Shown here: piece after piece, positions 1-64,000 of the stretch | How the letters are laid out: each line of letters begins with the position of its first letter | How positions within the stretch are numbered: the stretch's first letter is position 1 | From: Luzula sylvatica | Taxonomy: Eukaryota > Streptophyta > Magnoliopsida > Poales > Juncaceae | Direction of reading: 5' to 3' | Length of the DNA: 64,000 bases | Assembly (NCBI GenBank): GCA_946800325.1 | Contig: OX326960.1 | Location: forward strand, 50,959,355 to 51,023,354 | Made by a program: the position numbers and the translations under genes | The notes under the pieces: model-generated | What the model was told of the DNA's origin: nothing | The model's input: the letters and a program-made list of their open reading frames with translations, nothing else | The model's database searches: none

Positions 1-1413
1 ATGGGTTTTGCACCAATAAATCTCCCCAAATTGCACTCCACATTTTCGATTGTTTGTTAATTCAAATTTCAATTAACAGTTAATTCAAAGTTAATTACCG
101 GTTAATACAATTGTATCAAAATTACTAATTTTAATTACCGGTTAATACAATTCATTTTTTTTTGAAGTTTGTTATATAACTCCAAAACTAATTATATACT
201 TATTTAACACACTCATATGTATTAAATCAAATTTATTTATTTATATTTATATAATTAACATTAATATAATATTACATAACAAAATATCATCTCGTCATGA
301 TAATGCAACGAGAAGATTGCAAGGACTTTCTATCACCACTCATCAATGAATTGTTTATTTCTGATGCTACTTTCCAGAATTTTGATGGATTGATTAGGAC
401 ATTTTATTGACTATTAGTCTGTTATGACTTCTCTACTAATGTATTTGACCGATAACAATTAGTTTTGATGGTGCATCACCTAACATTTACACAAACTTTT
501 TTTTTTTTTTTGATTTTAACATTTACACAAACTTGCTACAAAGTCAGGCATTCCAAATGTAACTTTGCTTCCCCCTTGGTAAATGCTAAATTTACTATTA
601 TAGCCTTTAAAAAAATTTCACTTCTCATGCACATGAAAATAAATCACCAATTTACCCAAATTTCTTATTTTCATTCATTTATGGACGACCTCATAGTATT
701 ATATTATTGTAATTATTCAATCACTAAATTATGTATGACAAAATTTTAAGTATTTGATTAACCATTTTTTTTTTTATAATTATGAATTCTAAGTTCACCT
801 AACTTTGCAATTTTAAAGTATCATCATATCTTCCGTCAATAATCATCTTTCGATTAGGTTCAAATTAAACCGACTAATTGTTTATAATTTGACATGAATT
901 TATAAGATTAAAGGACAAATATACAGATGAAAAAGAAATTTTGCAAGACATATATGAAAGGATGTTCATATTTTTAAAACTATGATTTTGAAAACGATAC
1001 ATGATGTATGAAGTCATTTTTAGCTATATATATTTTTCAATACTAATAATAAAGAAAGAGAATAAATTATCTACTAAAACACAAATAATCATCGATTTTG
1101 TTGTTTGATAAAGGGATTATATATGGCGAGCCTCAAACAAAGAAAAGTTTTGACAATTCGTCAATCGAGAAGGGTAAATGAAGATTAATTAGATTAATTA
1201 ACACTCAAATCAATACTTAATTAGTTTGATTAAATTAAAAAATCTAATTAATCCAATTAAATTTGACGCAACATGATATTTTTCTGATTTACGGAGACAT
1301 AATATATTTATCTTTTGATAAATCATCTCTTCTTTTTACCTATTCATATTTTAATTTTAATGAAGTTATTATTTGACAATTCACCAAGTAGGAATATTAG
1401 TATCGTTCAATAC
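1..1413 (-). other. Intron 1 of the first CRK gene (partial)
   Basis: AT-rich non-coding DNA directly 3' (minus strand) of the splice donor at 1413/1412. Much of it aligns by eye with intron 1 of the second CRK gene: bases about 465-900 match about 51890-52290, and 985-1400 match about 53460-53725. It lacks the Helitron-like insertion and the long TA run found in the other copy, so it serves as the empty-site reference. No gene is seen in it. Confidence 0.75.
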
Positions 1414-2251
1414 CTGTGATTGGTGTATTTACCACCGGAGGCAGGGTGGAAGCCGGAGCCGGAGCAATCACCTCTGGAGCTTTAAGAGCCAAAATGGGCC
1501 TCCCTTGATAAAACGGATATATCTCATACCTAACGTTACACAACACCGCGAGAACTCTCCCTCCTCGTTTCCCACTGGCTGTGGTTGCGAGCTCGCCAAT
1601 CAACGAACTCAAGCAAGACGCGCAATCCGACCCAGACAAGTTAGGCGTGCACTGTACCAACCCATACAACACCGGTACGGGCGTACTCGTATTCATTTCG
1701 GCCGTACCGAACTTTTTTGAGTTATTGAAAGCAGCGTAGTTAGAAGTGGTGTTCATGAGATTGTGTACTTGATTACTGAACAACTCGATCGATCCAGCAA
1801 TGGTCTGGCTGTTTATCATCATGATTTGTTGTGAGTTATCCGTCGAGCCGAGAAACTGCTGATCGGAGTAGCGCAATAAACAAGAATCATACCAAATAAT
1901 TCCTTCTCTGTTGTACGAACATAGATTTTGCACATCTCGCGAGGCTTGAGAAACGCAAGAAGAGCAAGCAGATGAATTGACGTCTCCGCGGCAGAGAACT
2001 AAGCCTGAAATTTGATTTGGGACGGAGCCCACCATGCCAGAAGCGAACCCGAAGTTTTTCGAATTGGTTGTGTTTGTTGTGAGAGAACCCAAAAGAGTGT
2101 TGAGATTCGATTGGTATGTACTATTAGCAGCGAACTTCGTGGTGCCGCAAATTTGGTATAGGACAGCATCGGCGCTGGCTGTTGGTGGGCAGAAACAGAG
2201 GACGAGGAGAAGAGTGGAGAAGGAAACGAAGTGAAGATGAGGGAATTGCAT
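1414..2251 (-). CDS. Cysteine-rich receptor-like kinase, exon 1 (signal peptide plus two DUF26 domains), partial gene
   Basis: Extracellular part of a DUF26 receptor-like kinase, a plant family of plasma-membrane kinases linked to stress and immune signalling. From the ATG at 2251, residues 1-27 form a signal peptide (hydrophobic core LLLVLCF, small residues TASA before the likely cleavage site). Two DUF26 signatures C-X8-C-X2-C occur at residues 87-99 (CRGDVNSSACSSC) and 201-213 (CTPNLSGSDCASC). A proline-rich juxtamembrane linker follows. The exon ends in phase 1 at CAG|GTATTG (1414/1413), exactly where the second CRK gene splices into its transmembrane exon. The transmembrane and kinase exons would lie left of base 1, so the fate of the gene cannot be judged. 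A secreted DUF26-only protein is the alternative, but the matched donor site argues for a kinase. Confidence 0.88.
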
Positions 2252-2345
2252 GGTGAGAGAGAGAGAGAGTGTTCAAGGCTGGAGCATTTGCGAGAGCAAG
2301 GAGTAGTGTTCTTATGGAGAGAGGAGGAGACGGAATAATGAATAA

Positions 2346-2381
2346 TTGACTAAAATTAATAAACCCAGTCAAAGCCACGTG
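2346..2381. promoter_or_regulatory. Upstream W-boxes and G-box of the first CRK gene
   Basis: About 100 bp upstream of the minus-strand ATG there is TTGACT at 2346-2351, its reverse complement AGTCAA at 2367-2372, and CACGTG at 2376-2381. TTGACY is the WRKY-binding W-box and CACGTG the bZIP/bHLH G-box. The inverted W-box pair also occurs at the same place in front of the second CRK gene (54695-54736), though the G-box does not. WRKY control of CRK genes is known in Arabidopsis; here it is inferred from motifs. Confidence 0.5.
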
Positions 2382-2399
2382 GAGTGTGGCCTATACAAT

Positions 2400-3630
2400 A
2401 GTGCTGTTTGGATGTCGGATAGTTGGGATATCTCCTAATCTATTGCCAAACAAGCGTGTAAATATTTGGGATATAGTGGATATAGAGCTATCTCACATTT
2501 AATCTCATGCTGTATGACAATGTTATTCTCACTTTAACTTTTACCTTGTATTTTTTATTCATTTCTTTCCATCAATTTCTCTTTCCACGTGAACCCTCTT
2601 TCTTCCCCATCTATCTTCATCTCCACAACTCTTATATTTCTTGATCTTTTCAATATCATATTATTTCTTGAACTTTAAAATAAATTGCATCATAATTTTA
2701 TTCGTTTCTCTCTCTCTCGTTTAAGATCGCCATTGTAGGGGCTTAAATTGTTTCCGATTTTTTACTGGAACAACTCTTTAACAAAAATTTAGAAAAGAAA
2801 ATGTTGTTTTGTTCATGTCTATTTCAATGAGGTGGTTTGAATCCGGTTCCGATTAGAAACTTTACTTAGTTTTATGAACTGAATCAACATTGATATGAAT
2901 GCACTAAACTAGAAAAAAAAAAGACAAAAAAAAAATGACCAATGAAAAATCTGGACACAAAAAATACATGAACCCATGAGCCTGTCCATTGTTGTTTCGT
3001 AGTTTCTTAGATAACTTTCAAAAATTTAGGAGGCTGCATTTTACAGTTGTTTGTTTTATATGTTAATTGCACTGTTAAAATTCTTAATTAATTCAGATTT
3101 ATGATTTCCTTTAAAAAAAAGTGGGATTTATGAGATTTTTATGAAATTTCTTATTTTAATAAATTTTACAATTGCATTATTTTAATTTTTGTATGTATTA
3201 GAGTGAGTGCAATATTAACAACCACAAAACAAATTATAGAATTCAGGACAACAAATTACAATTTTTTGTATTTTTTAATATTTTTTCAATAATTAATTAT
3301 TTCGATAACAATTAATATATAATTTATTATAATATTTAACAAATTCGAAATACATCAATGTCTTAATTTCGATTTACATTTTGTATAACTAACTGTATAC
3401 AATATTGATATAGTTTTGTTTTACTTTATTAATATAGTTTCATTTTAATCAATACTTCCATTTAACATATTAATAATAAGAGGGCATTTTGGTATTCTCA
3501 AAGTATCTCACTATTAAATTCAATGTTGTTCCAGATTTTATTTTTTATACTTCGCCAAACATCGTTCCAAATTGAAGGCTTAACATGGAATAACTTGCTA
3601 TCTCTAAAAAAAAGTTGTGTCCACCTTAAC
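2400..3630. other. AT-rich intergenic DNA
   Basis: Homology to the upstream region of the second CRK gene stops near 2395. The remainder is low-complexity AT-rich DNA without a convincing reading frame, RNA gene or terminal repeat. GTTTGG near 2407 and CCAAAC near 3554 could be remains of a MITE, but no target duplication is visible. Confidence 0.5.
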
Positions 3631-3639
3631 TTGGAGTAA

Positions 3640-4356
3640 CTTCCATCATGCTTTCACCGTTCTTCCACTCCATAAACACGTGTGTCCCATTCCCACACGA
3701 CTCGACACCGTCAAGAATACGTACTCCTCCTTTTGGATAAACCGGAATAATTTCGATAAAATCCTAGCCTTCTGTTGTGATCACAAACGAAAACCAAAAG
3801 TATGGTTCTTCTATCCGTATCCATCGTGAGTTATCGTCTATCGGTTACGCACTTCTATGCATAGAATATCCGTGTGTAAACTTGCTTAATCTCGATTGGA
3901 GAATCTCTAATGTAGAAAAATAATTTTTCTCCTATTCTCTCTTTCTCTCTTTCATGTTTAATTCACACCTATGAGGGTGATATCCAACTATTGGATGTGA
4001 TGTATTGACTGGTTCAATTGAATTAGATTACATAGAAGAGAGAGAGAAAATATATATATAAGACAACCAAGTGGTGCAAACTAATGACATGAATCTGAAC
4101 AGCTTCCGTTCGAACGGATGATCAGTCCGTTCGAACTAAAGAAGTTTTGTCACTTGAGTATATAATCTAATTAACACTCGACTCCTTCCGTTCCAACGGA
4201 TTAATCATTTCGTTCGAACGAAAGAGTTAATGTCAGAAATACTTGTATAATCTTATTATACATTCAGATTATATTTCGTTCGAAGGGAACATCTTATGTT
4301 TGTTACTTGTGTACAATCTCATTGTACACTCCCATGAACACATACGTTCATTTTGT
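3640..4356 (-). mobile_element. Decayed LTR fragment of a Copia-type element (LTR-a)
   Basis: Bases 3640-3960 are the inverted counterpart of 48204-48460 plus 47215-47260 in the Copia-3 LTR: the same CGACACCGT, TAACTCACGG and TAAGCAAGTTTA blocks occur in reverse. A TATATATATA stretch near 4050-4065 read on the minus strand could be its TATA box. Two pairs of CCGT-N4-ACGG-type palindromes (4106-4240) lie upstream of it, as in the other LTRs of the window. The outer ends are not resolved. Confidence 0.5.
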
Positions 4357-5010
4357 TGGGAAATAGATGGCCCCACGCTCCACGCAGCGGAAGAGGGACG
4401 CGGAGCCTTTTCCCTAATTCCGAGGACCCCGTCATCGATTCCAAATGTGCGAATCATGGAAGAAATAATATACAACCATACCGCATCAGTTTGATGGTGG
4501 ACGAAGGGTTGTCGCTCTTATTATTGCTTCTTCTTCTCCACTCCGGCCTTTTTTGTGCGTCCCACGTCACATGTCTCGACACCGTCGTGCTTTCCATTGT
4601 GTTCCTTGCCCCAGCAACACGTGCGTCCCATACCATATGACTCGACACCGTCTCAAACACGTTCTCCTTCTTGTGGGTAAAACGAACACGTTAGGTGTGC
4701 TCGAACCGGCACCACCCTCTATCGTATCCACACGCGACTCGTTCAGACTGGACGTGAAGACCTCCGATGCTAGTCGGATCCTTTCTCCCTTCAAAAAATC
4801 TGCTGCTACCTCTTGTTTTCTTCTCAAGAAAATAGGTTGACGGCTAGGGTTTCTCTCTTTCTCTCTATTATGAATATTGAGGATGAAAACCACTAAAAAA
4901 ATAGATTAGCTTACCTTTATGAGGAGATAGGTGGGTACTTATAATCAGATGACAACCTTACGTTTTCCAAATCTTTCATTTCTCCAAATGAATTAATTAT
5001 GATTATTAAT
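4357..5010 (-). mobile_element. Copia-type LTR, minus orientation (LTR-b), right end approximate
   Basis: The left end TGTTGGGAAATAG at 4357 followed by a GC-rich block with CGCAGCGG matches the left end of the Copia-1 LTR at 7742 (TGTTGGGTATTCC, then GCGCAGCGG). It is plausibly the 3' LTR of Copia-2, whose 3' non-coding region begins to its right. The right boundary near 5010 is a guess: I see no clean polypurine tract there. Confidence 0.45.
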
Positions 5011-6130
5011 CCCATGTATCCATACATGCATGTAGCATCTAGTGCTTACAACTCTTCATCTTGATCTGATTTTCTGTGTCCAATCCAAGCTTGTCTTTGT
5101 GTGTGACCCTATATGTTTATTTAATGTTGGCAGCGTATTAAATATCCATTTAACTATACAAATTATAATTGGCCTCTAGCAAAGCATTATGACTACCCAA
5201 GTTAAATAAATAATTTGTGATCATCATCTATTTATCAAATAGATAAATTACTAGCTCTCTTGTTAATATGATATATGTTGATAAAATGCATGGTGAAATG
5301 TCATCCTTTCTAAATCAACTTAACTCTTTGCCGATCTAGAATTAGATTGAATATTCAATTAATATTAACAACACATGTTAATCTTATTGAGTGTGACCAT
5401 GCATTTCCTTCAATCCTAATCCATCAGGGGGCCCTGAGAGATATCTCTTTCAATCATGAAAGGAACAACTTCCATCTTGGCTATTCACATCCTCTATCAT
5501 GCTTCATGTGATACTCAATGATGATCTTGATTACCCGTTTAAAGATAACAAAGAAACATATCTAAGCATCACAATTCACATATGAAAAATTCAATGATAA
5601 CCTCAGGTCAAAGAACTAATTGTATTTGTTTATGAGAATATATATAATGACAATAACCATGTATATTCTCTTAAGTTGGCCAGTCCAATATGTATTCTCT
5701 AATACATATCTACATTCCATATTTGACATCATTACATCTCTATATATTTCCATGTCCATGATCAGTAAAAACATAATCGTCTCATATGCGAATATACTAT
5801 TGTACACATATATTATATTTCCTTAGACATGTATATCTCCATATACATCATATATATGATCAGGGACATTTAGAATCGTATTACGTTCATTTTACAGTTT
5901 TATTATCATAATCACATATTATGATGATGTACAAACTAGTGATACAATTCATGGCTTATTCACATATTACTAAATACGTTAAATAACTAGTACACGTATT
6001 AAATGAAACTTTAATCAAATATATAATATTAGATTAACAACACATAAATAATAACTGTCATTTGTTTACATACAAGCTAAATAATTTAGCCTAGGGCATT
6101 ATTTCCTTCAGTCTCCCACTTGCACTAGGA
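5011..6130 (-). other. Copia-2 long 3' non-coding region
   Basis: Minus-strand post-pol DNA. It shares ordered blocks with the same region of Copia-1 (8603-9309), Copia-3 (46330-46925) and Copia-4 (62475-63773), such as GAGAGATATCTC near 5438 and TACTCAATGATGA near 5512. At 6103-6130 it contains GCAAGTGGGAGAC next to TTATGCCCTAGG, a purine-rich block also found just after pol in Copia-4. No open frame of note. Confidence 0.6.
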
Positions 6131-7741
6131 TGAACTGATAATAATACACACTCTAACTCTCCTCTCTGAGGTTATCCAAACCAATATCTCTAGCATGACG
6201 ATCATGTTTCGCTATCAAGAGCGGCTTAGTAAACGGGTCGGCTATATTATCATCAGTTGGAATTTTGCACACATTCACGTCTCCCCTCTCTATCATCTCT
6301 CGAATAAGATGGAAACGCCGAAGTATGTGTTTGGATATATGGTGTGACCTTGGCTCCCTGGATTGCGCGATTGCTCCATTGTTATCACAAAAGAGAGTCG
6401 CATGGTCCAACACACTGGGAACTACACCTAGTTATGTCACAAATTTCTTGATCCAAACAGCTTCCTTAGCTGCTTCTGAAGCTGCTATATACTCCGCTTC
6501 CATTGTAGAATCTGTGACAGTTTGTTGTTTGGAACTTTTTCAAACAACTGCTCCTCCATTCAAACATAATACATATCCACTTTGCGATCTAAAATCATCG
6601 ATGCAGGTTTGAAAGCTAGCATCGGTATAACCCTTTATCACTAGCTCACTTTCCAAACCTCCATAGATTAAGAATACATCTTTAGTCCTTCGCAAGTACT
6701 TAAGAATATTCTTAACAACTATTGAGTGACCTTCAACTGGATCTGATTGGTATCTACTTGTTACACTTAATGCATATGACACATCAGGTCTAGTACATAT
6801 CATGGCGTACATAATAGATCCGATTGTTGAAGCATATGGTACTCTATTCATGCGTTCTCGTTCATCTCTCGGGGTCGAACATTGAGACATATGTAACGAG
6901 ATGGCATGCGACATTGGCAAGGATCCTCTCTTGGAATCTTGCATGTTGAACCTTTTCAATACCTTGTCAATTTATGTACTTTGACTTAGACCTAGAAGCT
7001 TTCTTGATCTATCTCTATAGATCTTTACGCCTAATATATAAGCTACTTCTCCTAGGTCTTTCATTGCAAATTGATTCCCTAAATATTTCTTAACACTTAA
7101 TATCATATGTATATATCATTGCCAATGAGCAATATGTCATCTACATAAAGAACTAAGAATACATGTGCGCTCTCACTGAATTTCTTGTATACACAAGTTT
7201 CTTCCACATTCTTGATGAACCCATAATCCTTGATTACGTCATCAAAACGAAGATTCCAACTTCGAGATGCCTGATTCAAACCATAAATAGACTTTTGAAG
7301 CTTGCATACTTTCTTAGAATTCTTTGGATCGACAAAACCCTTGGGTTACATCATGTATACATCCTCGGTTAAGTTTCCGTTAAGGAAAGCAGTTTTGACA
7401 TCCATTTGCCATATCTCATAGTCATAATATGCAGTTATGGCAAGTAGAATTCTTATAGACTTAAGCATGGCCACAGATAAAAACGTTTCATCATAGTCTA
7501 TGCCATCAGTTTGCTTGAAACCTTTCACCACGTGCCGTGCTTTGTAAGTATTCACTTTACCATCCATGTCAGTTTTCTTCTTGAAAACACACTTGCACCC
7601 AATGGTCTTTAATCCTTCAGGTAGATAAACCAAGTTCCAAACTTGATTTCATACATGGATTGTATCTCGACACTCATGGCACCATGCTATTTCTGCGAAT
7701 CGTCACTCATCATAGCCTCTACGTAGGATGTTGGTTCATAA
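6131..7741 (-). pseudogene. Copia-2 pol, 3' part: reverse transcriptase and RNase H (decayed)
   Basis: Minus-strand remains of a Ty1/Copia polyprotein. From right to left: reverse transcriptase N-terminal half (7633-7346, with KARHVVKGFKQ and QMDVKTAFLNGNL), reverse transcriptase end and connection (6959-6540, with ARPD-like CTRPDVSYAL and GYTDASFQTC), then RNase H (6413-6153, with LFCDNNGAIAQS and IPTDDNIADPFTK). Frameshifts and stops separate the pieces, and the YVDD segment near 7140 is broken. At 7741 the frame is cut by Copia-1 and resumes at 38076: the two sides join at the TSD CATAA and the reading continues in the expected family order. Not functional. Confidence 0.85.
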
Positions 7742-8602
7742 TGTTGGGTATTCCACCCTGCCCCGGGCCCGCGCAGCGCATATGTAGGCCCGGTCCGGTT
7801 CCCCGATTCCCGAGATCACGCCATGACTTCGACGGGTACGATGCAAATAAGAAGATTAGATTCAGACCAGTGCAAAATTGATTGCACACGAAGGGTTGAT
7901 TGCTATTCTTCTTTTCCGTGTCACGTTGGTGACAATCCGCACGTCCCACACCACGCGTCTTTCACCGTTCTCTCTTTTTACCGGTGATTGTTTGATTATC
8001 TATACCGGAAAACACCATTTCACGGTTTCTCTCTTTTTACACCCTTTCTCTCCCTAGAAAGTTGTCTTACAATTCTCTGGAATATTCTGAATTAATTAAC
8101 TGAAGTGAACCACACCAGATGAGAGAGAATTATCCTATTTATTTCACATAGGATTAGGATGGGCCAAAAGACATGTATATCCAATATACACTCTTTCACA
8201 CAGAAAGTTGCATGTATCTGTCCAGTATTCTGTCCATACTAAATTGGTAAATTCCTCTGACAGAAAATACACCAACACGAAAGTTGTAGATAATATTATT
8301 ATCTACACGATCCAATTTGGCCCGGCCCAATTGGAGTTCGTATGCAAAAGTTATGACTGTTTTACTAACTGTATGTCAAACTGTTGCACCCTTTCGGTAT
8401 TTCATATAAACGACACTAATACTTCGTTCATATGAAATATATTTCTATATGAAGGTTGTAGATAATATTGTTATCTATCTAACCCAATTTGAACCAGTCA
8501 AATTGGATTTTCCTACTGAAAGATATGACCACGAATGTACGCTTATATTCGTTTATCCTTGTGTACACTTTTACGGTTGATCCTGAAACTGTATTTCCTT
8601 CA
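7742..8602 (-). repeat. Copia-1 3' LTR
   Basis: 861-bp LTR with ends TGTTGGG...CCTTCA on the plus strand, matching 37058-38070 closely. It lacks about 150 bp present in the 5' LTR at about 37285-37440. A TATTTATTTCACATAGG block (near 8135) is in the promoter position. Unlike most LTRs here it has no CGT-N4-ACG array. Confidence 0.85.
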
Positions 8603-9309
8603 GTCTCCCACTCAATTTCAGATCTACCTAAAAGGTACTCATGCATATCCAATATGCACGATTTTAGAGAATATAGCTCGCGTATCATATACGAAGCTAC
8701 GCACATCTTATGTGCCAACTTTATAATCAAGCCCGACTTAGTACGACTCGTTGTGTGACCAAGTAGGTTCGGTTAACGATGGCAGTAGGCTGTTTCCATA
8801 GCACTACAATCACATGAGCGGGATCTAGTCACTCCATCATGGCTACCCATGTTAACACGAAGAATGATTGTGATCATTGTGCCTATCTCGAATAGCGGTC
8901 ATTAGTTCTCTTGTTAGCGATATCCGTTAATCAAAAGGCATGGTGGTAGTCATCCTTATATTTTGATTAACTATACTTATTCCTCGTTTCCGAACTGATT
9001 TAACAAATTCAATCGATATTAACCATTAATATCATTGACCAAGGCCTTGGTTTTCGTTAATCAATTCATCGAGTGGCCTAAGAGATATCTCTTCCTTTCG
9101 GAATAAACAATTCCTATCTTGGAGACTCACATTGAATTCCGTGTTTCGGACAATACCCAATGATGACCGTTTTAGCTCCCCGTTATGGTGAGCGTAAGAT
9201 CATATCAAAGCATTGTGTTACGCACGTAACGCAATCAATGGTCCCCTCAAGTATGAAGAACCTAATACCATACTCGTCGCAAGTCCATCTATAATGACTA
9301 AACCATGTC
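8603..9309 (-). other. Copia-1 3' non-coding region and polypurine tract
   Basis: GAGTGGGAGAC (minus strand, 8603-8613) directly precedes the LTR. The rest is the conserved post-pol non-coding block also seen in the other Copia copies, with GGGTATTGTCCGAAACACGG (minus strand) near 9140-9165. It is interrupted at 9309 by B1 and continues at 31583. Confidence 0.7.
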
Positions 9310-9605
9310 ATGGTTTTTGGTTCAAATTTCCTGATAGTTTGATTATTTCAAAACACTGTCATTACTAACGTATACATCCAGAAAAGTGCAGGATAACATA
9401 GGTACGATACGAAGATGAAGGAGGGCTTGTGAAGTCTCAAGATGAACAAGACAAGAAGAACACAAGGAAGGCCATTGGAATACATCAAGAATCAAGATGT
9501 TGAAGCCTTCCGTGAGTGGGATGCGCCACAAATAAACCATAGGTAGAAACCTAGTAGATCTCAAGTAAAATCATGTTCAAAATAACAAAGAGTTCAATCA
9601 AGCAT

Positions 9606-9945
9606 GAAGTGCGTTCTGAACGAACTCAAAGTCCGTTCAGAACGGACTTGCCACATATCAAAATATTATCTCTTGATAAGAACCAAAACTGTCACAGGAT
9701 TGTGTGCGTTCGAACGAACAAACATGTTCGTTCGAACGAACATTTATAATCCGTTCACCTACCATTTAAGTGCGTTGAACGGACAATCCTTTCTGTGAAC
9801 ACAAAATTCAATGTATAATTGAGTCCGTTATGAACGGACTTTGTCCGTTCAAACGGACTCACAAATGTACTTGCACGTTATTTCGAAACGGCTAGTACAA
9901 ACTGCAAGTGCGTTCGGAACGAACATTGTGCGTTCGAACGCACTG
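9606..9945. repeat. Palindrome array in U3 of B1 (CGT-N4-ACG, centres mostly TCGA)
   Basis: About eleven short dyads such as GTCCGTTCAGAACGGAC, TGCGTTCGAACGAAC and ATGTTCGTTCGAACGAACAT, mostly arranged in close pairs. The inner CGT...ACG is kept while the flanking base and the four central bases vary. It lies 30-370 bp upstream of the TATA box. Confidence 0.85.
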
Positions 9946-9974
9946 GCAGTTTTCTGAAGGATTTCTATAGAGAG

Positions 9975-9983
9975 TATAAATAG
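9975..9983 (+). promoter_or_regulatory. TATA box of B1 5' LTR
   Basis: TATAAATAG after the palindrome array and before a CT-rich segment. The equivalents are 30986-30994 in the 3' LTR, 22287-22295 in B2 and 45739-45747 in B3. Confidence 0.7.
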
Positions 9984-10568
9984 AATCCTTCTAGGGCTTC
10001 TCTCTCCCACTTCTTCACTTTTCAAACTTTGAAAACCAAAAGAGAGAAAACCTAAGCTTTGATTATCCATATCCATTTATAGCTTGAGAAATCCTCTTTA
10101 GATCGTTGATCTACTTTCCAAATCCTCCACTAATCGTATCCCACTCACGTGACCGATCACGTTGTAGCTCGATTAGTGAAAAATTGTAATAGGCTAGTGC
10201 AACAAATTGTAAAGAGCCTAAGCTATAGATCGATAGAAAGCGTGTAAATCGATCTAGGCGACACCTTGTAATCGAGTGAGCTGGAATTCAATCGAAAGCC
10301 AAAAAGAGGCACAAGGCATTCCCGGAGACGTAGGTACTCGCAAATAATTGAGTCGGTCAATTAAGCGAGTAAAGGGTGAGTTAAAGCTACATAGCAACCA
10401 CCTACCGAACATCGTAGACAAACATCTTGTGTTCAAGTGTTAGTACGGTATCATCTTTATCATCTAAATTATTATTAATTCCGCACCGTAAATTAGGGTA
10501 TCATCTAAAGTAAGTGTACGTTAGATTACCACATTTACCCCCCCTCTAGGTTAGAATTAACCAACAAT

Positions 10569-10580
10569 TGGTATCAGAGC
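10569..10580 (+). other. Primer-binding site of B1
   Basis: TGGTATCAGAGC, complementary to the 3' end of plant initiator-methionine tRNA, two bases after the 5' LTR. This is the usual Copia-type site. Confidence 0.9.
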
Positions 10581-10653
10581 AAGGTACTAACCATCTCTTA
10601 GAATATTAGGGATAACGTGTACTTAAAAGATCTAATGGCCGAACTTAACCCAG

Positions 10654-12924
10654 TTGTACAACATTCATCATCTAATCAATAAATCAAACATCTCAAACTC
10701 ACGTGAGTTAGATGGAACCAATTGGAGTTCTTGGAAGAAATGCATGTTGAATGCATTCGCTCTCCAAGGGCTTGACAAGGTAGTGTTACGAGGCTTTGTC
10801 TCAGTCCAAGATGTCGACAATGCCGGTAACATAACCTATCCTGCTCAAACTAGAGAAGATAGAACTAATGATATATACGCTCAAAACTTGATACTTAATA
10901 ATGTGATTAGTTCTATCGGATCTCTAGTTGATCATTGTGAAACCTCATATGAAATGTGGCGTATGCTCAATGAGAGATACGAGGGAACATCTCAAATGAG
11001 GAGAACAAATATCATCGGACTTGAACAAGAATTTAACAATCTCCGGATGATTGAAGGCGAGTCAGTTGGCATAATTTGGGCGAAAATAAATGTACTTAAA
11101 ACCCGATACGCCACCCAACATGCACCTCTCACTGATGATCGAATTATTGCACGATTACTTCAAGCTATGCCCCGTAGTTGGGAATCTTTACGTGTAGCGT
11201 TAGGTACGGCGATCGCCTCACAAGATCTCACGCCCGAAGAATTGGTAAGTCAATTCCGAAATTTCGAGATTCGACTCAAGCAACTAGATGAGGAGTATGG
11301 AATCGCCACACCTACCTCTCAATCCAAAGCCGTAGCTTTGCCCGCCGTAAACACGAGCAATGAGGACAATGAGATAGACGATCTAACCCTACGACTACTA
11401 GAGTGGCAAAGAGATGAAAAACGATTCAACGAGAATCGGAAACAAAAGGGGTTAAAGCTCCATTGCTTTTGGTGCAAGAAAGGTGGACACATGATGGAGT
11501 CATGTTGGACACTTCACCCCGAAAATTCCCGTTGGTCCAAAAAGGATGATGACCGAAAAGATCGGGAAAGGCGAGAACCTCGACACGAAAGGAGATACGA
11601 GGACAAGGGCCGAGAAGATCACCAAAAATATAAAGGTAAGGAATATAAAAAGAAAAAGGCTTATAAAGCAAATGTTGATTGTAGGTGGGGCGAAACGGAT
11701 GGATCAAGTTCGTCATCCGAATCTGATGGTCCATCAAACCGACACACCGCAAATCTAGCACTTATGGTAAGGATCGACCCTCCATCGATGAGCGCGGTGG
11801 AAGCATCAATTCAAAGTCTCCGAATTGAGCGAGGTCCAATTCCAACGCCTCGCACTCCCGTGGTCATAAGCGTCGAAACGTCTACGCCTACTCCAAAACT
11901 GACACGTGATCAAAATCATGAGGTACGTATCCACTCTATACCTAACGTAGAACTATCACCTCAACTTCAATACTCACCCTCGTTAAAATTAGAACTTGAG
12001 TCATGTGACAAATTCTTGAGGGATGACGGGGACTCTCAACAATATGAGGGAAAAATTGAGAGCTCGACACAAGCTCTCAAGGATAAGGTAGCTTCTCTTG
12101 AACTATCTATTTTGGCATTTAAATCTCAATTAAAAGAATTTAAAGGATTTTCAAAATGTGAGTGTCAAGCTCTAAAAGGCGAGATTTCACATCTAAAAGT
12201 CGAACTTCTAAATTCTAAAGTTGAAAATGATTCCTTGAAGAAGGCTTGTGCATCTATTGCATCAAGTCCTCCATCATTGGATGAAATTTTGAAATCGTCA
12301 TTCATGGGACAAAAGCCCAATGACAAATCCGGTTTAGGATATAAGAAGAATAACGGTAATAAACCCGATTCTTCCAACTCCAAAGATCAAAAATCAAAAT
12401 GGGAGAACAATCGAGTTAGTAGTCATGGAAATGCTTTTATGTACCATGATTACAACAAGGGTAAAAATGTGAAAAAGGAACAACCTAAACGTGCTAGCCA
12501 TAATTATAGGAATAATCATTTCACACAAAATTCACAACCTAGACATGACAATTTGGGAAGAACCGATTGCTTGTTCAAACGGGGACCAAATGGTTACTTC
12601 TATGAAGTGACAAACTACACCGAGGCTTCGCATAAAAAAGGGGCTCCCAAACACTACACCAACACACAAAAACATTTTCAACCAAAACAAGTTAAATCAA
12701 ACCGATTTCAATCAAATGAATTTCCATCAAATCAATTTCATCAAATGCCAAAATCGATAATTTCTCGGAGAAGTGACTCAAATCAACTCTCGAACTATTT
12801 TGTGAAGAGTTCCACAACCACAGATAAGCCAACCTTAGCCTTTTGTAATTATTGTTGCAAAAGTGATCATATCTCAACAAATTGTGATCTTCGCAATCCA
12901 AAATTGACATCGAATGTCGTTTGA
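10654..12924 (+). CDS. B1 ORF1: Copia-type Gag with two CCHC zinc knuckles
   Basis: A 756-residue capsid/nucleocapsid-like protein. Residues about 15-210 fit the UBN2/DUF4219 gag domain of plant Copia elements (DGTNWSSWKKCM near the start, W in MWRMLNERYEG, IEGESV, MPRSWESLR). CCHC knuckles are at residues 271-284 (CFWCKKGGHMMESC) and 731-744 (CNYCCKSDHISTNC). A basic, charged tract follows the first. A heptad-rich helix (about 465-530, KDKVASLELSILAFKSQLKE) suggests a coiled coil. Compared with the B2 homologue the 3' end is cut by TGG to TGA at 12922-12924; about 21 further codons stay open to 12989. ATGGCC at 10634 lies in another frame that soon stops, so the N-terminus may carry a small frameshift. 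No enzyme domain is present. Confidence 0.85.
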   Translation: MYNIHHLINKSNISNSRELDGTNWSSWKKCMLNAFALQGLDKVVLRGFVSVQDVDNAGNITYPAQTREDRTNDIYAQNLILNNVISSIGSLVDHCETSYEMWRMLNERYEGTSQMRRTNIIGLEQEFNNLRMIEGESVGIIWAKINVLKTRYATQHAPLTDDRIIARLLQAMPRSWESLRVALGTAIASQDLTPEELVSQFRNFEIRLKQLDEEYGIATPTSQSKAVALPAVNTSNEDNEIDDLTLRLLEWQRDEKRFNENRKQKGLKLHCFWCKKGGHMMESCWTLHPENSRWSKKDDDRKDRERREPRHERRYEDKGREDHQKYKGKEYKKKKAYKANVDCRWGETDGSSSSSESDGPSNRHTANLALMVRIDPPSMSAVEASIQSLRIERGPIPTPRTPVVISVETSTPTPKLTRDQNHEVRIHSIPNVELSPQLQYSPSLKLELESCDKFLRDDGDSQQYEGKIESSTQALKDKVASLELSILAFKSQLKEFKGFSKCECQALKGEISHLKVELLNSKVENDSLKKACASIASSPPSLDEILKSSFMGQKPNDKSGLGYKKNNGNKPDSSNSKDQKSKWENNRVSSHGNAFMYHDYNKGKNVKKEQPKRASHNYRNNHFTQNSQPRHDNLGRTDCLFKRGPNGYFYEVTNYTEASHKKGAPKHYTNTQKHFQPKQVKSNRFQSNEFPSNQFHQMPKSIISRRSDSNQLSNYFVKSSTTTDKPTLAFCNYCCKSDHISTNCDLRNPKLTSNVV

Positions 12925-13890
12925 ATGCGCAAAGATCGTCACACGATGGGTCCTTCTACATCATACGGGGTTGGACCCCCTAGGGCTTAAACCCGAATGT
13001 GACAATATACTCCTTCATTTACCATACCATAAGCCAAATATTGAGGGGGAGTATAGTAAATAAATCTTAATATACTATCTTAATCCAGTATAGAGTCCAT
13101 TTAGTGATCACATCACAGTATATAGTCCGTTCGAACGAACATAGTGTTCGTTCAGAACGAACATTTGAAATATAAGTATTCTCATCAACCTCAAATTAGT
13201 GGCCACATCACAGAGCCAAATGCGTTCGAACGAACAATATGTTCGTTCAGAACGAACAAATGGAATTAAGGATCCTTGGTAGCAAGCGTATCAATATCCC
13301 AACGAACAAAATGTTCGTTCTAACGAACTTAAAGGATGAGAACCTTTGTTGGGTTATTCAAAATTTCAAAGACCAAACGTACGCGCCAAGGACTTAAATT
13401 TTGATGTAGGACATACAGTGAGTTCCAACGCACTTAAAGTACGTTCGAACGGACTCACATCATTCAGTGAACCTCTTTCATGGCGTCCTTTGTTTTTTTG
13501 TTCATCCAAACAGTTTCAAGTGCGTTACAACGAACAAAGTGACCGTTCGAACGCACATGCCTCATTCATTAAACCGACCTAGTCATGAGGCTTAAACCCT
13601 TCCACTCGCGCCTTTTCCCCTTCTCGCAGTGCCATGTGCGTTCGAACGCACAAATATGTACGTTCGAACGGACTCACTGTAATTACTCTCCATCAGCATG
13701 CAACCAACCCATTCAATACATGCAATTCTTCCTCTTCTTCTTCCAACTCAAAGAATTGAAGAGACACTTCTTGATTCACATAAGTTGATCTTTCTCTCTC
13801 TCTCTCTCTCTATCCAGATCTCCAAATACCTTTCTTTCCCAAATCTTTCTTCTCTCCAAGACCCATCTTTCCCAAATCTCACGATTGTCA
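12925..13890 (+). promoter_or_regulatory. B1 inter-ORF spacer: palindrome array and CT-rich leader
   Basis: After a GAGGGGGAGT block near 13042 the spacer carries paired CGT-N4-ACG palindromes from about 13125 to 13675 (for example GTGCGTTCGAACGCAC). A pyrimidine-rich stretch with (CT)n at 13790-13812 then leads to the ORF2 ATG. The layout resembles a plant core promoter and 5' leader, so ORF2 may have its own transcript. The B2 spacer (24655-25797) has the same order. This is inference; no clear TATA box is seen here. Confidence 0.5.
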
Positions 13891-14927
13891 ATGGCATCCT
13901 CATCAAGAGTGAAAGGCAAGAAGAAAGTGGCAGCCACAAGAGTTGGTCGTAGCGAGCGTCTTCAAGAGACCTACAATTTCAACAACCCTCAAAATGACCA
14001 CCTCTTCCGTAATCCAGAGGCAGCAATCCGGTTTAAGGAAATCGTCTCCAAGAAAGCCATCGCCAAGTGCTTCTACTACGAGTTTCCTCCCAACATTCCT
14101 CATCTTTACGACATAGTGGAGGGAATCGAGCGAAGATGGGGATTTGCAAACCTCGCGTGTCTCAACTGCCAATCCTATGACGTCATCACGCGGCTCTTCT
14201 ACGCCAACGCCATATTCGACCATGACGAAGAGAAGGTAACCTCATATATTCTTGGTGAGGACGTTGAGATTTCGGTTCGCAACATGTGCGACCTTCTAGG
14301 ACTCAAGGACGACGGAGAAAAGGTCTACAATGCCCGCAAGGGGAGACTCGAACCAGAGGTCATCGAACCCATGAAGAAAGTTGTAACTAACAATTACGAA
14401 TCACCCAACTCGGCCACTCACCTTGCCGCACCCGAGAAATTCGTTTGGGAAATCGGTAACAATATTCTCACTCCTGTTGCTAAATTAAAGGCAAATCTTG
14501 AAAATAGGAATGTGATGCTTTTATATCGCATGTGGTACCCGGATCAACTACCCATTCATGTCCCACATCTGATTCTGAGTCACATGGAAAGCATCATGAG
14601 TCAGAAAATCGCCTCGCTTCCATATGGCACGTTGATTGCCCACATGTTGGAAATTCAAGGATTCACAATCCCGGTGCAAGAGTGGGATTTTCGACCCGAG
14701 TCACCGATCAATCTTGCATCGAAAGAAAATCTCATACGGCTTGGATACCGATACTCGAACAACATCCAATGATGGATAATTGACTCGAAGAAGGATGAAA
14801 AGTCTTTCCATCTTCCTCGTAATCCAACCCGTTGGGCAGAGGGTGATACCCACTCCGAGGAGGAGGACAACGCCGATCCCACCTATACCGAGCAAGGTGG
14901 TGGACAAGACACTGAACAGCCGAGGCG
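13891..14927 (+). pseudogene. B1 ORF2, N-terminal part (plant-transposon-type protein), broken
   Basis: From ATG 13891 the frame is open to a TGA at 14770-14772 and continues in the same frame to 14927, where element C interrupts it; it resumes at 29447. It aligns along its length with the intact B2 ORF2 (25798-27102): shared segments include LFYANA/LFYAHA, the WEIGNNILTPV/WQIGNNVLTPV block, NIPHL/HVPHL and SLPYG. The family looks like the 'putative plant transposon protein' domain found in plant retroelement-associated ORFs; the function is unknown. The nonsense codon and the C insertion make this copy inactive. Confidence 0.75.
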
Positions 14928-16510
14928 TGATGAGAGGGTTTTTGGCGTGTAAAATTATCATTGTATTCGAAAATCCGATTCAATCAACAAGTTGGAAAAT
15001 ATAGTTGTATAGTGGAAAATATGAAAGTTCGTTCCACGAGGAGTATATGCGTCAATTAAATCAAAACTAGACAAGAAATAGCAAAGAAAATTCACAGAAT
15101 ATAGTCCGTTATACCGGAATATGAGTCCGTTACAACGGACTTGAGTGAATTTTCTGGCGCTAAGTGTGAGATGAACGTCCGTTACAACGGATGAAACTCC
15201 GTTATAACGCACTAAACTGGTCCGTTATAACGAACAGTGGTTGCGTTGCAACGGATTGGTTAATCCGTTACAACGGACCGAGATGTCCGTTACAACGCAC
15301 TTGTATTGATTCCCTTGAATAAACATTCTGACTAGTCCGTTACAACGGAACTCTAGTTGCGTTACAACGGAAGTATAACCAACTGAATATTAAAGGACCA
15401 ACCGTCTAGTCCGTTGTAACGCAATGTGAGTCCGTTATAACGGAAGTAGTTCTGGATTTCTGATTTGAGATTTGATTTGGGAGCAATTTGATGGTTTGTT
15501 TTGGATTCAAATTTAGAAGTAATTAAACTAAGTAACAAGCACTAATATCACACAAACAAACAAAGAAGATTTAGAGCAAAGAAAAAGAACTAAAGATGCG
15601 TTAAACCGAGAATTCTTTACACAACAAAATCCAATCAAACAACAATTAATCAAGTAATTGAAAAGGAGTACACCTAGTTGAGAAAGCCTCGAAGTGAAGC
15701 TCCTTGTCTCCTTGCCTCGCACCGAAAGATCCTTGCTCCTTGTCTCGAGAGTGATGGATTGTACCGAAAGGATGAAGCTCCGAGTCACGGATCGCAATCA
15801 CTTCGAAGAAACGCGGATCGAGTCACGGCACTTCTTCTCAAATCCACCGTAGGGAATAGCTCCTTGTCACGGCCCGATCTTCGAAGGATGAGAAGGATTC
15901 GTCGAAGGGATGAGCTCCCTTGTCTCGACTTGTCCTTGAGAGATTTTTCTTGATTGATCTTGAAGTATCTTGAAGGTTCTTGATGTTCTTGACGGTTCTT
16001 GGAAGTTCTTGAGAGGGAGAGAGAAGAGAGAGAGAGAAAGTGCTCCGAAGAGCGGGAAGAAAGGCCCCTCAACTCGTGGCCCTTTTGGTCTTATTTATAG
16101 CACTCACGGAGTCTTCTTATTGGTCACGAGTTGGTGGAGAGGATTGGGGGTAATGAAGTAATTTCCACCAAAGGTAGGTGGGAAGGATAAGGGCTAAGGA
16201 TTGAGTGGTTTTCGTGTGGAGTTTTGTGTAAGTTTCTATCATGATGATTGCTTGCCTCCCGTCTCATTCATGTACCGAATATATCGGTACAATATATCGT
16301 TTTCATTCCTCTTGACGTGTTGGAGACAACTACACTTTCCAAATTCCCAGAATTTCCTTCTAAAACCTGTAATTAAGCAATAAAACACACTTAGTGAAGA
16401 AATATTCTTGTTATCTCAAATATGAACAATTGTATATATAAAGTTGTGATTCAAAAGGGCTAAAATCCCCAAATTAGATATCAAAAAGGTGCTTTATTTT
16501 CCTCTTATCA
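14928..16510 (-). repeat. C 3' LTR
   Basis: 1583 bp, about 99 % identical by eye to the 5' LTR (20100-21361 plus 29117-29441). On the minus strand a TATAAATAAG box lies at about 16093-16103. The CGT-N4-ACG array at 15103-15440 (centres TACA, TATA, TGTA, TGCA) lies downstream of it, in R/U5, unlike the other families. Reading frames inside the LTR are shadows made of short repeats such as CTTGTCTCGA. Confidence 0.88.
15103..15440. repeat. Palindrome array in C 3' LTR
   Basis: About a dozen TCCGTT-N2-AACGGA dyads (ACAACGG, ATAACGG, GTAACGC and so on) in pairs 8-20 bp apart. The same array is at 20278-20622 in the other LTR. Confidence 0.85.
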
Positions 16511-18059
16511 AATACCCCCATACTTAAACCCCTGATCGTCCTCGATCATGATGAGCGTAAAAATCAAGCACAAAGAAAAATGCATGTATAGGTTTTATTG
16601 AAATTATATTCATCGATCTCAAAACTCAATTCTCACGAGATAATTGTTTACTCTTATCATAATCACTAATATTGAAAGAGATAAGTTTGAGTTATATTAG
16701 AATCTATTTTCAATGAATTGCACAAATTCGAAGAGTTTATTTGAGCAAATGATCTCAACCGAAAAAGATGATTAAACACCATCATTCAATTCTTTTCACT
16801 CCACAATTCACAAGGATTATCATAAAAAAGCATTAATGAAAACCAATTTTTCCGTTTTGTAAAAAAAATCATTTCTTAAATGTAATTTGTCACTTTTAAA
16901 CCGTTCGGTACGTTAGTACTTGGTTCATCTTCGATTTCTACTAAATTTTCCCAATTTGCGCTCGATTTTTGAACTCCTTTTCTTTCCTTTTTATTCTTTT
17001 TATTTTTCTTCTTTTCTTTTATTCTTTTTATTTCTTTTCTTTTGTTCGTTATTGCTTTCGATGGTCCCCATGTGTGTCCTTTGGGATAACAAGTGGTCAT
17101 GACTCACACCACTCATTACTTAGTAAACCCCATGGATCCGCGCAATCTTTAGCCAACAAGTGGTCATGACTCACACCACTCATTACTTAATCAATCGCAC
17201 GGACTCGACAATCGAAAGCGCTTTAATCCGTGATTGTAGAAAACTTTTTCGCATCGACTCTTGATCATGACTCACACCAAGAACCGGCTACTTTGGTTTA
17301 CTACGACTCATGCACCCCTTTAGCCAACAAGTGGTCATGACTCACACCACTCATTACTTAATCAAGGTGCATGAGCTCATCGAATCAAGCTTTGAGCGCA
17401 AATTGGTTCCCGTTAGTGTAATTTCGAATCCCCATGAACGGTCGAGCTCTTTAAGTGCAATTGGTCAAATTTTAGATTCAAACAAAACTTACTACATTGG
17501 TTCAAACAAAGCTTTTTAGAATTTCCAAGTTCAAAATGGGTTTATTTATTGAAAATGGTGTGTCATGTAAATCGAGGATTGATCAATTTGTCAAAAAATT
17601 ATGAATTTAGTGAATTCATTGATTAGGGTTTGAATCCCCAAAAGAATCTCTCCAAGATCTCAATCAACTCCTTCAAATATTTGTGAAAATTTCAAATTTG
17701 AGAGTAAAATTATGCTAGTTTGGTGAAAATTTGTTTAAAAATCGATGATTTATTCAATGAGGTGGAGAAAAACCTTTAACTTGCATAAAATCATTTGCTT
17801 GTATAACCTTGATGCTCAAAAAACAAAAATAAGGTCGAAAAATTCAATTAAAAGCTCGTTTTTTTTTCATTTTTTTAGGCAAAAAACAAATTTTGCCAGA
17901 AACAGTTCCGTTGTAACTGACCTTAGGTCCGTTACAACCGAGTTGCAAAATTTTTTTTTTTTAAAAAAAAAAAAAAATATCAAAGACTGTGTGTATATCC
18001 CCCCATACTTATTCCTTCGCTTATCCTCAAGCGATAATAAAGAGAAAAAATAAAAGAAG
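16511..18059 (-). other. C internal non-coding region
   Basis: Contains the polypurine tract, a long T/C-rich run at about 16977-17045, a three-fold repeated segment (17087-17363), two imperfect CCGTT-type dyads (17906-17945) and an oligo-T/oligo-A dyad at 17949-17976. No coding frame is recognised. Such regions are typical of non-autonomous LTR elements. Confidence 0.55.
17087..17363. repeat. Three copies of a roughly 38-bp direct repeat
   Basis: The block ACAAGTGGTCATGACTCACA followed by CCACTCATTACTTA occurs at about 17089, 17155 and 17325, the last two also sharing the leading TTTAGCCA. GTCATGAC at its core is itself a palindrome; a fourth, partial ATCATGACTCACACCA occurs near 17263. Confidence 0.8.
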
Positions 18060-18467
18060 TTAAGGAGAGACACAACCTTTGATGCGTGGTGCTTGATCGT
18101 CTTTGACTTGTTGCTCCTCCATCCATCTTGTTTCGAATTTGGCGTAGAAATGCTCGATGCGTTTTCCATTCACCTTGAACGATTCATTCGATTCGTCGCT
18201 TCGAATCTCCACAACTCCAAATGGTGTGACATTGGTCACCACAAATGGGTCGATCCAACGCGACATTTGCTTCTTTTTGGAGTTGAACGTCTCGATCACC
18301 GATTTCGAATTCGCATCCTTTGCCGGTGTCGTCTCCATCTTGTCGCGTTTCTCGTGTCTTGGTCCCACCTTTGCGATTATTTGTTCGGGAATTCGTGGAG
18401 GTTGATCGAGGAGATTCGGAGGAAACACATCATTTGCCGATCTTGAAGAGGTAAGCATCTTGATCAC
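18060..18467 (-). pseudogene. C: integrase C-terminal fragment of Gypsy type
   Basis: A 135-residue minus-strand frame whose central part (RWIDPFVVTNVTPFGVVEIR, then FKVNGKRIEHFY) matches the C-terminal tail of Athila/Tat-type Gypsy integrases (pattern G-P-F-x-V-x-x-V-x-P-x-G-x-V-E-I). The catalytic integrase core, reverse transcriptase and protease are absent, so this is a relic of pol in a deletion derivative. Confidence 0.6.
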
Positions 18468-18755
18468 ATTGATTTTCGCCTTATTGACTTCCTTTCCTTT
18501 CTTGAGATTAGATGGCCTAATATGATTTCATTGCTCACTAAAGAGTGGCATTTTCAAAAATTTGAAACAAGGTTAGCTTGTAATGAGAGGGAATGAAAAG
18601 CATAAACCTTTTGATGTGATGGAGAATCGGAATTCTTGGTTTATCTTGGAATGTACCAATTGAGCTTGAGCATGTAGTCCTTGCACCGTTGGTACGAGGG
18701 TTTGCCTCCCTCGCTAGCGCTCTCGTTTATGGTCTCGAGCTCGACCATGCCGATG

Positions 18756-19745
18756 TTATCCTCCTTCAAAATTAAACGAAGCACTAACATGGATCGCTAC
18801 TTTTCGACCGCCTCGAAATACTCCCTTTGAGATGTTGGAGATGAGAGAAATCGGCGCTTGTATCACTCGTTTTGCATATGTCGAAAGTGGCGTCAATATT
18901 TCCTCAATCTTGCTTCGAATTTTTCGAATTGCTTCATCGCTTGGAGTTTGATGAAGAGGAGTTGGGAGAGGCGTGAGTGTTTCGAATGTATTTGACTTCC
19001 TTGATAAATCTACACAAGGTGAATTTCTATCATGAGAAGCATCATAGTTCTTAAATGAATTAAAATTGATGATATATGGAAAAAATTCACCTTGGAGAAT
19101 TGTAGATTTCTCTTCTTGCTCGTTTGATAATTGCGCGTTTTCATCGATTGGAGTGAGTTGAACCGTCTTTTGGAGAGTCGAACCCAATGACACCTTTTCT
19201 TCTTCAATCCTCGTTCCAATGCTTTCATCGAATTCCCCCATACTTGAACTCTTGTCGTTTTCAATCTCCACGATCTCCTCGTTTAAATATTCTAACTCGA
19301 GACAAGTCACTCTTTGATCTAGATCATTGAGCGTGGATTGAATATTTTCGAGTCGTCGAGAGGTGGTTTTAATCTCTTGTTTGATTTCATGTTTGATTTC
19401 GTTTATTTCTTGTTTGATTTCATGTTTGATTTCTTCAAGATCTTGATTCAATTGTCCAAAATTTTGTTTTATCATTGCCGTCATTACCTCCATTATTCGT
19501 TTAAATTCTTGGTTTGGATTTTCGTTTTGGGCTTGAAATGGGTGATCTTGGTATTCAAACTTGTGTTGAAATTCGAGTTCATTTTGAGAAGGTTCGTATA
19601 TGGGGTTTGAGTACATGGGGGTTTGAGTAGTTGTTAGCGGTTTCGGCATAGGATTGTGTCTCATAACCCCATGGAGATTCGTTTTCGTATTGGCGAGCTT
19701 CGTAGATGGGATTTTGATAAAGGGTCTCGGTGTGTGATTCATCAT
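18756..19745 (-). CDS. C: gag-region ORF with long coiled coil
   Basis: A 329-residue minus-strand frame. Residues about 85-165 are strongly heptad-like (repeats of EIKHEIKQEI), predicting a coiled coil, followed by an acidic region. I recognise no zinc knuckle or protease. It sits between the primer site and the integrase relic, where gag belongs. The frame is open upstream of the first ATG, and a second frame (19944-19756) holds what looks like the true N-terminus, so one frameshift near 19770-19800 is likely. The function is inferred only from position. Confidence 0.5.
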   Translation of the reverse strand: MMNHTPRPFIKIPSTKLANTKTNLHGVMRHNPMPKPLTTTQTPMYSNPIYEPSQNELEFQHKFEYQDHPFQAQNENPNQEFKRIMEVMTAMIKQNFGQLNQDLEEIKHEIKQEINEIKHEIKQEIKTTSRRLENIQSTLNDLDQRVTCLELEYLNEEIVEIENDKSSSMGEFDESIGTRIEEEKVSLGSTLQKTVQLTPIDENAQLSNEQEEKSTILQGEFFPYIINFNSFKNYDASHDRNSPCVDLSRKSNTFETLTPLPTPLHQTPSDEAIRKIRSKIEEILTPLSTYAKRVIQAPISLISNISKGVFRGGRKVAIHVSASFNFEGG

Positions 19746-19755
19746 CGTTTTGATT

Positions 19756-19944
19756 TCAGGGTGAACTTGAGAGCCAACCGAGCCTTCGTTCTTCTTCTCT
19801 ATCTTTCCTTTCTTCCATTTCTTCCCATTCTTGAAATTCTAGCTCGATAATCTCTTGATTTGTCATGGAGTCCGGATATCCTTTTGCGGCTCTACCGAGA
19901 CGTATTAACTCCCGAAGCGATTTTGGTCTTTCTTGATGATCCAT
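19756..19944 (-). pseudogene. C: N-terminal gag fragment in shifted frame
   Basis: A 62-residue frame beginning MDHQERPKSLRELIRLGRAA with a glutamate/arginine-rich end (EWEEMEERKDREEERR). It is the first ATG after the primer site and overlaps the start of the coiled-coil ORF in another frame, so it is probably the original start of one protein. Confidence 0.4.
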
Positions 19945-20079
19945 CTTGCTCCACTTCGTGTACCTTGCAAGAATAGAAAATTTTCGAAATTAGTGAAATA
20001 TCAAGTTCAAATGTATCAAATCTATTAAAAATATCACTCGAGATTGCACGTTTGATTCAAAATTAGACTTAAACATTAC

Positions 20080-20097
20080 TCCCCGGCAGCGGCGCCA
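20080..20097 (-). other. Primer-binding site of C
   Basis: Minus strand TGGCGCCGCTGCCGGGGA, two bases from the 5' LTR end. It is one base from the TGGCGCCGTTGCCGGGGA type used by plant Gypsy elements (tRNA-Arg class in Ogre/Tat). It fixes the orientation of C as minus. Confidence 0.8.
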
Positions 20098-20099
20098 TT

Positions 20100-21361
20100 T
20101 GATGAGAGGGTTTTTGGCGTGTAAAATTATCATTGTATTCGAAAACCCGATTCAATCAACAAGTTGGAAAATATAGTTGTATAGTGGAAAATATGAAAGT
20201 TCGTTCCACGAGAAGTATATGCGTCAATTAATGAATCAAAACTAGACAAGAAATAACAAAGAAAATTCACAGAATATAGTCCGTTATACCGGAATATGAG
20301 TCCGTTACAACGGACTTGAGTGAATTTTCTGGCGCTAAGTGTGAGATGAACGTCCCGTTACAACGGATGAAACTCCGTTATAACGCACTAAACTGGTCCG
20401 TTATAACGAACAGTGGTTGCGTTGCAACGGATTGGTTAATCCGTTACAACGGACCGAGATGTCCGTTACAACGCACTTGTATTGATTCCCTTGAATAAAC
20501 ATTCTGACTAGTCCGTTACAACGGAACTCTAGTTGCGTTACAACGGAAGTATAACCAACTGAATATTAAAGGACCAACCGTCTAGTCCGTTGTAACGCAA
20601 TGTGAGTCCGTTATAACGGAAGTAGTTCTGGATTTCTGATTTGAGATTTGATTTGGGAGCAATTTGATGGTTTGTTTTGGATTCAAATTTAGAAGTAATT
20701 AAACTAAGTAACAAGCACTAAGATCACACAAACAAACAAAGAAGATTTAGAGCAAAGAAAAAGAACTAAAGATTCGTTAAACCGAGAATTCTTTACACAA
20801 CAAAATCCAATCAAACAACAATTAATCAAGTAATTGAAAAGGAGTACACCTAGTTGAGAAAGCCTCGAAGTGAAGCTTCTTGTCTCCTTGCCTCGCACCG
20901 AAAGATCCTTGCTCCTTGTCTCGAGAGTGATGGATTGTACCGAAAGGATGAAGCTCCGAGTCACGGATCGCAATCACTTCGAAGAAACGCGGATCGAGTC
21001 ACGGCACTTCTTCTCAAATCCACCATAGGGAATAGCTCCTTGTCACGGCCCGATCTTCGAAGGATGAGAAGGATTCGTCGAAGGGATGAGCTCCCTTGTC
21101 TCGACTTGTCCTTGAGAGATTTTTCTTGATTGATCTTGAAGTATCTTGAAGGTTCTTGATGTTCTTGACGGTTCTTGGAAGTTCTTGAGAGGGAGAGAGA
21201 AGAGAGAGAGAGAAAGTGCTCCGAAGAGCGGGAAGAAGGGCCCCTCAACTCGTGGCCCTTTTGGTCTTATTTATAGCACTCACGGAGTCTTCTTATTGGT
21301 CACGAGTTGGTGGAGAGGATTGGGGGTAATGAAGTAATTTCCACCAAAGGTAGGTGGGAAG
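20100..21361 (-). repeat. C 5' LTR, part 1 (interrupted by B2)
   Basis: Same sequence as 14928-16175. B2 inserted at GGAAG (21357-21361), and the remaining 325 bp of the LTR follow at 29117-29441. It carries its own palindrome array at 20278-20622. Confidence 0.88.
20278..20622. repeat. Palindrome array in C 5' LTR
   Basis: Copy of the array at 15103-15440. It differs by one extra C in GTCCCGTTACAACGG (near 20352). Confidence 0.85.
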
Positions 21362-22865
21362 TGTTGGTTCAAATTTCCTATTGTTTGATTATCTCAAATA
21401 CAATGTCGATACTACTAACGAAATCTAGCAAGATAAATGTGTAGGAGATAGGTACAAAATGAAAGGATCAATCAAGAATAACAACAATCAAAGACGTCAA
21501 AGAATCACGGATAAAATCAAGACGCACATGAATCAAGACATTGAAGAATTGCGAAGAAGATCAAGACATAGAAGATTCCGCAAGTTGGGATATCTACCTA
21601 ATCATCAATACAATATATAGGTATCTCTAAACTTGTTTAAAAGATTAAACTCAATGAAAAAGTACTTGAATTCAATTAAAAAGGCTGAAATCAGTATGTC
21701 CGTTGCAACGGAATTCCAGTCCGTTGTAACGGAACTACTCGAGTTATTCAACATGGGAAAAACCAGTATAGTCCGTTGCAACGTAATCACCAATACGTTG
21801 TAACGGAAATGTACGTTGTAACGGAACTCTATCTCCGTTGCAACGTTATTTTATTTCCAATGAGGAAGCCTGTCACAGAAGAATGTCCGTTGTAACGGAC
21901 ATTAATGTCCGTTGTAACGGACATCAAGGCTTCACTTCAGTATAAACTTCCACATAGGTCCGTTGTAACGGATTAACCAGTCCGTTGTAACGGAAACCCT
22001 CACCACGTTGTAACGGAAAACTCTCCGTTGCAACGGGAATTAAAACCAAAGCTGAAGTGTTGTCTCAGTAGCATGTCCGTTGGAACGGACTCAAGTCCGT
22101 TGGAACGGACTAGCTAACACAGACGTCCGTTGTAACGGACTACGTTCCGTTACAACGGACTGTGTAATAAATTCAAGTACGGCAGCCTCCAACGGCTAGT
22201 TTTTGAATCACTCCGTTGCAACGGACCATATGTCCGTTGCAACGGACTATTCAGAATAAGCAATTCAGGGAAGGGACTATGTGTTCTATAAATAGAACCC
22301 TTCCCTCATTCTCTCACCTGACTTGAGCTATCAAAATTATACATTAAAAAGAGAGAATCCTTGCTATACCATTGAGTTAGATAATCTTCTAAAACATTCT
22401 TAGAGATTAGATTTCCCTCTTCTCCCTTCAAATAATATTCCCAACTTGCGTGACCGATCACGTTCTAAGTTAGTATTTAAAAAGTGTAATAGGCTAGTGC
22501 AACAAATTGTAAAGAGCCTAAGCTATAGATCGATAGAAGCGTGTAAATCGATCTAGGCAAATCCTTGTAATCGAGTTGAGTTGGAATTCAATCGAAAGCC
22601 AAAAAGAGGCACAAGGCATTCCCGGAGACGTAGGTACTCGCAAATAATTGAGTCGGTCAATTAAGCGAGTAAAGGGTGAGTTAAAGCTACAAAGCAACCA
22701 CCTACCGAACTTCGTAAACAAACATCTTGTGTCAAAGTGTTTGTACGGTATCATCTTCATCATCTAAATTATTATTTATTCCGCATCGTAAATTAGGTTT
22801 AAATCTAAACTAAGTGTAAGTTAGATTGCCAAATTTACCCCCCTCTAGGTTAGAATTAACCAACA
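21362..22865 (+). repeat. B2 5' LTR
   Basis: 1504 bp. Palindrome array at 21699-22260, TATA box TATAAATAG at 22287-22295, then a CT-rich leader. The last 420 bp (from about 22440) closely match B1's R/U5, showing common ancestry, while U3 has diverged. Confidence 0.92.
21699..22260. repeat. Palindrome array in U3 of B2 (centres TGCA, TGTA, TGGA)
   Basis: About twenty CCGT-N4-ACGG dyads such as GTCCGTTGTAACGGAC and TCCGTTGCAACGGA, mostly in pairs 8-15 bp apart. It occupies the U3 stretch before the TATA box. Confidence 0.9.
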
Positions 22866-22867
22866 AT

Positions 22868-22879
22868 TGGTATCAGAGC
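22868..22879 (+). other. Primer-binding site of B2
   Basis: TGGTATCAGAGC, the initiator-Met tRNA type, two bases after the 5' LTR. Confidence 0.9.
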
Positions 22880-22926
22880 AGGAATACAGACTGTCTCTTT
22901 GTGTAATTGACTACTTGTATTCGTTT

Positions 22927-24654
22927 ATGGCCTCACACGATTTTAGGAGGGAAATTACATACCCGAAAAAATTAGATGATAAAAATTGGAACCTTTGGAA
23001 GAAATGCATGACAAATGTATTTATTCTCCAAGATTTAAAATCGGTGGTGGAACGCGGGTACGAGGTCAAAATGGTAAAGACCTCCGAAACTAATGATACA
23101 CTAAAAATGTGTCCCACCACCGAGGCAAATGTGATGCTAGACATGTGTGCCCAAAAGTTAATTCTAAATCATATGGATGGGTCAATATCCGTACTAGTGG
23201 ACGGAAGTACCACATCTAATCAAATGTGGCGTGCTCTCCTTGATAGATTTGAAGGAAACGATCAAATGAAGAGAACCAAATTAATGGGACTCAATCAACA
23301 ACTTGAAAGTTTCCGAATGATCGAAGGTGAATCCGTAGATGATATGCATACACGCATGAATCATATCAAAAACGGATTCACCGCTTGGGGAGAGTCCCTA
23401 ACAAACTCTCGAGTTGTAGGTAAAATGATTCTAGCAATGCCATCGAGTTGGGAAACTCATCGAATCACGTTGGAGGCTATGATGGCTAAGCAAGACCTCA
23501 CGCCGGACGTTTTGTTGAGTCACTTACGAAATGTCGAGGCGCGCCTAAATCAACGAAGTGACAACACGGCAACAACCTCACACTCTTCACCGACTCCCAA
23601 AAGTGATGCTTCGCATGACTCAAGTCATGAGGTAAATCTAAATCTTGAATTTCAATCAATTACATCGAATCGAGATTCAAGCTCAACAAATGAATCGGAA
23701 TATACGTTAGAGCTTGAATTACACGATGATCTAGTTCGGGAAGTGACCCGGCTCAGAAAAATTGAGAAGGAAAATGAGAGCATGATACTCGCTCTCAAGG
23801 ATAAGGTATCCTCACTCGAATTATCGGTAACTTCGCACAAAGCCCAATTAACCGAATTAAACGGATTTTCAAAATGCGAGTGTCAAGCCCTAAAAGTAGA
23901 GACCTCATCTCTAAAAGTCGAAGTTCAAAATTTAAAATTTATGAACGAGTCTTTGAAGAGTACATGTGTATCTCTTACACGTAGCACTCCTTCATTGGAC
24001 AAAGTCTTGGAGGGACAAAAACCCGATGATAAGACGGGTCTAGGATTTAAGAAGACTACCCGTCATAAACCCCGTCCTACAAAATCCAATGATCAAAAAG
24101 GTAAACGGGAGAACAACCAACAAAACAATCGGGGAAATGCATTCATATACCGTGACCAAAACTACGGTAAGAATGTAAAAAGAGAACACCCTAAAAATAA
24201 TCGGTTCTATCCTAGGGATAACCACGTTACCCAACCATTATCCCATAAACGCATCGATTTGGGACAACCCGAGCGTCTATGTCAACGGGGATCAAATGGG
24301 TATTTCTATGAGGTAAATCACCCCGCAAACCGTTCATATCTACAAAGGGCTCTTAAACCTCGCAACCATACGCGCAAACCTTTTCAACCGAAAAACAATT
24401 TTGTCAACTCAACCAAATCGATACCTCAAAAGAAACCCCTAACAAACCAACTTTCAAATTACTTTGTCAAGAGTTCCGAAACCATCAACAAACCAACAAT
24501 TGCTTTTTGCAATTATTGTTGTAAGTTAGGACACATATCCACGAGTTGTGATCTTCGCTATCCAAAATCCACTCCAAAATTTGTATGGATGCGTAAAGAT
24601 AGACACACCATGGGCCCCTCCACCTCAAAGGGTGTTGGACCACCAAGGACCTAA
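22927..24654 (+). CDS. B2 ORF1: Copia-type Gag
   Basis: 575 residues from ATG 22927 (ATGGCC context); the open frame extends further up but only into the primer site. It is homologous to B1 ORF1: gag/UBN2 region residues about 10-190 (LDDKNWNLWKKCM, MWRALLDRFEGN, RMIEGESV, MPSSWETHR), a coiled-coil stretch about 250-330 (LKDKVSSLELSVTSHKAQL), a basic Asn-rich region, and a C-terminal CCHC knuckle at about 528-541 (CNYCCKLGHISTSC). The first knuckle of B1 is missing. Ends PPRT-stop. It should form virus-like particles that package the element's RNA; the enzymes must come in trans. Intact. Confidence 0.85.
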   Translation: MASHDFRREITYPKKLDDKNWNLWKKCMTNVFILQDLKSVVERGYEVKMVKTSETNDTLKMCPTTEANVMLDMCAQKLILNHMDGSISVLVDGSTTSNQMWRALLDRFEGNDQMKRTKLMGLNQQLESFRMIEGESVDDMHTRMNHIKNGFTAWGESLTNSRVVGKMILAMPSSWETHRITLEAMMAKQDLTPDVLLSHLRNVEARLNQRSDNTATTSHSSPTPKSDASHDSSHEVNLNLEFQSITSNRDSSSTNESEYTLELELHDDLVREVTRLRKIEKENESMILALKDKVSSLELSVTSHKAQLTELNGFSKCECQALKVETSSLKVEVQNLKFMNESLKSTCVSLTRSTPSLDKVLEGQKPDDKTGLGFKKTTRHKPRPTKSNDQKGKRENNQQNNRGNAFIYRDQNYGKNVKREHPKNNRFYPRDNHVTQPLSHKRIDLGQPERLCQRGSNGYFYEVNHPANRSYLQRALKPRNHTRKPFQPKNNFVNSTKSIPQKKPLTNQLSNYFVKSSETINKPTIAFCNYCCKLGHISTSCDLRYPKSTPKFVWMRKDRHTMGPSTSKGVGPPRT

Positions 24655-25797
24655 ATCACGTGTGAAAGACTCACTCCCTCACCACACTACCATAAGCCAA
24701 ACATTAAGGGGGAGTATGAGTACAAGAATTCATATTAGATTAACCTTCAATATGAATTCCCTATTTTTATAATTATCTACACACTTACGAAAAGGGCGAG
24801 AAAGGTACTCTTGTTTCCATGTAGGCACACAAGACCGAAGAGAGAAGTCGAAAAGCTCATCGTACACAAAACTTCACGATCTATCGTAGAAGAAAAATAA
24901 GCTCTAGAAATCGATCAAGAGTTCTCCTTCGTAAGCTTGGTTCTCGGGTCCATGACCGGAGCAAAGGTATAATCGCTTTAATAAATGACTTAAAGCATTA
25001 GAGGTATTTGTATTTCTACAAATATCATTGATTATCATGAATACTCGCATGCACATTTTTATAAATTTTTCATACGAAATTTTGTCACGAAACGCATATT
25101 TCCATATCCATAAAACCTATTTTAGATAAAGTATATATTTTTGAAATTTATGACACACAAAAACTTTTCAAAAGCCAAATTTTAACTCCTCATCCCAGTA
25201 AAGAGTCCGTTATAATGCACCAATGTGCGTTACAACGGACATAAGAGGGCAAGCCAAAACCTGCGAAATCAAAAAGTCCGTTACAACGGATAAACCAATC
25301 CGTTGCAACGGAAAGACTCTTCCGTTACAACGTAAGTATCTACGTTCCAACGGACAAACTGAGGTCTGAAAACCTCTCCAAACACAGAAGTCCGTTATAA
25401 CGGATTATCCAATCCGTTACAACGGATATGTGCGTTACCACGAACATAGTTCGTTATAACGGAAGTCTGAAATACCAGTTGAAATACCCCCAAATCGACA
25501 GTTGCGTTACAACGGAACTACACTTCCGTTGCAACGGACTTCACGATAACTGCATAAAAAAACTGTTCGACTGGTTTTTCTCTCCATTCTCTTCACTTCT
25601 ATCCACTTCGAAAAACTGCTTCACCTTCTCAAAACCTCCGAGATTCCTCTCCAAAACCGAAAATCTCTCCCTTTCCTCTTCCTATTTAACATCCATACTT
25701 CACTCTATTGAGATCCAAAAACCCTAATTCTCTCGAAAACCATTATTTCTCTCAAAAACCCTAGTTCTCTCCGAAATCTCTCTATCTCTCTCGAAAA
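24655..25797 (+). promoter_or_regulatory. B2 inter-ORF spacer with palindrome array and leader-like DNA
   Basis: TAAGGGGGAGT follows ORF1 near 24705. At 25204-25545 there are about eight pairs of CCGTT-type dyads. CATAAAAAAACTG (about 25552-25564) could be a weak TATA box. The following 230 bp are rich in CTCTC and AAAACCCTA, like a plant 5' leader, and end at the ORF2 ATG. This supports separate transcription of ORF2 but does not prove it. Confidence 0.5.
25204..25545. repeat. Palindrome array upstream of B2 ORF2
   Basis: Dyads such as GTCCGTTACAACGGAT and TCCGTTGCAACGGAC, the same centre types as the B2 LTRs, paired at 8-15 bp spacing. Confidence 0.85.
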
Positions 25798-27102
25798 ATG
25801 TCTACCAAGAGAGCGAAACGTCCATTACCAACCGGAAATCGCCGATTCGAGTTCAACAACACCGAAAACCATTACCTCTTCGAATCAATTACGCGAGCAC
25901 GTAAATTTCAGGACGAATTCAAAGAGCGTCCGGTCGCGAAATGTTTTTACGTGGAAATTCCTCCCGAGGCTATCACGCTTCGCGAAAACATCGAACCTCG
26001 AATCACCTATTGGAGTCTCGGCGGGTTGTGTAGTCTTCAATACCCCGTATACAACCAAATCGTACGTCTCTTTTATGCTCACGCCACACATGACGACGAC
26101 AACAAGTGTATTCGAAGCTATGTACTCGGTAAGGAATTAACAATCTCGGAATCAAACTTAATCGAATGGCTCGGTCTATCCCCGGATGGTGAGCGATTCT
26201 ATGTGAGTCGCGGTGATTCATATCACGGTAATGACTCGGAGGAGATGGAGAAAATCACCACTAATGATGGAACGTATTCATACTCCACCAAATACGAACC
26301 TAATCTCCGAGTCGCGTGGCAAATCGGGAATAACGTTCTCACCCCGGTTGTTAAATTAAAAACGAATCTCGAAACACGAAACAAGGTGTTGATCTACAAT
26401 TTATGGTACCAAGATACACCCACAATCAACATTCCCCACTTGATCATCAAGCACATGGAATACTCGTTGCGAGTCGGCACATCCTCTCTTCCCTATGGCC
26501 ACATCATCACCCTCGCATGTTTCAAATCCGGGATTACGATACCGGAATCGGAATGGCCATTCGGGAAGGTCACGACCGACAATCTCTTGACTCCCGAACG
26601 CCTTGAAGTGTTCGGACTAAGTCGAAAGACCAATCGAGGCCTCTCGGACCACTATTCTAGAAACAACCGAGCCGGTCCCTATTTCTTTCCTGAAATTCCC
26701 TCCGCATGGGTTCGATTTGACCCTCCGACGCAAGATACCAACAATCCTCCGGAACCGTTCCGCCGGCCCAAACGACGTGCTCTCAATGATGGCTCTAGCT
26801 CATCCACTCAACCGTATCTAACTTCTGAGGACATGCAAGCACTTCTCGTGGCCCAAACCCTCGAACTCAACACTAGCGCCGAATCAAGACGCGATGAGAT
26901 CCTCGCCGACAATCGTACGACCCGCGAAACCGTTCTTGCGGCCCGCGATGAGGTCTTCGCTGATAACGCCCTCATCCGAAACCATCAAGTTCAACTCCGT
27001 ACGGAATTATATGAATATATCGATACCAAATTCGAGGAAATGAACCTTCGCTTCAAAGCCTACAACGATCCCGACGATGAAGACTCGAACGGAGATGATT
27101 AG
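25798..27102 (+). CDS. B2 ORF2: plant-transposon-type protein of unknown function
   Basis: 434 residues, intact, ATG in a good context (AAAAATGTC). The N-terminal two thirds resemble the 'putative plant transposon protein' domain (YNQIVRLFYAHAT, LIEWLGLSPDGERFY, WQIGNNVLTPVVKLKTNLE, IPHLIIKHMEYSL). A basic RRPKRR block, possibly a nuclear signal, follows near residue 321, then a charged helical C-terminus (RDEILADNRTTRETVLAARDE) ending in an acidic tail. No reverse transcriptase, integrase, transposase catalytic triad or zinc finger is seen. The same ORF sits in the same place in B1, and its tail is recognisable in B3, so it is a fixed part of the family. Whether it is a structural, nuclear-entry or host-derived protein is unknown. 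Confidence 0.75.
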   Translation: MSTKRAKRPLPTGNRRFEFNNTENHYLFESITRARKFQDEFKERPVAKCFYVEIPPEAITLRENIEPRITYWSLGGLCSLQYPVYNQIVRLFYAHATHDDDNKCIRSYVLGKELTISESNLIEWLGLSPDGERFYVSRGDSYHGNDSEEMEKITTNDGTYSYSTKYEPNLRVAWQIGNNVLTPVVKLKTNLETRNKVLIYNLWYQDTPTINIPHLIIKHMEYSLRVGTSSLPYGHIITLACFKSGITIPESEWPFGKVTTDNLLTPERLEVFGLSRKTNRGLSDHYSRNNRAGPYFFPEIPSAWVRFDPPTQDTNNPPEPFRRPKRRALNDGSSSSTQPYLTSEDMQALLVAQTLELNTSAESRRDEILADNRTTRETVLAARDEVFADNALIRNHQVQLRTELYEYIDTKFEEMNLRFKAYNDPDDEDSNGDD

Positions 27103-27607
27103 AGTTATGTGTGTCTACCTAGCTCATTAGAGCATAAAAACATTTTCTAAAATTAGTACCCATTTGCATATGTCTTGTCATGTTTGTTTTCGAAAAACTT
27201 GTTTTAATTACGCTATTTCGTATGTGTATCCATGCATGTTTGCTTGTATGAACTTGAATTTATGATTAAGAGTTGATTTCGTTAAAATATTTGTGCAAAT
27301 GAGTATTATATTACTTTGGTAACTTTCTCATTACTAAAACTCGAAAATTATATCACATATTAATCTCAAAAATCATTCATAATTTAAAAGAGTATTCAAC
27401 TACATCAAAGCTTATACACGCGCGATATGCACGTGTTTAGGGGGAGCTTGTATGTAGGGGGAGCTTTCCTTCATGATTTTTCCAATTCAATCCCTTTTAA
27501 TCCACTTTCAAAAAGGGGGAGAAAGGATAATCATATTGGAAAGATACCGATAATCGATGTATCTCTCCAAATCGACATTGTTTTGAAATGAATCAAAAGG
27601 GGGAGTT
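27103..27607 (+). other. B2 3' non-coding region
   Basis: Contains TTTAGGGGGAGC and a second GTAGGGGGAGC near 27440-27464, a GGGGGAGAAAGG block near 27513, and the terminal AAAGGGGGAGTTTG before the LTR. These repeated purine tracts are shared with B1 (30168-30325) and B3 (44660-44808). Confidence 0.65.
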
Positions 27608-29111
27608 TGTTGGTTCAAATTTCCTATTGTTTGATTATCTCAAATACAATGTCGATACTACTAACGAAATCTAGCAAGATAAATGTGTAGGAGATAGGTA
27701 CAAAATGAAAGGATCAATCAAGAATAACAACAATCAAAGACGTCAAAGAATCACGGATAAAATCAAGACGCACATGAATCAAGACATTGAAGAATTGCGA
27801 AGAAGATCAAGACATAGAAGATTCCGCAAGTTGGGATATCTACCTAATCATCAATACAATATATAGGTATCTCTAAACTTGTTTAAAAGATTAAACTCAA
27901 TGAAAAAGTACTTGAATTCAATTAAAAAGGCTGAAATCAGTATGTCCGTTGCAACGGAATTCCAGTCCGTTGTAACGGAACTACTCGAGTTATTCAACAT
28001 GGGAAAAACCAGTATAGTCCGTTGCAACGTAATCACCAATACGTTGTAACGGAAATGTACGTTGTAACGGAACTCTATCTCCGTTGCAACGTTATTTTAT
28101 TTCCAATGAGGAAGCCTGTCACAGAAGAATGTCCGTTGTAACGGACATTAATGTCCGTTGTAACGGACATCAAGGCTTCACTTCAGTATAAACTTCCACA
28201 TAGGTCCGTTGTAACGGATTAACCAGTCCGTTGTAACGGAAACCCTCACCACGTTGTAACGGAAAACTCTCCGTTGCAACGGGAATTAAAACCAAAGCTG
28301 AAGTGTTGTCTCAGTAGCATGTCCGTTGGAACGGACTCAAGTCCGTTGGAACGGACTAGCTAACACAGACGTCCGTTGTAACGGACTACGTTCCGTTACA
28401 ACGGACTGTGTAATAAATTCAAGTATGGCAGCCTCCAACGGCTAGTTTTTGAATCACTCCGTTGCAACGGACCATATGTCCGTTGCAACGGACTATTCAG
28501 AATAAGCAATTCAGGGAAGGGACTATGTGTTCTATAAATAGAACCCTTCCCTCATTCTCTCACCTGACTTGAGCTATCAAAATTATACATTAAAAAGAGA
28601 GAATCCTTGCTATACCATTGAGTTAGATAATCTTCTAAAACATTCTTAGAGATTAGATTTCCCTCTTCTCCCTTCAAATAATATTCCCAACTTGCGTGAC
28701 CGATCACGTTCTAAGTTAGTATTTAAAAAGTGTAATAGGTTAGTGCAACAAATTGTAAAGAGCCTAAGCTATAGATCGATAGAAGCGTGTAAATCGATCT
28801 AGGCAAATCCTTGTAATCGAGTTGAGTTGGAATTCAATCGAAAGCCAAAAAGAGGCACAAGGCATTCCCGGAGACGTAGGTACTCGCAAATAATTGAGTC
28901 GGTCAATTAAGCGAGTAAAGGGTGAGTTAAAGCTACAAAGCAACCACCTACCGAACTTCGTAAAAAAACATCTTGTGTCAAAGTGTTTGTACGGTATCAT
29001 CTTCATCATCTAAATTATTATTTATTCCGCACCGTAAATTAGGTTTAAATCTAAACTAAGTGTAAGTTAGATTGCCAAATTTACCCCCCTCTAGGTTAGA
29101 ATTAACCAACA
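27608..29111 (+). repeat. B2 3' LTR
   Basis: 1504 bp copy of 21362-22865, with its palindrome array at 27945-28500 and TATA box at 28533-28541. Confidence 0.92.
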
Positions 29112-29116
29112 GGAAG

Positions 29117-29441
29117 GATAAGGGTTAAGGATTGAGTGGTTTTCGTGTGGACTTTTGTGTAAGTTTCTATCATGATGATTGCTTGCCTCCCGTCTCATTC
29201 ATGTACCGAATATATCGGTACAATATATCGTTTTCATTCCTCTTGACGTGTTGGAGACAACTAAACTTTCCAAATTACCAGAATTTCCTTCTAAAACCTG
29301 TAATTAAGCAATAAAACACACTTAGTGAAGAAATATTCTTGTTATCTCAAATATGAACAATTGTATATATAAAGTTGTGATTCAAAAGGGCTAAAATCCC
29401 CAAATTAGATATCAAAAAGGTGCTTTATTTTCCTCTTATCA
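29117..29441 (-). repeat. C 5' LTR, part 2
   Basis: Continuation of the C LTR after the B2 insertion. It matches 16186-16510 with about four differences and ends in TATCA before the target duplication AGGCG (29442-29446). Confidence 0.88.
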
Positions 29442-29446
29442 AGGCG

Positions 29447-29825
29447 TAAGCGAAAGAAGAAGGAGCGTGCTGAAAGCTCTAATGCTCAAGAGGACCGGGA
29501 TGCAAGGAGGTATGCGTACATACATACGCTGTTTGAGGAAATGGATGAGCGAGCGGTGAGAAATGGACAGATGATTCGGGACTCATTTCGGGAAGATTTG
29601 CGTGCATCGGAAGCACGAGTTCTCGAAAACGTGAATCAAAAATTTGCCGACCTTTATGTTCATCTTGGAAACCGATTTGTACCGTACCAGGATCCTCATG
29701 AACGAAATCCACCTCCTCCATCGCCTCCTCCCGCGGACCATCCGTCGGGGTCCAACTCGGGACAATTCAACACCGATACCTTCTTTGTGGCTGATCCGAA
29801 CTCTCACCCCGGCCCTTACGAATAG
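29447..29825 (+). pseudogene. B1 ORF2, C-terminal part
   Basis: Continues the frame broken at 14927: a lysine/arginine-rich stretch (KRKKKER), a helical region (LFEEMDERAVRNGQM, REDLRASEARVLENVNQKF) and a proline-rich end (NPPPPSPPPADHPSG), stop at 29823-29825. It corresponds to the RRPKRR and helical C-terminus of B2 ORF2, although the sequence has drifted. Confidence 0.7.
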
Positions 29826-30325
29826 GGAAAACATCAATCTAGGGACGTGATGTGATCTTAGGAGTACTTGTTTATGTTTGTTGTGCGTGAGTTTTTGAGT
29901 AATTTGTTTGGTACTTGTATGACTTGGATATTTAGGATAATGTGTGGTAATGTTGTCATAAATTAGGAACATTTTTAATATCGTAATCTGAGATTTTTCA
30001 TATTTTATGTTGGTTTTGGTAAATTTAGACCAACTACTGGTATGATCACAGAACTAAGTGCGTTCGAACGAACCAATTTGTTCGTTCGGAACGCACTCAC
30101 ATCTTCTTGCAATAATATGTGATTTTTTTTTCGAGCCCATACATTCATAAAATTCATTTATTGAGGGGGAGCTCGCATTTAGGGGGAGCCTTCCGTCGAT
30201 GAAGTCTCATTGGCCCTTTTGATCTCTTTCAAAACGGGGGAGAAACGATTGTACGGAAAGTTCTCAATGAAATGTTGAAACTCTCCAAACCGACAGTGTT
30301 TTGAAATTAATCAAAAGGGGGAGTT
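29826..30325 (+). other. B1 3' non-coding region
   Basis: Holds one palindrome pair at about 30058-30097 (GTGCGTTCGAACGAAC and GTTCGTTCGGAACGCAC), then GAGGGGGAGC, TTAGGGGGAGCC and the AAAAGGGGGAG polypurine tract before the LTR. Confidence 0.7.
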
Positions 30326-31577
30326 TGTTGGTTCAAATTTCCTGATAGTTTGATTATTTCAAAATACTGTCATTACTAACGTATACATCCAGAAAAGTGC
30401 AGGATAACATAGGTACGATACGAAGATGAAGGAGGGCTTGTGAAGTCTCAAGATGAACAAGACAAGAAGAACACAAGGAAGGCCATTGGAATACATCAAG
30501 AATCAAGATGTTGAAGCCTTCCGTGAGTGGGATGCGCCACAAATAAACCATAGGTAGAAACCTAGTAGATCTCAAGTAAAATCATGTTCAAAATAACAAA
30601 GAGTTCAATCAAGCATGATGTGCGTTCTGAACGAACTCAAAGTCCGTTCAGAACGGACTTGCCACATATAAAAATATTATCTCTTGATAAGAACCAAAAC
30701 TGTCACAGGATTGTGTGCGTTCGAACGAACAAACATGTCCGTTCGAACGGACATTTATAATCCGTTCACCTACCATTTAAGTGCGTTGAACGGACAATCC
30801 TTTCTGTGAACACAAAATTCAATGTATAATTGAGTCCGTTATGAACGGACTTTGTCCGTTCAAACGGACCCACAAATGTACTTGCACGTTATTTCGAAAC
30901 GGCTAGTACAAACTGCAAGTGCGTTCGGAACGAACATTGTGCGTTCGAACGCACTGGCAGTTTTCTGAAGGATTTCTATAGAGAGTATAAATAGAATCCT
31001 TCTAGGGCTTCTCTCTCCCACTTCTTCACTTTTCAAACTTTGAAAACCAAAAGAGAGAAAACCTAAGCTTTGATTATCCATATCCATTGATAGCTTGAGA
31101 GATCCTCTTTAGATCGTTGATCTACTTTCCAAATCCTCCACTAATCGTATCCCACTCACGTGACCGATCACGTTGTAGCTCGATTAGTGAAAAATTGTAA
31201 TAGGCTAGTGCAACAAATTGTAAAGAGCCTAAGCTATAGATCGATAGAAAGCGTGTAAATCGATCTAGACGACACCTTGTAATCGAGTGAGTTGGAATTC
31301 AATCGAAAGCCAAAAAGAGGCACAAGGCATTCCCGGAGACGTAGGTACTCGCAAATAATTGAGTCGGTCAATTAAGCGAGTAAAGGGTGAGTTAAAGCTA
31401 CATAGCAACCACCTACCGAACTTCGTAAACAAACATCTTGTGTTCAAGTGTTAGTACGGTATCATCTTTATCATCTAAATTATTATTAATTCCGCACCGT
31501 AAATTAGGGTATCATCTAAAGTAAGTGTACGTTAGATTACCACATTTACCCCCCCTCTAGGTTAGAATTAACCAACA
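30326..31577 (+). repeat. B1 3' LTR
   Basis: 1252 bp, 13 differences by eye from 9315-10566. Palindrome array at 30616-30957; TATA at 30986-30994. Two of the differences are mirror positions of one palindrome (30735-30754 against 9724-9743). Confidence 0.92.
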
Positions 31578-31582
31578 ATGGT

Positions 31583-34500
31583 CTCGCGGCTTCGGTCATA
31601 TCCAATATATGTCACGTAGCATATATCTACGTTCCCGATTCGACAAACACCTTTGTCCTATGATTAGCAAAACATAATCATCTCCTCGGCTAACGTACTA
31701 GTGTACATGTTCAGTCTATTATCTGATAATGTAAATGCTTCACTCTTAAGCAAACTGAATCATGACTAGGGATGCTTAGAAATGAAACTTTAAGTGTGAC
31801 GGTTTCGCTGCACATAGTCCTCAACTTTGTCGACGTCCACACAAGTTCAAATCAGGGTTCATGTAATCAAATTACACAACCCGCACACAGTTTTCATATA
31901 AGGTAAATGCATACAAATTTAAGTAAGCAAATTTTTTAAAATGCACTCATATGGATTAAGTATTGGGTGATACAACGTTTACCTATGGGTATCTCCATAC
32001 CCACAACCTGCGAGGACTATCGTATTAGATAACTACACTCTACTCTCTTCTTCCTCCTCTAGTCATCGCATGACAGTCACGCGCGACTAGAGAGAGCGGT
32101 TTTGTAAACGGGTCCGCACGTTGCCGCTAGTGTTAATCTTCGTAAGGTTTGGAACATTTCCATATACCTATGATCACATCTTTTCACAAAATTTCACGGA
32201 TCAAATGAAATTTTCTGAGTATTGGCTAGAAGTGGTTGTGACCTCGACATTCTTGGCTTGTACTATTGCGTCTCACGCAATCCACAACCATAAATCCGAT
32301 AACTCGTGACTACTCGAGTTTGGTCATGTATCCTTGATCCATACCGCTTCCTTTTGTGATTCATAACCACAATATACTCGCCTCCGTAAATAGAATTATT
32401 AATTATTGGTCATGTGGAACCTTTCCTCATAACCATGTTTTCGTTTAAGCAAATCATGTACACACTTTGTGATCAAAAGTCGTGCTACATATTTGGACGT
32501 GCCATATTTGGAAACTGTTGTTGTTATAACTCTTTATAACCAACACGTCATCCACACCATTATAGATAAAATAAAATCCTGAATTCTTTCGCAAAGTATT
32601 CAAGGATAAATTTCACCGCTATTAATACAAATCCCGATGGGTTTAAATATACATAACCATTATGGATATATATGTATAACCATTATACATTCACAAGAGT
32701 TAGTCTCATGTAATCGTATTGCATTCAAACTCGTGTGATTCCCTTGGATTTTATTGACGATGAATTAGACGCTTTATGTATATGACGTATATCCACATAC
32801 ATGTCATAGCAGATATAATAAAGCTTCACATCAAATGTAAATCATCATATTATTACTTTTCGCTCTGCTTGATGTCTCACATCGAGCCGTAGAAAATTTC
32901 TGCCATTCGACATTTCGATTTAACTCCGCCAAGGAGTTATATGTTGAAAACCATTTTCAACAATATGTCGATATACGTGCAATAATATAGAACGAGGAAC
33001 TTCTTAGATCTATCCTATAGATCTTCATGCTTAATTCATAAGCGGTCTCGCCTAAATTCTTTGTCATTACAAGAAATATAACGCGGCTCTCACTAACCTT
33101 CATGTGTCCACAAAGTTTCCATTCGTTTCGACAATTTTAAAACAGTTTATAACTTCGTCAAAACGAATATTCCAATTCCGAGAAGCTTTCTGTAATCCAT
33201 CATATGGATCGTTAAAGCGTGCATATCTTATCACCGATTCTTATGAATCGACAAAACCGTAAGGTTGTGTCAAGTACACATCCTTTCAAAAATTTCTGTC
33301 AAGAAATTCGGTTTTGACATCCATTTTGCCACATCACATAGTCATAATATGTGACCATGGTAAGCAAAATTTCGAGAATGTGAAAGCATGGCAACATGCG
33401 AAAACGTTTCTTCATAGTCTCACTATGAATTGCATGAAACTCTTCGCTACAAGCCTCGCTTTACATATATGCGTATTCCTATCCGTGTCAGTTCTCATCT
33501 TGAAAACCCATTGACATTTCACGGGTCTAACCCGGATAGTAATGAAATCAAGTTCTAAATTTGATAATTTACACGGATCGAATCTCATATTTCATGGCAT
33601 CTTGCCATATGGAATCTTTATTTTTCATAGCATCCTTGTAGAATATCTAATCATCATATGATTTCGATTTATCATCATTAGCCACGACAAATCCGTATTT
33701 ATCGGCTTATGATATAGCCTACTTGATCTATAAAAAATTCCTTTGTGTGTTCGACTCGTATTCATCAACTCTTGATGAAGTCGTGTCAACTTTCATCGGC
33801 TCAATGTTCATTTTTTCATATCTCGAACTCTTTCAAGATTTATTCTACTCCCACTAGCCCGCGTAGAGATAAATGACATCAAGTTCCAAACTTGTGCGCA
33901 TTATGTCCTCCTCCAAGAAGGCATCTCTTCGAGCCACGAAAATCTCATTTTCGTCGGGACGTCAGAACTAATATCCTTTAGTTTCATTAAGGATACATCA
34001 TAAACGAACAATTTTTCAGATTTGGGATTGAGTTTAATCGAAACAAATTTCGAAATATACTCACATCCTCAAATCCGTATAAATAACAACTTCGGAACCA
34101 TTCCGATCCATATCTCATATGGCATCTTTTGTACCGATTAGAAGGTTTATGGTCCATATCATATATGCAACCATTCATTAGTGCCGCTGTCTCAAGGGCG
34201 TATCCCCAAAATATTTTTGGGAGATCCGTTTGACTTATCATTTATTGAACCATGTCCAGCATGCGTTCAATTCCTCTTTTCGGACACATCTCAATGTTCC
34301 AAAATGAAAATAATCGTGAAACGATTTCACAATCATGAATGATAATCAATATTTATAACTCAAATATCGCCTCTTCGATCCTATCGAATTGCGTAGCTCA
34401 AATACTTGCCTCCTCGATCCTATCAAAAGGGCTTTGATTTTCTTGCTAAGTCGATTTTGTATTTTTGTTTTTGAAACCCTTTGAACCTTTCCAAAAATCT

Positions 34501-37044
34501 CCGTTGCGGCACGCATTAAACAGATATTATCATATCAACTTTAATCGTCCGTAAACGTAACAAAATACCGATAGCCTCCTCTTGCCTCGGAATTTATCGG
34601 ATCTTTTACATCTTAATGTAATTTCCAATAATTCGTTGAATCTTTCTCCAACCATTGGAGAATGATGCACTTTGTCGTCTTTGCCTAATAAATAAGTATC
34701 GCGTTTAACCAATTGAATCTAATTAGATTGATTCTAGCAATCCATCATATGGAATCTAGATACGCGTATCTCCTTTATATGGCCATGACGGCAACGCCAA
34801 AAGAAGCAATCAACCTCTAGGTTTAATCCTCCTCGGATTTCACCGTTCTTTGAGTCATTAGTTTGGACAACTCTTTGTCCGAACTTTCTGTTTGGAAAAC
34901 ATTTTCCCAAAATACCATTAGACATTTATTTCTTTCGATCCCGCCTTTGAATTACAAGGACATCCACGCATCTCTATGCTTCGGATTCCCCGGACACTCC
35001 AAGCATCTCCTATTCAAATTTACATCCCATCACATGCAATTTCGTGAGCGAATGCATATGATATTTGGTCACGAAGATCAAATCTCGTTCGATTTCTTCT
35101 TAAAGTTTATCGAAGCCGGCTTTCTCTAAAGCCAAAGCCTCGAGCCCTGAATCTACCATTTCCGTGTCCAACACTTTCCTTTAAGTTTGAGAACTATTCT
35201 TTAACTATCAAGGTTAATCATGGTAATTCCGGCCCAAAAGCCATGTATCATATCGATCTCATCGATATATTTGGTGTTGCTAGAAAACATAATTCTAAAT
35301 GGATGATGAAGATTAAACTCCTAACCGTGCGTACTTAATCTATATGCTTACATGATGAATATATGAATAGTGTTATTTTATCGAATCGATAACCCTCATA
35401 CCGATACGGGACTCCAAGTCCATAACACCCAAGATCCATATTTCGCAGTCCTCCCATAAGTGACTATGGCCGACAAATAGGATCTCGCTTATTTATGTAG
35501 GATTATTATCCAATCGTATCATATACGACTCTTGAACCTTTATAGAATTTCGGTGATGGATCGTATCATATACAATCCCAATTCCGTGTGTGCATTCTAT
35601 CTATGCCCCGAACTCTAATCGGATTAGCTTGGACGGTTAAGTCACAACCATATCCAACGTATCGTTCAATTGAACTACTCACGTGCCCGACTATGGTCTG
35701 AACCCACGTGAGTCCCCAATTAACGCTTACCACCCGCATCAATACATACAATAATACGTGCCCGACTATGACCTAAAACCACGCATTATGTCATACCAAT
35801 CTCGATGGATGTGGACATGGAAGGTATTTCCACGACTTAAATATTATGAGGGATCATGCCTATGCATGTTGAAATAATTCGTGACATAATCATATTATAT
35901 CACTATCACAAGATTTCTAAATGCATATGATTTATTTAGGGAGACTAATTATTCTAAATAAATACTAATCTATATGCTAGTATGATTGAATTAATTGATT
36001 AGAGATAAAGATAGGCCTAAAGGTATGTATATCTCATATATACCTTTTCAAACAGAAAACTGCATACACCCTTTCAGTAATTTGTCAGAACGAATATGGT
36101 AAATTCCTCTGACAGAAAATCAACTAACACAAAAGTTGTAGATAATCTTATTATCTTTCCAACCCAAGTTGGCCCAGCCCAATTGGAGTTCGGACCCGAA
36201 CGTTACGGCCGTTTTACTGACTATATGTCAAACTGTCGCACCCTTTCGGTATTTCATTAGAACGACACTTATTCTTCGCTCAAATGAAATATATTACAAC
36301 ATGAAAGTTCTAGATAATCTTATTATCTAACTAACGCAATTTGAACCATTCAAATCGAAATTTCCTACTGAAAGTTATACCAGTTTTAGTAAAATACGAA
36401 CGAACGAAAAGGTAAGTATATCCAATAGACACCTTTCCAACCAGAAAACTACAGACACCTTTTCAGTATTCTGTTCAAACGAAAATATTAAATTGTTCCA
36501 ACCGACTTTGAACGTGAACGAACGTTCTAGATAATCTTATTATCTAACTAACCCAATTAGCTTGGACTCAATTGGAGTTTCGATACGACATATACGGACG
36601 TTTTAGTCTCTGTATGTCAAACAGTCGCACCCTTTCAGTATTCCATAAAAACGACACTGATAATTCGTTCAAATGAAAAAACTTTCTGTATCAAAGTCAT
36701 GAATAATCTCATTATCTAACTATGGCAAGTTGATTCAATCAATTTGGAGTTTCCCACTGAAAATTATCTTAGTTTTACTCACTGTTTCGTATTCTAATTT
36801 TCTGCAGATTTTGCCGTTTCTTCCGTTTTCGCTCGTTTCTAAAACGATAAATCATGAAACTTTTTCACGATAATTCCTAGATACTCTCAATCAACTTTTG
36901 ATTGATCTCTAGTGAATTCTACTTGTGATTTTTAACGAAATTGGAATCTCTATATCTATCATCATGCAAACGGGTACGAACTTTGATAATCCGTGCGTAT
37001 ATCGAATATACGACTATGATTCGACCCTCGAATCGATGGTGATC
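31583..37044 (-). pseudogene. Copia-1 internal region: decayed gag-pol
   Basis: Minus-strand Copia remains read from right to left, too mutated to give long frames. Recognisable pieces: an RNase H tail near 32090 (NVADPFTK-like), reverse transcriptase blocks at about 33100-33500 (where the DNA parallels 7380-7620), an integrase end at 34241-33987 (SQTDLPKIFWGYALETAA then drift), and leader-like DNA around 35300-35960. No catalytic motif is complete, although the LTRs of this element are still nearly alike. Confidence 0.6.
36000..36800 (-). repeat. Two to three degenerate LTR-U3-like repeats inside the Copia-1 leader
   Basis: The blocks AAAGTTGTAGATAATCTTAT, CCCAATTGGAGTTCG and GTCAAACTGTCGCACCCTTTC of the Copia-1 LTR (37740-37900) recur at about 36130-36260, partly again at 36300-36370, and at 36520-36650. 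This is a tandem series of LTR-derived segments just downstream of the primer site. Confidence 0.65.
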
Positions 37045-37056
37045 GCTCTGATATCA
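37045..37056 (-). other. Primer-binding site of Copia-1
   Basis: Minus strand TGATATCAGAGC, one mismatch to the initiator-Met site, directly next to the 5' LTR. Confidence 0.75.
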
Positions 37057-37057
37057 C

Positions 37058-38070
37058 TGTTCGATATTCCACCCTGCCCCGGGCCCGCGCAGTGGATATG
37101 TAGGCCCGGTCCGGTTCCCCGATTCCCGAGATCACGCCATGACTTCGACGGGTACGATGCAAATAAGAAGATTAGATTCATACCAGTGCAAAATTGATTG
37201 CACATGAAGGGTTGATTGCTATTCTTCTTTTCCGTGTCACGTTGGTGACAATCCGCGCGTCCCACACCATGCGTCTTTCACCGTTCGTTAACGTCGCCGA
37301 TTCACTCGATTTCGTCTCCGATAGAAATTACTCGTTCAAATCGATCACAACCGAAAGAGCCCCAATCGTGACTCCTCTACGTGTATCCACCTTGACTCGT
37401 AAGACGTCGGTCATGGGTGCAACTGTCTAGACGATGCACCGGCGAACTTGGTTGATTGTTTGATTCTCTATACCGGAAAACATCTTTTCACGGTTTCTCT
37501 CTCTTTACACCATTTCTCTCTCTAGAAAGTTGTCTTACAATTCTCTGGAATATTCTGAATTAATTAACTGAAATGAACCACACCAGATGAGAGAGAATTA
37601 TCCTATTTATTTCACATAGGATTATGATGGGCCAAAAGACATGTATATCCAATATACACTCTTTCACACAGAAAGTTGCATGTATCTGTCCAGTATTCTG
37701 TCCATACTAAATTGGTAAATTCCTCTGACAGAAAATAAATCAACACGAAAGTTGTAGATAATCTTATTATCTACACGACCCAATTTGGCCCGGCCCAATT
37801 GGAGTTCGTATGCAAAAGTTATGACTGTTTTACTAACTGTATGTCAAACTGTTGCACCATTTCGGTATTTCATATAAACGACACTAATACTTCGTTCATA
37901 TTAAATATATTTCTATATGAAGGTTGTAGATAATCTTATTATCTATCTAACCCAATTTGAACCATTCAAATTGGATTTTCCTATTGAAAGATATGACCAC
38001 GAATGTACGCTTATATTCGTTTATCCTTGTGTACACTTTTACGGTTGATCATGAAACTGTATTTCCTTCA
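37058..38070 (-). repeat. Copia-1 5' LTR
   Basis: 1013 bp. Outside an insertion/deletion of about 150 bp (37285-37440) it is 97-98 % identical by eye to 7742-8602. Confidence 0.85.
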
Positions 38071-38075
38071 CATAA

Positions 38076-40425
38076 TTCATGGCCAACACATCATCATCGT
38101 TAGTCACGAGAAATCCAAATCTCTCGGGCTTTTGATGATTCCTATTAGATCTACGACGTGGTTCTTGTGTCACCTTTTCTGATTCTCCAATATTTGGTGA
38201 ATCCGAAACATCTTCCATCTCATGCAGTTTGGGTATCTTGAACTTCTTCAAGATCAACCCTACTCTCACTAGCTCTCTTGGAAATGAACTCCTTCTTTAA
38301 GAAGACTCCATTTCTAGCTACGAAAATCCTATTTTCAGAGAGGATGTAAAAGTAGTATCATGTAGTTTCCTTAGGATATCCCACAAATAAATATTTATGC
38401 GATTTGGGTCAAAGCTTATCTGACATCATGCGTTTAGCATATGCCTCGCAATCCCAAATCTTCAGAAAAGACAAACTCGCAGTTCTTCCTGTCCATATCT
38501 CATATGGAATCTTTTCTACGGACTTAGATGGAATTCTATTCAGTACGAATACGGCTGTTTCAAGGGCATAACCCCAAAACGATTTTGGGAGATCGGTTTG
38601 ACTCATCATCGATCGAACCATGTCTAACAAAGTACGATTTCTCCTCTCATAAACACCATTCCGTTGAGGTGTACCGGATGAAGTTAATTGTGAAGCAATT
38701 CCACAATCTCTTAGATAGTCATCAAAATCTTGGCTCAAATATTCACCACCTCGATCGGATCGAATGGCCTTTATTTTTCTTGCCTAGTAGATTATGTACT
38801 TAATTCTTAAAATCTTTGAACCTTTCAAACGATTTTGACTTTTGCCTCTTCAAGTAGATAAACTCATATCTACTATAGTCATCAGTAAAAGTAATAACGT
38901 ATCTATAACCTCATCTGTCCTCCATGCTCATTGGGCCACATACATCAGTATGTATGAGCTCCAACAAATCACTTGATATTTTCTACAACATTTGAGAAAG
39001 GTTTCTTAGTCATCTTGCCTAACAAACAAGACTCACATGTCTCATATGATCTCATATCAAATTAATCTAAAAGTCCATCAGTATGGAGTTTAAAAATGTG
39101 TTTCTCATTTATGTGGCCTAAACGACAATGCCAGAAGTAGGTTTGATTATTAACATTAGTCATTCTCTTTTCGGTATTGATATTATATTTGGATTTGTAA
39201 TTATTCAGATCTAGCACATAGAGTCAATTTTCTAATGAAACACTTCCATAGAAAACGTTTCCTTTATAGATAGTACAATTATTATCTTCTATGACAAACT
39301 TGCAACCATCCAAAGATAATATTGAAATAGAAATAATATTTATGTTCATAACAGGTACATAACAACAATTGTTCAATTCTAATACAAATCCATTAGGTAA
39401 AGTTAAATGATAATTTCCTACGGCTAATGCGGCAACTCTAGCTCCATTTCCCACATGTACGTTCATTTCACCTTTAGTTAATTTTCTTCTACTTTGCAGT
39501 GCCTGCATATCTCTACATATGTGAGTACCACATCTGGTTTCTAATACCCAATTTGTCAAAGTAGATAAATTAATTTCAATATCCGAGACACTTGCTGAAA
39601 CTGTTTTTCTTCTTCTTTACTTCTTCTAAGTAAACTGGGTAGATTCTTTTCAAATGTCCATCCTTATGACAATGGAAACAAGTGCTCGGTTCAGATTTCT
39701 TGATCTTAGGTTTGGGCAACACCTTGCCTTTACCAATATTGTTCTTGTCTATGAACTTCTTCTGGAACTTTCCCTTTTGAACAATCAAAACTTCATTGGC
39801 ATCGGATGCCTTGAACTCTCTGGATTTATTTGTAGCTTCAAAATTCTTGAGCATACCACGTAATTCCGGAATCATTTTATCCATATAGTGCATGTTATAG
39901 TTTGAGACAAACTGTGCGAAATTCGGAGTCGGGGACTCAAGAATCAAGTCGGTTTCCATCTCGTGGCTGACTTTCGCACCTAGTTTCTCAAGATGATCGA
40001 CATACCCTTTCATCTTCAAAACATGTGCACTCACATATGTACCAAAGGCCATTTTGCAGTTGAACAACGATTTGTGGGTGTTAAACCTTTCAAGTCTGGT
40101 TTGCTCTTGGAACATTTTCTTGAGCTGTTTGTTCATAACATATGCATACGAATCCACAAATTGCTTTTGAAGATCCGATGACATAGTTGCCAACATGAGA
40201 CATGTAACTTCAACATTATCATCTATGAACTTTTAATAATATTCTTGGTCCACATGGTCTGCATCTGCTGGTGGTTCAGTTGGAAGAGGCTCATCAAGAA
40301 CATAACCTTTATGTTCGGCCCTAAAAACAATTCTTAGATTTCGCTCCCAATCCAGAAAGTTCTTACCATTCAACTTCTCCTTCTCAAGGAGAGATCACAA
40401 ATTTAAACTGTTTGAGGACATTTTT
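38076..40425 (-). pseudogene. Copia-2 gag, protease and integrase (decayed 5' part)
   Basis: Read right to left: gag from about 40425 with an early stop, gag body and zinc knuckle at 40196-39576 (CFHCHKDGHLKRIY; the last Cys is Tyr), protease at 39559-39224 where the catalytic DTG reads ETR, integrase end at 38738-38409 (GTPQRNGVYERRNRTLLDMV), and the linker to reverse transcriptase at 38269-38076. Frameshifts separate the segments. It continues on the far side of Copia-1 at 7741. Inactive. Confidence 0.85.
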
Positions 40426-40690
40426 CTACATGGAATAAAATGTGCAAAATTAGTACATTGATAGATGATAACTTTTATATTTTAGTTAATTTAAAATACT
40501 CCCACTATTTTTATCAAATCAACAACCCTGCATGTGCTGATTCGGATACATTCCAACTACGTGTACCATAGTGGCTCAAGATCCATATTTCGCAAAATCC
40601 TAAGGGTGCTTTGGCTCGTCTCTGAATTCTGTTATTTAGGTAGGATCAAATTCAATTGCATCTCCATGCAACTCTTAAAGTCTTTTAGAA
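40426..40690 (-). other. Copia-2 leader, truncated
   Basis: Non-coding DNA upstream of gag; CAAGATCCATATTTCGCA at about 40579 also occurs in Copia-1 (35431-35448). No LTR or primer site follows. At about 40690 the sequence switches to plus-strand Copia-3. Confidence 0.5.
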
Positions 40691-40694
40691 ATGA

Positions 40695-41371
40695 TTAAGG
40701 ATATATTTCTCATGTATGATAGGGTGGAGGACGAATCGATAATAAAGAGTTATACCGACGGCAATTTTCAAACATGTACCGCATCTTTCGATCACGAAGT
40801 GGGTACGTGTTTTGCTTAAAAGAAGGCACTGTTGTATGTAAAAGGTAACTAATTCTACTACGGAATTAGAGTATATTGCGGCTTACGAAGCCGCAATGGA
40901 AGCGGTATGGATCAAGGAGTTGATCACACTCGGGGTAGTCCCGAGTAATCAGATTCTATGGTTGTGTATTGCGATAATCGAAATAGCACATGCCAAGGAA
41001 CCGAAGTCGCATCATCGCTCCAAGCTTATACTCAAGAAATTTCACTTGAACTATGAAATTTTGTAAAAGAAGGATGTGATCATAGGTATAGGATTGCCAA
41101 TAGTAGGAACGTAGCGGAACCATTTACAAAAACCGTTCTCTCTAGTCAAGCAGATACCTAGAAGAGGAAGAGATTTGAGGTAGTTATTTAATATGATAGT
41201 CCTCGCATGTTATAGTTGTAAACGTTGCATCAACCAATACTTATTCTATATTAGTGCATTTTCAAAATTTTATAATTCTTTAAATTTTAATGGCATTTCA
41301 CTTATATGAAAATTGTGTGCGTGGTTATGTAATTTGATTAGATGAACCTTGATTTATATCTTGTGTGAGCG
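40695..41371 (+). pseudogene. Copia-3 RNase H remnant (5'-truncated element)
   Basis: Plus-strand reading gives broken matches to Copia RNase H: SYTDGNFQTC near 40750, a VVYCDN-like block near 40960-40980 and NVAEPFTKT near 41108-41135, with stops between. Everything upstream of RNase H is missing. The 3' non-coding region is split by the hAT element at 41372 and by B3. Confidence 0.65.
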
Positions 41372-42875
41372 CAGGCCCGACCCTGATGCACTGCCAATGT
41401 GGCAGCCGTCACAGGCCTCCATTTCCAAATAGGCCTCCCTTTTTTACGCGATTACCATCAGTCCCTCTCCTACAAACCCTAGCGACGATCGCTTGTGTGT
41501 TCTGTGCTTGCCGCCGCGACCTGAACGTACAACTGCGACGCGACTGCGACGCGATGCAGCAGCCTGCGACGACGACAGGGGCCAGGGAGAGTGCAGAGTG
41601 CCTCTCCTCTTCGAATTCCAACGGAGCTTGAAGCCACCTTCAGCTTCGTTCAGGCTGAGATTGGAAAGCCTCAATTCCGTGCGCCTCATAAGGGTGTTTG
41701 ATCTGTCTGATTCCAACGGAGATGAGTTCATCGCTGTCGAGGAACTCGCCGATGCACTTGCAAAGCTCGGTCTCACTACCGATCTGACTGAGCTTTCATC
41801 TACTGTCTCTGGATTCATTCTCCCCGGTGCAATCGGTCTCGATTACGATGGTTTCCAGGTAATTTTCTCGAAAGATAGTTTCTTTATTGATAATTTTTGT
41901 CTGAAGTTGTTGTATGATATCAATTCGTGCGAGTTCTTTTTAAATGTGTCTGTTATATCTGGTTTTGTTTTGCCCGGTACCATCATCCTGTGATTTCTGG
42001 TAATTGTTGCATGAAATCACTTGATTTTCGTACCAAAATACTGAATTGTACCTTAACACACGAATAATTCTTCTGTACAAGTATTTTTCTCGTTCTTATA
42101 AAATCAGTTGGTACGGTAAATATTAAATTATTTTTTTCCTGGTACTGTAAAATTGTTGTGTACATGTATAATTTGTGAGCTAGATCCTTAAAATTGGTCG
42201 ATACCGTCACAAATTTTCATTTAATTAATATGATAATTTCAGACTCTCCATCGATCCATAGGAGATGCGCTGTTCGGTACCGACACATTGGACTAATCCG
42301 AAACGGCCGGTACGGAGGACGAGGACATGAGAGAAGCATTCAACGTGTTCGACGAAGACGGAGACGGGTTCATATCCGCAAAGGAATTAAAAACTGTTTT
42401 GGAGAACTTGGGTCTGGCAGAAGGGGAAACCATGGACCGAGTTCAGCTCATGATTTGCTCCGTGGACCGGGATCACAACGGACTCGTCGATTTTGTCGAG
42501 TTCAAGTCCATGATGAAGAGCATTGATGTCGAGAGCTCTTACTTGACTCGTTTTCCTTGAATTAACGATAGATATTTATTTCCCAAAATATCGTTTTTAT
42601 CCTTCTAAAATAATTATCAGTTTCGCCCTTGTGCAAATTTCATCTTCAATTTTGCTATTTGCTAGTCAATTTTCGATTTTTCAGCAACATATTTCAATTT
42701 GGGTTCAATTAGCAAATTCAAAGTTTTCAAGAAAATTTCAATAATTACATAAGAGTATTTATGTATATTTTTAACTAATTTGAACATTTTTTTTGTAATA
42801 GAAGTACGATTTTTTTATTTCATGGTCTCGTGACAACATCCGTCATAGGCCTCCAAAATCTCAGGACCGGCCCTG
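41372..42875. mobile_element. hAT-type non-autonomous element carrying a captured EF-hand gene
   Basis: Ends CAGGCCCGACCCTGA (41372) and, inverted, CAGGGCCGGTCCTGA (42875 back to 42861), flanked by an 8-bp duplication TGTGAGCG (41364-41371 and 42876-42883). Eight-bp duplications and CAGGG-type ends are typical of the hAT superfamily. The 1.5-kb interior encodes no transposase and instead contains a calmodulin-like gene with an intron. Confidence 0.8.
41493..42560 (+). pseudogene. Captured calmodulin-like (CML42/43-type) gene, two exons, premature stop
   Basis: Exon 1 is open from 41493; resemblance to CML42-type calcium sensors starts about 41637 (SASFRLRLESLNSVRLIRVF). It contains an EF-hand loop DSNGDEFIAVEE and ends at CAG|GT (41858/41859). 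The intron 41859-42242 ends TTTCAG. Exon 2 continues in frame and carries EF-hand loops [12 protein letters not shown] and [12 protein letters not shown], ending at 42560. A TAA at 42294-42296 in the linker between the EF-hand pairs interrupts the frame, and the 5' part before 41637 is not CML-like. It lies wholly inside the hAT element, so it is a transduplicated gene copy. The three loops still have their calcium-ligand acidic residues. Confidence 0.75.
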
Positions 42876-42883
42876 TGTGAGCG

Positions 42884-43335
42884 TCTACATAATATGTGAT
42901 TATGTTAAGTAAAACCGTCAAACTTAAAAGTTATATTTCAAAAATATCCCTAGTCACGATTAGGATACTTATGTCATAAGTATATCTATTATATGATAAT
43001 ATACTAACGTGTACACTAGTATATTCGCCGAGGTGATGATTATGTTTTGCTAATCACATGACAAAGTTGTTCTTCGAATCAGGAATATAGATACACATTG
43101 TGACTTGATCAAAAGTACGAGACCATGACATGGTTTAGTCATTGTAGATGAAATCATAACGAATAGGGTTTTAGTTCTTCATACTTGAGGTGATCATGGA
43201 TCATTTTGCATGCGTAGCATGATACTAATTAGATATGATCTTCCGTAGATACTTAGATATGACATATATCATGGATTATTGTAGATAGGATCATTATCGG
43301 GTATTGTACTTAGATAGGATCATACTTAGATAGGA
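42884..43335 (+). other. Copia-3 3' non-coding region, first part
   Basis: Matches the post-pol blocks of the other Copia copies, for example GTTCTTCATACTTGAG near 43170 (63070 in Copia-4) and GAGACCATGACATGGTTTAG near 43120 (the B1 target region in Copia-1). Continues after B3 at 46330. Confidence 0.65.
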
Positions 43336-43586
43336 TCTAACATGGACAGAGTGCATCAAACCCCGATGACGAAGATGATGGCGACACCAGCCCCGATGAA
43401 GAAAATTTCTAAAACCCCTAACCTCACCATCGTCTCTCACTAGACCTAGAAACTATCTATTTTAGTATTTTGAAAATTATGTTTGTGTTTTGCATTTTTA
43501 AATCTATGTACGATGTGAACTTGTTTTTGTGCTTTTTCATGTTGTGTGAAACTTATCTTGAATTTAAATGATATTATTGTATGGAA

Positions 43587-44486
43587 TGAAGGGAATTGAC
43601 CCGTCCCCGGGCCCGCGCAGCGGATATGAAGGGTCCGGTTCCCAAAACCCGAGATCTCGCAGCGACTTCGAGGGCACGATGCAAAGTAGGATAGACGATT
43701 ACCAGCGTGAAATTGATCACGCACGACGGGTTGATCGCTCATATCCTTCTCATACTCCGACGTCACGTTGGTGACTAGTCCGTATGTCCCATACATCACG
43801 TCTCCCATCGTTCGGACTCCGATAACGCCTCCGGTTTGATCACAACAAAGAGCCACATGTGCCGCTCCTCTACCCGTATCCACCGTGAGTCGTAGCACCT
43901 TGGTTGCGGGTATATCTGCCTAGATGGCATACCGGCAAACTTGCTTGATCGCGATTGATTCTCTAAAATCGAGAAAAATCCCTTTTCTCATTTCTCTCTC
44001 TCTTTCGCACTCTTTCACTCCATGATAGAATGATTTTGATTGAACTTGTCTAATCTGGTGTAACCAGGAGAGAGAGAATTATCCTATTTATACTAAATAG
44101 GATAAGGACACCCAAAAGGCACGTCTTAGACACACTAACTCGTGTGTACCAAAAACTGTCAGAAAACAGCCTTTTACTCCAGTCCGTCATGACGCACCAA
44201 ATGGTCCATCATGACGGACGATGCCAAAAAGTTTATGGACAAAATACGCATCCTAGCGTCATGACGCACCATATAGTCCGTCATGACGCACTGCAGTATT
44301 TTTTCAGAAATGGGCTAAGTCCACAACCATTGCAGACGTCACACACTAGGTCCGTCATGACGCATTGTGTTATTTCGTCCCATTCTGCACAATCCCATTG
44401 CGCATCCATCCGTATTCTCGAACTCGTACGTTCGTGTGTCCTTGTATGTACTCTTTTACGGTTGATCCAAAACTGTATTTCCTTCA
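43587..44486 (-). mobile_element. Solo LTR D (Copia-1-related family)
   Basis: 900 bp, ends TGAAGGGAATTG...CCTTCA, flanked by the target duplication TGGAA (43582-43586, 44487-44491). It has the GC-rich CCCGGGCCCGCGCAGCGG block and (minus strand) a TATAAATAGG box near 44085-44095. Upstream of the latter at 44176-44370 is a dyad array whose centre is CATG (GTCCGTCATGACGCAC). Confidence 0.82.
44176..44370. repeat. Palindrome array in solo LTR D (centre CATG)
   Basis: Five dyads of the form GTCCGTCATGACGCAC or GTCCATCATGACGGAC, in pairs. The CGT...ACG arms are as in the other families but the four central bases are replaced. Confidence 0.85.
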
Positions 44487-44808
44487 TGGAATGTGTATGG
44501 TTGTAATCTTTCTCGTAACTAAAATTCATACGATCCATCCACACTAAGAATATATTTTCTACAAACAATTTTAAAAATATTTAAAATGAACTTCAAAATC
44601 CAAACAAAGTATTGCGAAACTCATCTACGTACAAGCCTAAAAGTGTAATATGCATCGATTTAGGGGGAGCTTTGCGTATAGCTACGCTCTATTCCCTTTA
44701 GATCCGTTTCATGAAGGGGGGGGGGAGAGAAAACTAGATGCAAGGTTACTCAGTTCTATTTAACTTTCCAAATCGACATTGTTTTGAAATGAATCGAAAG
44801 GGGAATTT

Positions 44809-46329
44809 CGTTGGTTCAAATTAACGGTTGTTTGATTATCTCAAAACAATATCGATACTACTAATCAATTTGTGTAAGTGTCACTTATAGGAGATATAGG
44901 TATGGCCTACAAATGGGATCAAAAGAAAAAACAAGCACATACGCAAACGTGAGCACTTGAACAAGAGTCAAAGACGATCAAGACAATTAACCAAGATTCA
45001 AGACATTGAATAATCAAGAAGACGATAAGAGAAAAAAGAAGGAACTATTCGCTCAAGTGAACAAATCAAGACATCGAAGACTTCCGCGAGTTGGGATATC
45101 GTACACTCACAAATATAACCATAGGTATCCCTAGACTCATTTAGGAATTATTAAGTTCAATTTAAACAAGTAATCATGTTCGAAACGTTGAAAACGGGAT
45201 GATTGCAAAACCTTCAAAGAGTGAGTATTCCGTCGAGATGCAACATACGTGCGTCTGAACGGAAGCCATACTATCCCATTACGTGTCTTTGCTTCCGTTC
45301 AGACAGAATAACTAGTCTGTCTGAAGTGAACAGCTTACTTCGTTCGAACGAAACATTCACCGTTTGAACAAAGCTAAGTAGACTTATAGTCAGTCTTTCG
45401 TTCAGACGGACCATACGTGCGTTTGAATGGAAACTATCACAGTGAAGCTTTCCGTTCAGACAAAACACTCATGCGTCTGAACAGAAGCTTCATTCAAATC
45501 CTAAGTAGACTTATAGTGAGTCTTCCGTTCAGACCGGCCATTCATGCGTCTGAACGGAAGCAAACACAGTGAATCTTTCCGTTTATACGGAACACTAATG
45601 TATCTGAACGGAAGCTTCAGGTTTGGAATGCTTACACGGTAACGGCTTGTTTGACTTATGCTCCGTCTGAACGGAAGTCATATTCCGTCCAGACGGAACA
45701 TACAAAAATTCTGATTTTTAGGATGAGACTATGTGTTCTATAAATATAACTCCTCCTTTGTTTCTCTCTCCAACTCTTCCACAATTTTAACACACTAAAA
45801 GAGAGAAAACAAATCCTAGCGATTGAGTTTAATTCTTCCAAATCAAAACCACGATCTAGGATAGATCTTTCGATTTTCCACTACAAACGAGTCCCAACTC
45901 GCGTGACCGATTACGTAGAGTTCGATTTGTAGATTGTAATGGGCTAGTTCTTTATTGTAAAGTCCGCGCTATAGATCAATAGAAACATGTAAATCGATAT
46001 ATGCAAAACCTTGTAATCTTTGATTCGGGAATTAAATTGAGCGCCGAAAAGTCGCAAGGCATCCCTGGTGCAAAGCATCCTCTGAGATGTAGGTACTTGT
46101 GAACAATCGAGTCGGTCGATTGAGCAAGTAAAGGATGAGTTAAAACTACATAGCAACCACCTACCGAACTCCTGTTCAAATATCTTGTCTCAACTTGGGG
46201 GGTAACTTCTTTTCATACTTTAAATTATATACGCTTCCGTATAATATACCACGTGAATTACATTAGCGCGAAAGAAAATTAGACCTTAGGATTAGCTATT
46301 CATCCCCTCTAGGACTAGATTAAACAACA
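44809..46329 (+). repeat. B3 3' LTR
   Basis: 1521 bp, CGTTGGTTC...AAACAACA, homologous to the B1 and B2 LTRs in R/U5 (TAGATCAATAGAAACATGTAAATCG, CTACATAGCAACCACCTACCGAAC). The U3 array at 45247-45700 has centres TCAG and CTGA (TTCCGTTCAGACGGA). TATAAATAT at 45739-45747. More diverged than B1 and B2. Confidence 0.8.
45247..45700. repeat. Palindrome array in U3 of B3 (centres TCAG/CTGA)
   Basis: About fourteen degenerate dyads such as CGTCTGAACGGAAG and CTTCCGTTCAGAC, again paired (GTGCGTCTGAACGGAAGC with CTTCCGTTCAGACAGA). Confidence 0.75.
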
Positions 46330-46925
46330 CCGTTCTTTGTAAAAGTACGGCCAAAAGAATCTTTATTGGGTATTGTCCGAAACACGACATTCGATGTGAG
46401 TTGCCAACATAGGAATTGTTTCTTTCACGAGAAAGATATATCCCTTAGGCCTCCGATGAATCGATTAACGAAATCTCTGGCCAGAGTCGATGATATTAAT
46501 GTGTTAATATTGATCGTATTTATTAATTCGATTTGGTATCGCGAAAAGTATAGTCGATCCAAAATATAAGGATGACTACCACCGATGCATTTTGGTTGAC
46601 GGATATCGCAAAGAAGAGAACTATTAACTGCTATTTGAGATAGGTACAATGATCAGAATCATTCTTCGTTTTAACATGGGTAGCTATGCTGGATTTCCTA
46701 GGTCCTGCAGATGAGCTTGTGAGCTTTGGAAGCATACTTCCATCGTTAAATGAACCTACACGGTCACACAACAAGTTGTATTATTATGTCGGGCTTAATT
46801 CTCTAGATTCATATGTGATATGCTTGGTAAAACCATATGTGATGTGCATGACTTAATTCTCAAAACGGATGCATATGTGATATGCGTTGGTACATTTTAG
46901 TTGAATCTGAAACTGAGTGAGAGAC
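46330..46925 (+). other. Copia-3 3' non-coding region, second part
   Basis: Resumes after B3 with GGGTATTGTCCGAAACACGAC, TAGGAATTGTTTCTTTC and GATATATCCCTTAGGCCTCC, the same order as in Copia-1 and Copia-4. It ends in GAGTGAGAGAC, a polypurine tract, just before the LTR. Confidence 0.65.
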
Positions 46926-48563
46926 TGGAGGAAATATAGTTTTGGATAAACGGGAAATGTACATATAAGGAGAAATGTATGTACACGTTAATGAGAACAA
47001 TTAAGTGTACAATGAAAATTTCGTTAGAACGGAAGGTTCGGAATTCTGCATAATGGTTATGCACCCTTTGGCCCATCCGTATCCTATGTAGTATATATAT
47101 AACGTTTCTTTCTCTTCTAACTAATCCAATTCAGATGATTAGTCTAAGAGAGGCTAATGATTCAGTCCAATAGTTGGAACAAGAGAAAGATAGAAAAGGG
47201 AGAAAAGTGTTTTCTCCACTAGAGATAATCGGATAAGATTAAGCAAGTTTATACACGGATCGACTAGGGAGATGAAGGAATTACAGCTTTGGATCAACTA
47301 ACATGATGTGCAGATAATGATAGACAAACATACATGTTCGTGGAAACGGTTGAATGCACAATAAGATTGAGCACAAGTAGCAACTAGTGAAGGTTCCGTT
47401 TGGACGGAATGGTTATTCCATCTGGACGGATTAGTTTATCCGTTCAGACGGAAGCACACAAACTTAGGTGTAGAGTTACATAGGGGTTTTCGTGTAGACG
47501 CAAGTGTTGTCCGTCTAGTCGGAGCTCTTCCGTTCGAACGGATAGGTTAATCCGTTCAGACGGAAGTATATGAAATTAAACAATACAATAGCAGTGAAGC
47601 TTCCGTATGGACGGAAAGTTTGTCCGTTCAGATGAAGCATGTTCCAAATTCTGTATTTTTTTAGTTTCATGTAATATTTGCATTAATGGCTGTAAATTAT
47701 GGAACAAATATATGATATTTATTCCTTCTTCCTCATGAGATGAGATCCGTAGAACATAGAGAAAGAGAGAGAAATGTTCTCCTTCATAAGAATTTCAAAA
47801 AACTTTAGACACAAGTTTTCTAGGCAAATTTGTGTGTAAACGAGAGACGAAGCTCGTGGTAATACGGGAAGAGAAATCTCATCTGAGATTTTTCAGTTGT
47901 GATCTAACGAAAGGAGATTGGAGTGTAACCGGGATCTCTGGTTGTATTCGACAAAAGGACAAGCTTCATTGACGGTATTGAATCGTGCGGGCATGGGCCG
48001 TACGTGTTGCCAGAGAAGGAGAAGAAAGGAGAAACTAAAAGCGCATATACCCTTCGTACGTTACAAATTTCACGAGGTATGATGCACTTTAGTTTTATTG
48101 CATGATTCATATTCTCTTATCGTCGACGGGATCCTCGAGATCTGGTTCGAACCGAGTATTATCGTTCCACTACGCGGGGCTCGGGGTCGATCGAAACCCG
48201 ACATGAGATATATGTGTAACCGATAGACGATAACTCACGGTGGATACGGGTAGAGGAACAATGCTTTTGGTTCTCGTTTGTGATCACAAGTGAAGGCTAG
48301 GGTTTGACAGAAATCCTTTCGGTTTACCCAAATGGAGAAGTACGTGCTTGACGGTGTCGAGTCGTGTGAGAATGGAACGCACGCGTTGCCGGAGTAGAAA
48401 ACACGATGGAGAAGGCAAGATGGAAGAATCATCAATTTGGTGTGGTATGACTGCATCTTCTTCTGCATTCGTACGGAGAATCGATGACGGAATTCTCGGA
48501 ATAGGAAACCGGACCGCGTCCCTCATCCACTGCGCGGGGCGCGGGGTCGACCAATTCCTTTCA
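46926..48563 (+). mobile_element. Copia-3 3' LTR, interrupted by solo LTR E
   Basis: Starts TGGAGGAAATATAG after the polypurine tract and ends CCAATTCCTTTCA at 48563. The native LTR is 46926-47272 plus 48204-48563 (about 707 bp). The uninterrupted arrangement is visible, inverted, in LTR-a at 3640-3960. Confidence 0.65.
47273..48203 (+). mobile_element. Solo LTR E inside the Copia-3 LTR
   Basis: TGAAGGAATTACAGCTTTGG...CCCGACA, 931 bp, with flanks GGAGA (47268-47272) and TGAGA (48204-48208), a near-match target duplication. It carries a palindrome array at 47393-47640 (TTCCGTTCGAACGGAT, ATCCGTTCAGACGGAAG) and the GCGGGGCTCGGGG block near its end. Confidence 0.6.
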
Positions 48564-49059
48564 GTTTTAACCCTTATAAAAAGAATTTGAAAATAAAAGT
48601 TTGGTAGATGAGTTTTTCTAGAATATCCAAAAAAAAATTAGGATTTTTTTGTAAATTTCCCTTTAGACAATAGATCTTTATTTGTTATTTTTTAGTATTT
48701 TCTAGACGTATCATATACCTTTTAGATGCTAGATATATCTTTTTTAAATAAAATACATGCTATACTTTTTAATACGTACGATATACATTTATGTATGTAT
48801 GGTATAATTTTTCGAGATAGTGTTTTTACCCGAGTAGTATTTATTATAATTGTTTTTTTTTTTAACTAAATTTATAATTTTTTCTAATAACAATTTATAC
48901 CTTTGCACGTCGGTAGTTTTGTAACTAATATGCAATTCCCAAAATTTAGGATGCAAACTATTTACAATTCAAACCTTCACGTCATTAATACACCTCTACT
49001 CTTTAAAAATATGCAAATACATTAACAATCTCACACACATCTCTCTACTTTTTTTAAAC
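48564..49059. other. Intergenic DNA 3' of the second CRK gene
   Basis: Bases 48568-48660 resemble the right arm of the MITE at 50850-51398 (AACCCTTATAA, TTTGAAAATAAAAGTTTGGTAGA). The rest is AT-rich with no feature seen. Confidence 0.5.
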
Positions 49060-50739
49060 CTACCTTGCCTCCACGTCAGTAATAGACACCTCGTTAGGCG
49101 AAAAGGTCCCAACAGACTTACTAGACCTCTCATAACTATAATTACTTCCAACACTATTACTCATATTAGAAAACGATCCAGCTCGCATCCCGTTGCTCCC
49201 GATGCAAAACGCCGGTCTCGAGGGCTTGTCAAGAGAAACCGTCTGGCTACTCAACATGACCGCCACATTCGACATTGTGGGTCCATCACTCGGATTATCT
49301 TGAACACATAATATTGCAATTTGAGTACATCTTAATACTTCACTAGTTGGGTAATTTTGTCCTAATGATGGGTCTGTTATTTCGTTTATGGTCCCGTTTA
49401 TCCAATGCTCCCAAACCTTGGTAAATTAATTAGTACAATTACGTTAATTATTACCTTCTTGAAATAACAAATGAATATGATTAGTGTAACTACGTTGGTT
49501 ACTTACAAAGCTTAGAAGATCAGCTTCAGACTCTTCAGTATTGAAGGTGCCACTATTTCTCCTTCCCGAAATAATTTCTAAAACTAAGACTCCATAACTA
49601 AAAACATCGGATTTGATTGAGAAGAGTCCTCGCATTGCATATTCCGGTGCCATATATCCACTACAAACAAAAATATACATATAATCAATCATAATTTATT
49701 TTATATTAGCATAGGAATGCTGAGAGATAATTAAAGAAAGAAATGTAAATATTTAATTACTAGGTGCCGACGACACGGTTCGTGACATCTTGAGTCTGGT
49801 CACCTCCAAAAAGTCTGGCCAGACCAAAATCAGATATTTTCGGACTCATATCTGCATCAAGCAAGACGTTACTCGCTTTCAAATCACGGTGTATAGTTCT
49901 GAGTTGGGAATCTTCGTGCAGATATAAAAGCCCTCTTGCAACCCCAGTAATTATTTTGTGCCTCTTACCCCAATCAAGCATTTGTTTCTTCTCAGCATCT
50001 ATTCCAATTCAAATTCAATTTTGCAATTTAGATACAATGCAGATGGACAATTTACAAATTTCCCCAAAATAAAACATTGTATGGTACCGAAGAGAATTTG
50101 GTCGAGGCTTTTGTTCGGCATATATTCATAAACAAGCATTTTTTCTTGTTCTTCTAAACAAACGCCAAGAAGTCTGACGAGATTTTTGTGTTGGAGTTTT
50201 GCAACTAGAAGAAGCTCGTTTTTTAGCTCGCCTATTCCTTGACCCGAAGTCTGTGAAAGCCTCTTCACCGCTATTTCAAGCCCATCAGGCATAACACCCT
50301 GATAAAAAATGTATGATTTCATATGCACTAATATACTTGTTCTTTATTGAAATGAAATTATTGATACCTTATAAACAGATCCAAAACCACCTTCACCAAG
50401 TTTATTTTCATTGGCGAAATTAATCGTTGCGACTCTTAATACCGATAGATCCAGAAGGAGAGATTCTACATCTTGTATCTCCTCTGGATTAGACAGGTCT
50501 GAACATTTAATTAAGCAAAAAAGAAATAAATCAATGAACGTGTTTTTTATCTCACTTGTCATTTTGATATGTAAGTTATGTTCGAAGAGTAATTAGTAAG
50601 AACTTACTTAATAGTGGTTGTGTTAGTTTTGTTTTTCGCCTATTGACGAAGCAGACGCAAAGAGACAAAATGGCGATGAATGCAACGACTACTGGTACGG
50701 TGATGGCCAGAACTGTACTGGTTGTATTTTTCTTCTTGC
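49060..50739 (-). CDS. Second CRK gene, exons 2-7: transmembrane helix and Ser/Thr kinase domain
   Basis: Exon 2 encodes a membrane helix ([20 protein letters not shown]) followed by basic NRRK. Exon 3 ends in the glycine loop [10 protein letters not shown]. Exon 4 has the ATP lysine (IAVKRL), the helix-C glutamate ([18 protein letters not shown]) and hinge [11 protein letters not shown]. Exon 5 has the catalytic loop [13 protein letters not shown] (RD kinase) and DFGLARLF, ending in GT-Y. Exon 6 has the activation-segment end [11 protein letters not shown] and [12 protein letters not shown]. Exon 7 gives the C-lobe and a Ser-rich tail, [12 protein letters not shown]. Every catalytic residue expected is present, so the damage is confined to exon 1. 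Confidence 0.9.
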
Positions 50740-50849
50740 CTGTAATCAAGATAAAAACCTTAATGAAAAGTTATGGTGATTAGATGTAACTGACACACGC
50801 AAAACTACAAAAATCTAACCACAAGTTATCAATACACAAATAAATATTT

Positions 50850-51398
50850 TTGGGAAATTTTCAAAAAACCCCCTATCTTTTTTGGATATTCTAGAAAACC
50901 CCCTATATTTTTGGAAACTCCAAAAAACCTCCTCTACCAAAGTTTTATTTTCAAATACCCCCCCTATAGGGGTTAAATCTAACCATGAATGGTGTTAAAT
51001 TTTTTTTTTGACCAAAATACCCTTTTATTTTCATATGTATATTTTTGTTATTTTTTCATTAATTTTATTAGTTTTAAGAAAATTCATAAATAATTTTTAA
51101 CATATAATGATTTCACAAAAATTAAATTATTAAATGTTGTGTTTGTATAATTTTAATATTTCATTTATTATTCACGAAAAACTAACATTAGATAATAATA
51201 AAATAAACACCTTGAAAATAATAATAAAATATTAAAATATTAAAATAAAATAAACACCGTAAAAAATAATGATTTAACCCTTATAAGGGGTATTTGAAAA
51301 TAAAAATTTGGTAGAGAGGTTTTTTTGGAATTTCCAAAAAGATAGGGAATTTTTTAGAATATTCAAAAAAGATAGGAGTTTTTTTGAAAATTTCCCAA
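50850..51398. mobile_element. MITE with long inverted arms in CRK intron 1
   Basis: The left arm (50850-50995, TTGGGAAATTTTCAAAAAA...CCTATAGGGGTTAAAT) is the inverse of the right arm (51272-51398, ATTTAACCCTTATAAGGGG...GAAAATTTCCCAA), each about 130 bp, with a possible TATTT duplication outside. It has no coding capacity. Superfamily not assigned. Confidence 0.7.
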
Positions 51399-52334
51399 TA
51401 TTTTTTTAATTGTGGTCTTGTGATTATCCTATCCTATCCTGGAATTCTTGCAACTTTGCCTAATAGTCAAGGTCTACGTCTAGGGTTTAGGGTTTAGAGT
51501 CAAGGTCTACGTCAAAACTTGTGGAATATAGGAACATCATACATGTCTTCTCTAAATTCACATGGGCTGGCAATTAATATAAAGCATATAAATAAAAATA
51601 AATATATGTGTAAAATTACAAAAATTAAAGTGTTAAAATTATACTTATTTAACACACTCATATGCATTAAATCAAATTTATTTATTTATTTATATCTGTT
51701 TTTTTAACATCAATATAATATTAAACAAATAGAACATTTTATTGACTAGGACTTTATATCACCACTAGTCAATAAATTGTTTCTTTGTGATGCTCTTTGC
51801 GGAATTTTGGTTGATTGGTTAGGACATTTTATTGACTATTAGTCTATCATGACTACTGTACTAACGAATTTGACCACAAAAATTAGTTTTGATGATGCAT
51901 CACCAAACATTTACACAAACTTGCTATTTAGTCGGGCTTTCCAAGTCTAATTTTGCTTCTTTACCCTTAGTAAATGCTAAAATTACCATTATAGACTTTG
52001 AAAGAATTTTGACTCCTCTTATGCACATGAAAGTAAATCACCAATTTATCCAAATTTCTTATTTTCATCCATTTCTGGACGATCCCATAGTATTATATTA
52101 TTGTAATTATTCAATCATTAAATCATATATGACAAAAATTTTAATATTTGATTAATAAATTTTTTTATAACTATGGATTCTCTGTTCACCTATCTTTGCA
52201 ATTTGAAAGTATCCTATCTTCCATCAATAATTATCGTCCGATGAGGTTCAAATTAAACCGACTAATTGTTTACCATTTGACATGAATTTTTAAGATTAAC
52301 TGACAAATATACAAATGAAAAATAAATAGTTCGC

Positions 52335-53438
52335 ATATTATTATACATAGTTATAATCGGGCACATGTTAGGAAAATTAGACACGTGTCCCTTTATCTTT
52401 AAATTTCAATGGACAAATTTATATTCTTCTCCAAATTTTAGCCTAACATGCTTATATGTTCTAAGTTAATATATTTAATTAATATGATAACTAACAAATG
52501 TTAGCTATTAATTTAATACGTAATTGACATTAGTTCGAATTTATAAATTTGAATCAATATTAATGAATATTTAATGATATGTTCTAATTATCATGTTAAT
52601 TAAATACAATATCACAAATATGGAGTATACGGCTGGTACATTTTGGAGCTTCATAAAATTTTATATTTTTCCCGCGCGTGATGAACAGTACGACTGATAT
52701 TAAAAAAAAAAAAATTTACTCCAAAATATGCCCGCCGTATTCTCCATATTTGTGCTATTGCATTTAATTAACGGGATAATTAGATCATATCATTAAATAT
52801 TCAGTAATATTGATTTGAATTTATGAATTCAAAATAATGTTAATTACGTATTAAATTAATAGCTAACGTGTGTTAGTTATCATGTTAATTAAATATATTA
52901 ACTTAGAACATAGAGCAAAACCCGCGCAACCATAACATGCTCTACGTTCTAAGTTAATTTATTTAATTAACATGATAACTGGTACATGTTAGCTATTAAT
53001 TTAATACCTAATTAGCATTAGTTCGAATTCATAAATTTAAATCAATATTAATGAATTTTTAATGATATGATCTAATTATCACGTTAATTAAATGTAATAA
53101 TACAAATATGGAGAATACGGCGGGTACATTTTGGAGTAAAGTAAAATAATTTTAATATCAGTTGTACTGTTCAACATGCGTGAAAAAAAATATAAAATTT
53201 TATGAAGTTCCAAAATGTACCAGTCGTATTTTTCATATTTGTGCTATTGCATTTAATTAACGTGATAATTAGAACTTATCATTAAATATTCATTAATATT
53301 GATTCAAATTTATAAATTCGAACTAATGCTAATTACGTATTAAGTTAATAGCTAACATGTGTTAGTTATCATGTTAATTAAATATATTAACTTATAACAT
53401 AAAGCAAAACCCGCGCAATCGCGCGGGCACAAAGCTAG
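52335..53438 (+). mobile_element. Helitron-like insertion with two tandem fold-back units in CRK intron 1
   Basis: The 3' end shows a hairpin CCCGCGC-AATC-GCGCGGG (53410-53427) eleven bases before a terminal CTAG (53435-53438) followed by T, the Helitron 3' signature. Inside are two units (about 52470-52920 and 52955-53400), each an inverted repeat of TTAATTTAATACGTAATT-type arms around a GC-rich centre. The first unit ends in a truncated CCCGCGCAACC. The homologous intron of the first CRK gene lacks the whole insertion (junction near 960-985). The 5' end is not resolved. Confidence 0.6.
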
Positions 53439-53515
53439 TTAAAACTACGATTAAATGGTGTTCATATTTCTAAAACTATGATTTTTAAAAACGATACATG
53501 ATATGAAGTCATTTT

Positions 53516-53518
<3 letters not shown>

Positions 53519-53561
<43 letters not shown>
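53519..53561. repeat. (TA)n microsatellite
   Basis: About 21 TA units. In the first CRK intron the same site has only TATATATATTT (near 1025). Confidence 0.95.
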
Positions 53562-53562
<1 letters not shown>

Positions 53563-53739
53563 TAATAATAAAGAAAGAGAATAAATTATCTACTAAAACA
53601 CAAATAATTATCGATTTTTGTTATTTGATAAATCATCTATTGTTTTTAGTTTTTACCTATTCATATTTTTTTTAGGAAAATATTTAATGAAGTTATTATT
53701 TGACAATTCACCAATTAGTCAATTAATATCGTTTAATAC

Positions 53740-54587
53740 CTGTGGTTGGTGGATTTACCACCGGAGGTGGCAAAACTAGAGCCGGAGCCGGAGCCGGAGC
53801 CGGAGAAGTCTCCTCTGAAGCTTTAAGAGCCAAAATGGGCGTCCCTTGATAAAAGGGATAAATCTCATACCTAACATTACATGACACAGCAAGAACTCTC
53901 CCTCCTTGTTTACCATTAGCTGAGTTTGCGAGCTGACCAATCAACGAACTCAAGCAAGACGCGCAATCCGACCGAGACAAGTCAGTCGTGCACTGTACCA
54001 ACCCATACAACGCCGTAGTCGTATTCATTTCGGCGGTACCGAATTTTTTTGAGTTATTGAAAGCAGCGTAGTCAGAAGTGGTGTTCATGAGATTGTGTAC
54101 TTGATTATTGAACAACTTGATCGATCCAGTAATGTTATGGGTGCTTGTCAGGAAGACTAGTTGTGAGTCATCCATCGAGCCGAGAAAGTGCTGATTGGAG
54201 TAGCGCAAGAAACAAAAATCGTACCAAATGGTTGCTTCTCTGTTGTACGGACATAGATTTTGCACATCTCGAGAGGCTTGAGAGAGGCAAGAAGAACAAG
54301 TAGATGAATTGACGTCTCCGCGGCAGAGAACTAAGCCTGAAATTTGATTTGGGACGGAGCCCACCATGCCAGAGGCGAACCCAAAGTTTTTGGAATTGGT
54401 TGCGTTTGTTGCGAGAGAAACGAAGAGAGTGTTGAGATTCGATTGATATGTACTGTTAGCTAGCAGTGAAGTTCGTCGTGCCGCACGTTGGGGAGAATAA
54501 GGGAGCATCGGCGCTGGCTGTTGGTGGGCAGAGAAATAAAAAGACAAGAGTGGATAGGGAAACGAGGTAAACATGAGGGAATTGCAT
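53740..54587 (-). pseudogene. Second CRK gene, exon 1: signal peptide and two DUF26 domains, frameshifted
   Basis: From ATG 54587 the first 45 codons give a signal peptide similar to the other copy, then TAA follows the TAGCTAGC duplication (54457-54464; the other copy has a single TAGC at about 2127-2130). Downstream the frame is open: the C-X8-C-X2-C motifs CRGDVNSSTCSSC and CTTDLSRSDCASC are kept, followed by a linker with an alternating Pro-Ala run. Splice donor CAG|GTATTA at 53740/53739. Confidence 0.85.
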
Positions 54588-54694
54588 GGCGCGTGAGAGA
54601 GAGAGGGAGAGGGTTCAAGGCGGATTTGTGGGAGCAAGGAGTGGCGTTCTTATGGAGAGAGGACGAGACGGACTAAGAAGGTCACCTTGAATAA

Positions 54695-54736
54695 TTGACT
54701 AAAATTAATAAAGAGAGTGAGGGTCGATCCAGTCAA
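54695..54736. promoter_or_regulatory. Conserved inverted W-box pair upstream of the second CRK gene
   Basis: TTGACT at 54695-54700 and AGTCAA at 54731-54736, in the same order as at 2346-2372 upstream of the first copy. Candidate WRKY sites. Confidence 0.5.
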
Positions 54737-54770
54737 AGGACAACCATCTCTGTGTAATGTGGCCTATACT

Positions 54771-55248
54771 ATACATAGTCGTTTTTAATAGTGATGTACA
54801 CCCCTTGTTACTCTTTTCCCACTTTATCGATGACGACGTATATATAATTTGGCAGCTTCAAAATTAACACTTACATAATTTAATATCTCAATTTATAATT
54901 TAATTATCTTAATTTATGATTAAACATACAATTAATATGTTAAATCATGAATTAAAATGTTAATTTTTTAAATGGTTAAATTATATTTATGTCATCAAAA
55001 ATGTGGAGGAAGGGGTGGGAGTATGTCCAACATTTTCCTTTTGCCTTACCAACAGGAAAATGTTGCTCTTCCGCCTGATTTCCCCACGTCCCTTGATGCG
55101 TTGGCAAAAGTGTTAACTCATGCTGAGCTCTTAATTCATGAATAGAAAATCGAGCAATCATAACTCTGTTAATTCATGCAGAAGTGGTAATCCTTACCTT
55201 CTTCAATGTCAAATCACATGTTAACCCACCATTAATCTTCGTAAGAAT
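54771..55248. other. Intergenic DNA upstream of the second CRK gene
   Basis: Homology to the first CRK upstream region ends near 54775. AT-rich; no gene, RNA or repeat is recognised. Confidence 0.5.
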
Positions 55249-56510
55249 CACTACAACACGTATGGGCTATTGGGGCAGCCAAAACTGACCCAACAAGACC
55301 TCAAAACCGTCCCTATAGGTTATTGGATCGGTCAGACGACCCTAACTAGGGGTCCCTAAAAGCTGCGATCCTGACAGGGACGGGCCGACCTATAATGCTT
55401 TTGGGGCGGTATTTAATGGGGCGGGCCGACCCTATAATGGCAGGAGTCAAATCAGTACGTTTTGAGTCAAATCAGTACATTAATGGGGCGGGCCGACCCT
55501 ATAACACCCATTAATGGGGCGGGCCGACCCTAATACTGGTCGCCCTTATATTAATTATTAATTATTGGAAATATTATATTATAATTATTAATTATATAAA
55601 TAATAATATGATTATATTAATTACTAATTATTCGAAATATTATATTCTAATTAGTAATTATATAAATAATTCTATAATTATTTTAATTATTAATTATATA
55701 AATAATTAATATTATTATATAAATTATTATACAATTATATTTATATGAAATACTAATCCTACGCACAAATTCAACAAACAACCAAATATACAAACACACA
55801 AACATACATCTTGCACACAAATTCAACAAAGAAGACTAATTATTACATACAATTTTGACCAAAAAGATGGTGAAAATGAATTTTTAAAACTTAAACAAAA
55901 TAATAATGATGAAGAGGCCAAATTATTACAATATTAATTTTTTGACAGATTTAAAAATAGTACAAACAGATCTAGAAAAATTGACCGTCCAGAGAGGACA
56001 ACTCTCTTCTCGACTTCCTCCACTTGTTTTTTGACGCTAATCACATTGTTTAACCTAATTATGAAAAAAAGACAAGAAATAAATATAAGTTTTCAATTAT
56101 AAACATATATACAAGATTTTTTCAGAAATGTATAAATATATTCAAAGGGTATAATACTCATTGAAAATTACATTTTTTTAAAAAAACAGTGAAATATTTA
56201 AATTAAAAATTTATGAAATATTAATGGAGATATAAAATATTAAACCCTTGTGCAGACTTCTTCTCCACAGAATAGAGTCCCTTTCGATATCAAAATTAAA
56301 CCCTAACCTGAAATAAATATGTTAATACGGTTGAATCAACCAAAATAAATGAGAATCGAGACGTAAATAGCAAAATTAAACCCTAACCTTGTTCAAACCG
56401 GTCTGCAACTTGATCGTCTCCACAAAATAGAGTCCCTTTCGATATCTTCTCCATATGCAAATGAAGCTCTAGCAATTTCTGTATCGTATCATCAATTAAA
56501 TTGAATTAGT
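55249..56510 (+). mobile_element. CACTA-type element end, interrupted by Copia-4
   Basis: Begins CACTACAACACGTATGGG at 55249. The first 300 bp carry several direct copies of GGGGCGGGCCGACCCTA (about 55417, 55485, 55517) and related GGGTCGGCC inversions, like the subterminal repeats of CACTA/EnSpm elements. The rest is AT-rich with a duplicated AATAGAGTCCCTTTCGATATC (about 56270 and 56430). The other terminus is not seen before the Copia-4 insertion at 56511. Confidence 0.5.
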
Positions 56511-57103
56511 TGAAAGAAAATATGGCTTAAGAATTGACTTGGAAGAATTTATATAAATAGACAAATCTGCTGTCAGAAGTATGTCCGTTCGGAACGAACT
56601 TGGAGTGCGTTCGAACGGACTTTCCTATCTGAAGTCAGAACAGTGTGCGTTCGAACGCACACTTAAAGTGCGTTCAGAACGGACTTAAGTTCTATATATA
56701 TGAAATTCTGATTTCGTTTTAGGTTAAGTCTTTTTCTGACCTAGGGTTTTGAGCCGTCGTTTCTCTTCTTCTTCTTCCACATAATTCAGATTAGATCTGA
56801 GAGATTGAGAGGGAGAATTGAGAAAAGGATTTGAGAGATTCAATCGTGACGTCGACTAGAACGGCGTTGGTGATTTCCGATCGGTCGAAATCAAGGTGGA
56901 CACGAGTAGAGGGACTGCACTAGCATTCCTTGGAGAAGGTTCACGGATTTGGAGAAGTAATCGACACGTACTAACTTGTACGAGGTAATTCTCCGAAACT
57001 CTTCCTTTTTCGTTGGTTTTAGGGCGTGATCCCGGTAGAATTAGGTTATGCATGCGAGACTAATTCCGCTGCACAATTTGATATAAGCGTGCGTAACCCT
57101 ACA
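56511..57103 (+). repeat. Copia-4 5' LTR
   Basis: 593 bp, TGAAAGAAAATATGG...CCCTACA. The palindrome array at 56580-56690 (GTCCGTTCGGAACGAAC, GTGCGTTCGAACGCAC) directly precedes TATATATA (56693-56700). Confidence 0.9.
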
Positions 57104-57104
57104 G

Positions 57105-57116
57105 TGGTATCAGAGC
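57105..57116 (+). other. Primer-binding site of Copia-4
   Basis: TGGTATCAGAGC, the initiator-Met type, one base after the LTR. Confidence 0.92.
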
Positions 57117-57394
57117 AATCGCTCGTTAAAACCATCGAAAATCGATGTTTTATGTCGAATTTAGGAAATTTTAGAATTTTTTGGGCTAAAATTGCAAAAT
57201 TACACAAAATTGAGCAAAATTGATGATTGAAAGACCTTTAGTGAATCAAATATTGGATATTTGCATGTTATTAAAGTGTTAAACAGATTAGATCTGTTGA
57301 AAATTACATAAATCAGGTTTTTGAGGAAACTGGCAGTATCGAGTCCGTTCCAACGAACTTGGAGTTCGTTATGAACGAATTGGTCGGGTTTTCG

Positions 57395-57430
<36 letters not shown>

Positions 57431-58526
57431 TTAGTCCGTTCGGAACGGACTTGGAGTTCGTTCGGAACGGACTTAGCTTAAAAATTTGAAATTTTTGTGT
57501 CGTTTGTGCGTTCGAACGAACAAGGTCCTGGACAGCCAAATTTTGGTTTCTTTCTGTCAAAAATGCCCAATAATTTAAAATTTCCAATTTATACATTCGA
57601 TACGGTATAGTATATAGCCTAAAACGGGGATGATTGTTTGTGTTGCTTGTAATGTGTGTTGTGTGGGGGCCGGTGAGCTTTCCAAATTGTATTTTATTTA
57701 ATTATGTGGGGACCGGTGAGTCTTCCAAAGTTGTAATAAAATAAAATAGGTTTAGTTTTGAAGAAGGACCTTCAAGGCAAGACGACACGACACGACACGG
57801 AGATTGGATCTTCAAAGCAAGGAGTCATCTTGGGTTTTAGGATTGGGAATTTTAGGGTTTTATGATTGCTCATAAAACTAAAAGGCCAATATGTTATACC
57901 TTATTATTTTATTTGTTTTGGTTAATAAATAAAATAAAATGATTTTAATAAAAAGTAAAATCCTCCCACGTAATTATCAAGTCTAATGCCTCCCTAAATG
58001 GAACCTTCTAGACTAGTATTTGTTTATCTGTGTTGCATGGCCATAGTCTGGCACAGATTTACACGTACGTAGCATGGAAGGCATGCATTGATTAGGAATT
58101 GATGTGTTGCATGGCCATAGTCTGGCATGTCAATTCGCTGATTGAGTGATACTCCATTTGTGGTTTGGACTTGACCAATTCGCTAGCTAGGCTACGATTT
58201 GGGACAAGGAGTGAGGTACACACACTCTGATTTTGAGTTGGACTCAATACCGGACCTCACGAATAAAGCAAGAATCGTCTTGGAGATGATTGGACACCGT
58301 CCTACCCGACGTGACGTATTTTCTGAGTGGTTGGCCATAGTCACCTTAGAAATACGTTAAATAGGGATCTTGTCCATTATGAGATTTAAGGTATCGAATC
58401 TCCGTTTCAATAGTGGGGGCTATTTGAAATGATAAAATAATGAGAATTTCAAGTTAATTAAAATGAATTTTAATATATGAAAGACCATGTTATTAATTAC
58501 ATTATTTTTCAAAAATTGTAGAATTA
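57117..58526 (+). other. Copia-4 untranslated leader
   Basis: 1.4 kb without a coding frame. It holds a second palindrome group (57340-57520, centres TCCA, TATGA, TCGG) split by an oligo-A tract of about 30 bases (57396-57426). It also has a direct repeat GGGGNCCGGTGAG (57665, 57707) and two copies of TTGCATGGCCATAGTCTGGC (about 58033 and 58106) with a third after pol (about 62749). Confidence 0.7.
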
Positions 58527-61500
58527 ATGGCCTTACCAAGTAATAACCGCTTTAGTTTGCGTCCCATTTTGGAAAGGGAACGAATGAACGGAAAGAACTT
58601 TCTCGACTGGCAGAGGAATCTGGGATTCGTTCTGAAACAGGAAGGAAAGGCACATGTCTTGGAGACGCCTATCCCTCCTGTGCCAGGAGATACAGCAACT
58701 GAGGATGAGACATTCGAATATACGACCATGATGGACGATTCGAATGATGTCACATGCCTTATGTTGGCTACTATGGCTCCTGAATATCAAATCCAATTTG
58801 AGAAACAGGATGCATACGAGATTATGAAACAACTCAGAGAGATGTTTCAGGTTCAAGCAAGGGTGGAGAAGTACCAAGCTCTTGGCAATGCGACGCAATG
58901 CAAGATGCAAGATGGTACGCCTGTTAGCTCGCACCTTCTCAAGATGAAAGGATATTTCGATCATCTTGAGAGGCTTGGCATAAAATTCGAGGTGGAGTAA
59001 CAAACTGATTTGATCATGTTGTCACTGCCACCGAGTTTCGATTCGTTCATTTCGCATTTCCACATGTCAGACATGAAAATGACCATTCCCCAGCTTATCG
59101 GAATGCTCAGAACATTCGAAGCTGACATGAAACCGCGGTACATGAAGTCTAGGACTTCGGAAGTATTGGTGGTTGAAGGGAAGAGTCCACGCACTGGGAA
59201 CAAAAACAAGAAGAGGAAGGCAAAGGGAAACAAGGTTGCGCCTAAGCCTGTGGGCAAGAAAGCCAAGGATGACAAGAAGTGTTTCCACTGCCTCAAGGAG
59301 GGACATTGGAAGCGTGATTGCGAGATCTTCCTGAGGGAGAGCAAGCAAAAGACCGCTTCCTTGGACACACCGGCATCAGGTATTTTTGTTATCGAATCTT
59401 ATTTCTTTACTTCATCATCATGGGTGTTGGACACTGGATGTGGGACTCATATTTGTAATAATATGCAGGGCCTAAGAAGTAGAAGATCGTTGATTCGTGG
59501 CGAAGTTGATTTACGCGTCGGGAATGGAGCTCGAGTAGCAGCATTAGCCGAAGGGACGTATGATTTAACTTTGCCAAATGGACTTATTTTAGTTTTGGAT
59601 AATTGTTGTTATGTACCTACTTTGAGTAGGAGTATTATTTCTGTTTCGAGACTTGTTGCGGATGGATATGAATTAGTTATTGGTACTAATGATTGTTTTA
59701 TTCGCAAGAATGACATTTTCTTTAGTAATGTTCTAGTTGAAAATGGTCTATATGTCTTGGATTTAGATAATAACAACAATAATCAGTCCATTTATAACAT
59801 AAATACCACTCAAACTAATGAAACATACTCATGGCATTGTCGTCTCGAACACATAAACGAGAAACGCATTGCTAGACTCCAAAAGGATGGAGTGCTAGAT
59901 TCTTTTGACTTAGAGTCAATAGAAAATTGCGAATCTTGTTTGATGGGTAAGATGACAAAGACACCTTTCTCCAAGAAAGGAGAAAGATCGAAAGATGTGT
60001 TGGCCCTCATACATTCCGATGTATGTGGACCGATGAGTGTCGAGGCTAGAAATAGGTATCGCTACTTCGTGACTTTTACTGACGATTATAGTAGATATGG
60101 ATATCTATACTTAATGCGTCAAAAAAGTGAAACTTTTGAGAAATTCAAAGAGTTTCAACACGAAGTAGAACTTCAACTGGGCAAGAAAATAAAAGCCATT
60201 CGATCGGATCGAGGTGGTGAATACTTGAGCTATGAGTTTGAGGACTATCTTCGAGATTGTGGTATAATATCACAATGGACTCCACCCGGTACACCCCAAT
60301 GGAATGGAGTGTCCGAGAGGAGAAATCGGACCTTGTTGGACATGGTTCGCTCGATGATGAGTCGAACGGATTTGCCAAAGTCATTTTGGGATTTCGCGCT
60401 TCAAACGGACGCTCATATACTGAATAGAGTTCCGTCCAAATCTGTTGAAAAGACACCATATGAATTATGGCATGGCATGGTGCCATCATTGTCTTATCTA
60501 AAGATTTGGGGTTGCGAGGCATACGTCAAAAGGTTATTGACGGAAAAACTCGAGCCAAGATCAGACAAGTGTTTATTTGTGGGGTATCCTCAAGAAACAA
60601 AAGGATACTAATTTTACTTGCCTACCGAAAACAAGGTTTTCGTGGCTCGACGAGGACACTTCTTAGAGAAGGAATTCCTAGATCGTCAAGCCAGTGGGAG
60701 TAAAATTGATCTCGAAGAAATTCGAGAACCACAAACTGAACAAGTTGATCTGGAACAAGCTTCTGAGTTACCATTGGATGGTGAACCAGAATCTAGTACA
60801 CAAGCTATACGTAGATCTAGTAGGAATCGTCAAGAACCTGAGAGATATGGATTTCTCATTAGTAATGACGATGATGAGTTGACTCTAGATGACGAGCCAA
60901 CCTCCTACAAAGGTGCTATGTCTAGCCTGGATTCCTCGAAATGGCATGAAGCCATGAAAACCGAGATCCAGTCCATGTATGATAATAAGGTTTGGAATCT
61001 TATTGATCTACCTAATGGTGCTAAGACCGTTGGGTGCAAATGGGTTTTCAAGAAGAAAACCGACATGGATGGTAATGTACACACTTTTAAAGCAAGACTG
61101 GTGGCGAAAGGTTTCAAGCAAATTCATGATATAGACTATGATGAAACGTTTTCTCCAGTAGCCATGTTTAAAAGTATTCGCATTCTTCTAGCAATAGCTG
61201 CATATCACGATTATGAGATATGGCAGATGGATGTCAAAACCGCTTTCCTTAACGGGAACCTTACCGAGGATGTGTATATGACACAACCCGAGGGTTTTGT
61301 CGATCCAAAGAATACGAATAAAGTGTGCAAGCTTGTGAAATCCATTTATTGATTAAAACAAGCATCTCGTGCGTGGAACATACGATTCGATGAGGTTATC
61401 GCAAAGTATGGTTTCATTCAAAATATCGAGGAACCTTGTGTATACAAGAAATTCAGTGGGAGTTCGGTCGTATTCCTCATCTTGTACGTGGACGACATCT

Positions 61501-62474
61501 TACTCATTGGAAATGACATCCCAATGCTTAACCAGGTTAAGACATATTTGGGAAGTCAATTCGCAATGAAGGACTTAGGAGAAGCCGCCTATATTCTAGG
61601 CGTGAAGATCTATAGAAATAGATCGAGGAGACTTCTCGGACTAAGTCAAAGTACATATATTGACAAAGTGATAACTAGGTTTCACATGGAGCAATCCAAG
61701 AAAGGATTTCTGCCAATGTCTCATGGCATCGCTCTCACTAAGGCTCAGTGTCCTTCAACGGACGCTGAACGTGAGCGAATGAGTCGGATCCCATACGCTT
61801 CGGCTATAGGATCGATCATGTATGCCATGATATGTACTAGACCAGATGTCGCATATGCGTTGAGTGTGACTTCCCGCTATCAGTATGATCCCGGGGAAGT
61901 TCACTGGTCCGCAGTCAAGAGCATTCTTAAGTATCTCAGGAATACTAAAGATATGTTTCTTGTTTATGGTGGTGCGGAAAGAGATCTGGTTATCCAAGGA
62001 TATACAGATGCTAGTTTCCAAACTTGCCCGGACGATTTCCAATCTCAAAGTGGTTACGTCTTCACGCTCAATGGCGGAGCTGTTGTTTGGAAAAGCTCCA
62101 AACAGAAGACGGTGGCTGATTCTACAACTGAAGCGGAATACATCGCGGCTTCGGAAGCCGCAAAGGAGGCTGTCTGGCTACGACAGTTCGTGATGGAACT
62201 TGGAGTTATGCCAAGCATCTCGGGTCCCATGGATGTGTATTGTGACAATAACGGAGCAATAGCACAATCAAAGGAACCGCGAGCGCATCACAGGTCCAAG
62301 CATGTACTCCGGCGTTACCACTTGATTCGTGAGATTACGAAGAGAGGTGACGTGAAAATAATGAAGATACCTACTGATGATAACGTGGCCGATCCATTTA
62401 CGAAGGCACTATCACGTGCCAAGCATGAGCAGCATGCTAGGGCGATAGGATTGGGATATCTATCGCAGTGTTAG
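58527..62474 (+). pseudogene. Copia-4 gag-pol polyprotein, one frame with three nonsense codons
   Basis: One uninterrupted phase of 1316 codons, typical Ty1/Copia size and order, without frameshifts. Gag 58527-59360 (CCHC knuckle CFHCLKEGHWKRDC at 59280-59321); protease DTG at 59430-59438; GAG-pre-integrase block (HCRLEH...CESC) about 59835-59940; integrase catalytic D, D, E at 60018, 60207 and 60315; reverse transcriptase from about 60930 with YVDD at 61485-61496; RNase H about 62080-62400 (TEAEYIA, CDNNGAI, DNVADPFTK). Stops: TAA 58998-59000 in gag, TAA 60609-60611 after integrase, TGA 61350-61352 in reverse transcriptase. All catalytic residues are otherwise present. The LTRs are almost identical, so the stops are young or the copy was mobilised in trans. 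Confidence 0.93.
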
Positions 62475-63773
62475 ATTGGATATTTTATTTATGTTTCTTA
62501 TTGCATAAGGGGATTTGATCTGCCTAGTGCAAGTGGGAGAACATTTATTATGCCCTAGGCGTGTTATTGGGATTGTATTTGTTTATGAGACAGATATTTA
62601 TATTATTATTCATTATATGACCTAACCCTTCATATTTCAAAAAAATTTAATAACAAGAAAGTGTGTGAGAGGTTATTCGATTATTATAATCGGATAGACC
62701 TTGAATTTTATTCTAGTTTAGTGCATCGAGTCAGTTGAGAATAATATGTTGCATGACCATAGTCTGGCATATTGATTTGTCAATTGAATGATAGTAAAAC
62801 CACTAAACGGAATGAATATAATTCTAAAACGTCCCTGGTGTATAAAGTTGTTCATAGGTTTGAACCAGGTAGTCCATTCACTGAATGGAGACTTTTACAT
62901 ACACTGGCATATTCGTAGATGAGATAATCAGGTTTTACTGATCTGGGGCGGTAGCGTCGATTCTAGAATATGGATATACGCGGCGTCGTATATTGGACTG
63001 ACCACTATATGAGTTTGTGACATGGTCAGAGTCATTGGAGACGCACTCATATCCAGATAGTGCGTTTTGGTTCTTCATACTTGAGTGGTCTCATGGATAC
63101 TTAGTATGTGAAAAGGCAATGCTTTGATATAATTGACCCTACGCGTAACTGTGTAGCAGAGATTACTATTGGGTATTGTTTTTAGCATAGGCAAAGGATG
63201 TGAGATTACAAGATAGGAATTGTTCCTTTCTAACCTTGAAAAGGATAGACGGAGATATCTCTCGGGCCCCTCGATTGAATTGAGATTGATGAAATGCTTG
63301 GCCAAGCTCGATGGAACTCATGGAGTTCGCATTGTAATTATCAATCTAATTCTTATCGGGAAAGAGTATATCTGATCAAAAAGAATAGAGGATGACTTGA
63401 AGTCTTAGACTTCACCGTGACTCTTTTGATCAGAAGATATCGCGAACAAGAGGACTAGTAACACTTATCTGAGCTAGGTATGAAGATGTACTGCATCTTC
63501 ATAAAGGTGTTCTCCATCTTTTTCGTGCTAAGTCTGGGTAGGTATTAACGGCAGTCTAGTGCTCGCAATACCTTGTGGATTGCTGCCATATCCACTGCCA
63601 GTCTTAGACGAACCTACAAGGTCACACCAAGATTTCGTAATATATCAGATTCTCAAGATAATGCTCACCAATAAGTTTGTTGGACAAACAAAATGGAATC
63701 ACGTGTGATTAGATCTCACGACATATGTTGGACATATGGCCAAGTTGATTAAGTCTTAATCCAAGAGGGAGTT
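62475..63773 (+). other. Copia-4 3' non-coding region
   Basis: Purine-rich GTGCAAGTGGGAG at about 62528-62540 resembles an internal (central-type) polypurine tract. Then come blocks shared with the other Copia copies: TTCTTCATACTTGAG near 63072, GGGTATTG near 63171, GATAGGAATTGTTCC near 63212, GAGATATCTCTCGG near 63251. On the opposite strand a 76-codon frame (63305-63075) is open but of doubtful meaning. The true polypurine tract is at 63763. Confidence 0.65.
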
Positions 63774-64000
63774 TGAAAGAAAATATGGCTTAAGAATTGA
63801 CTTGGAAGAATTTATATAAATAGACAAATCTGCTGTCAGAAGTATGTCCGTTCGGAACGAACTTGGAGTGCGTTCGAACGGACTTTCCTATCTGAAGTCA
63901 GAACAGTGTGCGTTCGAACGCACACTAAAAGTGCGTTCAGAACGGACTTAAGTTCTATATATATGAAATTCTGATTTCGTTTTAGGTTAAGTCTTTTTCT
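63774..64000 (+). repeat. Copia-4 3' LTR (first 227 bp)
   Basis: Identical to 56511-56737 except one T/A change in CACTTAAAG/CACTAAAAG. The palindrome array at 63843-63953 is included. Confidence 0.92.

Follow-up and report, generated by a model that had tools for sequence, protein, structure and literature searches.

Several families of LTR retroelements in Luzula sylvatica carry dense arrays of short palindromes of the form CGT-N4-ACG. The question raised by this locus is what these arrays are and what reads them. The original prediction described a recognition unit with fixed half-sites and a fast-evolving core, shared or convergent between families and belonging to no named element type. 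We examined the arrays in a stretch of 64,000 nt (C5:50959355-51023354, hereafter the window) and in further pieces and loci of the genome (numbered L). Judged from sequence, they are of a kind that already bears a name, the repeated-motif (RM) boxes of Sireviruses (PMC2829016), with another core, written in dialects and extending beyond the Sireviruses.

Dyad enrichment and carrier elements

CGTN4ACG occurs at 121 sites in the window, compared with 7.8 ± 2.7 (maximum 15) in 100 dinucleotide shuffles, an excess in line with the original prediction. When all 64 inverted 3-mer pairs are compared at spacings of 0-24, CGT-N4-ACG reaches the top z-score (121 sites, 8.9 expected from 3-mer counts). 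Its observed-to-expected ratio of 13.6 is second to the 14.2 of CCG-N6-CGG, a pair contained in these dyads. The form with a five-base centre, CGTN5ACG, is raised too (25 against about 9), and all 16 intervals predicted to hold arrays contain sites of one or the other form. Chance as the origin of the dyads is ruled out by the shuffle and 3-mer-pair counts. Across the genome (445 Mb in 37 contigs), the pattern CCGTTGCAACGG was found at 3038 places and a reversed-pattern control at 7; the degenerate form of the dyad pattern is CCGTNNNNACGG. Eighteen grid-placed 10-kb genome pieces held 42 sites against 18.0 expected, and six of them contained dyads 18-24 bp apart. Three of the six (L016, L023, L024) match the E1-, E2- and E3-type LTRs described below, respectively. 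Matches for two more (L011, L013) fall in the Copia LTR or leader of L026/L028, and that for L012 falls in region G of the window, which may or may not be an LTR.

Non-duplicate array sites (n = 79) extend the predicted unit CGT...ACG to a longer conserved one, T-N-CGT-T-NN-A-ACG-N-A. The T at -2 and the A at +11 are each present in 76 of the 79, and the fuller consensus reads [G/T]-T-N-CGT-T-NN-A-ACG-N-A-[C/A]. The N beside the core is biased without being fixed (left-side C in 47/79), and the base after CGT is T in 68 sites and C in 8. Close pairing of the dyads had been noted earlier and is borne out: 76 of 143 neighbour gaps measure 18-24 bp, 21 measure 49-54 bp and all are at least 18 bp long, with the reservation that related arrays share spacings and the gaps are not independent observations. 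Taken together, gaps below 100 bp phase best at 10.4 bp, whereas the optimum for those above 24 bp alone (n = 63) is nearer 11 bp.

The carriers are nested LTR retroelements (Table 1). E1, a Sirevirus-like element with a gag-type ORF, holds the minus-strand element E2, and one LTR of E2 holds E3. E2 is Gypsy-type by homology to L027, a Gypsy element with a 1400-aa polyprotein (RVT_1, RNase H, rve) that carries two arrays, one 240 bp after the polyprotein ORF and one within a stretch matching the E2 LTR at 86%. E3 is flanked by the target-site duplication GGAAG (by eye). No pol was found in E1 or E3; E4 is of Copia type and contains fragmented gag and pol. The two E1 LTRs differ at one dyad (9729 versus 30740) in a symmetrical manner, TCGT..ACGA against CCGT..ACGG, so that the palindrome is kept.

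Table 1. Positions of LTRs, dyad arrays and open reading frames in the window
Feature	Positions	Strand	Details
Short C-dialect array	4106-4240		3 sites
E1 5' LTR	9314-10568	+	self-blastn, LTR ends, PBS TATCAGAGC; 3' copy 30325-31579, 98.96% identical
E1 LTR array	9606-9945	+	C dialect (TCGA and TCnGA), 4 N4 + 4 N5 sites
E1 LTR TATAAATA box	9975-9982	+	about 35 bp after last dyad
E1 gag-type ORF1	10654-12924	+	PF14223 Retrotran_gag_2
E1 internal array	13125-13675	+	C dialect, 8 N4 + 2 N5; nearest dyad 230 bp before accessory ORF
E1 accessory ORF	13891-14772	+	PF20167 Transposase_32-like, 2.1e-11, 44.5 bits vs cut-off 45
E2 LTR	14928-16511	-	other copy split, 20100-21361 + 29112-29442
E2 LTR array	15103-15440	-	R dialect, 11 sites; copy at 20278-20622
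E2 gag-like ORF	18756-19745	-	29% identical over 69-92 aa to L027 Gypsy polyprotein
E3 5' LTR	21362-22865	+	3' copy 27608-29111, 99.7%; TG...CA ends
E3 LTR array	21699-22260	+	R dialect, 18 sites; copy at 27945-28500
E3 LTR TATAAATA box	22287-22294	+	about 43 bp after last dyad
E3 gag-type ORF1	22867-24654	+	PF14223
E3 internal array	25204-25545	+	R dialect, 11 sites
E3 accessory ORF, 434 aa	25798-27102	+	PF20167, 2.7e-11, 44.1 bits vs cut-off 45
E3 polypurine tract AGGGGGAG	27598-27605	+	10 bp before 3' LTR; 5 linker copies
Two more C-dialect dyads	30058-30097	+	before E1 3' LTR
E1 3' LTR array	30616-30957	+	
D array	44176-44370		CATG centres, half-site CGTCA, 4 sites
F array	45247-45700	+	TCAG/CTGA centres; about 44 bp upstream of TATA-R-U5 homologous to E1, E3
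G array	47339-47640		mixed TCAG-type; kin of L012
E4 5' LTR	56510-57103	+	3' copy from 63773 (99.2%), running past window
E4 LTR array	56580-56690	+	C dialect; adjoins TATATATA (by eye)
E4 leader array	57340-57520	+	C dialect; between LTR and gag
E4 gag + pol	58527-62474		Copia, in pieces
E4 3' LTR array	63843-63953	+	

Copia elements with pol, gag-only elements and Gypsy elements all share the motif, as had been proposed. The arrays had also been listed as separate occurrences, which fails for those beginning at 20278, 27945, 30616 and 63843; these are second LTR copies and not independent. One shared insertion is rejected as the source, with arrays in Copia, Gypsy and gag-only elements and spacers that are largely non-homologous. 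In the Copia pieces L026/L028, the array lies upstream of gag. Arrays also grow and shrink, as members of one Copia family hold 0, 2, 15 or 16 sites at the same place. The member with none is the Copia relative at 35408-37456, in agreement with the earlier statement that a "Copia-1" LTR lacks the motif provided that this is the element meant.

Two other features of the window were observed. At 52444-53418, a tandem pair of about 490 bp doubles as an inverted repeat of itself (88% over 964 bp), giving a large fold-back structure. Two copies of a Stress-antifung (PF01657) gene lie at 1397-2251 (-) and 53723-54637 (-), in duplicated, related blocks that are 83% alike over 1106 bp.

Half-site constraint and dialects

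The arrays are written in distinct dialects. The half-site CGTTC (C dialect) is used by E1, L016, L024, E4 and the array at 4106, and CGTTR (R dialect) by E2, L023, L027, E3, L028 and L002. The D array uses CGTCA, and F and G combine CGTTC with CGTCT; L012, the kin of G, carries TGTA and CATG centres. The family-specific centres of the original prediction are thereby recovered, with TC in 84/92 half-sites of TCGA families, TG or TA in 186/192 of TRYA families, CA in 8/8 of D and a TC/CT mix in F and G. Five-base centres are found at 14 of 46 C sites and at none of 96 R sites.

Constraint was measured by alignment of homologous arrays, with sites defined on one copy so that the other copy was free to vary. 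Three independent pairs were pooled with the window copy as reference (E1/L016, E2/L027 and the internal arrays of E3/L025). The core CGT/ACG had changed at 2 of 180 positions and T-2/A+11 at 0 of 60, together 2/240, and the inner T..A at 2/60. In the same pairs, changes amounted to 83/485 (17%) in spacers, 10/64 (16%) in the centre, 12/60 (20%) at the free N (-1/+10), 14/60 at -3/+12 and 125/667 in the flank (core plus -2/+11 versus spacer, Fisher p = 1.8e-13). Further pairs agree: E2/L023 gave 0/66 for the core, 56/142 for spacers and 2/22 for -2/+11, and L027/L023 gave 0/72, 54/148 and 2/24, respectively. The constraint was weaker in L028/L002 (core 11/89, spacer 78/274), and the E3/L025 LTRs and L026/L028 are too alike to inform (spacers 4/261 and 9/275). 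Six further arrays before accessory ORFs, compared with the single E3 internal reference and so not independent of one another, had changed at 5/375 core, 4/125 -2/+11 and 235/783 spacer positions; 44 of 126 centre positions differed, 38 of the 44 by transitions. The core contains CpG, which makes its persistence notable.

These counts bear directly on neutral tandem duplication, under which the motif would merely have been copied and the sites would be alike through recency. Arrays do expand and contract, and tandem units within E3 are 72% alike (self-blastn). Against it, spacers diverge by 14-41% and cores by 0-4% in the informative pairs (7-12% for L028/L002 cores), the six further arrays repeat the contrast, and the same motif recurs in Copia and Gypsy elements whose spacers are for the most part not homologous. 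Neutral duplication is contradicted by the substitution test, and we consider it very improbable. The predicted recognition unit with fixed half-sites is strongly supported by the same test. A fast-evolving core was not uniformly recovered: within a dialect, the two middle bases drift at the spacer rate, mostly by transitions, and the flanking T..A is kept.

Palindromes could alternatively act as RNA hairpins or cruciforms, for instance as small-RNA hotspots in a silencing arms race. A hairpin or small-RNA role was proposed for the LTR palindromes of maize Sireviruses (Bousios 2016, as cited in PMC5311732), and the palindrome regions are described in that source as fast-evolving hotspots of small-RNA mapping. 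Among the 79 mixed-dialect sites, from which C arrays are not separated, complementarity lies above independence at -1/+10 (42 against 34.6), at -3/+12 (40 against 29.6) and in the centre (37 against 22.3 expected). Dialect mixing can cause this excess, since TCGA is self-complementary. For R arrays, the -1 and +10 bases pair in 88 of 186 cases (94.5 expected), and complementary centres are depleted (61/170 against 85.0 expected, p = 2e-4). Selection for hairpins or cruciforms is rejected in R arrays, the set that this test covered. A freely changing -1/+10 beside a near-fixed -2/+11, together with the complementarity not kept in R arrays, points to a predicted site for a dimeric protein; the hairpin explanation appears improbable.

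Dialects are consistent within elements and shift between them. In all four elements with both kinds of array (E1, E3, L025, L024/L030), the LTR and the ORF array use the same dialect. Before accessory ORFs, half-sites of the E1- and L030-type clades (C) are TC in 87/98 cases, and those of the P0002 clade (R) are TA/TG in 165/178 and TC in 4/178. A tree of five ORF proteins resolves three clades, E1+L044 (C), L030 (C) and E3+L025 (R, on the longest stem). The agreement between dialect and ORF clade is suggestive and comes close to a single event, one switch being visible on the ORF tree. In a tree of LTR TATA-R-U5 sequences, E3 pairs with L025 (both R) and E1 with L016 (both C), and F (TCAG) is grouped with L024 (C) with a support of 0.997. 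Three dialects occupy the same U3 position among LTRs sharing TATA-R-U5, with at least two switches. The proposal that the code is shared or convergent is left with both routes, as dialects that switch between relatives are compatible with convergence and with exchange.

Asymmetric centres dominate R arrays (15103-15440, 21699-22260 and 25204-25545 in the window; L023, L025, L027, L028 and L031-L036). In element sense, R arrays of LTRs contain 38 TGTA and 3 TACA (E2, L023, L027, E3, L028), and the polarity is flipped in R arrays before accessory ORFs, with 37 TACA and 11 TGTA (E3, L025, L031-L036). A heterodimer or promoter polarity could produce the flip. A further observation concerns the LTRs of E3 (21362-22865) and L025, where array spacers in U3 differ at 4-5 of 255-271 positions and the rest of the LTR at 75-77 of 945, which could reflect a recent exchange of U3 between the two.

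Array placement and the accessory gene

The arrays are tied to promoters, among them the region preceding an accessory ORF, which is absent from the original prediction. In E1, E3 and F, the LTR array ends about 35-44 bp before TATAAATA; the E2 array is not upstream of the visible TATA box (by eye). A second array lies before an accessory ORF and was present upstream of all 17 such ORFs examined, with the nearest site 230-324 bp from the start of the ORF or match. These 17 are related and not independent. They comprise the two in the window, L025, L030, six loci from a search with P0002 (73-90% identity) and seven from a search with P0004, the accessory ORF of L030 at 279-1619 (-) (39-76%). 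The 13 searched loci were picked for identity spread, not at random, before their upstream sequence was viewed; two of the seven P0004 loci are E1-type, L039 (ORF by L044) and L038 (by eye). A loose TATA-like pattern, counted without a chance control, occurs 77-168 bp before 11 of the 17 ORFs.

This layout resembles that of Sirevirus RM boxes in several respects. As described in PMC2829016 (Bousios 2010), RM boxes are palindromic, share a CGG-CCG core in 12 of the 13 elements and follow one consensus per element; they lie in the LTR ahead of the TATA box and, for 77 of 79 linker copies, upstream of ENV. High-copy palindromes here likewise occupy the upper half of the LTR before the TATA box (E1, E3, F; E4 by eye; not E2), recur before an ENV-type gene and use one motif per element in both places. 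The PBS TATCAGAGC is present in E1, E3 and E4. Copies of AGGGGGAG lie in the linker, the last of them 9-10 bp before the 3' LTR, in E1 (4 copies; 9 bp by blast coordinates) and in E3 and L025 (5 copies; 10 bp). In L024/L030, whose LTR boundary is not pinned, 4 copies lie towards the 3' end of the linker, and E4 reads AGAGGGAG before its 3' LTR (by eye).

There are also differences. The attachment site is TT/TG and not AT/TG (E1, E3 and L025 read AGGGGGAG-TT-TG), and the core is CGT-ACG and not CGG-CCG. Substitution resolves a half-site T-N-CGT with a free N, and dialects agree with the ORF clade. RM boxes are called Sirevirus-specific and said to be absent from classic elements (PMC2829016), whereas the present arrays are also found in a Gypsy element (L027). 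A transmembrane segment, expected of an envelope-like protein such as the Sirevirus ENV, is absent from four accessory ORFs, one of them broken, as judged by hydropathy only (maximum over 19 residues 0.93-0.99). PMC2829016 left the role of the ENV-type gene open, and its account of RM boxes identifies no common factor.

Genome searches for the accessory ORF returned at least 105 matches for P0002 (97 of 1170 candidates scored) and at least 97 for P0004 (94 of 1134 scored), most of the matches listed being without stops. The C array in the L024 LTR led us to expect an adjoining accessory ORF with a C array, an expectation formed before that sequence was viewed, though unrecorded. Both were found in L030, the 4 kb next to that LTR. 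Besides a Copia reverse transcriptase (RVT_2, 8e-79), this piece has four dyads with TCGA centres and an accessory ORF open over 447 aa; over 281 shared columns, its identity is 46% to the E1 ORF and 41% to the E3 ORF. The layout of L030 indicates that a fuller form of the element is a Copia with pol and the accessory ORF after it. In E1, the ORF is broken, the frame ending at 14772 and homology continuing to about 14871, followed by the nested insertion. Between E3 and L025, the ORF has dS 0.137 and dN 0.026 (dN/dS 0.19, compared with 0.34 for the C-terminal part of gag), and purifying selection on the ORF is thus evident in the sequences of this one pair.

PF20167 is the best Pfam match, just under the cut-off, of three of the four ORFs scanned (E1, E3, L025); in P0004, the Pfam scan gave no PF20167 match at E <= 1. 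No recognised DNA-binding domain was found in the accessory ORF by Pfam, and a protein database search of 3341 candidates yielded no relative at E <= 0.001. Residues 311-415 of P0004 match Tau95 (TFIIIC HTH domain) weakly and below the cut-off (E 0.0076), possibly by chance. The E3 protein has a basic N-terminus and a long C-terminal helix, modelled at residues 343-423 with pLDDT 62-82; the main domain, at pLDDT 41, is not usable. The modelled C-terminal helix may form a coiled coil.

A AGGGGGAG tract was also observed directly after gag, ahead of the internal array, at 13044-13051 and 24707-24714 and in L025, about 2.8-2.9 kb before the 3' LTR in all three elements. One guess is that pol was lost at this tract.

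Candidate readers of the arrays

We propose that a dimeric factor recognises the arrays as rows of sites on both promoters and that this reader is the element's own accessory protein, a reading to which we assign a probability of about 0.5. In the proposed mechanism, a dimer would bind two facing T-N-CGT half-sites across a four-base centre, or in one dialect also a five-base centre. Spacing between neighbouring dyads is mostly about 22 or 52 bp. Binding may be cooperative on one face of the DNA. The LTR array would work in the U3 promoter before the TATA box (E1, E3, F), and the second array, which ends 230-324 bp before the accessory ORF, would most likely belong to the promoter of that ORF. 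Binding would switch transcription on or protect from silencing. The accessory product, which has a long C-terminal helix and lacks hydrophobic segments, would act on both promoters, and elements without the ORF, including Gypsy, may use the same factor in trans.

Several findings weigh against the accessory protein as reader. They include the lack of a recognised DNA-binding domain, with PF20167 under its cut-off and P0004 unmatched, and the single dialect switch on the ORF tree. Arrays also occur in E4, E2 and L027, where the region after pol was viewed and the ORF not found. A three-protein profile search detected no trace of it in L027, E2, E4 or L016, nor did Pfam in two short frames of L027; in L026/L028, the region after pol lies mostly outside the pieces examined. 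Published Sireviruses without ENV likewise have LTR boxes, according to Table 3 of PMC2829016.

Host transcription factors are nearly as likely to be the reader, at rather below even odds. Paralogues differing in flank preference, such as NAC-like proteins reading T-N-CGT, would bind the arrays, each dialect would recruit a different factor with its tissue or stress programme, and the accessory gene would merely share the enhancer. Binding of host factors to LTR enhancers is well documented. Arrays in unrelated superfamilies, and in E4, E2 and L027, fit this explanation. So do the look-alikes of stress-factor sites reported in RM boxes (Bousios 2010, PMC2829016) and the resemblance of the half-site to the NAC core TTNCGT[G/A] given in PMC4081100. 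The details differ from those of NAC sites: the base after CGT (mostly T, as counted above) is not the G/A of the NAC core, and NAC palindromes use N7-8 in that source, compared with 7 N7, 17 N8 and 121 N4 sites here. NAC sites were rejected for this misfit of core and spacing. The MYB consensus is AACNG. MYB sites were rejected as well, as the base after AACG is not fixed in the 79 sites. Host factors also leave the agreement of dialect and ORF clade unexplained, though that agreement is possibly a single event.

Parallels to the accessory-protein reading exist in other systems. The anti-silencing VANC proteins of VANDAL elements have been shown to bind an arrayed motif (PMC5735166); for the present arrays, binding is proposed from sequence. 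Short motifs packed densely into noncoding DNA, dialects one or two bases apart, rapid turnover of arrays and an accessory gene are common to both systems. VANDALs are DNA transposons, a different element class to which no homology was shown, and the VANC21 motif is described as a directional nine-mer in one orientation. Foamy virus Tas resembles the proposed layout by its response elements in the LTR and an internal promoter (PMC7530389); transactivation has been shown for Tas only, and no test here relates it to the arrays. Among plant LTR elements, Retand carries TRP28 accessory ORFs antisense to the element, possibly encoding DNA-binding or nuclear proteins, along with family-specific tandem repeats (PMC11963269), and Athila has an accessory ORF with Transposase_32 similarity (PMC11728184), like the best Pfam match here. 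The portions of these two papers considered report no dyad code, and the ORFs described here lie in sense orientation. A 2026 paper raises as unresolved whether Tork and Athila elements encode proteins by which they influence the methylation of the elements themselves (PMC12844716). In a limited check of open-licence literature, we found no paper naming a reader protein of RM boxes.

A broader proposal follows from the accessory-protein reading, and we advance it tentatively, at somewhat less than even odds. The 'envelope-like' gene of Sireviruses would encode, in place of an envelope, a sequence-specific dimeric DNA-binding regulator that recognises RM dyads both in the LTR and in the gene's own promoter, acting as a feed-forward switch or anti-silencing factor in the manner of VANC and Tas. 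Its code would diverge with the protein, as in the C and R dialects, and evolution of this code in Gypsy and other Copia elements would let them borrow the factor. Sireviruses make up about 21% of the maize nuclear genome (PMC3599292). The substitution test turns RM boxes into a defined half-site. Dialects provide matched and mismatched probes and ORF clades the matched proteins, so that the open question of the reader becomes accessible to a simple binding test. If the accessory protein does bind, plant retrotransposons would own a factor that promotes transcription or counters silencing, and unrelated elements would be pirating its evolving code.
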